From contig OZ026595.1 in NCBI GenBank assembly GCA_964020085.1, forward strand, positions 1,217,001 to 1,281,000: a stretch of DNA of 64,000 nucleotides, in the 5' to 3' direction. The position numbers and the translations under genes were made by a program. This DNA comes from Micromussa lordhowensis. Lineage: Eukaryota; Cnidaria; Anthozoa; Scleractinia; Lobophylliidae. Of the stretch, positions 1 through 64,000 are shown piece by piece (the first letter of the stretch is position 1; every line of letters begins with the position of its first letter). The notes beneath the pieces are model-generated. The model saw only the letters and a list, made by a program, of their open reading frames with translations. It did no database searches and had not been told where the DNA came from.

Positions 1-1648
1 CTGTTATGTAACAATTTTTCTGCTGAAGCAGAAGCTTGGTGATTGTTGTCTTCAGCAGCTGTAAACTGTGTTAAATATGTTCATGTCCAGCTTGGATCCG
101 CTATTATTATTGAAGCTGTCACACAACAACTTGATCCTTGCTGTGCGCCATGACTTCTCAGTGTGCCTTGGAACTCACATATTATAACTCGCTCTCCGGC
201 GCATGAAAGCACATCAAATTCCACTACAGCTGTAGCTTTTCACTAAACAAAACCCTCAAAGGCTATACAATACTATAGGTGTAGTTTACATGTAAACCAA
301 ATAATGATAATAAATCTCTTCGAAAACAGCTTCTAATTTAGATAATCAAAGGTATTTCGTGAACTGCGGACGTTTGAACAAAGAAACTACTGCCTGGGAG
401 TCCCCTGATCCTTTAGCCCTATTGTTTCATACATTAGCCATTGTATATAGGTAATATTCAGCTTGTATATTATTCCACCAAAGTAAAAATCAGTGGCCTT
501 TTGGTGCTAACTATTGACATATTGAGTAATGTTTAGGACTGAGCAGTAATCTTTACTTTGTGCTCAAAATCAAATTTTTTAGTGTTACAATTATAAGAAC
601 AGAGATATAAGAATGTTTTTAATTCTATTGACAGATAATGTTTTAGTTAAACAAAAGCAATTTTGGGGCACCTTATGGTGCAAGAAATGGTTTGGATGTG
701 GACACCTTGAAGAGTGGAGATCTGGAACGTTTGGAGAGGGAGTCCTTAATGCACTAATGGTGAGAGGAACACCAACACCAAAGTCGAAAAAAATTGCGTA
801 GCATAAGGATGAAAACAGGGGGCTAAAAAGATCTGTCAGCAAAATGCTTAGTTTTAATGAGAGACTGGTTGAGAACGATGCTTCGATTGATGATCAAGCA
901 GCTTTGGAGGTGTTGAACACATGCATGCATACAATAACAAACAATATTGCTGGTGTAGCTGCAAAATGTAAACATGGAAGGGACGCCTTTGAACATCTCA
1001 AAGGTTTGCAAGACTCAGGTAAGGTAAGGAATGAGGCGGAATAAGCTTGTAAACGGCAGTGTGCTTATAAGCACTAACTCAGCAGAATACAAGAGGTGAT
1101 TGTTATACTAAAATATACAGTCATTTGATTAAAGCGAGTAAGCAAACACTAATTTGCATTTTATGAATTTTTCCAAGTTATGCAATATATATCTGGTTTG
1201 CATACACTGAAATTGTGTTGAATTCTCTCACCATCCTATGGCTCGTGTTTACATGAGGGTATGTCCACACAGAAAAGTTCACTATTGCGTAAGCAGATAC
1301 TCTCAATAATGTACCAAGTAAACATACTAGTTGTTTGTACAATTTTGTGGTAGGCCTACTGCATTGTTGCTAATAAAGTTACAATATTGTACCACCTAGT
1401 AATGGTTTCACTCATTTGTAAGTACTTAATTTAAATTTTTCAAAGCTCAACTAAGCTCAACCTACACAAAACATGAGCATGGAAAATATCTTTGTACTAG
1501 AAAAATTATTCACACTGTACTATTATAGTTAACTGCTTATCCCGGGAAAGTGTCAACTGGCTTTCAAAGAAAATGATCGAAGAACTGAGTGAATGAAAAT
1601 AATAATCATATGATAATGATAATTCTTTTTCTTTTATTTCTGAATCAG
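1..1648. other. Non-coding stretch, no supported gene
   Basis: Short open frames around 613-801 and 844-1044 have no recognisable motif, no convincing start context and no clear codon bias. I see no transposon ends here. They could be 5' exons of the spliced unit that follows, but nothing in the sequence shows it. Confidence 0.5.
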
Positions 1649-2276
1649 AATCCATGGCCGAATTGTACATTTGGATTATGTAAAGGATCCATCCTTCACT
1701 AAGGAGAATGAAACAGTTCTCCAAACCAAGATGAAGGATTTGGTGAGGAATCATGAGGTAAGACCTATTTAATGCCATTAGAAAGTTACCCGTTACACTC
1801 TGAGCTGAAATACATGCAATTCCTATGTACTATATTGAACAATTTCCATATGTCTCTCGCAGATAAAGTATACTTAATGATACATGATTTGACGGTCAAT
1901 GGTGTCATTTACCTTACTTTTCTTTCTTGACTTCGTCAAGTTGAGCAATTTTAAGAAAATTGTTATAAATTATTTTTTATTGACCCTTAAATGGGGGAGG
2001 GAAAGTAAAACTGGTAAGTGAAGAATTGTCATCATGGCTATAGGTAGATAAGATTAACATCCACAAACAAAGAGTTTAGTGAGCATCCAACTACTCTATA
2101 TATTTTATTGCTCAGGGATTTCTTGTGGCATGGACCATATTGTTCCTGCCAAGGTGGTTGAACAGTGACAGAAGGAAAGAGCATTTTGTCGACAAGCTAA
2201 GGGAAGTATTAGCAATGCTTGTTCCAGAACAAGATGGCACAAGGGAACAGCACAGTTACTGTACACTTATGTGGTG
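1649..2276 (+). CDS. Two spliced exons of an unidentified protein
   Basis: A likely exon runs 1649-1757, after an AG acceptor and before GTAAG. A second runs 2116-2276, after a TTGCTCAG acceptor and before GTGAGT. Joined in phase they give about 88 residues of charged, helical-looking sequence with no gap or stop. The first exon ends in NHE and the second opens with GFLVAWTILFL, which reads like one continuous domain. I do not recognise the family. The unit lies just upstream of, and on the same strand as, the CACTA-like exons starting at 2591, so it may be the 5' part of the same transcript or an older neighbour. No start codon can be assigned. Confidence 0.4.
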
Positions 2277-2590
2277 GTGAGTCTCACAGCAAACCAGGTT
2301 ATTATAAATTGCCACATCCAATTATAACCCTGCGATGGACTATCATCCCATCCAGGGGGGAGTAGAAATACTCCCAGTCGCTTCATGCTACAGAAACTGG
2401 GATAAGCTCCAACCTGATTGGCCACTTGGCCCGAATGCAGAGATGGTTCATTTGTATCAAGAAGGTACAGTGCAAAATGATAATAAATTAAGATGTTTGT
2501 TGACAAGTCTAGTCTAACACACTTTTTTGGCATCTTTTACAAGTGTTATGCCCTTTTGGGTCTGTAAATCCTTGTTTGTTTTTAATACAG

Positions 2591-5254
2591 GTCTTGAGAT
2601 TAAACCCGAGTGTGAGGTAATTCCAGTCACTGTTAAAGCTGCAGTAATTTGGGGGTCCACTGATTTGCAAGGAAAAGCCTACCTCACTTGTATGACACAG
2701 CACAATGGAGAAATTAAGTGGCTGTATTACATGTGAAGAACCTGGTCATATAGTCAAACAAGGGAAAGGGCATACCTGTTGCTATCCATACCGGAATCTT
2801 GCAGAAGCAGCTCCCAAACGTACCCACAAGAGTTTTCTAAGGAATGGCTTATCAGCACACAGAGAGAACAAAAAGGTGGGGTTTTTTGCAAATGAAATGT
2901 TACATGTATATGCACTTTGCTATTATTGATTTTAGATGAGCTCAACTTGAAAGTGCAATACATAAAAAATATATATTATATATTATTCTGGTGTATAATG
3001 TACATTTACATGTATGTATGATCTTAGGTTGTAGGTGTCTACGGTATCACTAGTCTTGCCATGATGCCATGGTTCGATGTGGTATTGGGCATGGTTCCAG
3101 ACTACATGCATGGCTGCTTACTTGGTGTTACAAAGACCCTACTTTACAAATGGTTCTCTGCTACAAACCACACAAAACCCTACTTTATTGGTGGAAAGGT
3201 ACTGGAATAAAATTTAAATTTGACTGTTTAGAGAAATCATACTGTTAAGAGATTTTCCTATCAATTAAATTGCAAATAAAACATGTCAATAAATGCATAC
3301 TAAAGATGAGACCTCCAGACTTCTTGACACGTTTACCACGAGACATGGAGAAACATTTCAAAAACTTGAAGGGTGTGTACATTATTACCCAAGTGCCAAA
3401 TAGAGATAATTAACGTTAAAATGTATTTTAAAACTGACATACTCTGATCTATTTTTTTAAGCTTCAGAGTTGCAATCTTGGTTGCTGTACTATTCACTGC
3501 CATGTTTAGCTGGGTACCTTCCAGACAAGTATCTGTGCCACTTTGCACATTTGGCAGAGGGAGTGTACATTCTTCTTGGTGATGCAATAACACCATCACA
3601 ACTTGTAAGGGCTTGTGATCTCCTGCAGACATTTTACAAGGACTTTCAAGCTCTGTATGGTAAGAAAATACTGTGAAATTTTTTAAAATCATAGGGTAAA
3701 ATCACCTATATTATGCAAAAATCAAAAGGATACACCCTGGCTAATTTTATGTTCTTCTCTCTTAATAGGAGACGGCAGTTGTGGTCTTAATATTCACAAT
3801 ACTGGTGCCCATCTAGCAGACTACGTTGAAGGATGGGGTCCACTGTGGGCATGGTCCACCTTTGGCTTCGAGGACATGAATGGCACCATCATGGACTTGA
3901 CACATGGCACAGGAAATGTTTGTAGACAGGTACATTGACAAGTTATATTTAATTATAAGTAATAAATGGACTTAAATGAATTTAAACTGTGTTCAGGAGA
4001 AATAAATTATAAGGGTATCAACTGCAATTTTAAATTTCTTTGAAGGTGATTTGGATGCTTCATGCACAGAGTCGGTTAATTTGCTGACAGATGGTTGTCT
4101 AAAGGACTTTATCAGAAGAATGCTAAACACAAAAAGGCAGTAAGTAATACCCTATGTTGCTATAAAGGTATTGAGATCTGTAGTTTTAAAACAGTTAAAA
4201 AATCTGCAAATGAAACAACAATTTTTATTTTGAGGCAGAAAAAGGTTATAAATGTTAGTTAAATTGATGTGGTATTTGGTAATTAATCTTAGTAAAAGAA
4301 ATTTGCATTTTTACGACTATTTTGCACTTATGCAAAAATGGAGTATTAGGGGAGCTCGTCTCTCCATAAGTCAGTTCGTGTAAACTCTTAAGGGAATACT
4401 TTCTGTCAAAAGCTGTCAAGACGCTGTCAGCACTTACTAATAGGACGATACAAAATTGTATTAAAGTAGAAGCAAAATAGTTTTGGTCTCGAAGGACCTT
4501 TGATTTTCTGGTTTGGTCACGTTTATTCATAACAGTTAATTAATATGATATTTAAGCTTACAAAACTCATCCCATTCTTGCTGTAGAGTAAAAAATCTAA
4601 AGGATGCAAAGGATTGCTTCATTGCTGGAGGGGCCAAAAAACTGACAGGGCTACCCAATGAATTAATGGAGAAGATTAATATGAAAGTTGAAGGAGGCAA
4701 CAAAGCTAAAGTTCTGCGCATTGTTAAGAAAGGACAAGTATTTTATTTAAAGGAGTATACCAGGATGGCAAAACGAAATGCCAGTGTTGTCTTGTTTGCC
4801 TGTGGCAAAGTTGGAGAGATTGAGTTTTTTGTGTGGGAAAAGCAGTCAGGGGTCACATTGGCAGTGTTTAGAGAGGTACAGCCAGATCTACAAAATCCAT
4901 TCTTCTTTAACGAGGCTGGTCATCACACATTAAGGATGCAGCAAGAAAGGTAATTAATAAAGGGGGTAATTAATAAGGGGTAAGTTATGTTATTTTGAAG
5001 AATGTGAATGGATGTTAATAAGTAATAATTTCTTTTTAGGGAGGTCAAGAAACTTGGGAAATGAATTAAATTATCATAAACAAAATGTAATTCTTGCTGC
5101 TTAAACACAAGTCTTGCTTCCGGCTTATATTTTCAGATCAGAGTTTCAAGTAAAACTGGTTGAAGATATTAAGGAAAAAGTCCTATTACTTGAAGGAAAT
5201 GGAGACCACCTTTGTCTTATCCGGATGCCTAATGTTCATGGAGTGTGCGGTTAA
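2591..5254 (+). pseudogene. Multi-exon CACTA/EnSpm-like transposase gene
   Basis: Eight or more exons on the plus strand encode pieces of a CACTA-type transposase. They are approximately 2591-2875, 3028-3198, 3303-3372, 3462-3659, 3769-3929, possibly 4046-4140, 4587-4949 and 5137-5254, nearly all with AG and GT borders. Family-like motifs are GCITCEEPGH (zinc-binding Cys pair), VPDYMHGCLLGVTK, SELQSWLLYYSLP, HLAEGVYILL and FGFEDMNGTI. The same motif order occurs in the minus-strand copy at 12547-19255. The exon at 2591 has a one-base frame break near 2708, and no N-terminal exon is certain, so I call it broken. The final exon ends in TAA at 5252-5254, with an AATAAA-like signal about 80 bases downstream. 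CACTA ends were not found. A domesticated host gene is possible but less likely. Confidence 0.6.
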
Positions 5255-7732
5255 TACAGGAACTCTTCAAAAAATGTTTCTTATCTTTACAGACATTGAT
5301 TGAAATTAACGTTATTGAACTTTTTTGGGTAAAAAAAATAAACTTATTGATTGAAGAAGTAGAAGTCAGTGTTTGAAGCCAAAGTGAGCTTGGTGTTTCT
5401 AAGAATCTTTTAGGAACGCATCATTATTAACAAACTTGATATTTATTGCTCCACATGTGATAGTTGGGTAGCAAGAAAGGTCAACATATGGAATGGCTAA
5501 TAATATAATTGTTTAGCCTATTTGTGGACATATTTTGTTTTGGTGACACTGAAGTCTACTACAGCCACAATTTTAACGGAATCAGAATCCTGCAATCAGT
5601 AAACTATCAAAAATTGGGAGAAAACTAAAAAAAATCTGAATATCTCATTAGTCCATCAGATTCATTTAAAAACAGTAAAACTTGTAAAAAAGTCAAATAT
5701 GTACAGTTTTTTTCTAGAGTTAACTGCAAAATAAATGTAGTAATAATTTTATCATTACTCAATGAGGAAATCTGAAATACTTTTGAAGTTTCCATTTCAT
5801 TCAACTTAATTGCTGCCTCTGAAGTATTGATAATAAACAATTTCATAGTATTAAAAATGAAAAGATAATTGGTATTTGAAGTTATTGAATTTTCTTTTGA
5901 AGTTAATCAATGCATGTGAAGCCTTAATACACTTCAATTTCTAGGATTTCAAGAGAATTTAACTGTCTTGATATATCAAAGGTATTGGCATATTTTACAA
6001 TTTCTAGGAATTCCTGGGATTTTCCTAGTGGCCACTGATGGCTGCAATTTTCCATTCCCAGAAATTCCCAAGAAATCCAAGCATTTTAATCACACCTCAT
6101 TTACATGACTGAGAATTTTTTGGAATTTCTAGGAATTCCAAGAGTACTGGGAATTCAGTTCGCAAGGGGAATGAGATGAGAGGATTGTCACCGTCTGAAC
6201 GGGTTATGAAAACGTAAATTGTAACCGCTTTTCAAGAAACTGCGCGCATTATTTTGATCTCTAATGACTCTTAGAACCATATTTGAATAAATATGATATC
6301 ATGTTGCTATTCTAAATTAGTCTTACAGTTTTGGCGCAAATTTTAGATCAGTAGAGTTAGTTGTTGTGCAAAAGTTGCTTCGTGCATTTCCAATCAAGGT
6401 TTGTTCTAGTCAGCCCTTCAGATTAGCTTTCTCAGTCCAGTTACATAGTTCAATGCTGCCAGATTTCAAATTCAGCATCCCTTGGGTCGCAAAGGATTTG
6501 TAGAGTCTGGGAATTTGGGAAAAGTCTCTCATTTATAGCAGGAATTTTTAACTTTGGCTTTATCCGCGTGGCTGCAAGGAACAGTGTGTACAATGAAAAC
6601 AGAAAAGTGATATATGACAAAGGCAGAAATTTCTGAGTATGTTTGGTGAAAACAAAGAAGCCTCCACTATCTGCCAGACATGGGCAGAAATCAGCTACAA
6701 TATGGCCGCTAAGCATGCATGCTCTTGTCATTCTGTCCCTTTAAAAATGTCGTACACTCTACAGAATTAGTATGAGGACAATATTATTGGCAAATGTCTC
6801 TTAACCAAATAAAAGATTCATACCTGCACAGTTTTGAAAGTTATCATAGGAAAGAGATCCTCTCTGCCAAGTAACACTGTCGCCACCCAAATACCTGGAA
6901 TTCCCAAGCATCAACCGCCGTCCTCATACAAGGTATACATGACCATGCCATACAAACATAGTAAATTTGTTGAAAATGCCTCATAAAATGGTTGTTTGAT
7001 GGCTCAAGTTTGTACACTTTTTATTATGAAGGGTGACATATTCTCTATCAGATTTTTCCAGACAGCATGTTCAGTGGAAAAAGTTTCTCATGGAGATGAA
7101 CTTTTGAGGTATTCCCTCAAATTCGAAGTTTTACATTTGGTGACACTGGATACAAGTTTCGACAGGGTTAAGCGACCATTTCTCGCTTGCATCGGATGCT
7201 AAATTCAGCCACCATCTTGTTGAGTTTCAGGCCTGGCTTCTTAGCTTATTTACAGAATAAAAGACGTTGATTGGCTAAAGAACAACAGAACACAATGCCT
7301 TTCACTCCAAAATCTCTGACGTGACAGCGGGCGTGACTAATCGTTGCGGGATGTGAGTAATTTTGCAAACCTTGCATGCTTGAAGCTTGTTTTGAAACAG
7401 TTGTGCAATTGTTTCTGATAAAATAATTTAGGAAAGCTGATGACAGGTTTTTTTCAGTCAGTTCTAGTACATCATATCATAACCATTATTCTTTAAAGCC
7501 CTTGAAGCTTGCGGGTTTCAAAATGGTTGCACAATTTCTTTTCTGATTTTACAAATACAGGGAAACTGATCAAAGGTCTATTTTGGTATACTTTTCTAAA
7601 TCCATCATATAAACCATCATCTTAGCAGTTCACAGCTCTTGATACCCCTAAAAATGTCCGATGTTCCACTCCATGACTATATTCTAAAAACTAAACTAGG
7701 GTTTCAAAGCCAATCTCTACATTCCATATCCA
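5255..7732. other. Non-coding DNA with no supported gene
   Basis: Apart from the iterated-word patch at 5935-6165, I see no coding exon, RNA gene or transposon end. Short minus-strand frames at 5625-5846 and 6450-6731 lack motifs and look incidental. Confidence 0.5.
5935..6165. repeat. Iterated-word patch built on GGAATTTC / GAAATTCC
   Basis: Variants of TTTCTAGGAATTCC, AAATTCCCAAG and GGGAATTC recur in both orientations over about 230 bases, giving many short overlapping inverted repeats without a fixed period. No inverted ends or target duplication could be defined. Confidence 0.5.
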
Positions 7733-9777
7733 ATGTTGAAAGCTTGGCCTGAATTTCTTAGCATGTCGCCTGCTGAACAAGACGAGGAAGATGAAGAAGC
7801 AGATGGCAACAAGGCTCAAGGACCAGTCACACTGGATATGCGCATGAAAACTATTCGCAGAAAATATCAAAGTTATACCGACCTGTTTGAGATTGCAATT
7901 CCCGGGGACATGTTCTCTATTAGGAAATCGGAGAGCATAAGAAGGGAGATGAATGACACTCTGAGAAAGATTGCTGGCACTGTTAAGACCATGTACCTTA
8001 AGGCAAAAGGAAGAAAGCGGTATGAGCTAGATGAGAAAGCCAGAGGATTCCATGTGTTTCAGGAGTATATACAGTCTGTTTAACAACTGGAGAAAGAAAA
8101 TGAGGAACTCAAAGAGAGAAACGAAATCCAGTCTCAAGAACTTGAAGAGTGGAAAATCAAGTACGAGAATTTAGAAGAAGAGAAGCGAAAATTATTCAAA
8201 GAAATGAAAGAATAAGTTCAGTCAAAGCAAAATGAAATAGAAAACTTGGAGGAAGCAAATGAAGAACTTCTCAAATACATTGACAATTTGAAAAAATCTC
8301 TTGAAGCATTGTACAAAGGTAAAGACATAACCAAGGTGAAAAATAAATCAAGAACCTTGAAAAAGATTGCCAACAGAGCAAGGGCTGCTCTTTGGTTTTC
8401 CAAGTCTTTTGGACTGGATGTTGTAGCAATAACCTTCAAAGAGGTCAACACTGGAGTGGCACACACCAGTTCTATGGGCACTGAGGGAGCAGAAGTACCA
8501 TTTAAAGAGTTGCTTCAAACTAGGTTGGAGGATTTTTTGTCAGCACCCAGATTTGGATTTCGAGAAAGAAAAAGTAAAAATAAAAATATTGGGGGATGGT
8601 GCCAGAATGACTCGCAACAACAGTTTTATTTTTCTATCCTTTGCCTTACTAGAAGGTGATAATGATGTTATGTCTGCTAAGGGGAATCACACTATTGCTG
8701 TGGTCAAGGGGTCAGAAAAATATCAAACACTGAAAGAGTCATTTGCAAATGCTTTTAATGATATCAACAGCATGAATGCCACAAAGACAACCTCAATTGC
8801 TGGGAAAAACATTAACTTTGAATTCTTTCTGGGAGGGGATTATAAATTTATTTTAATTATCCTAGGTCTGAAAGGTGCAACCTCGCACTATGCATGTGCT
8901 TGGTGTTAGATACACGAAGACAATAGATGGGACATGTCATTTGACCTTTTATATTAGGGTAGCACTATCCAAAAAAACAAGGACAACTTCTGTTTTGAGC
9001 ATGAGCCTCTCCTAACTATACAAACTGACCATGTCATATTAGATGAGCTACATCTATTACTTCGGGTAGTTGACGTGTTGTTGACCAATCTTTTAGAGGA
9101 AGTGCTTGAAAGGGACAAAACTGAGGATGCTCGTAAGAAAAGGAGAGAAAAGAAAGGTACATGTATTCATCGGGATAAACGTCAGTCTGTTATACGGTCA
9201 TGTGGGGTAAGCTTTGACATCTGGGAGAAGTCAAATACTGATGGAAAGGGGTCTGGGTCTTTTGATTTCACTAGTTTACTTGGAAATGACAAAACAACTA
9301 CTTGGAGAACTTCCAAGTAAACTTTCAAATGTCTTGCATCCCACAACTTCAGAAATAGTAACAAAATTATGGGAGCAATTTAGAGATCTGTACTCATTAA
9401 TTCGCACTGGTAATCCTTCAGATGAAGAAATTAATCATTTCATTAAGAGGAAAAAGAAAGGGTTATGAAAAGGCAAAGATAACACCCTACATACATGCCA
9501 TGGTGTATCACATTCCAAAGTTTCTAAAGAGTCACAATTCTGTAAAAATATTTACTGGCCAAGGTGTAGAAAAAAAAATGATTATGCTAGAAATATAGTA
9601 CTTCGTAAATCAAACAAATGGGACTCGGCATCTGATGTGTTGAAAGTTGAGGCCAGACAATGGGCCTTGAAAAGGTCGGAACGAGCAAAAAGACCAACAA
9701 AACAAACAAAGATTACTGGGAAAGGGAACTTCTTGAAACCCAAGGCCGAGAGAAAGACAACATTTGTACCCGAGTAA
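7733..9777 (+). pseudogene. Decayed repeat-family protein gene (coiled coil plus GDGARMTR domain)
   Basis: Frame 7733-8540 is continuous except for two in-frame stops, TAA at 8081-8083 and TAA at 8213-8215. It encodes an acidic N-terminus (DEEDEEAD) and a long coiled coil rich in Glu and Lys. A frame change near 8545 leads to a segment with ILGDGARMTR, KGNHTIAVV, FFLGGDYKF and SHYACAWC. A further in-frame TAG lies at 8907-8909. The rest continues in shifted frames to a stop at about 9775-9777. I associate this motif set with a multi-copy uncharacterised protein family in cnidarians, probably transposon-encoded, but that is memory, not proof. Its enzymatic role is unknown; the two Cys of ACAWC may bind metal. 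Confidence 0.55.
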
Positions 9778-10074
9778 TAATATATGTGCAACAACATGTT
9801 CAAGATCTCATAGAGGGCTGTAGATACTCCTTCGAATGAATAATGAGGTCATACATGAAAAGATGTATTCAGGGCTAAATACAGTCTTTATCTTAATGTT
9901 TAAAGGCAACTACATAGGTTATTGTATAGAAAAAAGGAATTTTACTGGCATCATCTTAATAATATGTATATGCATGGTTATTCTAGGTTATTCCAGGCAG
10001 CTAGTACTCTAATGTTTACTTTCAATATGTTCATTGTTGTAAATATTTTTTTAGCAAGAGTGAGTACAAATAAA

Positions 10075-10089
10075 GATTGATTGATTGAT
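10075..10089 (+). repeat. Short GATT simple repeat, possible retrotransposon tail
   Basis: About four GATT units directly follow an AATAAA-like signal. Such tails often mark the 3' end of a non-LTR retrotransposon or SINE, but no coding remnant was recognised upstream. Confidence 0.4.
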
Positions 10090-10611
10090 CAAATATACTA
10101 TATCATTATGTAGGGATGCAAGTTTTGGATCATCCACGAGTCTTTTGTAAGAGAAAAAGTATTCATACCACCAAATGTTATACTTCTAAACCCTTGTTCA
10201 AATATTCACCACTGCCTTAGATACTGACCAAAATAGTGTACTGCTTAACCCTTTCACACCCAGATTCAATTTCAGAGAAAATGTTGTTTTACCTACTAAG
10301 ATTGTGCATTTCAATGAAATCTTTCAATAGATTGCATTACAATTTTTATTTTTCATTATTTAACAAAATAAAATGAGACATTTTCTTCAATTTTCATATC
10401 TGACACTGTGAGGAGAGGTAAGGTTAACAAATACTGTGAGCACTGGTACTGAAACAAATACTCGCTTTTTCTTGATAGTATCTAGACTTTGGCACCAAAG
10501 CATCATTTACTAAAAGCCTTTGGCCCCCAACTTAAAAACTTTCTAATATTTATGGGAAATATTATCTTGTGCCCATTGCCCAGTTTATCGACATACCCGT
10601 ACGAAACGGCT

Positions 10612-10950
10612 AGATCTAAATTTGTCTGCAATAGGTCTAGGAAAAGTCTTCTAGACATTTTCTAGACCTTTCCAAGACAAATGAAATGTCTTGAGGATCT
10701 TGCAAATGTCTTGAAAGACTTTTCAAACTCTGCTTCACCCGTTTGGTTATGAAAAGTCTTGAAGTTTTATCCAGACTAGATCTTGACTAGATCTTGAGTT
10801 AATTCTTTTGGTCGTTAATGATAACAAGGCCACATGTTCTGAGGTGTTAATTTGCCACTCAGTGACCATACCTGAAGACTTGTCTTGAAGGCTGATCTAG
10901 CCGAGACATTTGATAGACATTTGCGCAGATTGTCGAGAAAAGAAGTCAGA
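10612..10950. repeat. Iterated-word patch built on GTCTTG / CAAGAC / TCTAGA
   Basis: AAGTCTTCTAGAC, TTCTAGACC, CAAGACAAATG, ATGTCTTGAGG, GTCTTGAAAGAC and CTAGATCTTGAC recur on both strands without a fixed period. The style matches the patches at 5935 and 48110, but the word differs. No ends were defined. Confidence 0.45.
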
Positions 10951-11094
10951 AACAAATGAGTAAAAAGGAAAGAAAAAGGGTACTGTTTCCAGATGAATGA
11001 AATCAACGCAAGTTTGGAGTTAAAAGATGTTTTTTGGGCTTGGATCATCTCTGTGGCTATATGCCCGGCAACCGGGCAAGGTTTTAAATAGACA

Positions 11095-11245
11095 GTAAGA
11101 AATATTCACCGAATTCCGACAGAAATCCTCAATCAAACATACTGAAAGTATTTCGTGTTTCCTTAGAAATGTCAAGCGATCCTAGATATTATTTTCGTTT
11201 ATTTACATTCGATGAATTTACCGTACTTGTGCATAACGTAAAAAT
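11095..11245 (+). repeat. Inverted-repeat partner A (coding-like)
   Basis: This segment is similar to the reverse complement of 11430-11580, sharing for example AATTCCGACAGAAAT and AGAAATGTCAAG. One frame reads EMSSDPRYYFR...FDEFTVLV, and the partner encodes a matching SLEMSSDPKNYF...LDEFTELI. It looks like the same exon of a mobile-element protein in opposite orientation. Confidence 0.5.
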
Positions 11246-11429
11246 CGCTCAGGCCTGGTTCATACATCGCATTTCTGCCGTGTGGTGCAATTGAGACACT
11301 AGATAATGAGATGATTTGCTTCATTATCTTTGGTTTGAGCTGCGTTCGACAAGACGGAAATGGCCTTAGTTATCGACACTTAAAAACCATCTGTGAGACT
11401 GCCGGTCACGGTGTCAAGTAGACTAATAG

Positions 11430-11580
11430 TATTGTCGGCAGTCACAAATAAGCTCAGTAAATTCGTCCAGTGTAAAACCAAAATAATTTTTAGGATCACT
11501 TGACATTTCTAAAGAAACACGGAATACTTTCGATAGGTTTGAATTAGCATTTCTGTCGGAATTAGGTGAACATTCGGTTT
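11430..11580 (-). repeat. Inverted-repeat partner B (coding-like)
   Basis: Reverse-strand counterpart of 11095-11245, about 75-80 percent alike by eye. It lies in a minus-strand frame (11423-11644) that includes NSDRNANSNLSKVFRVSLEM. A Harbinger-like N-terminal transposase piece is one possibility, but I cannot assign it. Confidence 0.45.
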
Positions 11581-12546
11581 GAGCCGAAGTGTTGTAACTG
11601 TGTCGCGCGCGGGATAGCCATTTTATAGTATGCCATGCATGCACGCTCGGATATTTCGTGAACTATAAAACGATGCAAACTAACTTTTAGAGACGCTTGA
11701 CATGGCTAAAGAAACATTTAAAACTCTCAAGAAGCTTGAAAGAAGATTTCAGTGTAAATTTGGTGAAATTACCGGCCCGGTCGCGGGCATCTAAGCGACA
11801 GCGTTGGGCAATAGAGCAACATTGTCTAAGGTTTTGCCTTCTTTCCGTCACGCAAACTTAATGCTCCACATTTTTCAGACCACAGAAATTTCGAGTTTTG
11901 GTAGTAGATTAAGAGTGCTAGTGTAATGAATGAAATTAGTGTGCTTTAAAATTAAACCCAAGAAGAAACAAAGGTTTTTTTTTCCGAGAATCACAAAAGA
12001 TAAAAGAAACAACGAATTGTTATCACTAGTGCTACACACTTCTTTCACTTCAGAAACATCCTTGTTTAAATATACGCACAAGAAAAAAAAGGAATGGCTT
12101 TTGAATATGTACACGGACATGTTTACGCAAAAAGTAAATTAGCATCGATTCATATCTTGAAATACAATATGCATACCTTTAGTCAAAACGTTTCATTACT
12201 GCATTTTGTACTATCGTTATTCATCAAATACAAAAATTCAGATATGCCGCATGCACATTTTTCTATATAAACAAGTCACAAATTTCTTCAGTAGAACCCT
12301 ACCCGCTTCCCGTCATTGATGTGAAAATAATTATTCAATACCTTAAATTTCCGCCTGACTAATCCGTTCATGCATGAACAAAGTTAGTCTGTTTCAACTG
12401 AATTAGGGAAGTCAGCTACGAAGGCAATATTTGGCATGTCCTCAAAGCACATAAAAACACATTTGCACTCTATTTGTTCAACATCCAGCACAATAACATC
12501 CTCTGTTTGAGCTGCTTCTACTTTCTTGACGTGACAACTGGAAGAG

Positions 12547-13667
12547 TCAATTAGTTTGATGGGAACACATTCTTGTTAGCACAGCCAAGTTGCGAACGGT
12601 ACAGTTACAAGTGGTCACTGAAAGGCAGAAACAGATTGATTTGACTTGGAAAAAAAATTCAATTTGGCCATATTCTGTTTCGTTTTGTCTTGTAACTCTT
12701 ACTGTAAAACTGTTTCTACTTCGAACACGCTCATAAGATCTTGAGTGCAAAATTCCACTTCCAGACTTAAGCCGTTTGAATGACTTCACCACTGGAGAAG
12801 GGGGTACCGATCCTAAGAAATCTGTGACAGCTTGAAGTTGAAAATCAGACAGACTCCGTTCAGAACTTGCCCCAAGAGCAAAATATCCTTCAGATAATTT
12901 ACTCCCGTTTGAAAACCTGTAGGAAGAAACCATATTTTGATAGGGGTCAGCGACTGGGCCGTCCTCTGGAAGAAACGTTCTTCGTAGTTCGGGAAGCTTC
13001 TTTGCAATTGACACGGCTGATATTATTTGAAACTGGATATTTTGAGTTCCATGAAATGTTTTTAAGAGGAAGCCATTCTTGTCTTCGAAATGGAAGCATG
13101 AATGTGTCCACAATGGTCCAAGAGACCGCACATCATCAGCTAAATGGACAAGAAGGTGAAAGTTTGCTGTTTGAAAGCGCAACCCATAGTAGCCCACAAA
13201 CAAAATGCAGAAGTGAAGCAGTAGGCGTTCAGCATGCTCTATTTGTCTTTCGCTGATAGATTCCAGCAAAAGGATAAAAATTGCTTCACTTAAAAGCCGA
13301 AAATGTTCATAGTATTGTTTTGGAAGATTATTATAAAGAACTGCGGGACCATAAAACAATAAAAATAAACGTAATTCAGAAGCTTTAAAGTATTTCCGGT
13401 GATTTTCAATCGACCGTGGAACTTGTGATATATTGTTTGGTGGCTTAATGCTGGCGAGTCTTGCATCCACCTCTGAAATACGAGAAGTAATTTTATAGTC
13501 TGTTGTTTCTCCTGAATCAAACCAGAGTCCGAGAAGACGCTTACAGACACCAAGTAAAACACAGTGCATGTAATCTATCCCTGTCCCATCAACGATATTG
13601 TGATGTTTGAGTCCACCAAACCACGATGGCCCTTTAATGCCATTGACAGGTTTTCCTCCAGTGGCTG
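12547..13667 (-). pseudogene. CACTA/EnSpm-like transposase, C-terminal part
   Basis: The minus-strand frame starting beside the BEL/Pao insertion reads GPSWFGGL, then DYMHCVLLGVCKRLLGLWFD, PRSIENHRKY, ELRLFLLFYGP, HLADDVRSLGPLW and FHFEDKNGFLLK, ending at 12547. The MHCVLLGVCK and FEDKNGFLLK blocks match the order seen at 3028-3929, so both are CACTA-type transposases. The first Met at 13569 is not a real start: the frame runs upstream to 13667 and resumes at 18518 on the other side of the retrotransposon, in frame once one GGCTG copy is discounted. The C-terminal 100 residues are Arg/Ser-rich. Apart from the insertion, this half has no visible lesion. Confidence 0.7.
13663..13667. repeat. 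Target-site duplication GGCTG, left copy
   Basis: The five bases GGCTG directly before the 5' LTR are repeated directly after the 3' LTR at 18518-18522, as expected for LTR-retrotransposon integration. Confidence 0.9.
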
Positions 13668-14235
13668 TGTCACGTCATCCGCAAAATGACATTTTAATTA
13701 GTTACATTCAAGGACTGCTTTTTCTTTCATAACTGTACCATTGTTTATTTTATCGCATGATCATTTATATCCGTTCTTTGGCTAGGCGTATAAAGCTTTA
13801 TTCATTTTTTGTTTCCTTTACGTCAGAAAGCATGCATTAGATTAGTCTTTTCCTAGAGCACGTTTACTCAGTTGTAAGGAGTCCACCACACTGTTAGGAG
13901 CTACCGGAGAACCTTACGAGTTGTTTCAATTGTAAAAGAATTGGAGTTCTCTCAACTCCCGGAGTCAAGATCAGACGTAAGTCACGCTTGTAAACCTTAC
14001 ATATAGTTCGTTATTCCTTCTCTTTTTTGCACGGAGTACTATCGTAATTTTCGCTCCTTCTGACGTAAAACTTGCACGTTTCCTCTTAGTTTTCACCGCA
14101 AGTGCTGTAATAGACGGACTAGTTTGATTTTAATAAACGCGTTGAATCCTGCTGAACCGCCTAGTACTTCACTGTGGTTGACCTGGCGAACTCCAGTGCC
14201 TCACGCCACGCGCCTACAACACTGGGAACGCGACA
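13668..14235 (+). repeat. 5' LTR of the BEL/Pao element
   Basis: It begins TGTCACGTCATCC and ends AACGCGACA. It contains a GTATAAAG TATA-like box near 13790 and an AATAAA-like signal near 14130. It matches 17950-18517 with six substitutions and no length difference. Confidence 0.92.
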
Positions 14236-14314
14236 GATGTGCCTAGACCTTGCCGGAGGACCTGTTCACGTGCGCGCCTGTCGCACCAGTCTTTTCGCAG
14301 CCAATTCGAGGGAG

Positions 14315-16656
14315 ATGTCAACAGAGACAAACAATTACGAGTTTTTGCCATGTCCCAACCAGTTCAAAGTGAAAGACAGTTTTCTTGAGAAAAAGAAAAC
14401 CTTAACGGACGACGTATTCACGACCAGTCGGGAAGATAACGATGTGAGTCTATCTTGTGAAGATCGCAAATTCTTAGATATCATGGAGACCAGCGTACAT
14501 AAGAACGAGCAAGGGAACTGGGAAATGCCCTTACCTTTCTGCCGTAAAAATCCTCATTTGCCAAACAATCGGACTCAAGCAGTCAACTGCTTAAATGGTC
14601 TCATTCGCACCTTAAAAAGAAAGCCTCAGATGGCGAAAGACTACGTGGAGTTCATGGAGAAGATCATCAAAAAAGGTCATGCCTCCAAGGTGCCAATAGA
14701 AGAACGTACTAGGCCCCAGTCCAGTCAGGTGTGGTACCTTCCGCACTTTGGAGTTTACCACCCGAAGAAGCCAGCCCAGATCAGAGTGGTCTTCGACTCT
14801 TCAGCCGAATACGCAGGTGTGTCGCTGAACGGAGAGCTACTATCGGGTCCAGATCTCATGAACAGCCTGTTAGGAGTTCTAGTTCGATTTAGAAGAGAGA
14901 CAACAGCTGTCATGTGTGACATCGAACAAATGTTTCATTCCTTTCACGTCAATCCAGAGCACAGAGACTTTCTGCGTTTCCTCTGGTATGAAGACAACAC
15001 ACCCGGCAAATGAATAATCGAGTACCAAACGAACGTCCACCTCTTTGGAAACGGACCAAGCCCAGCTGTCGCTACGTTCGGTTTAAGGAAGACCGCAGTC
15101 GACGGCGAGGAGGAGTTTGGAGAAAACGTAGCCGAATTTGTGCACCGTAACTTCTATGTTGATGACGGCCTGGCATCACGCCCCACCACCAAAGAAGCAA
15201 TTGATCTCGTCACCGCGGCTCAAGCAATGTTAGCCACCGCAAACTTAAAGCTCCATAAGGTCGTATCCAACTCAGTCGAAGTCATGGAGGCATTCCCAGC
15301 CGAAGACAGGGGAAAATAAGTACGAGATCTAGATCTTCAGCACGACAGCCTTCCCGCACAGCGCTCACTAGGAGTCTATTGGAACCTCGAGGAAGACACC
15401 TTCACGTTCAAGGTCTGCCTTCCCGAAAAGCCCTTCACGCGGAGAGGAGTACTGTCGGTCGTGAACTCAATTTACGATCCATTAGGCCTAGCAGTGCCAG
15501 TATTACTTGAAGGGAAATTACTGCTCCAGCAGCTAGTACTCTTGGGGAAGAAAAACAATAAGGAGAAACCTCTAGGATGGGACGACCCTCTACCAGAAAC
15601 CCTATCGTCGCAGTGGCAATGTTGGAGAAATTCGCTTCTTCATTTGGAGAACATTTCAGTACCCCGCTGCTACCACCCGGCTGGTTTCGGGAAGGTCGTA
15701 AGAAGAGAAATCCACGCCTTTTCGGACGCCAGCAAGGACGCAATTGGAGCTTCAATATGCTTACAGCTTTTCAACGACGGAGGAGAAATTTCCACGACCT
15801 TGGTCTTCGGTCAGTCAAAGGTTGCACCCTCTCAGACCACGAGCATCCCCCACCTAGAGCTGTGTGCCGCTGTACTTGCTTCACAAGCCGTTCACAAGAT
15901 CGTGAAGGAGATGGACATGGAGATTGACAAGATCACGTTCTACACGGACTCAAAGGTCGTCCTCGGTTACATTCGAAATGAGTGCCGGAGGTTCTATGTG
16001 TACGTGGCTAACCGTGTTCAAACAATCCGAAAGATTTCTAACCCCAAACAGTGGAAGTATGTCGATACAAACGAGAACCCAGCAGACCTGAGCACGCGAT
16101 GCCTGAATGTCCAAAATCTCACGGGATCAAATTGGCTAACTGGACCAAGCTTCTTAAGAGACCCGAACAGAACATCAGCAGCAGCAGATGAAGAAGATGG
16201 GATCCCACTAAATGAGAACGACCCGGAAGTACGCAAGGACACCAAAAGCCTAAAAACGCAAGCCACCGAACGTCATGGTCTCGGTACAGACAGGTTTTCA
16301 CGATTCTCGAGCCTCCGTTCTCTGCAACGCGCAATTGCACATCTCATCGTGGTTATCAAGGAGTTCAAATGGAGAAAGAGCACGGGTCAGAAAAAGATTG
16401 AGTCGAGGCCACCAAGCAGCAAGAACATACAATTGACGCGGCAACCAACGGCAAGGGAACTTCAGGAGGCCATGGCAGTAATAATTCGAACCGTGCAGAG
16501 TGAAAGCTTTTCGGAAGAATTGGGAGTGGAGCGAAGAATTCCAGAGAGCAACAAACCGGAGACCATCAAGAAGAGATCAAAGGTGTACCCTCTGTACCCC
16601 TTTGTGGATGATAATGGAGTTCTACGAGTCGGCGGCCGTCTTAACGCGCTACTCTA
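14315..16656 (+). pseudogene. BEL/Pao pol: reverse transcriptase and RNase H, broken
   Basis: The N-terminal part carries QVWYLPHFGVYHPKKP, IRVVFDSSAEY and VMCDIEQMFH, which are RT motifs. The catalytic FYVDDG follows at about 15151-15168. RNase H-type motifs are HAFSDASKDAIGAS, PHLELCAAVLAS and FYTDSKVVLGYI. In-frame stops lie at TGA 15011-15013 and TAA 15317-15319, and a two-base CT insertion near 16655 shifts the frame into the integrase. The open frame begins inside the LTR, but the Met at 14315 is the first plausible one. Gag and protease are missing. The lesions mean no full polyprotein can be made from this copy. Confidence 0.85.
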
Positions 16657-16683
16657 GAGTTTGGAGAAAAGCACCCCGTTCTG

Positions 16684-17871
16684 ATGCCGAAGAAAAACCA
16701 TGTTGCTGATCTGATAACACGTCACTACCACAAACAAGTCCACCATCAAGGCCGTCAGATCACGCACGGTGCCATCCGCCAAGCTGGGTTCTGGTTGATT
16801 GGAGGCCACGATACAGTGTCACGGGAGTTAAGTAAATGTGTTACATGCAAAAAGTTGAGAGGACCAGCGATGCAACAGCGTATGGCCGACCTACCAGCGG
16901 ACAGAACGGAAGTAGCCCCTCCCTTCACAAACGTCGGTTTCGATGTTTTCGGTCCTTGGATGATACGCTCTCGGAAGACACGCGCAGGCGCGGCCAACTC
17001 TAAACGCTGGGGTCTGGTATTCACTTGCCTCAGCAGCAAGGCGATCCACATTGAGCCATTGGAGTCCATGGACGCTAGTTCCTTCATCTGTGCCCTAAGA
17101 AGATTCTTTGCACTTCGTGGTCCCGTCTCCATTCTCAGGTGCGATCGGGGGACCAATTTCATCGGTGGAAAATCAGAGCTGGGAGACGCCCTGAGAGAGA
17201 TGGATCAACAGAAAGTGAAAGGTTATGTAAACGACCATGGGTGCGAGTGGATCTTCAACCCACCACACGCCTCACATTTTGGTGGCGCTTGGGAGCGCCA
17301 AATAGGTACCATTCGCCGTGTACTAGATGCGATGTTTGCGGAGCTCGGCAGTCATCAACTCACACACGAACTGCTCGTAACGCTAATGGCGGAGGTGACT
17401 GCGATAGTGAACGCCCGACCCGTATCTGCTATACCGACAGATACAGATGAACCTCAACCGCTGTCACCCTCTATGCTCTTGACTATGAAGACACGCCCAC
17501 TCGGCCCACCACCTGGCAACTTTGTTCCGCCCGATGTATACGCGCGACGCCGCTGGAGACGTGTCCAGTACCTCGCCGACCAATTCTGGATACGATGGAG
17601 GCGAGAACACCTTCAGGGCATGCAAGCCAGATCCAAGTGGGAGAAGCCAAAGAGAGATCTGCACACAGGAGACGTAGTTCTTGTAAAGGAGGAGGGAGCG
17701 TACAGAAACGACTGGCCCATCGGCAGAGTTTCAGAGGCAATAGCGAGTGATGATGGTCAAGTGAGGAAGGCCCAAGTGAAGCTAGTGAGAGGTGGTACAA
17801 CAAAAACGCTCCTATGCCCGATTAAGGAGCTTGTTCTTTTGGTAGCTGCACCAGCAGAGGGCCACGAGTAG
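16684..17871 (+). CDS. BEL/Pao integrase region, intact frame
   Basis: The 395-codon frame starts just after the two-base shift that ends the RT/RNase H frame. A zinc-binding HHCC region is visible as HYHKQVHHQG and CVTCKKLRG. The catalytic core follows, with D in GFDVFGPW, D in RCDRGTNFIGG and E in GAWERQIG. The C-terminal 130 residues (YLADQFWIRWRREHL, GDVVLVKEEGAYRNDWPIG) are the DUF5641-like tail common in BEL/Pao. In the parental element this is the end of the polyprotein, not a separate gene. All three acidic residues are present, so the domain itself could be functional if expressed. Confidence 0.85.
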   Translation: MPKKNHVADLITRHYHKQVHHQGRQITHGAIRQAGFWLIGGHDTVSRELSKCVTCKKLRGPAMQQRMADLPADRTEVAPPFTNVGFDVFGPWMIRSRKTRAGAANSKRWGLVFTCLSSKAIHIEPLESMDASSFICALRRFFALRGPVSILRCDRGTNFIGGKSELGDALREMDQQKVKGYVNDHGCEWIFNPPHASHFGGAWERQIGTIRRVLDAMFAELGSHQLTHELLVTLMAEVTAIVNARPVSAIPTDTDEPQPLSPSMLLTMKTRPLGPPPGNFVPPDVYARRRWRRVQYLADQFWIRWRREHLQGMQARSKWEKPKRDLHTGDVVLVKEEGAYRNDWPIGRVSEAIASDDGQVRKAQVKLVRGGTTKTLLCPIKELVLLVAAPAEGHE

Positions 17872-17949
17872 CTTTCCTCGACACAGACCTTGCCCCTGGC
17901 CAGAGAAGAAGATAACTGGAGCAAGGATCAGCGATCCTTGGGCGAGGAG

Positions 17950-18517
17950 TGTCACGTCATCCGCAAAATGACATTTTAATTAGTTACATTCAAGGACTGC
18001 TTTTTCTTTCATAACTGTACCATTGTTTATTTTATCGCATGATCATTTATATCCGTTCTTTGGCTAGGCGTATAAAGCTTTATTCATTTTTTGTTTCCTT
18101 TACGTCAGAAAGCATGCAATAGATTAGTCTTTTCCTAGAGCACGTTTACTCAGTTGTAAGGAGTCCACCACACTGTTAGGAGCTACCGGAGAACCTTACG
18201 AGTTGTTTCAATTGTAAAAGAATTGGAGTTCTCTCAACTCCCGGAGTCAAGATCAGACGTAAGTCACGCTTGTAAACCTTACATATAGTTCGTTATTCCT
18301 TCTCTTTTTTGCACGGAGTACTATCGTAAGTTTTGCTCCTTCTGACGTAAAACTCGCACGTTTCCTCTTAGTTTTCACCGCAAGTGCTGTAATAGACGGA
18401 CTAGTTTGATTTTAATAAACACGTTGAATCCTGCTGAACCGCCTAGTACTTCACTGTGGTTGACCTGGCGAACTCCAGTGCCTCACGCCACGCGCCTACG
18501 ACACTGGGAACGCGACA
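17950..18517 (+). repeat. 3' LTR of the BEL/Pao element
   Basis: Same length as the 5' LTR. Differences are single substitutions, for example GCATTAG/GCAATAG and AACGCGTTG/AACACGTTG. It is followed at once by the second GGCTG. Confidence 0.92.
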
Positions 18518-18522
18518 GGCTG
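18518..18522. repeat. Target-site duplication GGCTG, right copy
   Basis: Matches 13663-13667. Counting one copy keeps the CACTA reading frame intact across the insertion point. Confidence 0.9.
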
Positions 18523-19255
18523 CTTGATGTGACTCTTCCAACCTTTCCGTATGACTACGTTTTGGACCCTTGGGGTTGTCAAAGTCAAAAGGAAAAGCGT
18601 GTACGTGTCCTCCTTTTTTCCTTGTTTTCACAATTTGCCCAGCCTGTTTACACTTAAAACAGCCATAAAATCCATTGTATTGAACTGTGTTGCACACTAA
18701 ACACTAAGCAGGCAGGTCGCATGTGCCTGCTAGCAGAATTGCTCGTGTTACGAAATGGTTTTCATCTGAGCTTTTAACGAGCAAACCTTCAGTCTCCAGA
18801 ATGGACAGAGATGAATAAAAAGGTCGTAGAAATGTCAACATGCTTGGCTTGGAACTGCCAAACCAGAGGCCTGCAAAAATCATATTATCTTTACTAACAC
18901 GATCTTTGTATGGAAGTTCATTTATTACAAGATATAGGGGCCAAATCGCAAACTTGGATGATTTGAATACAGGGATGCCATCCGTGTTCCACATCAATGA
19001 AATGTTCCTTTCATCAGACAGTATTCCATTGGAACCTGTATGCCTTTTGTAGAGCTCGCCATCGTATATGTCCTCTATGTTGTCTTCATATTTTTTAACT
19101 CCAACAAATCTGTGCTTGAGGAGGTTTAAAAACCCAGGCCTTGCAAAAAATTCTTGAATTTGTGACGCCATGGGTATTTCGATGAAGAAAGCTGTGTTAC
19201 CAGAGATTGTCAAGTCACGAGCGCAAAAGGAATTTGAGGGTTGTCCAATATACAC
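18518..19255 (-). pseudogene. CACTA/EnSpm-like transposase, N-terminal part
   Basis: The minus-strand reading includes ISLMWNTDGIPVFKSSKFAI, WPLYLVINELPYKDR and then GCFKCKQAGQIVKT, the D-containing and Cys-rich blocks expected before MHCVLLGVCK in this family. One in-frame TAG (plus-strand 18704-18706) separates the two blocks. The frame reaches ESHQA at the retrotransposon border and continues at 13667. The first GGCTG base of the target duplication is 18518. The true N-terminus upstream of 19255 is not clear because the satellite begins there. Confidence 0.7.
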
Positions 19256-20160
19256 GATCCGTAACGGGTCGTCAAACCGTCTTCGATCCGTGACGGCTCG
19301 TGACGGCTCGTCTCTTTGTGTCAGATCGCGATAGACTTAGAAATGTTTCATGGTTTAGTTATGGAGAGGGGAAAAGATGTCGGCGGATCGTCCCGATCGT
19401 GACGACCCGTCACTCTGTTGATGGATGGTGACGGTTCGTGACGGTTTGTCTTTTTTCGATAGACTTAGAAAATATTCATGGCGGTGTAATGGTGTGCGAG
19501 GAAATTTCGGCGGATCGTCCCGATCGGGACGGATCGTGACGACCCGTCACAGTGGTGACGGTTCGTGACGGTTAGTCAGTTGTCGATTGACTTAGAAAGT
19601 ATTCATGGCGGTGTAATGGTGTGCGAGGTAATTTCGGCAGATCGTCCCGATCGGGACGGATCGTGACGACCCGTCACAACGGTGACAGATGGTGACAGTT
19701 CGTGACTGTTTGTCAGTTGGCGATGTTGATAGAGAATAATCATTGCGGTGTTTTCGGATGGTGACGGTTCGTGACGGTTTGTCTGTTTTCGATAGGTAAT
19801 TTCGGCGGATCGTCCCGATCGGGACGGATCGTGACGACCCGTCACAACGGTGACGGATGGTGACAGTTCTCTCTCCTCCGCAGAGGCTCGGGTTTTTTTT
19901 CGGATGGGGTGGATCCGCTGAGTAATGTAAGCGCAGGCACAGAGTTGCAGGCGACGGCGGAAAGCGCAGGAGCCTCTGCCAGATACCACGCCCACGCCTG
20001 ATCGATCCATTCGACTTTGTGCCTGCGGTATACTTCGCACAGCGGATTGATATAACGAATGCTTGAACCTCTGCGGAGGAGAGAGGTGACAGTTTGTGAC
20101 GGGTTGCAGTTGCCGACTATTCATTGCGGTGTATTGGTGTGTGAGGAAATGTCGGCGGAA
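19256..20160. repeat. GC-rich satellite, ~127-bp tandem units
   Basis: The block CGGCGGATCGTCCCGATCG (CGGCAGATCG in one copy) starts near 19381, 19508, 19635 and 19803. Spacing is 127, 127 and then 168 bases. Units also share GACTTAGAAA...ATTCATGGCGGTGTAATGG and contain GTGACGG, CGTCAC and the self-complementary CCCGATCGGG. Later units have lost parts. The minus-strand open frame across 19603-20124 is a by-product of the repeat, not a gene. The last unit is interrupted by the MITE at 19869-20085. Confidence 0.8.
19869..20085. mobile_element. 217-bp fold-back MITE with 18-bp TIRs and 9-bp TSD
   Basis: The left end CTCTCTCCTCCGCAGAGG (19869-19886) is the exact reverse complement of the right end (20068-20085). 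GTGACAGTT precedes it at 19860-19868 and follows it at 20086-20094, a perfect 9-bp direct duplication (10 bp if one terminal G is shared). Internal arms also pair imperfectly: GCGCAGGCACAGAG near 19932 with CTTTGTGCCTGCGG near 20014, and GGATCCGCTGAG with CACAGCGGATTG, so the whole element can fold back. There is no coding capacity. A 9-10-bp TSD is typical of Mutator-like elements, and I infer that class. Confidence 0.85.
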
Positions 20161-20365
20161 CTCTGCAATTCTTCTTGAACTGAATGGATCGGTTTTATTC
20201 GATAAAAATGTGCGGATTGTTTTTTTGCAAGCTTGTGTCAGTGTGTTGTGGATTTAGAAAATATTCATTGCGGTATTATGGTGTGTGATGTAAATGTCTT
20301 CACGGCTTATTACGATTAGTCAGCTTTGACGGATGGTTTTTGTTGGGATATTTGTCCGTTAGTGA

Positions 20366-20640
20366 GCCATTTTGCTGTAGCCGAGGAGCAAAACGTGGAT
20401 GGCTTTGTACAACACAAATTTGTGTTCAAGGCAAACCAAGTCTTCCTAGGGTTCAAACAGGTAGAGAAGACTTTGTGTATCGTAATATCGGATTTATCGA
20501 TCTTCGCGATTCCGTCGCTACTGCACTCCATATTGACACGGACAGAATGAAAGAAACTTGCTTAGCAAATGAGCCTATACATTTTCAAATCTGGCGCTTC
20601 ACAGTAAGACAAATTCCATATAAAGTATGATCCACCTACT
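20366..20640 (+). repeat. Dispersed coding-like fragment, copy 1
   Basis: Translates in part to FAVAEEQNVDGFVQHKFVF. Its DNA is clearly similar to 55170-55400, where the reading is FAVKEEQKVDGLVEQRFEF. A second shared block is ATACATTTTCAAAT at 20579 and 55373. Both copies are broken by stops. The source protein is unrecognised; this is a multi-copy fragment, either a captured gene or part of an unknown element. Confidence 0.5.
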
Positions 20641-21842
20641 GCGTTGGTTAAATTTTCTCTAAGAGCCATCTTCCTCTAAATATTGATATTTATTTAATGT
20701 ACTACCACAGATCAACCAACGTGGGCGCAATAACAAATCCAGGTCCCAGGGGTCCCTGGGGAGCCATCTCTCGTGCACGAATTCTCCATTTCCCATGCTT
20801 CGAACGCTCAGGGCATGGTGAAGGTCAGGCATCACGGTAAAGGATGAGTTGTGGGTAATTAAGGGACATATAGTCAAGAGGTCGTTGTCAGCTAAGGTTT
20901 TGCGTGTCCTACCTGTAGCCGAACCCCTCCTGAATGGAATAAACAGTTTTCTCCGTGTAGGGGAGGGTACAGCCAAACGTGGTCACCGAAGGCCAGGCAA
21001 GTGTTAGTTGAGTGGAAAACCTTACGTTGTTCCCCGTTGTTGTTTGAGCCATGTTAAATAATAGTCAATTAATTACGAGAGATCATTCTCTCCTATTTTC
21101 CCCTGCAAACTTGGTGGATGAAACACAACAACAAAAACAAGCAGCCGCGGTCCAACAGCGCCTGCAGCGTAGGAGACAAGCAGGACTACCCACCAGTGTG
21201 TGTGCGTCTAAGTTTCTTTTTGTTATTCTTAAGTACAAAAAAGTACAACTGTTGAACTTCGACAGATCTCCAGTGACATTGAGTCGAATTACAAACAGCC
21301 CATTTCCGGCAGATTTAAATGTTGTTGGAAAACTTATTGGAGTTGTCTTCAGCCGCAGCTATGTCTCAACCAGATAAACCGCTAAAATCAAAAGCAGATA
21401 GGTATTTTTCTCGCCCACATCATAAGGAAGAGAAAAAGAAACAGAAAAGTGAGTGGAAACGAAGGCAGAGGGAGAAAAAAGTCAGGCAGAAGCGAGAAGA
21501 GACAAAAGAGACGCGCACATGGTCAGGAGGCTGAACGCGATGTTGAGGATGTCAGTTTTGCTCAACGCAACTTTCCCAGTGAGAAAAACGAAGAAGCCAC
21601 GTTGAACAGAGTACCGCTAGATTTGGGTGAGAAAAGTGGCAACCGCGCGGCACTACAATTCGACAAAAATGGCGAAGCCGAGAGAGAACGCTGAGAAGGC
21701 AGGGGCTGAGAAGGAAGGGCGCCGAAGGGACAAAGTGCAAGGACTTGAACGTAGCAGAGGGCGACAAATGCTAGCGTTATCGCTTAAAAGAAAGAGGATG
21801 GATTAACAGCCTCGCGTTTTCAGCAAATCGGCCGGAGCTGGA
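20641..21842 (+). other. Region upstream of kinase, Lys/Arg-rich open frames
   Basis: No recognised domain. A frame from ATG at 21361 encodes a strongly basic stretch (HHKEEKKKQKSEWKRRQREK), and the overlapping frame 21449-21694 is also highly charged. This may be the N-terminal tail of the kinase gene that follows, with frame breaks between, but there is no motif to prove it. The minus-strand frame 20659-20976 has no support. Confidence 0.3.
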
Positions 21843-22640
21843 ATGTCCACACGAGCTGCAGTTACGATCCCTGATCAGAAAAACCTACCAATGGTGCGAG
21901 AAATCTGCTCGTCGCTTCTAATTAAAACTAACGCGGATGAGCCGATAGGCTCAGGGACATTTGGAACTGTCTATTTGGCAGAATACAGAGACATGAAAAT
22001 GGCAGTTAAAGAGATTAAGAAAAGAAAGGACTCGCCCGAAGAAACTGAACGGTGTCGACGCGAGGTTCAGCACGAGGCTCGAATTCTTCAAAGTCTTGGT
22101 GACCACCAAAATCTTCCATTCCTTTTTGGTGTCTGCACAAAGAGGGAGCCATTCTGCCTCGTTCTTCAATTCTATGGCATTGACGGAAAAAGCACTACCC
22201 TCCATGAGGCTTTGTAAAACCGGCGACTCAAAAAAAAATCAACCGCCCGTGTTTTTTATGAAATTGCAGAAACTCTCAAATATATGCACAACAAAGGTGT
22301 ATTGCACAATGACTTGAAAACAAACAATGTGTTGATGCATCAAGGAAACTCGGGGGAACTTCATCCAATCCTAATCGATTTTGGCAAAAGTCGAGCTATA
22401 ACCAGAGCAAAGGGGTATCGGAGAGGTGACGTCGATTACCTTGCGCCGGAAGTGAAAGTGGGCAGAACGGAAAGTAAGCAAAGTGACATTTTTTTCTTTT
22501 GGCAAAATGCTTGAAGCAGCCGTTCGAGGGAGAAGTTTTCTTCTGATGTTTTCGGAACTAATTACCAGCACTACTGCAGCGGATGCCTCAAAAAGGCTAT
22601 CGGTTACTGAGGTTGTACATGCACTGACTAAGTTTTTTTA
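21843..22640 (+). pseudogene. Protein kinase-like gene, broken
   Basis: Kinase subdomains appear in order: glycine loop IGSGTFGTVYLAEY, VAIK-type lysine in MAVKEIKKR, helix C glutamate region, HND catalytic loop LHNDLKTNNVL (N in place of the usual R of HRD), DFG in LIDFGKSR and APE in DYLAPEV. The frame changes near 22215, close to a run of nine A, and again near 22490 in a run of seven T, so only fragments are open. ATP-binding and catalytic Lys, Asp and Asp are all present. It resembles small cnidarian kinases found near repeats. Whether the breaks are real or assembly indels cannot be told here. Confidence 0.65.
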
Positions 22641-22953
22641 GATGAATACAATGATTACAGACCTGGATAAGAACTTAGCCAGAGGAACACAAAGGCTAGT
22701 TGGTTAAATGCGCTGTTCACTGCTTTGTTTAATTTTGTAAATTAAGTAGGTAATTACTGGTGACAAGGTAATGCGACTCCGGCCGCGGCGGCACCAATGT
22801 GAAAATATTTTAAAAACATTGTAATGTGTTATCAAGGAAACAACATTCATCAGGAATAGTAATGATTTTTGTATCTATCTGTACTTTAAGTAGTCTGCTG
22901 TATTTTCTTTTACTGCGGTTTTTTCAGTAATAAAATGTTTTTATCCTACGCAT

Positions 22954-23943
22954 TTATTCTTCAGTATAATTTGTCCGGTTATTAGGCGGCACAACCAACA
23001 GTTCTTCGTGAACAAAGCCGCGCTTAGGCCCGTCAGACAAATAATAGACAACAGGCTCATTTGGTTTGGTCTTATTTTCAACGACCTGGTAGACTTTCAA
23101 AGACCAGATCGGGTCTGTTGCTCTTTTGGTTCCGCCCTCAAGCTCACCAGGCTGATACAAATATCTCACATTGATGAGAGGGGGAAGTTTCTTTTCGGCC
23201 AGCCCAACAGGCCTGTTATACTTTGTTGGCAATGAGGAGACCGATTTTTCTTTGATCGCAACAGCGGGTTTTTTACCAATAAGGCTGGTCACCTCATTGT
23301 TCAGAGCGCTGCCAACATCGGGAAGTCTTTTCACCCACTCAGTTGAACGTTTGCCCTCAGGCAGAAGCATCTCCACGGCATACTGATGGCCAAACAAACG
23401 CTCAGCAAGCGTGCGATTGAAACGCTCGACGATTGCCTGATCTCTGTGAATTTCAGTGCGGCCGCGGCGGATGTAAGTTTTGTGTTTTTCCATTTCTTTC
23501 GAAACCCCGTCCATGAACTCGCATCCAGGGTCAACCTGCAACATCTGGGGCCAAGTCAAAGGGCCGCATTTGTAAATTGACTGGAACGCTTTTGCAACCT
23601 CTTCAGAGTCCTTCGAGGTAAGTGGCTCCGCTTCTTTGTAACGGCTGGCAATGTCAACAACAGTCAACGCGTATTTGTAAATCTTTCTTCCACGAGGAAG
23701 CTTGTCATGAGGTAAAAAAAGAAGGTCCGCTTGATGAACCGAGTTGGGCGCCCACACGTCAAATTTCGGGCGAGGAACGTATCGCGGGGCTGGAAGATAG
23801 ATCTGCCAAATGGCCTGTTTGTAGAGCCACTGTTTGGTAACATTTTCGGGCACTTTAGCGACTTCTGCCAATTTTTTTATTGCAGAGACGCCCTTCCAGT
23901 ACCCCTGGGGGCTGTAGTAGATTTTGGCGAGTTTGGCATCCAT
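22954..23943 (-). CDS. Retroviral-type integrase of the virus-like element
   Basis: This intact 329-codon frame starts at ATG 23943. It would insert the element into host DNA. The N-terminal ~60 residues precede PRPKFDVWAPNSVHQADLLF, which carries the first catalytic Asp. The second Asp is in MLQVDPGCEF and the Glu in QAIVERFNRTLAERL, the spacing of an rve-type DDE core. The C-terminal segment (VRYLYQPGELEGGTKRATDP, YYLSDGPKRGFVHEELLVVP) resembles the SH3/chromo-like tail seen in Polinton integrases. No stop or frame break is visible, so it may encode an active enzyme. ATAAATGG at the start places a TATA-like motif next to the ATG. It is the outermost gene on the left side, a common position for int. 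Confidence 0.85.
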   Translation of the reverse strand: MDAKLAKIYYSPQGYWKGVSAIKKLAEVAKVPENVTKQWLYKQAIWQIYLPAPRYVPRPKFDVWAPNSVHQADLLFLPHDKLPRGRKIYKYALTVVDIASRYKEAEPLTSKDSEEVAKAFQSIYKCGPLTWPQMLQVDPGCEFMDGVSKEMEKHKTYIRRGRTEIHRDQAIVERFNRTLAERLFGHQYAVEMLLPEGKRSTEWVKRLPDVGSALNNEVTSLIGKKPAVAIKEKSVSSLPTKYNRPVGLAEKKLPPLINVRYLYQPGELEGGTKRATDPIWSLKVYQVVENKTKPNEPVVYYLSDGPKRGFVHEELLVVPPNNRTNYTEE

Positions 23944-23968
23944 TTATTTTAAGGGGCGCAAAAAAAGT

Positions 23969-24397
23969 TCAAAGGAAACGAAAAGCTGCGTATGTAGGCG
24001 CGAGCGCGCCGCCGCCGACAAAAAGAAGCTCTCCCTGTTTCTGCAGCTCGCTTGGCTGGTACATGCCCGAGAAATTCGGCGCTTTGGGCAGAGTCAGTCT
24101 CTGGTTGGGGTGGGCCTGGTTGTAGAGCTTGAACGCGTAATCGGTGTTTGTGAAGTTTTTCTTCGCGTGTTCTTTGATTTCTTCGTTGGTGTCGATCCAG
24201 TCGAGCAGCTGTGTTCGCTCGCGTGAGTATTTTGCCATTGCTGACTGATAAGCCTCCAGGGCCTTGTCATGCCGCGTTTTCTCGTCTAAGGCAGTCTTGC
24301 CATTGTCACCGGCCAAAAATTTGGCGAGATAGTTGCCGCCAGTGAAAGCTGCCGCGTTGAGAACTGCGCCCCCAATCATCATCGCAATGCTGGCCAT
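23969..24397 (-). CDS. Small membrane-associated viral protein, 142 aa
   Basis: ATG at 24397, immediately preceded by TATAAA on the coding strand. The N-terminal 30 residues are glycine/alanine-rich and hydrophobic (MMIGGAVLNAAAFTGGNYLA). The middle is charged and helical, and the C-terminus again has a glycine-rich hydrophobic stretch (LLFVGGGALAPTYAAF). It is intact and separated from integrase by 25 bases. I recall close relatives as repeated uncharacterised proteins in cnidarian genomes. The role is unknown; a virion membrane or core protein is inference. Confidence 0.65.
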   Translation of the reverse strand: MASIAMMIGGAVLNAAAFTGGNYLAKFLAGDNGKTALDEKTRHDKALEAYQSAMAKYSRERTQLLDWIDTNEEIKEHAKKNFTNTDYAFKLYNQAHPNQRLTLPKAPNFSGMYQPSELQKQGELLFVGGGALAPTYAAFRFL

Positions 24398-24407
24398 TTT
24401 ATAAAAA
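24398..24407 (-). promoter_or_regulatory. TATA-like motif abutting start codon
   Basis: On the coding strand the sequence is TTTTATAAA joined directly to ATG of the 142-aa gene, leaving no room for an ordinary TATA-to-start distance. It is one of many such cases in this element. Confidence 0.4.
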
Positions 24408-24624
24408 AAAAGTTATTTTTTTTTCAAACCGGAATAATATTCTGACTACGCGTCAGGCCAAGGTTTCGTCCAAATATGCTTTTGTTCCCAAGACATTTTC
24501 CATTTTTTCACGTAAGGACGTATCGGGTGTTTTCGTCTTAGACGCAATGGGATAAAAAAGGCCGGGGGACTATGATAAGAGCAGCATGCACAGCGCGAGT
24601 CCATTTTATGTTAAGATTATTTTT

Positions 24625-24840
24625 TTAATTAGGAAGAATCTTCTGGTCTTCGAGATACTGTTTCAGCGCGATGCTGCCAGCCACCACAACGGTGAATTTG
24701 GCATAGTTCATCACATTGCTGCTGGGGTCTTGTGTGAAGTTTTCTTTCACGACCTTTTTCGCAATCCAGCCGATGCCAGCGGCCAGGCCGGTCAGAGTTG
24801 CAGCGTCCATGATTGTTTTCACAAGCTTGTTGTCAGACAT
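24625..24840 (-). CDS. Small viral membrane protein, 71 aa
   Basis: ATG at 24840. The protein has two hydrophobic segments, TLTGLAAGIGWIAKKV near residue 15 and FTVVVAGSIALKQYL near residue 50, joined by a polar loop. It is intact, with an A/T-rich TATA-like run upstream. There is no enzyme motif. It probably spans or binds membrane. Similar small proteins recur with the 142-aa protein in cnidarian repeats, as far as I recall, which supports a common element. Confidence 0.6.
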   Translation of the reverse strand: MSDNKLVKTIMDAATLTGLAAGIGWIAKKVVKENFTQDPSSNVMNYAKFTVVVAGSIALKQYLEDQKILPN

Positions 24841-25283
24841 AGTTATATTAAAAAAAATATTTTTTCAATTGTTATCGTTGGCGGGTTCCCAAACGTCTTT
24901 TTTTGAGGAAATGATTCGCCAGGCAATTTCACAACATGCCTTGGTGAATTCGTACCAGACAACGCTTATCACAAAGTTTGACGGGTAATTCAAATTTCGT
25001 AGCCATTTATTTATGAAAAATTGAACTTCAATCCATATCTCTAATTCTTCCTTCTTTTTTTGGCTCGACTGGAGGGGTGAAAAGGGCTTTTATCTCTTTT
25101 CGTTTGTAGTACATTCCAACCATTGAAAGAAAAATGCTGATGACACTCAGCCATTGTGTTGTTGTTAGAATTGTCTCAGGATCAGCATTTTTTTCCTGAA
25201 TGTTATTATTTGCACCCTGAGCCTCAGGTGTTGTTGTCTCAACATTCTCAGGGGTCTTTTTTTCCTGAATGTTGTTATCAAGA

Positions 25284-26119
25284 TCAAGACAAGACTGAGG
25301 TTGTTCTCATCAGCTCAAGGTATCGTCCCAGGCCTCCTTTGGACTCTCTTCAAATTGGCAATGTGACAGTTGTACCATCATCCTCAGCTCGTAATCGTGG
25401 CGTCATCTTTGATAAGTGTTTTAATTTTGAGGATCATATAAATTCAATTTGCAAGTCTTCTCATTATCACATAAGAAATATCGCCTATATCAGGAAGTAT
25501 CTGGACGAGGGGAGTGCCAAAATTGTTGTTCATGCCTTTGTTACTGCGAAATTGGATAGCTGCAATTCCCTGCTATATGGGCTACCACAACATCTAATTT
25601 CAAGACTGCAATCTATTCAAAACACAGCGGCTCGAGTTGTTACACGTACTAGGAAATTTGATCATATAACTCCTGTCCTCAAACAACTTCATTGGCTACC
25701 TGTCCGTTACCGTATAGTTTTTAAAATTCTCCTACTGGTCTACAAAGCTCTCAATGGAACAGCGCCTTCCTACATCAGTGAATTACTAATGTACCACACT
25801 TCTGAACGGAAATTAAGATCGTCCTCTCAACACCTTCTGGCGACCCCGAAAGCCAGACTGAAAACATATGGTGAGAGACCGTTTGCTGTGGCGGCATCGA
25901 GACTATGGAACTCGATCCCACTTGAACTAAGATCCAGTAGTTCGACGGACATTTTTAAACGACATTTAAAAACATATCTTTTTAAACAAGCTTTTTAAAA
26001 AGTTTTTTAACTTTTTATCTTTTTTTTATATATAACGTTGTGGAACTTTTAGCTTTTTTAAATATCTTTGTTAATGTAAAGCGCCAAGGACAAATAGTGG
26101 ATTGAGCACTATATAAATA

Positions 26120-26171
<52 letters not shown>
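25284..26171 (+). mobile_element. 5'-truncated CR1/L2-like non-LTR retrotransposon
   Basis: The open frame encodes the C-terminal end of a non-LTR reverse transcriptase: RLQSIQNTAARVVTRTRKFD, HITPVLKQLHWLPVRYRI, LVYKALNGTAPSY and AASRLWNSIPLELR, ending FKRHLKTYLFKQAF. About 130 bases of 3' untranslated sequence and a TTA-repeat tail follow, as in CR1/L2 elements. The RT core is missing, the usual result of incomplete reverse transcription. Codons before about 25284 in the same frame belong to the viral gene read in antisense. No clean target duplication was found. It was inserted after the viral element. Confidence 0.8.
26122..26171 (+). repeat. TTA trinucleotide microsatellite (LINE tail)
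   Basis: About 16 TTA/ATT units ending the retrotransposon 3' tail, just before viral sequence resumes. Confidence 0.9.
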
Positions 26172-26387
26172 TGCAATAATGGCCTTGGCCTCATCTAAAG
26201 CCTTTTTCTGCGCCTCGCGAGCAAGTCTCGTTTCTCAGCGATTGCTCTGCCGGCTGCCACCCGTTTTGTTTTTTTTTTTCAGGCTTTTTGGCGGGTGTTT
26301 GTGATGTCACTTGTTGGGTTGTGTCTGAATCAGCCATGATATATTTGCTGAAAAAAATATATTTAATTGCCGAGTAATGCTCAGCAA

Positions 26388-26914
26388 TTATTCAGCAGAT
26401 TGCTCAGCAGTTACTGAAGATTGCTCAGCAGTTTGCTCAGCAATCTCTTCAGCACTGAAATCAACATGTTTTGCTGTTATCAGAAACGCGTTGGCGGCTG
26501 CGAGCATCCGGCCGCATCTCAGCGCAACCTTGCCAGAAAGATTGGACAGCTCTTTTGTGATGTAGTCATTTTTCAACTCATTATGCAGGGCCTCGGTATC
26601 TTTGAGCCGCACCACTATGCCAAGTGCTTTTGTGGCGAATGAAAGAAAGCTGTCAATAAGGGTTTCTGTGGTCTTGGCGCCAACGTAGGTCTCGTACCTT
26701 TTGTAGGCCCTCATGACATCTTTGTCTGACAATCGCTCCACCTGACCGTGTGTCAGCTGCATGCCTATTGCTTCTTTGCATTTGCCTGTGGAAACCAGAA
26801 TGGCAAGCTGCTACGGAGCGCTGGAATGTCAGGGCCCGCATCGATGGGCTGTGCAGGCTCGACTTCAAGCATTTTCATGACATCAGTCAACGCGGGGTCG
26901 TTTTGTTCGGCCAT
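26388..26914 (-). pseudogene. Viral protein with TATA-start, frame-broken
   Basis: Starts at ATG 26914 (MAEQNDPALTDVMKMLEVEP), directly after ATATA. The frame breaks between about 26770 and 26830, and the main remaining frame, 26762-26388, carries LTHGQVERLSDKDVMRAYKR, YVGAKTTETLIDSFLSFATK and LRCGRMLAAANAFLI. It is rich in helix-forming residues and ends in a Glu/Gln/Ala/Ser-rich tail (EEIAEQTAEQ). No enzyme motif. I recall similar proteins accompanying this element type in cnidarians. Role unknown. Confidence 0.55.
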
Positions 26915-26937
26915 TATATAATTTATTTTTTTTTGTT

Positions 26938-27224
26938 TCAATTTGCAAACTTGAAAACGGGATATTGATACCCAGATGTTGAATTTTGCAAACCTTCATA
27001 CCTGATGTAAGAAGTTTTTGCCCGTCTGATGAGCTCCCAGTACAAAGAAGCTGGCGCGTAATACATTTTCACGACGCCATTCGTCTCGAGTGTGATGACA
27101 CTTATCAGTTTGTCGCAAGAGTTTTTACCGTGGCATTGGATTCCGTGATATTTGTACGTTCTCCCGGGGTCATTTCTCGCCAGTTCAAGATTTTTTCGGC
27201 TTCTTCGAATTGTTGCTCCATCAT
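26938..27224 (-). pseudogene. Small viral protein of about 95 aa, frame-broken
   Basis: Two adjacent Met codons lie at 27224 and 27221. The first half reads QQFEEAEKILNWREMTPGE and breaks near 27113. The second half, in another frame, has SVITLETNGVVKMYYAPASL and YIRYEGLQNSTSG and ends at TGA 26938-26940. The beta-rich pattern could be a small OB-like fold, which would suit a single-strand DNA-binding role, but this is a guess. It lies 9 bases downstream of the ATPase stop, so the two genes are tightly packed. Confidence 0.45.
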
Positions 27225-27233
27225 GCCTTAATA

Positions 27234-27830
27234 CTACATTTCTTTAATTTGGTAAGGGTGCCGCAGTGAAAGAATCAGATATGCAAACTTGCGCTCTTTC
27301 AGCCTTGAAATCATCTGATTGATTTCTTTGTATGAATGGTCGCCGCCGTATTCTTCGAAGATTGCCTTTGTAGTTTTCGCCGATGGCGTGTAAAAGAGAA
27401 CGATTGCCGCCAAATTCTCTCTGAAAGGCTTCGCAATGCTCGAAAGCTGCTGGGTGAGCACCCAAACGCTAATGCCGACATGTCGAGCCGAAAAGGCGAG
27501 TTTTACAAGCTCCCCAGTGTGATCTTTCACATCTTTTGATGAAGCGCAGTCATCAAGGATGATGAGGGTGTTGTCGCCTTCGAAATAAAAACTCGCCACT
27601 TTCAGCCAACTTTCAACTTGGTGTTGCTCACAGATGATGACATACACCCAAGGATCTCTCTCCGCAAACCGGTACAGCGTTCTGTTATGGGCGAAGGTTG
27701 GGCAGATTAACACGATGTAATCAAACTTGCCGCGGAATGGGCCGCAGAGTTGATTCACAAGAAAATGCGTCTTGCCAGAGTTGGTCGGCCCGACTATTAG
27801 CGCGTTGAAGGGGATGTTGTCAGGATCCAT
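27234..27830 (-). CDS. FtsK/HerA-type DNA-packaging ATPase
   Basis: A 198-codon intact frame starting at ATG 27830. The upstream in-frame codons to 27854 begin at TTG and overlap the preceding gene, so I prefer this start. Walker A is GPTNSGKTHF near residue 18, Walker B is TLIILDDCAS near residue 95, and a later polar motif is SVWVLTQQLSS. This is the pattern of the A32-like packaging ATPases that pump genomes into double-jelly-roll capsids in Polintons, adintoviruses and large DNA viruses. About 200 residues is at the short end of that family. It lies between the capsid gene and small genes, and all key residues are present. Confidence 0.85.
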   Translation of the reverse strand: MDPDNIPFNALIVGPTNSGKTHFLVNQLCGPFRGKFDYIVLICPTFAHNRTLYRFAERDPWVYVIICEQHQVESWLKVASFYFEGDNTLIILDDCASSKDVKDHTGELVKLAFSARHVGISVWVLTQQLSSIAKPFRENLAAIVLFYTPSAKTTKAIFEEYGGDHSYKEINQMISRLKERKFAYLILSLRHPYQIKEM

Positions 27831-27850
27831 TTTCAATACTGCATATAAAT

Positions 27851-29118
27851 TCAAAACTGCACAGATTGCAGCTGCTTGTTCATTATGTTAAACTGGGAGT
27901 CAGCGATTATGAAAACATGGCCGTTTACAGTTCCTGAACCCTTGGCGTCTTTCTCGATTTCCAGCTGCACGCCGTCTGTTGTGTTCACGAGGCAGGTGCC
28001 GCTGCCATGCATTTGTTGGCTGGCCATGGAGCGCAGATCGATCAGAAGCCCGAACTTGTCTTCGGTGTAGAACTTCTGAAGAGTCATGAACTGGGGTTTT
28101 TCTTTTTCTTTCATGAAGAAGCGGCTCACTTCACTCCAAATGTCCCGACTTTCGATGCCGTTATTGTACAGCATGTTTGGCGAGCCGTTTATCGTAACGC
28201 TGATTTTCTTGACGTCCGGGAAAATGTATTTTTCCGAATCTCTTGCCCCTGGGGCGTACGACTCCATAAACAGCAAGAGGATCCCCTTCAATGACCGTCT
28301 TTGGGCGTTGACTTTTATGTTTATTCTCTTTTCTGTTCCTCTGTCGATTGGGATCACTTTATCACGGACCACGTAGTCGTATAAAAACTCTTTGCCGCTG
28401 GCGTAAATGCTGGCTGCCTGTTCTGCAAGATCCTTACTTCGGATCATTTCATACTGAAGCTGGATGTTCTTCAGCTTGTATTTCAGCTTGGTCGTGTCCG
28501 AGCCTCTGACCACTTGGCTAGCTGGAGCGAGGGTCACTTTAAATATGAGGTCACTGTACAACGCCTGGGGGTAGAAAATTCCGTGGTCTGTCAAGATCTG
28601 GTGGTCCAGATTGATTCGATATTTGGTGCCGTAAACTTTTTTTCGACGTCGACACCTGATGTTTTTTTGTCCCCAGAATTTGAGCGGATCTTGCACAAAT
28701 CTTTGCTCTGGATGCCCTCAGGCACCATGTTGTCCCGCTTTTCTCCGGGCCAAAAAAGGTCCTTGAACATATTGTATATGTCATGGCCGACGGTTTCTTC
28801 CAAAATCGTGCCTTCAAACTTCACAATAAGCTTGTCCACGAGTGCTCGCGAGACGTTCTGGACAAGGAAGTTGTTCGCGTGCCCCCCAGAAAGGTCGATA
28901 TCAAATATCAGGGCCAAAGAGTTAGGCACAAGGACTTCGTTCTCGTTCAGCTTGGGGACGTGAACATACAGAGTCTCGCCTGGGTTTGCTTCGGAAGGGT
29001 TGAAAGTTATGCGCTTTACAGCGCGCGGTGCCTTTATGGCGCGCATTATTTTTTTGCTATTTTCTGGTAGAAGGTCATCTTGCACAGCATTTTCAGCCTT
29101 TTCATTTTCCACAGACAT
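27851..29118 (-). pseudogene. Candidate major capsid protein, one frame break
   Basis: Starts at ATG 29118, next to TATACC, and ends at 27851, giving about 420 codons. The first frame runs 29118-28591 and the second from about 28660 to 27851. The break lies close to T runs at 28639 and 28659. Beta-strand-rich segments such as NPGETLYVHVPKL, SLALIFDIDL, YRINLDHQILTDHG and GSPNMLYNNGIESRDIWSEV, with a place directly before the packaging ATPase, fit a double-jelly-roll capsid protein. Length is shorter than many Polinton MCPs (about 500-600). I infer MCP from context and style, not from a computed fold. Alternative: another structural protein. Confidence 0.6.
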
Positions 29119-29174
29119 GGTATAAATGAAAAAATATAATTTCTAATTTAAAAAAAAAACTTGTTTATAAATAA
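29119..29174. promoter_or_regulatory. 56-bp bidirectional promoter between capsid and coiled-coil genes
   Basis: The only sequence between two divergent start codons. It is nearly pure A/T, with TTTATAAATAA leading straight into the plus-strand ATG and a TATACC directly before the minus-strand ATG. Transcripts must have almost no 5' leader or start within the genes. Confidence 0.5.
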
Positions 29175-30579
29175 ATGACAGAAGGCAGCTATTTTGGTTA
29201 CGATGATCCTGATCTTGACTATCAGATTGACCACGACGACGGCGACGATAAAAAAGACAAAACCCAGCAGTTCGTGCCTGGCGTGGCGTCAACACCCTAT
29301 CAAGGCAGAGAACAATATGAAATAAAAACGATGATGCGCGAGCAGAGTGGGCTGCCCGATACTTCTTATAATGAAAAAACCCCTCTTTTATCAACCGCAG
29401 AAATCGCTTTGAGAGAAAACCCAATAACTGGAATTATTGATACAACAAAAATTCCAGATAAAATTGAAAACCCATTGAGCCGAGAGGATAAAGAAGAACA
29501 AATCAGGCAAGTGAAAAAATAAATCAAAAAAAGATTTCCCAATGCTAATGTTGATGGCCTGATGATAAATTACTCTACCAAAAAACCAACGGATATTGTC
29601 GTTTTTGGGCCCAAAGGCGGAGAGACAAAAATAGTTTTAGCTGATGGCAGCGACTTACAAAAAAGCTTCCTAGACAAGGCTTTTGTCAAGAGTAAACTAG
29701 GGCCGCCTGCAAGAGATCTAATACAAAAAACATCCGCAGACATAAGAAAAAAGCAAAAAGAATTGAAAGATTTACGAACTTCTGAACAACTTTCAAGAAA
29801 CAAAGATGAAGAGATACAAACTCTGAATGAAAGGGTGAATAAAGAGCAGGCCAAGATCGATCAGCTTAAAGATGACCAAGGGGCAGGTAATAAAGCAGAA
29901 ATAAAAATGAAAGAACAACTTGTAAAAAATTTAAAAAAAAGAATTGAAAACCAAGCAAAAGGAGAGAGGAGATCTTAAAAAAAAACTGGAAACCATCGGC
30001 CAACTTGAATCAAGTATTTCTGAAGAAGAAAGAAAAAGAAATACCATGGAAGAAAGGCTCAACAGCACAAAAACTTTTGATACTTTGAAAGAGCAGGAAA
30101 GCCATCTTCTGCGGCTAAACGAAGAAGACCAGGCGATCATTCAAGATGAGATGGCATTATCAATTGATAAAGAAGCCGCAGAAGAAAGAGTTGCGGCTAG
30201 AAATGAAGAGATCGCGCGACTTCAAACCCAGATCGCAGAAAGAGAAGCTAACATGCCTCTCCGAGAAAGAGTTCGCGAGATCTTCAAAAAATATGGAGTG
30301 ACGGTGGCATCAATCTTTATCGCCGCCGGTGTCACTATCGGGCCGGTTATTGGGGCAATCACCAACGCTTTGAAATCCATGGGCAAACAATTGGCAAATG
30401 GTCTTAAAGCGGTTGGGGCGAAAGCCGCTTCTGCGCTGCCTGGGCTGATCGGAGCTGTCGTCAGCTTCCTTTTCAAAACTGCCGGACAGGCAATCGGCTA
30501 TCTAGCCGAGCACACCTGGCTAATTATTCTCGCGGCGGTTGTTTTTATTTTTGAAAAGTATATCAAAAGGCGGGGCTAA
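29175..30579 (+). pseudogene. Coiled-coil protein with C-terminal membrane segments, two frame breaks
   Basis: Three consecutive frames, 29175-29522, 29562-29978 and 29944-30579, together span about 465 codons with one theme. Breaks lie in A-rich homopolymers near 29515-29535 and near 29935. The N-terminus is acidic (DYQIDHDDGDDKKDK). The middle is a long coiled coil (KKQKELKDLRTSEQLSRNKD and many heptads), and the end has Gly/Ala-rich hydrophobic stretches (IFIAAGVTIGPVIGAI, IILAAVVFIFEKY) and a basic tail. The shape suits a virion protein linking core or capsid to membrane. Family unknown. Its TAA at 30577-30579 overlaps the stop of the convergent gene. Confidence 0.55.
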
Positions 30580-32150
30580 CGCATCGCCTTAAATATCAGG
30601 GCAACAACTCCTACTACGCCAACAATTACGGCGGTTTTGTTTATTTCGTGCTGCGGCGGCGGTTTTTCTGAAACAGTTTCTTTTTTTGAAATTTGTTTAT
30701 CTTTTGGCTGCGCAGCTTTGTGGATCGGATTTGAGGGATGGCTGTTTGGCGGGTTGATTTTTGATGGCCCCCCTTCCATCAGTCGTATGCCCACTTTTTT
30801 TGTTCCTGAATTTACGTCGTTGTTCACGCCTAGCTTCATTCCTGGAACTGCTTGCTTCAGTCTGTTGTTATATCCAACCGTGCTTTTCGTGTTGATGATC
30901 ATTGTCGCCGGCATCAACCACACTCCAGGGCACACTGCAAGATTCAGCCTGACCTTCGCTTCATCAACCGCGAGCTGATACCTTTGCACGCTCTTCGCCA
31001 AATCTGGCTGCCTAATAGCGTCTTCCATAAGAGTCAAGAACTCCGTCTGTGCCTCTTTTGCTCTCCCACCTGCCCCAATTATGCTGCTCCTAACATTAAC
31101 TTGCGCGCCCAAGATGCAGTAAACGAAAGCCTCAATCGACTGGTTAATGCGTGCAAGCCCCGCTTGTGTCAAACCTGATGTTTTTTTTGGCGCGAACCAG
31201 TCGTACTGGCTAAATGCCACACCATCGAGCTCAATGAAAGCTAGCAAGTTTCCATCTTTTGCTTTCCCCCCTTCATCGGCGAATTTGTAAAACCCTCCTG
31301 GATATTCCGCCCCCGTTTTCATTGGCCTGTGCCCTGACACGCCGATGTATACGTCACCCAGACCGTGTTTTTTTCTGCTTGTGAACCGGAAATCGCTTGT
31401 TGGGTCTATCCCGAACTCCGCGCATATCCGTTTGTATGAGGCCACGTCGTAATGATTGGCTGATAAATTGAATGTTGGGTCTCCGGGGAGTGCGCTTATG
31501 CTCTGGATACCCCCCATCTGGAACAAAATTCTCCGGACTGTAAAATACAAGTGAAATCTGTAGAAGGCCCGAACTTGTGGAGAAAGATTCAGGCCGCTGC
31601 CAAAGATTTCTCTCGAAATTCCGCAGTCTTGCGTTGCGCAAAATACGGCGAAGTTTAGCTGCTGCGGCCAATAGTCCATATGCGGCCCTCCTAGCCAGCG
31701 TTTTGCTTCTGCTGCGAAGTTGTGCCTTATTCTTGTGTTTTGAAATATTTCCCTCAATCTCACCACAAAGAAAGAATCTGGTCTCACGTAAAGGTTTATC
31801 GGCTTGTTGAAGATTTTATTCAGGCTTGGTGCTGCTTCAGTGAAATCTACTGCGGGAATTGACAGCGCTTTTTCTGTTCTCAGCGGCGACAGTTGATATG
31901 GAAACCCTTCCACACCTTTCAAACCGAGCGCGGCCTTCATTTGCGGGCTCCAATATTTCCTGTCCGATCCAAACACGCTATGGCCTCCCTTCAAAAACAT
32001 TTCAGATCCTGTAATGTTCCCTTTGCCATCAGAGTATACTTGAGCAAAGAATTGGCTTTTGTCCGCGTTCGGAAACTGTGCTGTCAATTCTTCCCACGTG
32101 CTTTTCTTTGATGCGGCTATTTGAGCTGTTGTTGGTTGGAGGTCGTCCAT
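30576..32150 (-). CDS. 524-aa orphan protein with C-terminal membrane anchor
   Basis: The longest intact viral frame. The open frame extends upstream to 32198, but ATG 32150 (MDDLQPTTAQIAASKKSTWE) is the better start because it follows a TATAAC motif and leaves a 32-base divergent spacer. The body is globular with many aromatic residues (HLYFTVRRILFQMGG, KHGLGDVYIGVSGHRP, YPGGFYKFADEGG). A Pro/Lys-rich linker (residues ~455-500) leads to one C-terminal membrane segment (AVIVGVVGVVALIF). There are no enzyme motifs. Candidate roles are a minor virion protein or a membrane-anchored attachment or maturation protein. No frame break in over 1.5 kb, unlike its neighbours. Confidence 0.65.
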   Translation of the reverse strand: MDDLQPTTAQIAASKKSTWEELTAQFPNADKSQFFAQVYSDGKGNITGSEMFLKGGHSVFGSDRKYWSPQMKAALGLKGVEGFPYQLSPLRTEKALSIPAVDFTEAAPSLNKIFNKPINLYVRPDSFFVVRLREIFQNTRIRHNFAAEAKRWLGGPHMDYWPQQLNFAVFCATQDCGISREIFGSGLNLSPQVRAFYRFHLYFTVRRILFQMGGIQSISALPGDPTFNLSANHYDVASYKRICAEFGIDPTSDFRFTSRKKHGLGDVYIGVSGHRPMKTGAEYPGGFYKFADEGGKAKDGNLLAFIELDGVAFSQYDWFAPKKTSGLTQAGLARINQSIEAFVYCILGAQVNVRSSIIGAGGRAKEAQTEFLTLMEDAIRQPDLAKSVQRYQLAVDEAKVRLNLAVCPGVWLMPATMIINTKSTVGYNNRLKQAVPGMKLGVNNDVNSGTKKVGIRLMEGGPSKINPPNSHPSNPIHKAAQPKDKQISKKETVSEKPPPQHEINKTAVIVGVVGVVALIFKAMR

Positions 32151-32182
32151 TATGAAACCTGTTATATCCATCCAATATAAAA
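32151..32182. promoter_or_regulatory. 32-bp bidirectional promoter
   Basis: Sits between divergent starts at 32150 and 32183. It contains CCAATATAAAA directly before the plus-strand ATG and GGATATAAC before the minus-strand ATG. Confidence 0.45.
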
Positions 32183-32842
32183 ATGGTTGTTCTAACAATT
32201 GTGATGCAAAAGAATGGAGATACTGTCTACTTTGACGAGCCGATCTCCCAAGCTCATTTCATGAAACTGATCTCGTGCAGTTTATACAACAGCTGGCATA
32301 CTTTGAAAAGAGAAGGTAGTGCAGTGTTGGGTGATGAAAAAAAGGATCCTTCTGTTTCTATTTCAAAAATACCTCCAGGGCATTACAATTTGGAAGGTAT
32401 GGCAAAAGTAATAGACGGCCTGTTCGATAAGTATAAATATAAACAATTAGAAACAGAAATAAACACACCTGTGGCCATTCTTGACAAAAAAAATTTGGGG
32501 GCGAAAAAATAACCCTTGATCGTGACTTGGCCAATTTATTAGGTATTAATCGGGTGCTAGACCTTACAACACACGTAAAAAATCTCAGATATCCAACAAC
32601 ATACTTCATTCATTGCAATCTTATCGACAAAAACCAAAACTTTTTGAACAACAAAAAATCGATGTTTTGGCTAAACTCGATTTAAAAGGCAAGCCTTATG
32701 ATTTTTCACTAAACATGAGCCTTTTCGCGAATGTTCTACAGTTTCACATGTTCAAAGCATCACAGTAAGTGTCAGGGACCAAGATGCCGAGCTGTTCGAT
32801 TTCAACGGCTTTCCTCTCGAATTCGTTTTGGAAATAAAATAA
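32183..32842 (+). pseudogene. Candidate penton-like minor capsid protein, frame-broken
   Basis: Starts at ATG 32183. The first frame runs to 32512 and contains VYFDEPISQAHFMKLISCSL and KIPPGHYNLEGMAKVI. The frame breaks near 32490-32505, in A and G runs, then near 32660 in an A run, and again before 32760. The last frame ends SVRDQDAELFDFNGFPLEFV at TAA 32840-32842. The ending pattern (charged turn, then DFNG and alternating hydrophobic strands) is like the jelly-roll ends of minor capsid proteins in Polinton-like viruses. I infer that role with modest confidence. It is followed 15 bases later by the next gene on the same strand. Confidence 0.5.
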
Positions 32843-32857
32843 ATTTCTATTTATACA

Positions 32858-33493
32858 ATGTCTTCCGCGAAAGTTCTGCAGCCATCCGCGCCTCCTGAAA
32901 ACATATACCCCGAAATTCGGCCTCCTGATCCTGACTTCAGGATGCAAAAAGTTAATGAAATTTCTACCGATCTGAACAAAGAAGTTGACCACTATCGGGC
33001 TGTTGCACAAAAATATAAACGTGCCAAGAAGGTTTTCAACTGGAGTGCGGCCGGCTCGAGCGTTCTTTCGGCCGCTTTTTCAAGTGCGAGTTTTGGTTCT
33101 GCTCTTTCTTTTGTCGGCCTACCGGCCACATTACCTCTTGGCGTCGTTGGTGGGTGTTTCGCTCTCGCTTCTTCAGGGCTCATCATCGCCTGCAAAAAGT
33201 TTGATTCGAAGATAAAAAAACATAGAGAGATTGTCACGCATGCAATTGCGAAACACGACACGATTGATCGGCTGCTTTCCAAAGCCCTGACTGACAATCA
33301 AATATCAGACCGCGAATTTCAGTTGATTATGGCTGAATTTTCGCAGTACAACTTGCTGAAAGAGTTTGTTCGGGCAAAACTCACGCGGCATTCGTCTCGA
33401 CCTGACATTGATAAGATAAAAAAATATGTCCGCAGCGAAATGGAAGCAGATTTCAAAAAAAAACTAGCCGCTCTAGCCGACGGTTCGAATTAA
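32858..33493 (+). CDS. Viral protein with Gly/Ala-rich membrane hairpin, 211 aa
   Basis: ATG at 32858 after TTTATACA. Residues 1-35 are Pro-rich (SAPPENIYPEIRPPDPDF). Residues 60-110 form a long hydrophobic small-residue stretch (SSVLSAAFSSASFGSALSFV, LPLGVVGGCFALASSGLIIA), likely two membrane passes. The rest is helical and charged, ending in basic segments. Intact. A Pro-rich N-terminus followed by a hairpin could be membrane-penetrating or scaffolding. I recall near relatives in cnidarian repeats. No enzymatic motif. Confidence 0.6.
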   Translation: MSSAKVLQPSAPPENIYPEIRPPDPDFRMQKVNEISTDLNKEVDHYRAVAQKYKRAKKVFNWSAAGSSVLSAAFSSASFGSALSFVGLPATLPLGVVGGCFALASSGLIIACKKFDSKIKKHREIVTHAIAKHDTIDRLLSKALTDNQISDREFQLIMAEFSQYNLLKEFVRAKLTRHSSRPDIDKIKKYVRSEMEADFKKKLAALADGSN

Positions 33494-33534
33494 AATTTGA
33501 AAAATTTCATTCCGGCTTTCATTTAAGCGTGTCT

Positions 33535-33602
33535 CGTCACGCGTGATACGTCACGTTGCGTCACGCGTGATACGTCACGTTGCGTGACTCGTCACGCGTG
33601 AC
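33535..33602. repeat. 24-bp iterated array of CGTCACG motifs
   Basis: CGTCACGCGTGATACGTCACGTTG occupies 33535-33558 and is repeated exactly at 33559-33582. A related CGTGACTCGTCACGCGTGAC follows at 33583-33602. Each unit contains the palindrome TCACGCGTGA and several CGTCA half-sites of the CREB/ATF type. It lies in the widest gap of the element, between 33493 and 33826. Replication-origin iterons or an enhancer are both reasonable. Confidence 0.75.
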
Positions 33603-33825
33603 ATGTGACAAAAAAATCACATTTATAAAATGATCATATTGATTCACACAATTTGTAACGTTATCGCCGAACTTTCGTTGCCATATCAAGTCATAAACGC
33701 GATGAAAGAGGCAAAAAAAAATGAAACTGCTGTTTGAGACATTTTTTGCCGCGTCACATGTAAACAAACCTTAATTTGCATACGCTTAAAAACGTTCGTC
33801 GCTTGCTTTTGGTGCGTTGCTTGTT

Positions 33826-34083
33826 TCAACTATATAATAAAGAAATCTTTTCCCTTTCGTTCAAAATCTTACGCAACCGTTTTTCGGCGCGCATTGATAA
33901 GATGACTTCTCTGTCACCAGATTCAATAACAACCTTGTCTATATCAGTATCTTCATAAATGTCATCGGCTGAGGCAATTACTTCTTCTTCATTTTTTGAG
34001 ACAAAATAGTAGGCAATCAGCCCAGCCGAGGCCCCAACCGAAGCTGTTATTAAAAGGCACGATAGCTTTAAGATGAAACCCAT
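33826..34083 (-). CDS. Small signal-anchor membrane protein, 85 aa
   Basis: ATG at 34083, preceded by GATAT. The N-terminal 28 residues are hydrophobic (GFILKLSCLLITASVGASAG), resembling a signal peptide or signal anchor. An acidic stretch (EDTDIDKVVIESGD) and a basic end follow. Intact. Unknown role; the topology suggests a virion or host-membrane protein. Confidence 0.55.
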   Translation of the reverse strand: MGFILKLSCLLITASVGASAGLIAYYFVSKNEEEVIASADDIYEDTDIDKVVIESGDREVILSMRAEKRLRKILNEREKISLLYS

Positions 34084-34185
34084 ATATCAATACATTAAAT
34101 TCTTTCAATTGAAATGTTTTTGCCTCGCCACATGCAAACAAACTTGAATTTGCATATAGAGAAATTTTTGAATATATATATAGTG

Positions 34186-34626
34186 ATGGAGGAAATAGTG
34201 CCCTTCGATGAGGAAGAAAGAGAAATAATGATTCAGGGGATGACAGATGAAGAATACAAAAATGCCTATGGGCCAATTGAAGATGCCTTTGACGTGCAGG
34301 GAGACTGTGCGTGTGCTTATTGTGGGTCGATTTTGAAAGCAAGTTTAGTAAACAATGGCGTCGAAGAGCAAGTCAAATGGCGTGACGTGATGGAGGGGAG
34401 AGTACCCTTCGATCCTGAGGTGGTAAGAGAAATAATGTGGCAGGGAATGACAGATGAAGAATACAGAAATGCCCAAGAACCAATTGAAGATGTCTTTGAC
34501 GAGCAGGAAGACCGTTTGTGTGGTTGTTGTGGGCCGCTTTTGCAGGTAAACAATGGCGTCGAAGAGAAAGTCAAATGGGATGCCGCTATGAATAAGGGAA
34601 AAATTATTTTTATGGTTTCAATATAG
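34186..34626 (+). CDS. Internally duplicated CxxC protein, 146 aa
   Basis: I choose ATG 34186 rather than the upstream Met at 34114, because the first 24 codons look non-coding and a TATATATATAG motif ends three bases before it. The protein is two tandem copies of a ~68-residue unit. Each has VPFD, QGMTDEEY, a PIEDxFD acidic stretch, a Cys pair block (CAYCGS in copy 1, CGCCGP in copy 2) and NNGVEExVKW. The Cys pairs may bind zinc or form a redox site. Copies differ at many positions, so the duplication is not recent. No family recognised. Confidence 0.6.
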   Translation: MEEIVPFDEEEREIMIQGMTDEEYKNAYGPIEDAFDVQGDCACAYCGSILKASLVNNGVEEQVKWRDVMEGRVPFDPEVVREIMWQGMTDEEYRNAQEPIEDVFDEQEDRLCGCCGPLLQVNNGVEEKVKWDAAMNKGKIIFMVSI

Positions 34627-34639
34627 ACAAGTGGAATAT

Positions 34640-34882
34640 TTAATTACCAGAAACGTTCGATGTTTTGTCGCCGCCGTCTTTTGGTAAAAGAAAATTGGCA
34701 AGCTGCCGCGGATTCATGTTTTTCATAAATTCAAGGACCTGTTCAGGTACGGGTAGTTTTTTTGTTTCCATGTTTGGTGGACGTAAATATATCGTCGACA
34801 TGCCTCGTTCTCTTTGGCCTCTTGTAGGTTCTACTTTCCGTTGGCTTTGATTTATCAGACTTCCTCTTCTTCCTCTGCCCAT
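34640..34882 (-). CDS. Small basic viral protein, 80 aa
   Basis: ATG at 34882 gives a strongly basic N-terminus (GRGRRGSLINQSQRK). An alternative start is MSTIYLRPPN at residue 28. The C-terminal half reads VPEQVLEFMKNMNPRQLANF, a short helical domain. A DNA- or RNA-binding packaging protein is possible. It is the last recognised gene of the element, convergent with the CxxC gene, with stops 13 bases apart. Confidence 0.5.
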   Translation of the reverse strand: MGRGRRGSLINQSQRKVEPTRGQRERGMSTIYLRPPNMETKKLPVPEQVLEFMKNMNPRQLANFLLPKDGGDKTSNVSGN

Positions 34883-34944
34883 AATACAATAACTTTACAT
34901 TTCTTCAAACTAAAAAATAATTCTTGGACAAGTCCTTGTAATCT

Positions 34945-35102
34945 TACACACACATAATGAGGCGTTCTGGGACCGGGGTTCTGGGACCGGGGTTTTGAGT
35001 ACCTGACGGCGAGCTTTGCGAGCCGGCGGGTACTCAAAACCCCGGTCCCAGAACCCCGGTCCCAGAACCCCGGTCCCAGAACCCTCATTATATATGTGTG
35101 TA
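34945..35102. repeat. Long palindrome of 14-bp GGGACCGGGGTTCT repeats
   Basis: Left arm (about 34945-35003) and right arm (about 35029-35102) are inverted copies, each ending in an ACACAC/ATAATGAGG tract. The left arm holds two 14-bp repeat units and the right arm three. The loop, 35004-35028, is itself partly self-complementary (GGCGAGC...GAGCCGGC). The structure should form a strong hairpin or cruciform. It sits exactly between the virus-like element and a BEL/Pao fragment. Confidence 0.85.
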
Positions 35103-35935
35103 CCTTTATGTCGAAGGTCTCTGGGAGCATACATCAAAGATCTGATGGTCATTATGAGATGCCCCTGCCATTCAAACAAGAAACAGTTGCATTGCCTGAC
35201 AACAAGGAAGTAGGCCTTAACCGTCTCAGCAGATTGAAGAGGAGACTTAAGACTGAAAGCAAATATCGGAAAGACTACCTGGCTTTCATGAGTAACCTCA
35301 TTGAATGTGGCCATGCTGAAAGGGTCTCTACGAAGAAGTTGAAATGAAAAATGGCCAAGTCTGGTATATCCCTCACCATGGTGTTTACCATCCAAAGAAA
35401 CCAGATAAAATAAGAGTCGTCTTCGACTGTAGTGTAGAGTTCAGTGGTGAATCCCTTAACCAACACCTCCTCCAAGGCCCTGATCAAACCAATAACCTGG
35501 TTGGCGTGCTTAGTCGATTTCGTCAAGAGCCAGTTGCTGTTATGTGTGATATAGAAGGCATGTTTCATCAAGTCCACGTAAACCCAGAACACTGCAAATT
35601 TATCTTTGGTGCTACCTCCTCGACAGACTGTGCAACATTTGCACTAAAGAAAGTTGCGAGTGATTATGAAGATCAGTGCGGAGCCGAAGCTGCTGAGAAA
35701 TAACTTTTATGTTGATGACGGTTTAAGGTCAGTGTCAACACGTGAACCAGCTACAAGCTTGGTTAAGAGCACAAAGATGTTGTGCCGGAAGGGTGGATTC
35801 AACCTCCATAAGTCTGTTTCCATCCACAAGGCTGTGATAGATTCTATACTGCAAGATGGCCGTTCCAAAGTTCTTCAGAATCTGGACCTGACCAATCCAA
35901 AAACCTCTCGCCGCTACACTTTACGTCAATGTTAA
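35103..35935 (+). pseudogene. BEL/Pao reverse transcriptase fragment
   Basis: Contains MPLPFKQE, RLKRRLKTESKYRKDYLAFM, QVWYIPHHGVYHPKKPDKIR, FDCSVEFSG and VMCDIEGMFHQVHVNPEHC. A jump follows to FGATSSTDCATFALK, then a frame change and FYVDDGLRS. Compared with the copy at 14315, about 40 codons are missing after VNPEHC, and there is a stop at 35345-35347. It is a different BEL/Pao family from the 13.7-18.5 kb element, judging by sequence. No LTR or integrase was seen, so it is a relic. Confidence 0.8.
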
Positions 35936-36290
35936 CCAATAAATAAATAACTCTTACCTTTATTCTAGCCTTTACTTTAGTCCGATGCCCCTCATGATTT
36001 TTCCAAGCGACACTCTCCACGGCATATATTAAAACAAAAACCTTGCTATAAAACAATTACCAAAAAGACGAATCAACCCTTCCGTCGTTTTCTTCCACAA
36101 GTTGCAACATTGGTGTGTTTCATTCGTAATAAAAGAGCTTTGTTTCTTCGGTTCACTCTCCATCGCTTCAAATGTGACAGTAGTTTGTTTACTGAAGCTC
36201 TTGTAATGTGGACAAATAATAAAACTACCACTTGGCTTAATTCACTGTCACCTGAAGACAAAGAAAAGTGATGCAAGAGCAAACACCGGT
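35936..36290. other. No supported gene
   Basis: Only short frames without motifs. It may be 5' sequence of the following decayed repeat gene. Confidence 0.4.
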
Positions 36291-37066
36291 GCAATTCTGG
36301 CTTAGTACAAGGAAAGAAAAGAGAATTTCCAGCAACAGAAGGAGAAGTTGTTAGAGAAACAGATAGCAAAGGAGGAAGGCAAAAGGAAATTGGGACAGCA
36401 AAGACTTAATATAGTAAACGGCATTGCAAAGTTGGGGGGTCCATGAAGTCTGAAAAAGAAATGAAGGATGGTCTGATGAAGTTTGCTTCTGAAAAACAAA
36501 GACAAAAGGCACTTGTTACAAAGCTCCAGTTTCAAAAAGTGGTCCTTCAAGCAAAAGGTCTGACAAAGGAACACTTTCAGCAAGGAAAAAGTGTGGCAGG
36601 CAAATGGGTCGTTTTTTCAGCTGAGCAGCTTGCCAAACACTTACTGGAAGTTCTTGAACTCAACAGCTTTCAAGAAACTGAGCCCGAAAATGAAGGTGGA
36701 CTCACCTAGCGGAGTACAGACAATCGGGCCAAAACCTTGTCCGAAGAGAAAACCAAGCTTACAAAGAAGCTACGAGATGCCTGTCAAAAGGTCTTAATTA
36801 TTACATGTAGGAGCAAAAACAATGCTTCTGCAGTTTCGAGAAAATGCTCTTCTCTTTGTTGGAAAAAGGGTCATGCACAACTGCATTGAGGATGGTTCTG
36901 AGCGAGCGGAATGGTTTAATGCAACTGTCTTGCACCTTGCTGAAAATGTTACTGTTGGAGCAGATCCTGAATACATTATAAAATATGATATTGATGAAGA
37001 TGATGATGAATGGACAATGCCATTACTTAAAGATTTAGACAAGGGAGATTTAATTTTACTTCATTA
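36291..37066 (+). pseudogene. Decayed repeat-family gene: coiled coil plus WFNATVL domain
   Basis: A charged coiled coil in broken frames at 36310-36440 leads into MKSEKEMKDGLMKFASEKQR and KLQFQKVVLQAKGL, then a frame change. A final frame, 36822-37067, has LFVGKRVMHNCIED, AEWFNATVL and YIIKYDIDEDDDEW before PLLKDLDKGDLILL. The last part looks like a small Tudor-like beta domain. I recall this combination in repetitive uncharacterised proteins of cnidarians, probably transposon-encoded. Function unknown; at least two frame breaks. Confidence 0.45.
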
Positions 37067-37137
37067 ATATTGACTTGAACATATTTTTGGGAATTGCCTA
37101 GTTCCATAAATATCTATACCTCCTCCACGGAAGGGTT
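37035..37137 (+). repeat. Direct repeat of ~103 bp, copy 1
   Basis: Starts TTTAGACAAGG and ends CTCCACGGAAGGGTT. Copy 2 at 37311-37412 differs at about ten positions. Copy 1 contains the stop region of the preceding decayed gene, so the repeat duplicated its 3' end. Confidence 0.8.
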
Positions 37138-37310
37138 TTGTTTTTATAAGATCCCCCCACCCCTCTGGAAATGCCAATAAAACTTCATAAATTTATTTTA
37201 ATTTGTTGGTTTTCGAGACCCCCACCCCCTCCCCCAGGAATTTACAATCCCTTCTGCGTGGGGAGTATGGGTATTTTCTAGAACAAAACATACCAGCATG
37301 CTCTTAAGCT

Positions 37311-37412
37311 TTAGACAAGGGGAATTTAATTTTACTTCATTAATATTGACTTGAACATGTTTTTTGGAATTGTGTAGTTCCATAAATATCTATACCTCCT
37401 CCATGGAAGGGT
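37311..37412 (+). repeat. Direct repeat of ~103 bp, copy 2
   Basis: Begins TTAGACAAGGGGAATTTAAT and ends CCATGGAAGGGTT. It is separated from copy 1 by about 174 bases of C-rich DNA. Confidence 0.8.
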
Positions 37413-37427
37413 TAGGACAAGGGGGAT

Positions 37428-37700
37428 TTACGCAACGGTTAACAAAACAAGAGGAGAGGAAAGGGCATTGCATGACCTGACAAACAATGAGGAGGTAACA
37501 ATTGTTCCTGCCGACAAAGGGAGATCCGTAGTTGTAATGGATAAAGATGAATACCAAGAAAAAGTATCTGTTTTATTGAACGATACAAACACGTATTTGA
37601 AAATCACAGACAAAACATCAAATCCAACATCAAGCGTCAAAAATGATCTAAACAAACTTTTACTTAACATCAAAGCACGATTGATCAGTCATTTAAAGCA
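37428..37700 (+). mobile_element. Penelope-like element fragment
   Basis: The frame reads HDLTNNEEVTIVPADKGRSV, then VVMDKDEYQEKVSVLLNDT. The IVPADKGRSVVVMD block lies just before the reverse transcriptase core in Penelope-like elements. No RT catalytic motif or GIY-YIG endonuclease follows, so only the N-terminal part remains. Confidence 0.65.
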
Positions 37701-37777
37701 GGAACTTGTCTTCCATCAGCCACCCCAACAGTCCAAAGCGGAGGTCGTGTATAGTAGGTCGATATCGTTGATAGATG

Positions 37778-40700
37778 TCAAACTCAGCCAGCAGCTTTGC
37801 TTTCCCTGACTCAGAAAGCTATATGTCTACAGCCAAAACAGAGCCAACAACTTCCGAGTTCCTGGACATCTTTTCTGTAGCCTTTCAAATTAGGCACGAG
37901 ATCATGAAATGCAAAGGCATTGGCATACACCCGCTCAACATCGAAGATTTGCAGCTAGACACTGCAAAACGTATCCTTCCCCAGAGCCTTTACTGGCTTA
38001 TAAGGTGGATTGTAACTGGAGAGCCGCTCAGCGATCATATAACTGCCAGCGCCCTTAACGTCACAGATGAGCGAAAGATCCTCATGATTGGGCAAGATGT
38101 TATACACTGTGCATCGCATGCAAGAGTAAAGCTTCCCAAACAAGTTGGCCTCGCAATGTGCGTGAAGCATTTGACTGGTTCCAAGCAGCTGATAACTCTT
38201 TTGAATAGAATGGGACACTGTTCGTCATACAAAGAGATTGCACAATTGAGACTAGTTTAGCAAATGAAAGCTTGGCGTCTTAATCCCAACCAACATAAAT
38301 CCTGGTGTATTTATTCAGATGGCAGCTGATAATAACGATATAAATGAAGAGACAATAGATGGAAAGAACACAACACACGCAACAATGCTGGCAATATATC
38401 AGCGACAGTAGTATGGCCCCATGCAAGCACGGGTGGTACACGCTGACCACTCCAAAAAGAGATCACTCGATTCCACCTGACAGCTGGTCGTCATTGAAGA
38501 TGTGAATGTGGGAGGCAGACGTCCTAATCTAGCTGATTTTGTGGGAAAAGATGTCATCACCTGGTTTCAGAGCGACGGCCAGATTCTTTCCACCTGTATG
38601 GATGATGTCTGCTGGATGCTCCTTCGCCTTTCAGACCCTTTCATGTTGTGCAACCAACAGAAACCAGAAGAGCAGACCACACCAGGATGGAGTGGATTTA
38701 ACACCTTAACATATCCCAGAATACCAGTAGACTATGATCGGATACCACCCAATGATCCATGCACAAAGCAAGCAACTTTAGTACCCTCTACACGTTGATG
38801 AAACTTGCGCAGAAGATTTGTGAAGCGATGGGACAGCGTGACTCAGTTATCACCTTTGATCTACATCTCTATGCAAAAGCGAAACAGCTACAGATGAGAT
38901 ACCCAAACGAGTTTAAGAGCACTGTAATCAGAATGGGAGGTCTCCACATCGCACTTAACTACCTAGCTCTCCTCAGAAAGAAGTACGCACAATCAGGGTT
39001 GGAAGATCTGCTTATTGAATCCGGAGTTTATGCAGCTGGCACCACTTCAGTGTTGACGCTTGGCAAGTCGTACAATAGGGGGATACGTCCCCACAAGCTC
39101 AGCATGGAAGCACTATTTAAGCTTTTGTGGCAAGCTTTCCTGGAATGGCTGTCGAAGCAAGACAATGGGATGGATAACCAGACCAAGCAAGTCGTTGTCA
39201 ACAGAAGTAATGATTGCCGAACTGCTGTGAAAGACAAAGAATTCTCAAAAGATGGCTGGAGGGATTTTCTATCCTGTGTAGAGCCGCTTACGTCAATGCT
39301 AGATGCATCCAGATCTGAAGGGAGGGAAAAATCCAAAGCTTTTTGCTTCTGGGAAGACTACATCAACATGGTACTGGTTCTTCTGCAGTTCATTAAGGCT
39401 GAAGGAACTGGAAACTGGAAGCTACACCTCACCGTGATGGCCGCCATGGTTCCCCATTTCTTCGCTATGGACAGGATCAACTATGCCAGGTGGCCTCCAG
39501 TTTATCTTTCCGATATGAACAGCTAGAAACGAGCCATCTGGAAGTTTACAAAGAGTTCACCAATGGAAACCACAGTGCGAGTCACTCAAAAGAGCCCTTT
39601 GCACAAGTCTGGACAGACATGGCCCTGGAGCAGTCTATTAACCTAGATTCCAAGTCCAAAGGTGGTAATAATTGGCATGAGCACAAAAGAAGATGCGGTG
39701 GATCGATGGTTTCTGACCATCCATGATAGAGCTGCCATGACGCAGGCGGTCAAGGCAATGTATGGTTTTGAGAACTCTACATGAATCGGAACTCACAAAG
39801 ATACAGGACCTTCGAGATTGGCACGGGATGAAAAAGATGTGCAGAAACTAGTAGAATCCTGAGCAACCCTTTTCACATTCCAGATGACATTCACGATGAG
39901 AGCAAGCCGATACCTTTGAGTAATCTGGCCTCTGGTGTTGTTGCTTCCAGATGCTGATGCAGACAGGCTTATGGGAGCGACAGAGCTAGGCAGGCAGAGT
40001 ATGGAGAGCTTTATTTCATCCAGAGTGAAGAGCAATGAAACAAATTTCTGGGATCCGATCCAAAAGTTAAAGATCAAGTCATTCTGTTCAGTGGCAAAGA
40101 CAACTGTAATGAGCATGAGTCAGAAAGAGAAAATTTCATCTGTAAATGCAGATCGTGAGACCTTTGGTCGCCTTCTGGTGGCTGCGAAGCACAGAGACAT
40201 AGATCTTAAAGAGGTGCTTTCGTATGAGCTGTGCAGTGTGCCCATTGCACTACTGCACCCAGATGGGACTCTCCAAAAGACAGGTAAAAGCACCTTGATG
40301 CCTCTGTTGGAGAAGGATGTCTCGTGCCCATCGAGCCTTCCTTGTTCAGAAATCTCTACAGCATACCTTATCGATGCAATGGCCTTAATTCAAATGTTAA
40401 AATCTGCTGGAACTGTAACATTTGGAGAGCTGTCTAAGAAATATTCAGATGTTGTCATCACTTCTTTGAGTCGTAACTGCTGCACTCGAGTGGACCTGGC
40501 ATTCGATCAGTATTGTCCTGCCTCTATCAAAGCAGGCGAACGCAACAAGAGGGGTGAATCAAGCTCCCTAGAAGTGGATCCACACCTGTTCCGAAGCAGT
40601 GGACAAAGTTTATTTCCAACCCAAAGAACAAAGAAAACTTGGCCCCGTTTCTTTGTGATGTCTCAAAGTCAACACCTCCCTGAACGTTTAAGCCCCTCAC

Positions 40701-41272
40701 AGAAGGTCTTCCTCGCTGGTGGATTCATGGATGGGTCAAGAACAGTGTCTCTTACCCAAGGTTCCATAGCCATAGAGCCTAACTTATGTTCAGACCACGA
40801 AGAGGCAGATACATGACTACTGCTTCACGCTAAGCATGCTGCCTCAACACATCGACGGATTGTCATCCAATCGCCAGACACTGATGTGGCTGTGCTTTCA
40901 ATTGCACATTTTGAAGATTTGTCCTGCCAAGAGTAGTGGTTCCGAACCGGTGTCAAAGACAAGCAGAGATTCGTACCAGTCCGTGCCATTCAGCATTCCC
41001 TGGGCCAGCTTCTGTGCAAATGTCTGACCTCCTTTCATGCAGTTACTGGTTGCGACTCGACAAGCGTGTTGGCTGGAATAGGTAAGAAGAAGGCCTGGAA
41101 GGTGTTTATCAAGAAGAATCAGATACAGGGTTATCTCAGCAGACTAGGAGAAAGTTCCTCCCTACAAGAGCCTGTAAAGAAAGCCACTGAATCTTTCATC
41201 TGCTCTATTTATGCATTTGGGAAAAGCTTTGTGAATGCAGATGAGGCCCGATATTTCCTCAAGGATGTGTAA
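37778..41272 (+). pseudogene. Large decayed repeat-family gene (PIN-like C-terminal motif)
   Basis: A chain of plus-strand frames: from ATG 37778 (SNSASSFAFPDSES), through 38502-38798 and 38759-39526 (SVITFDLHLYAKAKQLQMRY, IRMGGLHIALNYLALL), 39935-40816, then 40836-41272. Near the end, SDHEEADT is followed by TGA at 40814-40816, then SPDTDVAVL-type residues, FHAVTGCDSTSVLAGIGKKK and a stop at 41270-41272. The HEEADT...DTDV...GCD acidic pattern is reminiscent of PIN/FEN-like nucleases. I infer this weakly. There are several frame changes and stops, so it is not functional. A multi-copy cnidarian family by memory, name unknown. Confidence 0.5.
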
Positions 41273-42120
41273 ATAGCAGCGAATGAGCGCTATGGGGCCA
41301 AAGCACTGGTTTAGACTCTTATTGTTAAAAAGTCCCATCTTGAAATCTGTGTTTATTCTTAAAAAGTTTTGGTCTCAGCCTTGTTTTCATGCTGATGACT
41401 ATTGAATTGAGGGTGTGCGCGTATTTCGCTTATTTCCTTAAAGTTGGTCTATCAAGGTGAATTTTTTGTAAAAAAAAAAACTCGACGTAAGACCTGCAAG
41501 TTGTATTTAAAGGCTTAAAAGATAAAAAAGATTATTTATACATTTAAAAGAATTACAACTTGCCAGATTTGGCTCAAAAAGTGACTTTTTTGACGAGTAA
41601 TAGTCACATGACCTGGTTTGGGGCTCGTTATCCCTCAAATTAAAGCTGCAGACTTTCTCAACACCTACAAGTGTTTTCAGGGATATTTTGATAAGAGTCG
41701 TTTGGTTGACAGGCCGCAAATGATTAAGCTTCGTTTCTATGTTGAAAGCCAAATTTGGAAAAAAGACCCCCATTTATTTTGTTAGTGGTACCACAATTCA
41801 GCACTACATAGTACCTAGTCGTAAAAAGCAGTTTTTCTTCTATAAGAATCCGGTGCCAGACCTTTTTTGTCGGGTGGGTTGAACGAAACAATATTTTCCC
41901 GGTTCTAGCCCCCTGACTATATTAGAAAAGCTTCCAGCTTCTTCAACGTCATAGAAAAGAGACCCTGGGAACCAGGTTGTCAGTCTTGCAGTAAATCTGT
42001 GATGTCACGCAACACACTTCTTTTAGGGGAGCGTTGCACAAGATCCTAAAGAGAAGCTGCAAAGTCGAGCTAGAACTGTACGACAGGAAATTCGATCACT
42101 TCCGGTGTTAGCATCACTTC
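41273..42120. other. No supported gene
   Basis: A/T-rich spacer. The minus-strand frame 41507-41773 has no motif and is probably chance. An A tract at 41471 may mark an old retroposed end. Confidence 0.4.
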
Positions 42121-43435
42121 ATGTCCGCTTTCACGGTAGAGTGTTCTTCTTGCGAGAGAAAATTTAAAACTCTGTATTTGCTGAATAATCACAGAAAAGA
42201 CCGCCATGAAGCCCCGATTGGTGATCACGTCATCCCAGTATTTAAGGACGATAATGGCATACAGGTTTCCCTTCCAAAGCCAGTTGAAGTAAGCAAAGAC
42301 GACCATGCTGCTTATATCATGTGGCTGGCCAGCCTTGTGGAACGTATGAATTCCACATTTCACCCTCGTTTGCCAGGTAACATGCATGTAACTGAATTGA
42401 GCAAATGAATGTAGGCGTTAGGAAAGCCGGACGATTTTCTTCCCTTTTTCCAGGGGCTCATCTCTCATATTACTTCTCAAACCTGGGGGCATTTTGTCTT
42501 TATTTAGTGGCTCAAAACAATTTCCAGCACTTAGATTTTGATGGGTCATTTTAACCACTCTAACACTTGATGCTGCAATCATGGTATCAAAATACTGCCC
42601 GATCATTAGTGAACACGTTATCTTTTTCGTAACAATAGCTTATAGCAGTATGAGTGTATGACCTGCTATAAACACCCTTAATCACAGCTTTAGGGGCTTT
42701 TAATTAAAAAAACGTCATCATGTAATTTTTTTTAAATTATCAACATTTGATAAGCGCAAGACACAATTTTCAGAGCCACCTTAAATTTTCGAAAATTGTT
42801 GCTGTGGTAACTGCTGATGAACGTTAACACGGTATCAGTATGCACAAGAAACGTGTAAGTTTTGTTCATTCATTTTACTCCTAGGGAGATGGGTCAAGAT
42901 TGATATGCACCAAGTTCCTGCAAAATGTTTTCTTCATTTCCTGGCAAACCTTCAAGTCCAGGCAAATTCTGTCAGAGACATGCCACACAAAGGCCTGCCA
43001 GTTTATAAGTCAAACACAAGAAAGGTCTCCTATAAAATTTTCCAGCTTGAAAAGCTTCGGAATGCCGTTCAATTAAATACCAACATTTTATATACTGGAC
43101 AAACAAAGTTAAGGAAGGAAGCAAACCATGGAACGGCAGATGAAGAAATTGCAAGGGCCAAACAAAGGGCCTATCAACCGAGGCAGCAAGGTAGGCCCTC
43201 TTCAAAATCCGTTTTGGCGGTTGGAAGAGGCGAGGGAAGGTCCACTAGAGAGATGGAGGTGATCTGGTGGCCAGACTTGTACGCCCTAACAAATCATGGA
43301 CAAATGGCATTAAGACTATTCATTGAAAAATGTGAATTTTATAGAGCTAGGGAGTGGCCGGAACAAGTGCACTCAGAGGGGACCCAAACCTCCACAGTGA
43401 GAACAGTAGTGTACTTATCTTCCCACCCCCTTTAA
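42121..43435 (+). CDS. Spliced gene with one C2H2 zinc finger
   Basis: Exon 42121-42375 starts at ATG 42121 and encodes a C2H2 finger (CSSCERKFKTLYLLNNHRKD, C-X2-C-X12-H-X4-H). The GTAACA donor at 42376 and the CTCCTAG acceptor at 42884 join it in phase to 42885-43435, reading through RWVKIDMHQVPAKCFLHFLA, LNTNILYTGQTKLRKEANHG and DEEIARAKQRAYQPRQQG. A donor-like GTAGGC at about 43191 may end this exon, otherwise the frame stops at 43435. No frame break. It could be the only ordinary host gene here, or a further repeat gene. The finger suggests nucleic-acid binding. Confidence 0.5.
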
Positions 43436-43998
43436 AACACCAAAATAAACCATCACTTTTTACAACTAGCATTAGCAGAGTATAACCTCAAATGGCTCTA
43501 CTGTGATCCTGGAAGCCAGATGTGTATATCAGACTCTCAAAGCGAGGCAGTTCAAAGTGTTTAAATCAGATCACAAAATCACTGACAAGATTTCACTTTT
43601 TATCACCAGCTCAACAAGCAAGCTCTTTAAGTAATCAAATGAGTCCTTGATGCTAGCGGGGTTCTCTTCTAGTGCATTTGTTTATATGGCCACTTCTTAT
43701 AGTAGCAATAAAAGCAAATGAGATGAAATAAACAATGTAAGTACATACAGATATTAACACAGGTTAGGGTGGCCACCTTACAGAAAGAATCTACTCTTTT
43801 TATCATTACAATTTCAAGATTTTATTGAGCATAACTGCAACTAAACCCCCAACCCTCCCTCCTAAACAGGGAACCAAGTAGAAAAGAAATTGAATTCATG
43901 TTTTCCTTCTCAGAAGTGTGATTGGTTTCAAAAGACTATTCCCACTTTCCTTAATCCTGAAGAAGTCTCACTAGCAGACAAAACTGGTATTTTACTTG
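43436..43998. other. No supported gene
   Basis: Non-coding DNA between the spliced zinc-finger gene and the left end of the inverted-repeat element. Confidence 0.45.
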
Positions 43999-44017
43999 TA
44001 CACGCCGGGCTGGCGTG
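43999..44017 (+). repeat. Left outer TIR
   Basis: TACACGCCGGGCTGGCGTG. The CACGCC...GGCGTG arms also pair with each other around a 5-base loop. Confidence 0.7.
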
Positions 44018-44020
44018 GGC

Positions 44021-44068
44021 TTGAAATTGGCACGTTCGTTAGCCCGCAGTAACTACTTTTGATTAGCG
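44021..44068 (+). repeat. Left inner inverted repeat
   Basis: Begins TTGAAATTGGCACGTTCG. It pairs with 48801-48848, 44 of 48 positions matching. Confidence 0.75.
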
Positions 44069-44101
44069 GTTTTTCGCAAAAGTGTTGTTCACTTATCCAA
44101 T

Positions 44102-44725
44102 ATGGCGGAACTCATCGTGAGTTTACACGATACTGTTTCTTCCTATATATCTAATGCACCCGATAAAAATTTAGCGACCAAAATTGGCGATGAACTTTTA
44201 AAGCTTTCAAGAGCCGTCGTTAAACATCACACGTTTCCAGAACAACAACGTTACAAGTATTACCTGGCGCAGCCCTCAAGAATGCTCGCAAGAGAGGTTT
44301 ACAGGTGGAATAAAAGCCTCTGTAGAATGCTGAAACGTAACCCGTCACTTCGTAACCCCTGGGGATTAAGACTTAAAAGAAGCCTACCACTTGAGTTGTT
44401 TGATACCTTAAAGACAACTGTTATTGCCTATGGCTGGGGACAAGTGACCAGAAGTACTAATCACGTGGAGAGTTTAGTAATAACAGAAGAAGACCATTTC
44501 AAGAGCCTTATATTGTCTTGGAGCAACAAGTTTCGACGTCAGCTGCAGGAGACAGAAGTGCTAATAAAGGTGGAGAAAGACAGTGGATATAGTCGAGCGG
44601 TGGTCGATGCAGCCAGGCCAGTAAAGATCAAGTACTCTAAGAACCTAGAAATGCTTACTTTGTCTCTCAGTTATGGCCACTGGAACAGAGTAGGTGTTCC
44701 TCAATACTCCTTTTACCGTGGTTGA
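44102..44725 (+). CDS. 207-aa protein of the inverted-repeat element
   Basis: ATG at 44102, in a CCAATATGG context just inside the left end. It is helical and basic with motifs HHTFPEQQRYKYYLAQPSRM, YRWNKSLCRMLKRNP and LSLSYGHWNRVGVPQYSFYR. Intact with a TGA stop. No catalytic pattern or zinc site. It is a candidate accessory DNA-binding protein of the element, by position only. A stretch of about 840 bases without a gene separates it from the end of the convergent gene. Confidence 0.55.
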   Translation: MAELIVSLHDTVSSYISNAPDKNLATKIGDELLKLSRAVVKHHTFPEQQRYKYYLAQPSRMLAREVYRWNKSLCRMLKRNPSLRNPWGLRLKRSLPLELFDTLKTTVIAYGWGQVTRSTNHVESLVITEEDHFKSLILSWSNKFRRQLQETEVLIKVEKDSGYSRAVVDAARPVKIKYSKNLEMLTLSLSYGHWNRVGVPQYSFYRG

Positions 44726-45570
44726 ATATTGTGAATTATTGCTATATAGGGATTTGGCCTGTGGCATCAGTTACATGTTTGATTTATACTGCCTGGAGTT
44801 ATTTAAAGCCTCTTTATAAGGTCTGTAAGGACAAAAAAGTCCCTTTATTTTCATCCTGCTGATTCTCAACCTTTGTGATTGTTTCTAAGAGAGCAAATAG
44901 TCAATCAGGTGTACTCTGCTCAGAAGTTTTTACTATCAGCCTATCTGCTAAATTGAAAGGGGTTAAGAAATGTTTATTACCCACAAAAATGTTTTCAGTC
45001 TTGATTTTCCCCATTTAATTACCAGCCCTCCCTGCCAATAAATGAAGGGGTGCATGCAAAAGAGCCCTAAGTGGCTTTTGATGTTCAGTCAAATTCTCTC
45101 TTTTGTGTTACAAGCAAGTGTTAGGAGATTTGAATGAGAATCTAACAGCTGGTCAGATGTCACTTAAGGCGTTTTTCAACACACCCCTTCATATGATGAA
45201 AACTACATTGCTTTCCTAAGTAAATTAATCATAAACATACTTGTTCTTTACAACAAAGTTTATTGATAAGAAACAATCCATGAACATGCTGAAGGTGTAT
45301 TGATCAAAAGTTTCATAATTGACTTGTTAATGTTTACATCAGTTGTCAAGCCAAGAAAGCAATGAAATATATTAAGTTCCAACACTAATAATATAATGTT
45401 TTAACGTTATAAGTTGTGTTCAACAATGAGTAAAATTGACAATTCTGTCTCATTATGTTGCTCCTAAAAATACAAATGTAAGAATAAACAGTCCAGTGAG
45501 GTTTTACATGGAGTTCTGCATTAAGCATGCTGCAGATCTGCTCGGAAAGCAGAACTTGAGGCTGAAATTG
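44726..45570. other. Inter-gene region of the element, no gene seen
   Basis: 3' region between the two convergent genes. No motif-bearing frame. The frame 45436-45657 is antisense to the end of the transposase candidate. Confidence 0.45.
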
Positions 45571-46627
45571 CTAGGAAAATACACTGAGCATGTTGCAGAT
45601 TTCATCATCAAGTTCTGCTGTGTGTGCAGATCTGCAAACAGCCTTATAAAGGCTTGATGAACAATAAACACATTTTGCTTGGTTTTCACCCATTTTAAAA
45701 CCACAGTAACAATACCCAGGGAGGTGAGCCTCTTTAGGCACGTACTTGTCCTTGCACTTGGCATAACGAAAGTGGAATGGGTCTGTTTTTCTAAGCCAGA
45801 TAGAGCTAATGTACTCATGGCGCATAACTAACCTCCAGCGAGTTGTGAGGGTAGCGTGCCGTGCAAATGATGACAGGGTTACATGTTTAGCCTCGCGGCC
45901 TTGCATTGTATTAATGCCTAACCCCAATCCGAATTCTTTAAATAATGCTTTGTTGTGAAATGGAATTGCATATCCCACAGTCCAAACTGTAGGATTTACT
46001 GATTTCAGTAAAAGGGAACAGGTGTTAAAGAATAACTGGCAGTGAACCTCTAGTTCTTGACAAATTGCTTCGTCAGTTTCAACTCTACTGAATTTTGATA
46101 CTGAGTCACGCAATTGAAGGGCAGCAAATGCAATTGAAACAAGTCGAAGTAATTCTGGCCCAGTGTCACTTTCTCTGCTTAGGGAATCAATAAGGAACAT
46201 AAATTTGTGGCAAAAGCATTTGGTCTCTTTCCCAGTGAAACGATATTCAAATTTCTTTTTTCTGCCTTCCTTGAGCCATTTGTTTAGCTTCTTATATAGT
46301 CTAGATGCACCAACTTCATTCTTAACTGAAAGCATGAATTTTTTAAGTGGACTTTCATTAGGCAAGGTTGACACATCACAACCTGCCAGGGGAATCTCAC
46401 TTCGTGAAATTGCTTCCTCCAAAAGTAATCCATGGATATACTGCCAAGCATTGTTTGAATTATGCCATGGTTCTGCTACAGCAAAGTCTACCAAATGTCC
46501 AATAATGGGTTCACATTCCTGCCTAGATTTCTGACCTTTGATAAATTGGGTAAGTTTGCTACGCTTTGTTGAGGGGGCTAGATGTGTGGCATCAAGCTCA
46601 TTTTGTTTTGCTTTCACCCTGGATGCT

Positions 46628-46787
46628 ACAGAAAGCCTGTCATTGTATTTCCATGGTTGCCATGTAAACCTCTCACCCTCACCAATTGACCCATTGACAG
46701 TGTTTTTACAGAAAGCCTGTCATTGTATTTCCATGGTTGCCATGTAAACCTCTCACCCTCACCAATTGACCCATTGACAGTGTTTTT
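46628..46787. repeat. Perfect 80-bp tandem duplication
   Basis: ACAGAAAGCCTGTCATTG...GTGTTTTT occurs at 46628-46707 and again, identical, at 46708-46787. 80 is not a multiple of three, and the open frame switches here. Confidence 0.95.
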
Positions 46788-48109
46788 GTTAGCTTCATGA
46801 ACATTTGCAAAGGTAGAAAAGTAATGTGCTGCATTACTTAACTCACCAGCAAATGTTGCGAGCCACTTCATGTCAGAAGGGACTAATTTGAACTTAAATT
46901 GTACAGGATACCCTGCCACAGTATACTTCTTACTCTCAACATAAGCAATGTCAGAAACTAATTTTTTGGCATAAAGCTTCATGACAACATGAGACTCGGA
47001 GCAATTAGCTCCAGCAAGAAGGAAGTTCTCATTCTGGCTAGCAATTCGTTCCCCTACATTAATGAAAGAAAGTAGCCATGCAGTGGCCTCATCATCCTTC
47101 CCAAACGGTGCCCCATCGGCACCTATGGCTACTTTGAAATTGTATGGGGCCTCGTTAAAATGATGAAAAAATGGTGATCCATCCTTGCTTAAGACTTTAT
47201 CAACATGAATGTACAAATTTGCAAGTTCAAGGAGAAATTCCTCCAGTTGCCTGAAAGCTCCTTCTACTTGTTCATCGTCCCCCAGGTTCCCACAGAATTC
47301 AGATTTCAAATCCAACACTGTACCAGTTTCAACAGATTTGAGAAAGGAAATAACCTTTTCATAAGTTAGAATTTTAGGTACTCTCACTCCTGAAACCTTT
47401 ATGCTGCTTCTATGAACACTACTTCCATTAGACTTCATGCACAAGCTTTGCCTAACAGATTTGTACTTTTCTTTACTGATTAAACCTTTACAATAAAGAA
47501 CCTTTACACTTCTTACTGAATTGTCAGTGCTATCTTCAAATTCAGCTACTGCTTTGTTTACAACTGATGGAAGTACTTTCCTTGTTTTCTTAGAGCATGC
47601 AATGTAATTCTTTAGTTGCTCTGAACTTGCATTAGCAACTAATGAGACCCACATACCATCAAGGCAAGGTCTTTTATCACTTTCTAAGGCACCATGAATT
47701 TCAGAACATGCCTCAATGGTTTCATGTTTACGTTTTCGTGAAGACCGTGGCTTCACGAACCTATCTTGAAGCTGCTCTGAGTTTCCCAGCTGGATCAGTG
47801 AAGGTGCCTTTCTTCTTATCTTCATTCGTCTCTTCCTTTTTGTCTCAGAGAGAGTTTGTTTTGAGGGGATCCTCACTAATTCTAGTTCTGATACCCTGGA
47901 TTGGCATCTTTTGATCTGAAAATTAAAGGCCATGTAATTAACTTGTTTTTTGATGAATATTTAAAACATTCTCTGGCTAAAAAAAATTCAAAAATATGTA
48001 ATCCTCATAAGAATATGGAAAAAATAATTTTCCTGGCCAGCAATGGAGGAAACTTTTACCTTGAGCAGTAATGTAACCCATAGAAGATCATGTGTAATAA
48101 AGGTAGCCA

Positions 48110-48345
48110 TGGTCAAGTGTCAATCGATACTCTCGATCGATACCCTTGACCGACATCCCACTCGGTCAATAATTGATCAACAGGTGGTTGATAGTCACCC
48201 GAGTGTCAACCATCTCATATGCATTGATCAAAAATTACCAGTAGTCGACTCCCGACTGACTGACGACCGAGATGTCGATCAAGTGTCAACTGAGGTGTCA
48301 TTGAGGTGTCAGTCAAGTACCGATCAATGGATACTCCAATGTGGA
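48110..48345. repeat. Iterated-word patch built on TCAAGTGTCAA / GATCGAT / GGTCA
   Basis: Variants of GTCAATCGATACTC, GGTCAATAATTGATCAAC, GACTGACTGACGACCGA and GATCAAGTGTCAACTGAGG recur in both orientations over ~235 bases. It lies within the intron of the candidate transposase gene and matches in style the patches at 5935 and 10612. Confidence 0.55.
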
Positions 48346-48800
48346 AGCCTTTAGTACAAATGATCCCACAATGAGTATTTGTCACATTCAAATAATTTGC
48401 TGATTTAGTCAGATTTTCATAAGGCTGCCTTCATCTGACAACAGAGGCTAAACTAAATGATTATCAATATATAACTAGCCCTGTTGTAGGACCAAAAACT
48501 AAATTCAATCCAATCAAAATTAGTGACATTCAAACAATAATCAACTAATCTAAAAAATTAAGTTAGTGATATTTTTAATATTTCATAAGCTTATCAAGGC
48601 AAAACTTACTCTCTTGCTCACACGATCGACTTTTCTTTTTTCTTCTTGAAGGCTTTGGCAGTTTTCAAGGTAAACTGCTTGTAGTTCCTTTCTTCTAGTC
48701 GCTAATTTGCCAATCGGGAAGCGGTACTTCGCACTAGTTTTTGTGCTTTTGTTGTTGTGCCTTCCCTTTTTCCCCATTGCTGTTTATGGTTGCTTTAAAT

Positions 48801-48848
48801 CGCTGATCAAAAGTAGTTACTGCTGGCTAACGAGAGTGCCAATTTCAA
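48801..48848 (-). repeat. Right inner inverted repeat
   Basis: Reverse complement of 44021-44068 with four mismatches. It overlaps the untranslated leader of the minus-strand gene. Confidence 0.75.
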
Positions 48849-48855
48849 ACCCATT

Positions 48856-49273
48856 GCAAGCCTAGCAAGCGGTTCCATTTTTTCGAGGCAGGACAACTGT
48901 AAAGCAAGAAAGAATTTTAGAATTCAATATACAAATAATTCTCTGAGGTATCTATCGTTTTGAATTCCTCGGAAAAAATGAAGGAAGTTAATGAACGGTT
49001 CAAGTTGATCAAGAAGGACGAAATGGACTTACCTCAGCTCGATTACCGCACAGTCGACGAAAAATCTCCACGGTTTGACTGAATGAACATCGCAAAATGG
49101 CCGCCTCTCAATAATCAAAAGACCATGAGCTTTTCTCCTTCCCACAGATCATAGCGGTCCGTGTAATAAGATATTCAGCTTTTAAGTATGCAAATCTATG
49201 CAAACAAAAGGGCGGCCATTTTGAAATTTGATGCCTGAAACACCGCTGACAGAAAACTTGCCATTTTGGGGCG
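48856..49273 (-). other. Extra right-end segment with an intron-like leader
   Basis: Sequence present at the right but not the left end of the element. On the minus strand it contains a GAGGTAAGT donor near 49033 and a TTTACAG acceptor near 48900, so it probably holds the first, non-coding exon, first intron and promoter of the transposase candidate. Confidence 0.4.
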
Positions 49274-49292
49274 CACGCCAGCCCGGCGTGTA
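49274..49292 (-). repeat. Right outer TIR
   Basis: CACGCCAGCCCGGCGTGTA, the exact reverse complement of 43999-44017. Confidence 0.7.
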
Positions 49293-49763
49293 AAATAGAG
49301 TTAACAACTTAAAGCGTATAGATATCACACACATGTATCATTCCTTAGCCACACTGTGGCTACACTCATATTTGTCGAGGTTTAACAACTGTCAACACTC
49401 GTTATTAAGTCACAAAAGACATTTACATAAGCAGACATTACTCACTGATGTGTGTGAGCTAAACATTAGTTGGTCCTTGGAACTTCAATAACAACTTCAT
49501 TTTAGAAGAATAATTGGGATCTGTTCATTTCTTCGCCTTATATGCTTGTTCTTGGTTTGCGTGTCAAGATGTGGGCAGCCTAAACAAGACTCTGTTATTA
49601 TGTGTAATGGACACGTGATAAACGATATCAAGTTATCATTTATTATTACTACTCCATGTTCTCATACCGAACAACGCCTTTGTGTTGTCTCGAGTTTCAC
49701 TAGTGCAATCTATTTTGCGTTTTGTCTTATTTTTCGAGCCTCGAAATTCTCGTTATTTCCATC
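49293..49763. other. Probable 5' region of the DIRS-like element
   Basis: No protein-coding motif. It precedes the gag start at 49764. The left boundary of the retrotransposon could not be fixed. Confidence 0.35.
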
Positions 49764-51664
49764 ATGCGTCGCCACTCCAATCCCCGCAATCCTCCGAAAA
49801 GCTTCGACCCAAGGGCCTTGTCTTTCCAGGACTTGCAAGCCTTGCCCAAGAAGTCTTTACTGTTGTTGGCCTCGGCTTGCAATCTCGTAACATCCGGCAC
49901 CAAGGCTCAGGTGGCCCAACGGATTTTCGAGAATGACAACAACAGTCTGCCTCGTCAACCCGCCGCAACAGTCGATCAGGCAAACATCCCCTTCCAGCCG
50001 CAGAATGTCGCTGTAGAAGCAGCTAACACGAGTCAAACGTTCACGAGCGGCCAACTCGACCAGCTTCGTGTTCTTATAGCTGAAGCCGTATCCCACGAGT
50101 CCCATCGACCCGACGTATGCCACAAGTCCCATCGACCTGCTGGGGAAAATACTGTTGAACTCCTCTCTCCAGTCAGCATCTTAAGCCAACCAGGAGCACA
50201 AAATGCTCTTCAACAAGATGGCGTCCTATCTTCCTGCAATCCATTAGGTCCCAGGCCCCTTGAAGTGAGCACTCTCACGCCTGGCTTACTTCCGTCGAGT
50301 TTACTTCCGGTAGCACGTCCGCAAAGTGTTACGAAAAATTGTGGCGTGACTTCCATCACTTGGAACATTCGAGTGTATGCTAATTTGATCTAGAACTTTC
50401 GTGCATATTTAATTAGCCTTGTCACGGTGATTAAGCAATTTATTTCAGTCGTTTACGTCTGCTGCTGTAAGAAGTTTATATTGTAATGTTACTTTATTTA
50501 GTATAACCGGAAAGTTCTAGAACGTTTTGCTGTAAAGTATATAAGTAAATCGGTGTAGTGTTTAGATGGTTTTTATCCCAAGAGTGTTTGAGGAGTTTTA
50601 CAGCAGTGTTTACTGAAGTGTGACGAAGGTCGCGTGTAATCGACAGAGGTCGTGTTTGTGAAGTGTAACAGAGGTTACGTGGATATTTGGCAAGAGACCG
50701 TGTGTTTAAAGTCAAGTGTAGCTACAAGCCTAGCGTGTGCTTGTTGAGAAGTCCTGTGTGGAAATACTGCGTTCGGTGGATTAAATATATCTTGTTGTGT
50801 TTCCAAGATCCCTGTGTTCTGGTTAGACTACAAACTATACCTACCACTAAACACATTCGAACTCGCAACACAAAGTAACCCATCGGATCCACAATTGTCG
50901 CCTCTTCCACAGAAGGTTAAAAACAAGATCCTAAAACGTGAGTACGTTGACTTTACCGATCTTCTTTCCTCTAACATGTATCCTGTCCATACTTCTTCAT
51001 CATCTGATAATTTTACCCTGGCCATCAACCCCGAAGACACTTCTACGCTCTCATTTGTCCCCTCCCAACAAAAGAAGAGTCGTATCAATGGCCTTTCGTC
51101 ATGGCTCGAGGCTTGGAACCTCTACGTTCGTACCCTCCTCTCTGGCTTCCTTCATCTAGCCCCTGATCTCTTAGCATATCAGGATCAGATTTGCAAGTTT
51201 AGCCGCAAATTCAAGTCCTCTGCCTGGCTAATGTATGACACAGCCTTCCGTCACATGGCTGCCTCCAACCTCTCCACATCCTGGTCTAAGATCAATGAGC
51301 AGCTTTACAATGACATTCTGAAGGAAGAAACTCTACCTTTTTGCATCACATGCCACTCCTATGGCCATCGCACTGTTGCCTGTCTTTCACGCCCGAAATC
51401 AACCCAGCCCTTTTGCCCCTCAACAGGAGGGCCCTTCGGAAATGCCTCCTCACCTCCGACCATGCCTGACCCCGTTAAATCCAGCGCAAGCACCGTCAAC
51501 TCGCCTCTGCAAGCCTTTCAGCCCCAGCCAAATGCAAGATGGTCAATCTGCCGCGACTTCAACCGTCGCCTCTGCCAGAGACCTAATTACCAGTTCCAAC
51601 ACATCTGCAACAAGCCCGAATGTGGTGGAAATCACCCTGGCTTCCAGTGTCATAAATCAGTCTG
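49764..51664 (+). pseudogene. DIRS-like gag, split by a solo LTR
   Basis: I choose ATG 49764 (MRRHSNPRNPPKSFDPRALS) over the upstream Met at 49722. An early SAP-like helix pair (LSFQDLQALPKKSLLLLASA) suggests DNA or RNA binding. The frame reaches 50326, is interrupted, and resumes in frame at 50876 (SNPSDPQLSPLPQKVKNKIL). The later part has SWLEAWNLYVRTLLSGF, a CCHC knuckle (CITCHSYGHRTVAC) and a Cys/His cluster near the end (CRDFNRRLCQ, HICNKPECGGNH). Excluding the insert it spans about 450 codons with no other break. It would package the element's RNA. Confidence 0.75.
50327..50870 (+). mobile_element. Solo LTR, 544 bp, with CAAAG target duplication
   Basis: Begins TGTTACGAAAAATTG and ends ACTCGCAACA (TG...CA), with CAAAG directly before (50322-50326) and directly after (50871-50875). 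There is a TATATAAG box near 50537. No internal retroviral coding is present, so it is the product of LTR-LTR recombination. Removal of the LTR plus one CAAAG restores the DIRS gag frame exactly. The sequence is unlike the BEL/Pao LTR at 13668, so it comes from another family. Confidence 0.88.
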
Positions 51665-51719
51665 ATTCGTCTCACAACCCACCTTTGCTCAGTCCCCCTA
51701 CTACCCCCCATTGTCATCC

Positions 51720-53285
51720 CTAACCTCTGTACAGAACTAAAAAATCATCCTAACCAGAAGTTCACTTCAGATCTCCTCAATGACCTTCAGTGGGGATGCC
51801 GCCTGCGTTACACTGGTCCTCGTGCCCCCAAGTCACTCCTAATCTTAAGTCAGCTACACTCCATCCTCAAGCAGTCTCTGACGCACTACCTAAAGAAGTA
51901 TCTCGTGGCCACACTGCCGGTCCGTTTCAAGAGCCTCCGATTCAAAATCTCCAATGCTCCCCACTAGCGGTTGTACCAAAGAAAGATGAAACATGGCGCA
52001 TCATCATGGATCTCTCCTCCCCTCATGGCTCCTCTGTGAATGACTACATATCTAAGGACACCTACACATTACAGTATGCCACCTTTGATCAAGCCCTTGT
52101 TCTTGTTGCCCAGCACGGCCAAAACGCTCTGATGGCTAAACTTGACATCAAACACGCCTTTCGCCTCTGCCCAGTTCACCCAGCTGACTTGGACCTTCTT
52201 GGCATTCATTGGGAAGGCCAATACTACATTGACCTTCATTTACCCTTTGGCTTGCGCTCGTCTCCATACCTTTTTAACCGTCTCGCCGATGCCTTTGAAT
52301 GGATTCTCAAAAACAATTACGTGATTACAGATCTCATGCACTATCTAGATGATTACTTCACTGTGGGGCCATCAAACTCCAAGTCCTGTGCTGACAACGT
52401 CAACACTATAATCCAAATGGCCTCACACCTGGGGATTCCTCTGGCCCCTGAGAAGCTGGAAGGACCAACCACATCCCTGGTCTTCCTTGGGATCTCGATT
52501 GACACAACTAGTATGCAAACTGCCCTACCAGACGATAAACTTAAGGAGCCTCTTGCCGACCTTAAGTCTTGGTCGTCTCGTAAAAAGCGCCAAAAGCGCG
52601 AGTTGCTGTCCCTCATTGGCAAACTTAACTTTGCTAGTCGCGTCATCCCTGCAGGGCGCATATTCCGCATATTCCGCGTTGCCTTATTGACCTAAGCACA
52701 ACTGCTAGGCTCCCTCGCCACCACATTTCTATGAATCTTGAGGCTCGCCGCAATGTTGCCTGGTGGCAACGATTCCTTCCCACTTAGAATGGCCAAGCGA
52801 TTATTCCTGATCCTTACTGGTCAAGATCTCCAGATTTGGCCCTCTTTACAGATGCATCAGGGACCCTTGGTTATGGCATTTACTACTCTGGTCATTGGAT
52901 TGCTGACACCTGGCCACCCCCTCTTCAAGGTCGTTCTATCCAATGGAAGGAGCTCTACCCTATTGCTCTCGCCTGCCTCTTGTGGGGTCATTCGTGGTCG
53001 GGAAAAAAAATCCTCTTTCACTGCGACAATCAGGCAGTCGTCGATATCTGGGCTTCTGGCACTTCCCGAGACCCCGACATCATGCACCTTGTCCGCTCCA
53101 TATTTTTCAGTGGTGCTACTAACCATTTCACTATCCTTGTCTCTCATATTGCTGGTACCGATAACTCAATTGCTGACTCTTTATCTCGTTTGCAGATGGT
53201 GCGGTTCCACCAGCTCGCCCCAGCAGCAGACTTAACACCAACACCTATCCCTCCATCAGCCAGGACCCTCTGGAGCGTCGTCTAG
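51720..53285 (+). pseudogene. DIRS-like reverse transcriptase and RNase H
   Basis: RT motifs are LAVVPKKDETWRIIMDLSSP, MAKLDIKHAFRLCPV, LPFGLRSSPYLFNRLADAF and the catalytic MHYLDDYF at about 52336-52359. RNase H motifs are LFTDASGTLGYGIYY, QWKELYPIAL, FHCDNQAVVDIW and HIAGTDNSIADSLSR, with the D-E-D-D set present. Frame changes lie near 51845 and near 52670, beside a 9-base direct repeat ATATTCCGC, and an in-frame TAG near 52787. The last residues continue into the recombinase in an overlapping frame, as is usual in DIRS elements. Confidence 0.8.
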
Positions 53286-54240
53286 CGTTCCTCCAGTCTC
53301 AGGCCATTGCTAACTCCACTCGTCGCACTTACTCGGCTGGCGTGCAGAGGTACGTCAGTTTCTGCAACTTTCGGCAATGGCAGAGTTTCCCAGCTACAGA
53401 ATCTACCCTACGTTATTTTGCTGCCTTCTTGGCTGACCAAGTTTCCTACAGAACTGTCAAGTTGTACATGGCCAGCATTCGTTTCTTTCACATTGAGAAC
53501 AACCTCCCTGACCCATTCCAGGATGCCCCATTACTCCATCTACTTCTGCGGGGCATCAAACGCAGTGTAGGCCTTTCCTCCAAACGCCACCTACCGATCA
53601 CCATGTCCCTCCTTTGGAAACTCAAGATTGAGCTGCCACAAGCACCTGACATCCTTCCGCGTGACAAACTCATGCTATGGTCTGCCTTCACATTGGCCTT
53701 CTTCGCTTTCCTACGCTCAAGCGAGTTTACATCACCATCCACCTCCCACTTCAATGCACTGTCAAACCTCAGTGGCAATGATATATCCTTTAACTTTGAT
53801 GGCTCCCTAAGTCTACACCTCAAGTCCTCCAAAACAGACCCGTATCGCCAGGGTTGCTCCCTCCAGATTGCACCATCAGGCCGCTTTGTATGTGCAGTTC
53901 GTGCGACTAAAAAATACATGGTTCATCATCCCTCCAATTCGGATGGTCCCTTCTACATATTCCAGTCTGGCCTCTACCTCACCAGAGCCCAAGTAACCTC
54001 CACACTTCGTCTTCTTCTCAAACGCCTACACATTCCAACAGAGCTTTACACCTCCCACAGCTTTCGAATCGGGGCAGCTACAACAGCAGCCGAGGCTTAC
54101 CTCCCTGGCTCATTCAGACTCTTGGTAGATGGTTCAGCAATTGCTTTGCTCTTTACATCCGGACTCCTTCGTCTATTCTTCAGAAAGTACCAGGCCTGTT
54201 AGCCAATGCTGCTGCAGGAACACAGTCCGTCTGGAACCTC
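53262..54240 (+). pseudogene. DIRS-like tyrosine recombinase
   Basis: An N-terminal SAM-like core-binding domain (RRLAFLQSQAIANSTRRTYS, YVSFCNFRQWQSFP) is followed by the catalytic domain. The first Arg is in AFFAFLRSSEF and the HxxR pair in SHSFRIGAATTAA. The nucleophilic Tyr is expected about 35 residues later, after a frame change near 54110, where another frame reads NCFALYIRTP. It excises and integrates the element by recombination. Except for this shift, the frame is open from the overlap with RNase H. Confidence 0.75.
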
Positions 54241-54394
54241 AGCAAGGACGCTGTATTCATTTAACATAATAGTATTATTTACATGTCTTCTAAGCAGTAG
54301 TTGGGAATTAATTTGGGTGCACACCTGCCACTTAGCTTCACACGTAGCAGGCCGGGTGGGACCCTGACCCCACCTCAGGCTTATATCTACCCGG

Positions 54395-54455
54395 GTGTGG
54401 CATGCGCCACACTCGTTGGCTCATCCCTTATTTCCAGGTGTGGCACGCGCCACAC
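54395..54455 (+). repeat. Two hairpins GTGTGGC...GCCACAC in 43-bp repeats
   Basis: Perfect or near-perfect palindromes at 54395-54412 and 54438-54455, each followed by TTGGCTCATCC. They lie in the 3' non-coding end of the DIRS-like element. Confidence 0.75.
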
Positions 54456-55169
54456 TTGTTGGCTCATCCATCACTTGTGGGGTGTGTTGCTACCACCCCT
54501 ATTATCATGTACCATTTACAGGGGTGTTGCTGTCACCCTTAGATTTGCCAGGGTGCACCCAACAACCTTAGTCCCATTTACTGCCAGATGGTTGTCAACT
54601 TTATTGTGTACTTAGATAAGGGTCTGAAGTTGTTAACGGTCAATTAATAAACTCAGTTGTACAAGATCATTAGTTGTTGCTGCGTGCTGCCCACAATTTT
54701 TTTCATTTTTAAGTTGAGCTTGACCTACCAATTTATGTCTAGAGCAAACTATGGTAACTTAACCTCAAAGCCAAGCAAAATATGCAGAATTCAACCATGA
54801 GGCCTTTACCACCAAGAACAGAATCCTCTTCTACTTTGGCCATTATCAGAAGTAAACCTTTACTTACTATTTAACAAATCAAAACAATACGTCAAATTTC
54901 AGAGCTGTCGTACCCCATGCTGTGGACAGCATGCCAATAAATTCATAATGCCAAGCCGCCTGACAAAACAAACAAGAGAAAGAAAGTACTTTGTCCAGAC
55001 AAATGAGCACCTTTCCAGCGACTTCAGCCTTAAAATGCCTAGAAGAATTCCAAAGGCTGTCGCAACGAACACATCTTCAGCATACCCTTTTGCCTAAAAC
55101 CACTTTGAACAGGCGGGAAAACCATCTTCCCCTCTTAAGTCCGCCAAGCGTACACGTGTATTCTGAAGG
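54456..55169. other. No supported gene
   Basis: Contains a likely AATAAA signal near 54645 for the DIRS-like transcript. The rest is without motifs. Confidence 0.4.
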
Positions 55170-55400
55170 AAATAGCTTCGCCGTGAAAGAAGAGCAGAAG
55201 GTGGATGGTTTGGTAGAACAGAGATTCGAATTCAAAGCAAACTAAGTCGTCGCGGCGTTTAACAAGGTCGAAAGACTGTGTAATTCGTATGAAGGCGTTT
55301 GGTCTGCAGTCAGCGAATCCATCGCTGACTGGCGCAAGAACACACTGTTAGCTCTCGGACGATAAATGAAGATATACATTTTCAAATTTGGCACTTCAGG
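55170..55400 (+). repeat. Dispersed coding-like fragment, copy 2
   Basis: Partner of 20366-20640, reading FAVKEEQKVDGLVEQRFEFK followed by a TAA and a continuation with similarity on both sides. Non-functional. Confidence 0.5.
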
Positions 55401-56869
55401 GTTGGTCAACTTCCATGAAAAGGAAAATCCAATTACTGCTGCCACTTGGACTATTAATTTTTTACGAAAATATCGACCCATGCTGGTAAATCATGCCAAA
55501 GACAAGTACAGCTTCGTACAATGCTTTGTACAGCTTATTGTACCTTAGCAAATACCACAGTACAATGAAATGCAGGCTCAAAAACTGCGTAAAGACAATA
55601 GACTGATACTACGCGTAGCGGAAAAACGTTTCGAGACACCAAATGCAAGAACCAAGATAGCAGGATGGCAACAGTAGACAGCTGTTGCGCTCTTATTGGA
55701 GCTCGTCGGCACCGTGTCAGTGTATGTAGCAAAGATATGTAACGCTAGCCAAAGGGGCAAACACACTTACGTAAATTGCAAAGTCACCCGTTCACTATTT
55801 CAAGTTCTGCACTTTGAACGCACTTGCGCCCGAAACACGCGTTGTCACATCACATGTTTCGGGGCGCAAGGAGACCAAAAGGCCATGATTCACGAAAAGC
55901 GACAAATAAATGTGGCTGGACAAGGCCAGCCTAAACGTTTAAACATTCAACTACATGGCCAGTACCAGGCTTTAACAATGTAGTGTATCTGATCTGAAAA
56001 GACCTACGGTCCGAAAATTAATGAGTGAGTACTCACTGCAAGCGGACTGCATACGATGAACGCTGCCAACATGGTATCTACAAGAGATCTGATCAGCCAA
56101 AAATTGTGTCAAAACAATAGACTGCAAGGCTGATACTAGGTGAAAAATGTTTCGAGAGGGCAGAGCGAGGGCAGTCAGAACAAGTCAGTTGAGAAAAATG
56201 AGCACCGAATGGCTTAAACAGGGCCTGATTAGAAACGCATGTGTGTCTTTTGTTTAATATAATGACAAAATAGTTCCGTCAAGCACAAATTCTCGGCTTT
56301 AGCGGGTTGACTGAAGTTTTAACAAATGAAACATTAGGCTAGCATGTAAGATTAAATACATTTTTTTTCATTCCTGATTCATATTTAAGTTTAATTTTTA
56401 ATTCATTTACTTACTTCAAGAAAAGAAAGCAATATTTCAACAACCCAACAAACTGCGAGGTTCCCACTAGCTCTCCCTTCACGTTTGCACTAAAGCTCAC
56501 GCGTAGTCACGGAATTGTTATGCATCACTTCCGAAACATGCAAAATCATGCCTGGTTCATTGAAAAACCCTTCAAGGTTTACTGAAAGTGTTGATAGAGA
56601 TAACGTCTTGTCATATTTCGTTACATTTCTCACTGGCCTTCAAAGGCGACAAAAGTAATTACTTTTCACTGTGGGATATGACGCGATCATCTCTTTCTGA
56701 AAAGCGTCCCCAGCAAAAATGTACCCTGTGGTCAGGCAAAAAAAAAAATTGCTGTTCCTCATGTTTAAAACAAACATTATGTTGAAGAACTGACATCGTA
56801 ATGTCCTTCTAGTGCAGGCATTTCCTATTGTTCTACAGTCTGCGGGTTCAGGTTTCCTGACCAATAGTC
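55401..56869. other. No supported gene
   Basis: No motif-bearing frame. Frames at 55535-55766 on the minus strand overlap each other without support. It may contain 5' sequence of the element that follows. Confidence 0.4.
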
Positions 56870-57454
56870 ATGGCTACACACGGCACGCCTTCACCCCGCG
56901 TTTTAGTTCTGGGTCATTCTTTCATTCGGCGTTTACGTGATTTCATTGAACGCAACCCTGGGGATCTAGATTTAGCGTTTAAACTAAAGGAGCCAGCTGC
57001 CATCTTTTGGCATGGCGTGGGAGGGCGCACAGTGGCAAAGGCAATTCGTCATGACCTGCATGTTGTGCAATCTGTCTGCCCTAACATTGCTATCATGCAG
57101 CTTGGCACGAATGATTTATTGTCTCGCCCTCCTTTGCTAGTAGGTTCTGATCTCGAGGACTTCATCCGCTTACTGCATGATTCTTGTGGCGTTCAGTTTG
57201 TTTGTGTATGCCAAACTATTCGTCGTCGCTCGGCAATGTCGTTCAACAAAAACGTTAACATTTTAACGTGTTACCTTCGGGTAGTATTGGAACCGATCCC
57301 ATACGCCCTCTACTGGGGTCACAGAGGTTTTTGGAAGGCACGTTATAATTTCTTGGCTTCAGATGGCGTTCATTTAAACAGCAGGGGGCAATTTAAACTT
57401 TATCGCAGCCTTAGAGGGGCAATACTTAAGTCGCTGCGGTCGTTGAATCCTTGA
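56870..57454 (+). CDS. SGNH/GDSL hydrolase of a tyrosine-recombinase retrotransposon
   Basis: Intact 194-codon frame from ATG 56870. SGNH blocks are all visible: Ser in VLVLGHSFIRRL, Gly in GVGGRTV, Asn in MQLGTNDLL and the Asp/His pair in SDGVHLNSRGQ. Such hydrolases (esterase-like) are encoded by Ngaro and related tyrosine-recombinase retrotransposons, where their role is unclear. The next gene downstream is a gag of the same type. In most such elements the hydrolase lies 3' of the recombinase, so this order could mean a 5' placement in this family or two abutting copies. Confidence 0.75.
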   Translation: MATHGTPSPRVLVLGHSFIRRLRDFIERNPGDLDLAFKLKEPAAIFWHGVGGRTVAKAIRHDLHVVQSVCPNIAIMQLGTNDLLSRPPLLVGSDLEDFIRLLHDSCGVQFVCVCQTIRRRSAMSFNKNVNILTCYLRVVLEPIPYALYWGHRGFWKARYNFLASDGVHLNSRGQFKLYRSLRGAILKSLRSLNP

Positions 57455-58018
57455 GAACTGTTTTGTTGTTTTGCCAGTTCCTTTGATTGTTGCCAAGCCC
57501 TATTTGTGTCAGCCTTTGATTTTATAATTTGATTTGCCCCTCGCTTTTGCGCGGCCCACTGGCTGTACACTGTTTTTATATTACAATGTGGCAGCCTTTG
57601 ATTTTATACTTTGTGTTGTCTCTTGCCTTGTGCAGGACACTGGCTGTACACAGTTTTTAATGACGATTGGCTTCGGCATTAGTTTGCATATTGTGCAGTC
57701 AGATGCCATTTGAGTGTACAACCCATATCCGGCCGCCTTTTCAGGTGCGCCCATTGCACTCGGCTTTCTGTACTTGCCTTGATCTGCTGGAACTTGGCCT
57801 ATCCTATTTTTGTTACGGACCTCTATATCCGTCCAAACTGTATTTGAACAATATATATATAATATTGCTAGTGTTTTATCTGCCATCGCTTTAACATTGT
57901 TGATTCGACTGCTCTCTCTTAACAGGGAGATAATGGACTTAGAGTCGTTATTGTTTAATCAGTACCTGTCATTTGATAGAGGGTTAATTGACCTTGAGTA
58001 TTGTTTTACCGACAAGTT
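57455..58018. other. Spacer with repeated CTTTGATTTTATA segments
   Basis: A block CAGCCTTTGATTTTATA...CACTGGCTGTACAC is found twice (about 57508-57570 and 57590-57655). No gene seen. Confidence 0.5.
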
Positions 58019-59003
58019 ATGCCGCCCAAGAAACGAACTCAAGCGAGCACGCGGAGACCATCCAAACGGCTACGTTCCACTGAACTCACAGAGACAGAGG
58101 TGGTATCTTCGTTACCTCTCCCAGCATCTGGTAACTCGCCAAACTCCAACACGATGATGGTCGATGTTCAAGCTTTATCAGCCACGATTTCTGTCGCTGT
58201 GTCTCAAGCGGTGCAGAAGGCGTTGGAGCAGGTCCCACAGGCAGTGCAGCCGACGGAGAAAGCACCAGAGCCCGAAGTAGAGGCAGCAGTTGAAGAGGAC
58301 GTTTCGTCCTCAACTGTACAAGGTACAGCACAGGGGCTTGCAACAACACCGTTTCTCATGCCGTCCAGTAAGCAGCCATTTTCCAGCATAGCGATAGCTT
58401 TGGGCAGTAGAGTAAGCCCAAAAATTAAGGCCAAAATTTGGGCCAATGAATACATTGATCTAGGGGCCTTACTTTCATTATCCCCAAATCAGGATCGATA
58501 TTCTATCTCTTTATCACAAGCCCCTACCTTGTCCACGCAACCGAAGTTAACCCTGGAGCCAGCCATGCCAACCCTCCAAAAAAATTCACAGTTTCAATCA
58601 ATGGTTGTCCGCCTTTAATACCTTTGTCGTCATTTACACGGTGAAATCCCCCAACGAAACCCCTAAGTTAATGAAATATTGTGAGATTGAAACAGTGAAA
58701 CCGGGTGACTGGTATTTTTATGATGAACAATTTCGTTACACAAGACAGTCCGCCCCCGATTTGTATCCTTGGGATATTATTCACTGGGAACTATGGCTAA
58801 AGGCGGTCTTAAATTTTCGCGCCAAATCCCATTTACCCTCAGAGAAAGTCTCTGCGGGAGTCTTCTCCCGTAGTCGTTCTCGCCCCTCCTTCCCAAAAGG
58901 GACCTGCTGGACCTTTCATGCAGGCAGATACTGTTCCGGTTGTCGATTTGAACATGTGTGTTTCAAATGTGGTTCCAAGCACCCCGCCAGTCAGTACACA
59001 TAA
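58019..59003 (+). pseudogene. Gag of a second tyrosine-recombinase retrotransposon
   Basis: I prefer ATG 58019 (MPPKKRTQASTRRPSKRLRS) over 58001 because of its basic start. A Gln/Ala/Glu-rich middle leads to KIKAKIWANEYIDLGALLSL, the equivalent of the KREYVDFTDLL block at 50935. The frame shifts near 58605. The second frame has TVKPGDWYFYDEQFRYTRQS, DIIHWELWLKAVLNFR and a C-terminal Cys/His cluster (CWTFHAGRYCSGCRFEHVCF, KCGSKHPAS) that ends early at TAA 59001-59003. No RT follows, so the element is cut off. Confidence 0.7.
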
Positions 59004-59274
59004 CATGCACGAACAAGGATAGAAACAGGGTATGATTTTCAAAAAACCCAGTCCAATTTTTTATTTCTTTAGAATTAATATCTTTAAATGTTTGAAGACT
59101 TTGATCAGTTTCTTTTACATTGAAAAAAGGTTTAAAGTTCAGTTAGAGCCGGCGCTTGAGTTGTAAGAGGTCTCTAGATGTTTCACACTGATGAAAAATA
59201 ATGATACACATGATTACAGTACTTAAAGTTCCGTACGCCGATTATAGACCATTATATATGCTAGTCTTGTTTCG

Positions 59275-60577
59275 ATGAAATTGTATGACATCAATTGGTC
59301 CAAATGCGTAGCATTTTCCAGCGACAATGCATCAGTTATGATGGGTAAAAACAACAGCATCTACACAAGAATAGCTGATTCAAATCCAGATGTACATCCT
59401 GTTAGTTACGTGTGTCATTTAGCTCATTTGTGTGCTAAAAAAGCAGCAAATCAATTGTCAGTAAACAAAACAGTTAGTACAGTAATTGATCTCTACTATC
59501 ATTTTGACAAAAGTTCTAAGCGAAAGGAAGTTTTTAAAAGCTATCAAGAATTCTGTGATGTCGAGACAAGAAAGATCTTAAAACGCAGCAGCACACGATG
59601 GTTGTCTCTCATGAAATGCATTGATAGGGTTCTCAGGCAATATGATGCCTTGAAGTCATACTTTTCATCATGTCTTTCCGAAAAAAAGGCTTCCAATAAA
59701 AACAAGAAAAAAATCTAAGATGGCCATTTTAGCAGAACAGTTAAATGACCCCATAACTAGGGTGTATATGCTTTTTTGCATAGTGTGTTGCCAGTTTTTA
59801 ATTCATTTACGGCGTTATTAGAATCTGAAGAGCTGTTGATTCAAAAAGTTTGAGAGTGCATAATGACGCTAGTTAAGGAGCTGTAAGGAAGGTTTGTAAA
59901 CATGCAATGTATCCATGAAGCCAGACTCGTCATTAGACATTGATTATGAAGATGCGACTGTCCAAGAGGTCTATAGCTTTTTCATACAACCCTTGAATTA
60001 TGTAACGAAAATGTTTCCTCGTGATGATGCAATTGTTAACAATGCAATAGTTCTAGATGTTGGTAACAGGTCGAAAGCGACTTTTGAAAATGTTTATGCC
60101 TTGTTGGATAGATTTCCAGGAATCGTAGAAGAGGATGAGGTGAGAACTCTGGAAAATAAGATCCTCAAGTATCAACTTCTTGATGATAGTGAACTACCAG
60201 ACACCTCTCATTATGGCTGATGGCACTGTTGAAAATAGAATTGACGAGGTTTTGTCCTCGATTTTTAAGATGAAAAACTTTGTGACAGGATTGAAAAGTT
60301 TCCCTACACTGGCAAATTCATTACAGCATTACTATTAATTCCACACAGCAATGCAGACTGTGAGACTATTTTCAAGGGTGAGGAAAAACCGAACCAAGTC
60401 CCACTCAAGCATGGCTGTTGGTACACTTTACGCCTTAATTACAGCCAAAATTGATCTTTTCAGCCATCTTAAGTGCTACCAGATCAAACCTGGAAAGGAT
60501 GTGCTTCGTAAAGCTAAAACAGCCACATGTAATTTGCTAAATAAAATACCAATAGGTGCTTTGTTAAAGTGCATATA
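59275..60577 (+). pseudogene. hAT-family transposase, decayed
   Basis: The first frame (59275-59718) has AFSSDNASVMMGKNNSI, SYVCHLAHLCAKKAANQ and STRWLSLMKCIDRVLRQY, a hAT core pattern with Asp and CxxH. A gap and other frames follow: 59915-60220 (YSFFIQPLNYVTKMFPRDD), then NADCETIFSRVRKNRTK-like residues around 60350 in shifted frames and 60351-60577, which hold the C-terminal dimerisation region. Several frame breaks. No terminal repeats identified. Confidence 0.65.
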
Positions 60578-61697
60578 AAATATTTTTTTGGTGCGTTTTT
60601 CTGCAGTTTGTTGTATTCAGAGAACAAAAATTATAATTTCTGCAACTGGAGAAACTCGCAAGGCTGCAATTTTATCTATGAAAGAAAGGCATTTCCACCA
60701 CTCTAAAGGTGGTTCCATTTTCCTGAGGGACTGGGGCAAATTATGACGTAAAAACGATGATAAATTATCTTGTTTTTGCTTAAAAATGGTCAAGATCATA
60801 GTTTCTACGTCAACACCTTTTGTTAGGAGTGTTTTGGCCGCACGGCTTAAGACCCTGCATCTATTCAAGTTCACTGATGTTATCAACTAGTCAACAAGTC
60901 AGCTGGAGACAAGTCCACCCCCTACAGCGAGAAACTTGATTAACAGGCGAAATGTCAAGGTAAATGTCGATGCTGCTGTAAACCCATGCAGAAAATTATT
61001 TGAATTGGAAATAAAAGCAAGGCTAGTAGCATCTGCCATTCATGAACTTGGGATGGACAATTTTTATGACATCCCAACATCCTCATTTCTCCAAACATCA
61101 ACAAAATCTTCCACATCACTTAATGTTTTGATCTTGTCACAGTTGTCAATAACTTGTTGAATATGGAATGAGGTGAATTCATGCACGTTCACAGATGCTA
61201 CAGCACCTGAAGTATTTTGTATGAGTAAGTCTTTCATGAATTTGAAAAGTTCTCCAACTTTGTTCCCAGGTTCTCTCAACTTACCCCCCTTGGAGCGAGC
61301 GAGGAGAGACCATGGCAAATGCTGGTCACTTGTTTCCCAGAATTTTGGAGATGACAAACAAAAGGTTTGAGGGAGGGGCGCCTTAGTGTGAAATTTGTCA
61401 AAACCATGACCAGGGTAGAAGGAAAACATTCGTCTTCAAAACAATCACACGTTTCACGATCAGTTACAGCATGACAATGTCAAGTGGAGGTCAATTCAAC
61501 ACGCCGAAAAAAAGATACACATCGTCTGCAAACATAAACACAAGTTCCTGTAGGCTATGTGGCTCAGTGAAAGACGCTACACACCGCAAAAATCTCTTTG
61601 CAAAAGTCAATCGTGCTCTTTTGTGTTGTTGTTATTTATGATATGGTGTCCCCAATTAGCAACACCATGCTAAAGTTTTTATGACACTGGAATAAAG

Positions 61698-61732
<35 letters not shown>

Positions 61733-62963
61733 CTCCTTGACGCGGCTAAGGATGTCTTCAATAGTTTCGCATGCCACTAATTATTGCCACATCTGTTATG
61801 TAGGTCTTGTGAAAGACGGCTGAGAAATTATGTAGCATTAAGACCCTGATAGCACTGAGTCAAAGTTCATTTGAAAACTCGGGAAGGATGAAAAGGTGCA
61901 TCAGAGAGTCGCCATCTGCGCCTCGAGGCTTGAAGAGTGCAAAGGAGAATATGGCACAAGCGAAATGTAAGTTTCACGGTCTCAGTTCTACCGGCTCAGC
62001 TAAGCAATCAACAGAAAAGGAATTACAGGTTAGAAAACAGTATTTAATGGAGGTCAAAGCAAGGTATACTGTGACATTTAAATTGTTGAAATGTCCAGCA
62101 TTGACGCATTGTCCATTTTAATTAATATTCTAGTTAACATCGCACCATTACTCATACTTCCGGCAAACTTGCGAAAATTGATAGTTACTAGTACGTCGAT
62201 CTTACAGAAAATGAATATGAGTTTGGCATTAATCTTCATGTACAAGAATATCCAACCCAAACCTTTTTTGTTAGGGTATATGGGATTTAAGGAAACAAGA
62301 TGACATTCGCATTCACTTTGTTCAGGTCTTTGTTTGCATTTTTATAATAGGACGTGCAAGATTTTGCGGCTTATCCACAATATTTATGTCAGCTTTTTAA
62401 ACCCTGCTAAATATCTTGCTTTTCTGTCGAAGTGAGCGCCCATCTTCGACATTGTAAACAACTTTGTGGTGGAATAGTGATTCCTGCTGAGTGCAGTTTA
62501 CCTGCTCAAGAAAGGCAATGTTAAACCGGTTAAAAGCTCTTTAAACGAGGAAGGTTTAATCATTGTGTAAGCTACACAAAAACAGCTCTTTCAGGAGTCA
62601 CCAAACTCGCAAAAGCAATGATCAAGGCATAATGAGGTATAGTTTTATGAAGTTCTTATTAATTTGCTACACAGGTCTATACAGACTGTAGAATTTTCCC
62701 TAAAATTTGTTTAATTTATGCAAATTTATGGCATGGTGTCTAGATGTGCTCGCAGATAACGCACATCCCCAATTTGATACGAAAATTTTTAGGAAAAAGG
62801 TGTGGCTTATACGCCGGTGTTTATGGTATATAAAGGAAAATAATTTTTTTACAGATGAATTCGTCTCTGCTGGAAATATTCAATACATCAGTAATTGGGG
62901 TGTTATATATAAAGATTCCCAGTCAAATCAAAAGTTTCTTAAAATGAAACGTTTTTTCTGTAG
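60578..62963. other. Intergenic DNA without supported gene
   Basis: Short frames on both strands near 60617-61429 overlap antisense to one another and have no motif I can name. An ATT microsatellite is listed separately. Confidence 0.4.
61699..61731 (+). repeat. ATT microsatellite
   Basis: About eleven ATT units directly after GGAATAAAGTTT, so probably the 3' tail of a retroposed element. Confidence 0.85.
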
Positions 62964-64000
62964 GTTGTGGTCTACACAGAGGAACAGATAATGGAAAAAT
63001 TTCTCAGTGAAATTGATAGCGAACTTACAGAGGTAGTGCAGAGAGAAACAAAGTCAGTTCTCCGAGACAGAGGATTTCCTGGTTTGGCTACGCACACTTT
63101 TGAAGAGATCTGTCAGAAATGCAAAGCCTTTGTCCAAAGGTTTTCAAAATCCTGTCCATGATGTTTCAGCTCGATCTCAATGTAGAAAGGAATACTCCTC
63201 CTTTAGCTCTTGTCTATGGAATGGTTATGTTCAGGAGATTTCACGAGTTAAGCTGTATCCAGAGACTGAACACAGTACTGCTTTCAGATGGAAAAGCCAG
63301 TAAAGAGGTATTACTATTAGCTTATAACTGCTTGTTACTGTAGCATTTTTCCATAGTTACACTTTCGACACCCTTTTTAGTCTGATAACACACTACATTC
63401 CTGCCATGTAGCTTCGAGAGATTCAGCAAATATGGGGTTTCATTGATTCCAACCATGAAGTATAACATACAAGATGATATTGGAAACCACTTCCTGGATC
63501 ATGCAGTTCAGCAACTTAAGGTAGGGAAGAAGTTTTCCCTTGTACTAGACAACATTGACTGGGATGTAAAAGTTCGACATGAGGTCAGACAAACAGAATA
63601 CAAGTATCCATGCAGTCGCCACAAGTATTGTCTTTGGTTGTGTCAGCTCTGGTCACCTACCTGACAATGGTCCTCAAACGTCCTTTGCTAATTGTCAATT
63701 GAGGGACCTTCTCAAGCTAACTGATGAAGATGACAGGTGCACACGAGAAAGATACAAGGAAAATCCTGTGTGAACTTTTCCCTGCATTTGAGTTTCTAGG
63801 GAGTGTCGGCCCAACCCGAACACCTTGCCGCTATCAAGATGAAATGAGCTCCAAGTCAGTGGTTGTACCCCTTCCAGTGCTCATAAAAGATGTGAAAAAA
63901 TATACAGATGTTGTTGATGTTTTGGATCAATGTGAAGGTTGGTGGCATGACCTTTACTCAAGAGCTGACTTTTGTCTCCACCCTGACCAAGTACATGTAC
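62964..64000 (+). pseudogene. DUF6589-like repeat gene, partial at window end
   Basis: After a CTGTAG acceptor the exon reads YTEEQIMEKFLSEIDSELTE, LRDRGFPGLATHTFEEICQK. Frames then change: 63119-63308 gives LALVYGMVMFRRFHELSCIQ and RLNTVLLSDGKASKE before a GTATTA donor. A later part has DDIGNHFLDHAVQQLKVGKK, FSLVLDNIDWDVKVRHEVRQ, HLPDNGPQTSFANCQLRDLL and continues past 64000. The FRFHELS..QR.NTVLL..G pattern and DNIDW block resemble the DUF6589 family of multi-copy, probably transposon-derived proteins. Frame shifts near 63115 and 63585 suggest decay. Confidence 0.5.

Follow-up and report, generated by a model that had tools for sequence, protein, structure and literature searches.

The 64-kb window, the whole stretch of DNA analysed here, very probably holds a truncated and decaying Polinton/Maverick copy, an adintovirus-like integrating DNA virus with a double-jelly-roll capsid, in a cnidarian genome (Table 1). 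The host is most likely a stony coral. The preliminary description of an endogenous virus-like element stands: the integrase, the packaging ATPase, the double-jelly-roll capsid gene and a conserved 531-aa ORFan are all real, and they include three features shared with the Polinton/Maverick group, an rve-type integrase, an A32/FtsK-like packaging ATPase and a double-jelly-roll major capsid protein. Because a protein-primed type-B DNA polymerase (PolB) was not found, we file the copy as a truncated derivative and not as a complete member of the group. That end of the copy has most likely been cut off, and this is preferred to a new polymerase-free virus.

Table 1. Features of the element and its right flank (window positions)
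Feature	Position	Strand	Basis or remark
Remaining part of Polinton/Maverick element	22979..34945		Limits approximate, both probably break points
Retrovirus-type (rve, DDE) integrase, ORF open	22954..23943	-	Unrelated sequence in place of last ~8 codons
142-aa ORF, hydrophobic N-terminus	23969..24397	-	Best Pfam E 0.1
Small ORF of about 70 aa, hydrophobic stretch	24625..24840	-	Stop-to-stop frame; TTGA/TATA upstream
Small element gene, probably split by insertion	25028..26391	-	Presumed pieces 25028-25306, 26191-26391
Insertion, probable 3' fragment of LINE-like retrotransposon	25144..26180	+	ORF 25144-25998; borders approximate
Small ORFs 26388-26810, 26765-26995	26388..26995	-	Possibly one decayed gene
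A32/FtsK-like genome-packaging ATPase, intact ORF	27234..27830	-	Pox_A32, PHROG terminase
Double-jelly-roll major capsid protein gene (predicted fold)	27851..29142	-	Two frames, overlap 28591-28717
Coiled-coil protein, C-terminal hydrophobic region	29175..30579	+	Three frames: 115, 138, 177 aa
Conserved 531-aa ORFan, C-terminal hydrophobic helix, intact ORF	30576..32171	-	Alignment
Candidate penton (minor capsid) gene	32183..32842	+	Frames 32183-32512, 32485-32685, 32550-32768; assigned by eye
211-aa ORF, hydrophobic stretches	32858..33493	+	No significant family
85-aa ORF, N-terminal hydrophobic helix	33826..34083	-	ORF
170-aa ORF, internal tandem duplication and CxxC pairs	34114..34626	+	ORF
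80-aa ORF, rightmost recognisable gene of element	34640..34882	-	TTGAA at -26
Foldback (MITE-like) repeat at right break point	34961..35084		Inverted repeats I1-I4
5'-truncated BEL/Pao pol fragment, abuts right side	35105..35869	+	E 4.6e-45 by tblastn, query the other BEL/Pao copy in the window

Gene content of the element

The open integrase frame was confirmed. Its match to Pfam rve (1.2e-5, 26.0 bits) lies under the family cut-off of 32.6, and D73, D138 and E173, which we take to be the catalytic triad, are in place with D-D35-E spacing. It has 4147 homologous clusters; among the matches listed, most carry PF00665 and most are 85–92% identical to the window's integrase, representing its own subfamily. 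Phage records gave one weak match only (E 5e-3). The packaging ATPase was likewise found intact, with matches to Pfam Pox_A32 (1.3e-11, 44.9 bits against a cut-off of 22.8) and to a PHROG terminase (3.4e-9), and none among phage records.

The capsid gene lies beside it in two frames, 28591-29142 and 27851-28717, and has 2133 homologous clusters. Homologues are 395–420 aa long in 94 of the 120 listed and are mostly single frames of about 416 aa; the two-frame window copy has therefore suffered a frameshift. The candidate at 29118-27851 was rightly recognised as a capsid gene, and it is broken. A model of an intact homologue (P0123) was searched with Foldseek. Among the 50 PDB rows at E<=0.001, 45 are double-jelly-roll capsid chains, going by the titles and chain lengths of the entries, and five are BcsB or PNGase chains; the model is of low quality (pLDDT 46.4; TM normalised to the query 0.23–0.37). 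On this predicted fold the product is a double-jelly-roll major capsid protein. By sequence, the capsid piece gave three PDB matches (E 0.36–0.47), taken as chance, and the PDB held nothing for A1, A3, the ATPase or the 531-aa protein.

The 531-aa protein has 2056 homologous clusters. Among the homologues of the element's genes, the only named source is a stony coral. Its proposed jelly roll, in the frame 32150-30576, found no support, and its model (pLDDT 39.7) was useless. We considered that it might be a stand-alone terminal protein, as has been reported in a coral Polinton, a role against which the C-terminal hydrophobic helix speaks. The candidate for the single-jelly-roll penton of Polintons was not confirmed: it lies in several frames, and for the piece of 109 aa neither Pfam nor PHROG gave a match. 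No Pfam match to an adenain-like protease was seen in the element ORFs scanned or the six frames of 24400-27250 and 33500-42400.

The open frames of the split small gene break off close to the edges of the insertion, which ends in a triplet (TAT) run at 26118-26171; the insertion's ORF has no Pfam match and was assigned to a LINE by eye. The three coiled-coil frames are probably one decayed gene. The 170-aa ORF contains a DNA repeat (34183-34380 and 34387-34578, 79.6%) and has a weak zinc-ribbon match (0.014).

Contigs of equal size recur among the homologues of different genes: 10 are common to the 531-aa protein and the capsid, 5 to the 531-aa protein and the integrase and 13 to the capsid and the integrase, where a crude log-uniform model of contig sizes expects ~0.1 per pair. 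These genes are thus linked in other copies. Might such a cluster have been domesticated, its capsid and integrase genes kept by the host for antiviral use? In favour of this, the integrase, the ATPase and the 531-aa protein have kept open frames; against it, the capsid and penton-candidate frames are broken, a retrotransposon-like fragment lies inside and the element kind is repetitive. We give domestication hardly any credence.

Ends of the element and the absent polymerase

Homology of the window's integrase ends at residue 322. Among the 120 homologues listed, 115 have LPP within the last 12 residues, which differs from the window's tail, so the copy appears to be cut near 22979. One of the 120, P0241, is a 98% identical integrase with the same odd tail, which is what one would see if it came from the same locus in a different assembly. 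P0247, like P0241, does not have the usual LPP tail, and P0302, P0325 and P0335 are also without it through small changes of their own; with these three as parallels, the window's tail could possibly be a local change instead of a break.

What normally lies past the integrase? The sole relative with a readable flank, here called L001, is a 5112-base contig (JANQFH010000027.1) whose title assigns it to an Oligoflexia MAG; its presence in a bacterial MAG is presumably host contamination. Its integrase is 63% identical to the window's over 284 alignment columns. Frames on the strand opposite the integrase hold a DNA_pol_B_2 domain (2.2e-15), and this type-B DNA polymerase is convergent with the integrase, 13 bases separating their stops, on the side missing in the window copy. 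L001 is one contig of another subfamily, cut inside the integrase, and so shows no capsid gene; its outer end matches neither side of the window's element. It was the one locus found in GTDB contigs with integrase A4. Capsid A2 found no locus there, and in IMG/VR contigs no locus was found with the ATPase, the 531-aa protein, A1, capsid A2, the integrase, integrase A4 or an L001 PolB piece.

The window copy itself has no PolB that we could find, as first described. Pfam six-frame scans of 24400-27250 and 33500-42400 contained none, which is weak evidence since the same scans missed the BEL/Pao fragment at 35105-35869. With tblastn, three PolB pieces of one relative reached a best E of 0.21 against the whole window.

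The right end looks like a break point too, abutting the foldback repeat and the truncated BEL/Pao fragment. No other piece of that fragment was found by tblastn to the left of the element's right end, except in the separate BEL/Pao copy at 14–18.5 kb. The flanks carry no convincing terminal inverted repeats, in agreement with the initial reading: the inverted-repeat listing has no pair with one arm in each flank. Of two flank comparisons, one scored 16.5, below the highest of 20 shuffles (22.0). The other scored 23.0, slightly above its highest shuffle (20.5), and is a gapped match through the 80-aa ORF that was not taken as a repeat.

Has this copy lost its polymerase, or does it represent a truly PolB-less Polinton lineage whose polymerase would be supplied by the host, by PolB-bearing Polintons or by a helper virus? 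Such a lineage is favoured by the lack of any PolB trace in 64 kb (as sought with pieces of one relative), by the open integrase, ATPase and 531-aa frames, and by the homologous clusters, which number in the thousands for the integrase, the capsid and the 531-aa protein and indicate that the genes are widely kept. Loss of PolB in a subfamily that then spread would fit the 2133 capsid and 4147 integrase clusters just as well. On the other side, the integrase tail is clipped just where L001 has PolB, the right end looks broken as well and no intact copy without PolB was seen. Given the clipped integrase and the L001 polymerase, the PolB-less lineage is rejected as the leading reading; we regard it as unlikely. 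Coral Mavericks have also already been reported, and the suggestion of an undescribed system is unsupported. Of the two possibilities offered at the outset, loss from this copy is the one supported, by an integrase clipped in its last codons and a relative with PolB immediately past that point. PolB was read in one relative of another subfamily; by analogy the window's own subfamily may have it too, and the ancestor of this copy would have carried it past the integrase.

We infer the following life cycle for a Polinton of this kind. The DDE integrase would insert the element into the genome, and a type-B DNA polymerase, encoded convergently with and just past the integrase, would copy it; the type-B DNA polymerase of Polintons is protein-primed. 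The double-jelly-roll protein would form the capsid, and the A32-type ATPase would package the DNA into it. The window copy probably lost its polymerase arm through a rearrangement that broke the element within the integrase's final codons. Frameshifts have broken the capsid gene and probably the penton gene, and a retrotransposon-like fragment probably landed in a small element gene. The tempting claim of a PolB-less animal Polinton lineage is removed for a simple reason, namely that the copy ends inside its integrase, on the side where L001 has its polymerase.

A promoter-like signature

The gene starts of the element have TATA or TTGA a short way from the ATG, an arrangement that recalls the promoters of giant viruses. 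All 14/14 curated starts, whose choice was partly guided by the motif, have TATA no more than 16 bases away or TTGA between -33 and -18; among 358 other element ATGs the share is 11.2%. With ORFs of at least 100 aa chosen mechanically, 8/14 starts have the signature (p 3.9e-5 against the other element ATGs, p 4.1e-3 against AT-rich ATGs in the rest of the window). For TTGA alone the p values against four backgrounds were 0.11, 0.034, 0.12 and 0.24, three of them not significant. To the left of the integrase lies an intronless kinase pseudogene (21807-22511), which we weighed as possible cargo; the upstream signature is absent from its start, and it is therefore treated as lying outside the element.

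The layout resembles asfarvirus, asco/iridovirus and mimivirus motifs as published (PMC5294985, PMC11788076). Together with the 14/14 curated starts, this likeness would suggest a virophage-like element, transcribed in the cytoplasm by an RNA polymerase of giant-virus type, whether or not PolB is present. However, the enrichment falls with mechanical starts, TTGA alone is mostly not significant, AT-rich starts may account for part of the signature, no giant virus is in evidence and the two PolB-side starts examined in L001 have no TATA within 16 bases; this reading is quite unlikely. A fuller version, in which this coral Polinton family uses, for its capsid module as well, compact TTGA...TATA-ATG promoters of nucleocytoplasmic giant-virus type, the virophage-like animal virus being expressed, and perhaps replicated, only in a helper's factory and PolB-less copies living by the helper's polymerase, is very unlikely. 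The signature is testable on any intact copy.

Comparison with known systems

Mavericks are abundant in corals, with a reported share of between 1.41% and 6.74% in three genomes (PMC12005156), and from Stylophora there is a published description of a polinton/adintovirus that has PolB (PMC11071308). The capsid and 531-aa ORFan families documented here, each with more than 2000 sequence clusters, probably belong to elements that are entered as Maverick repeats in papers on coral genomes.

As in animal Polintons/Mavericks as described (PMC4028283, PMC8097293), the element combines an rve integrase, an A32/FtsK-like ATPase, a double-jelly-roll capsid and small ORFs on both strands. Unlike them, the window copy is without PolB, a recognised protease and convincing inverted repeats, and its conserved 531-aa ORFan is one that we could not match to any named Polinton protein. 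The Stylophora adintovirus StCAV, compared by its description only (PMC11071308), is likewise of the Polinton/adintovirus kind and has a coral host; unlike the window copy, it has PolB, fused to an OTU domain, and a separate terminal-protein gene. L001 belongs to the same family as the window element; of the two, only L001 shows a type-B DNA polymerase that runs convergently to the integrase. The capsid/ATPase module is also shared with Polinton-like viruses and mavirus-type virophages. The virophages differ in needing a giant virus to replicate; for the window element no helper virus is in evidence, only the promoter-like signature. Polinton-like viruses are marked by a PgVV-like capsid and mostly do without an rve integrase, a gene that the window element has. 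In one account (PMC4642659) Polinton-like viruses are without an rve integrase, with a single exception, whereas mavirus-type virophages, like the window element, carry one.

Gene content and decay

The element is very probably a real Polinton/Maverick copy, truncated and in decay, in a genome of coral type. The preliminary description claimed an integrase, a packaging ATPase and candidate capsid and penton genes, without PolB, over roughly 12 kb; the ORFs are present in the window (see table). The ATPase matches Pox_A32 above the family cut-off (1.3e-11; 44.9 bits against 22.8) and a PHROG terminase family (3.4e-9). The integrase is open and its alignment gives D73, D138 and E173, which we take to be the catalytic triad and whose 35-residue spacing fits a DDE enzyme, but its Pfam rve score is below the cut-off (1.2e-5; 26.0 bits against 32.6).

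The element's longest open ORF encodes a 531-aa protein with 2056 homologues at E<=1e-3 among 7988 scored candidates; identity to the best 120 of these is 60 to 91%, and the one named among those listed comes from Oculina patagonica, a stony coral. Across 25 aligned rows, 131 columns are invariant, and there is a hydrophobic helix at the C-terminus. Searches of Pfam, PHROG and PDB gave no significant relative, and the predicted structure (pLDDT 39.7) is too low in confidence to use. This is probably a membrane-anchored virion protein of an unassigned family. When the exact size of each cluster's longest contig was compared over 120 listed rows per gene, same-size contigs numbered 10 for 531-aa/capsid, 5 for 531-aa/integrase and 13 for capsid/integrase, where a crude log-uniform model of length predicts about 0.1 or less per pair by chance; size 693654 is common to all three lists. 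Because such sizes recur across lists, the three genes stay linked in many copies.

The coiled-coil gene and the penton candidate each lie in several frames, and each would represent one decayed gene. A small gene is probably split in two by the retrotransposon-like ORF and its triplet run, in which a Pfam search found no match. The 170-aa ORF contains a tandem duplication of about 200 bases, with CxxC pairs in each half and a weak zinc-ribbon match. A stretch repeated near two ORFs, one copy of which (33743-33790) repeats the start of the 170-aa ORF, is perhaps a duplicated control region. In AT-rich intergenic DNA, GC-rich direct repeats with a 24-base unit, which include the palindrome GTCACGCGTGAC, are a possible protein-binding or origin site.

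Features of the element and its surroundings
Feature	Position	Strand	Basis
BEL/Pao retrotransposon	13667-18518		
Tandem-like repeats	19267-20293		
Protein-kinase pseudogene	21807-22640		
Integrase	23943-22954	minus	
Retrotransposon-like ORF, then triplet run	25144-26180		by eye
Packaging ATPase	27830-27234	minus	
Capsid, double jelly roll	27851-29142	minus	
Coiled-coil gene	29175-30579		
531-aa protein	32171-30576	minus	
Penton candidate	32183-32842		
GC-rich direct repeats	33527-33609		
Repeated stretch	33743-33790; ~34117-34164		
Tandem duplication	34183-34578		
Foldback repeat, right of element	34961-35084		inverted repeats
BEL/Pao fragment	35105-35869		
Reverse transcriptase, recombinase-like ORF	50748-54199		

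The missing polymerase and the ends of the element

Is the lack of PolB the mark of an undescribed PolB-less system or a loss from this copy, the two readings that had been offered? Pfam scans of all six frames, with stops written as X, revealed neither polymerase nor protease in 24400-27250 or in 33500-42400; these scans are insensitive, as the BEL/Pao fragment inside the second stretch was also missed, and within 27250-33500 Pfam covered the named ORFs. The sole relative with a readable flank, L001 (JANQFH010000027.1), was found by an integrase-alignment scan of prokaryote genome contigs. It has 5112 bases and is titled as an Oligoflexia MAG contig; judging from the family's other matches, it is probably host DNA binned with a bacterial MAG, i.e. 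eukaryotic contamination. Over 284 alignment columns, the integrase frame of L001 (1-879) shares 63% identity with that of the window. On the opposite strand, three frames that overlap one another (344, 473 and 464 residues) run convergent with the integrase, with 13 bases between the stops. The middle frame matches DNA_pol_B_2 (2.2e-15), and the frame adjoining the integrase contains YTDTDS, presumably a polymerase motif. With these pieces, tblastn against the whole 64-kb window gave a best E of 0.21.

LPP occurs within the last 12 residues in 115 of the 120 integrase homologues listed. The window's integrase diverges from residue 322 onward, where its alignment with L001 likewise ends, and among those listed shares its ending only with P0241 (98% identical, 323 aa, 2.35-Mb contig). 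Four other homologues lack the terminal LPP: P0247 has it further inward, and P0302, P0325 and P0335 have small changes of their own. By these alignments the integrase is clipped at its C-terminal end, and since homology is gone past residue 322, that of the element stops near 22979, on the flank that holds PolB in L001. At the other end, to the right of the foldback repeat, the BEL/Pao pol fragment begins at residue 103 of the frame of the window's other copy, and in the DNA separating the element from that copy tblastn found nothing of the first part that the fragment lacks. Long terminal inverted repeats had been reported absent, and flank comparison with shuffles likewise gave none that convinced: for one pair the score was 16.5, and 20 shuffles reached up to 22.0; for the second, a gapped match running through an 80-aa ORF, it was 23.0, and the shuffles reached 20.5. 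With the clipped integrase, the right-end junction and no convincing inverted repeat, both ends look like break points, and the missing PolB says little on the element's family. A claim of an undescribed PolB-less system cannot be based on this copy.

Beside the left break point lies an intronless, frameshifted protein-kinase pseudogene (Pkinase 5.9e-17 in one piece). The BEL/Pao copy, with 570-base terminal repeats 98.9% identical, is young, near far more decayed elements. Elsewhere, GTGACGG motifs mark tandem-like repeats about 127 bases long, and a reverse transcriptase (RVT_1 3e-15) has a tyrosine-recombinase-like ORF after it, an arrangement we take to be that of DIRS/Ngaro elements.

A promoter-like signature

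In the 60 bases upstream of ATGs in 22954-34945, we scored TATA no more than 16 bases from the ATG and/or TTGA at -33 to -18; where shared, TTGA tends to sit near -24 to -30. The 14 curated gene starts, partly picked with the signature in view, have TATA in 10, TTGA in 7 and either in all 14; either is found at 11.2% of 358 other element ATGs, and in 20000 random draws of 14 of these neither motif count was ever equalled. Mechanically taken ORFs (at least 100 aa) have either motif in 8/14 (p 3.9e-5 when compared with the element's other ATGs and 4.1e-3 with AT-rich ATGs in the window outside it). For the same two backgrounds, TATA alone gives 1.2e-6 and 2.6e-3, and TTGA alone 0.11 and 0.24. 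Of the six ORFs without the signature, one is antisense, four are internal pieces or start at downstream ATGs, and the last is the 170-aa ORF when read from its first ATG. TATA enrichment is strong; that of TTGA is weaker under mechanical choice of starts. The signature resembles giant-virus promoters, which we take as a lead rather than as evidence of a mechanism. Asfarvirus late promoters have TATATA at the start site and motifs are published for asco/iridovirus and mimivirus promoters (AAAATTGA); the signature is similar to all of these (PMC5294985, PMC11788076).

Known coral and animal Polintons

This copy is of value for a clean explanation of the missing PolB and for two protein families, both well conserved, that merit naming. 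A literature search by title and abstract opening turned up nothing on a coral Polinton lineage without PolB; further background came from PMC11071296, PMC4642659, PMC4028283 and PMC12314368. A polinton/adintovirus with PolB has been described from Stylophora pistillata (PMC11071308), and in three corals Mavericks account for 5.20, 6.74 and 1.41% of the genome (PMC12005156). When intact, vertebrate Mavericks generally have both PolB and integrase, which form two modules, one on each strand (PMC8097293).
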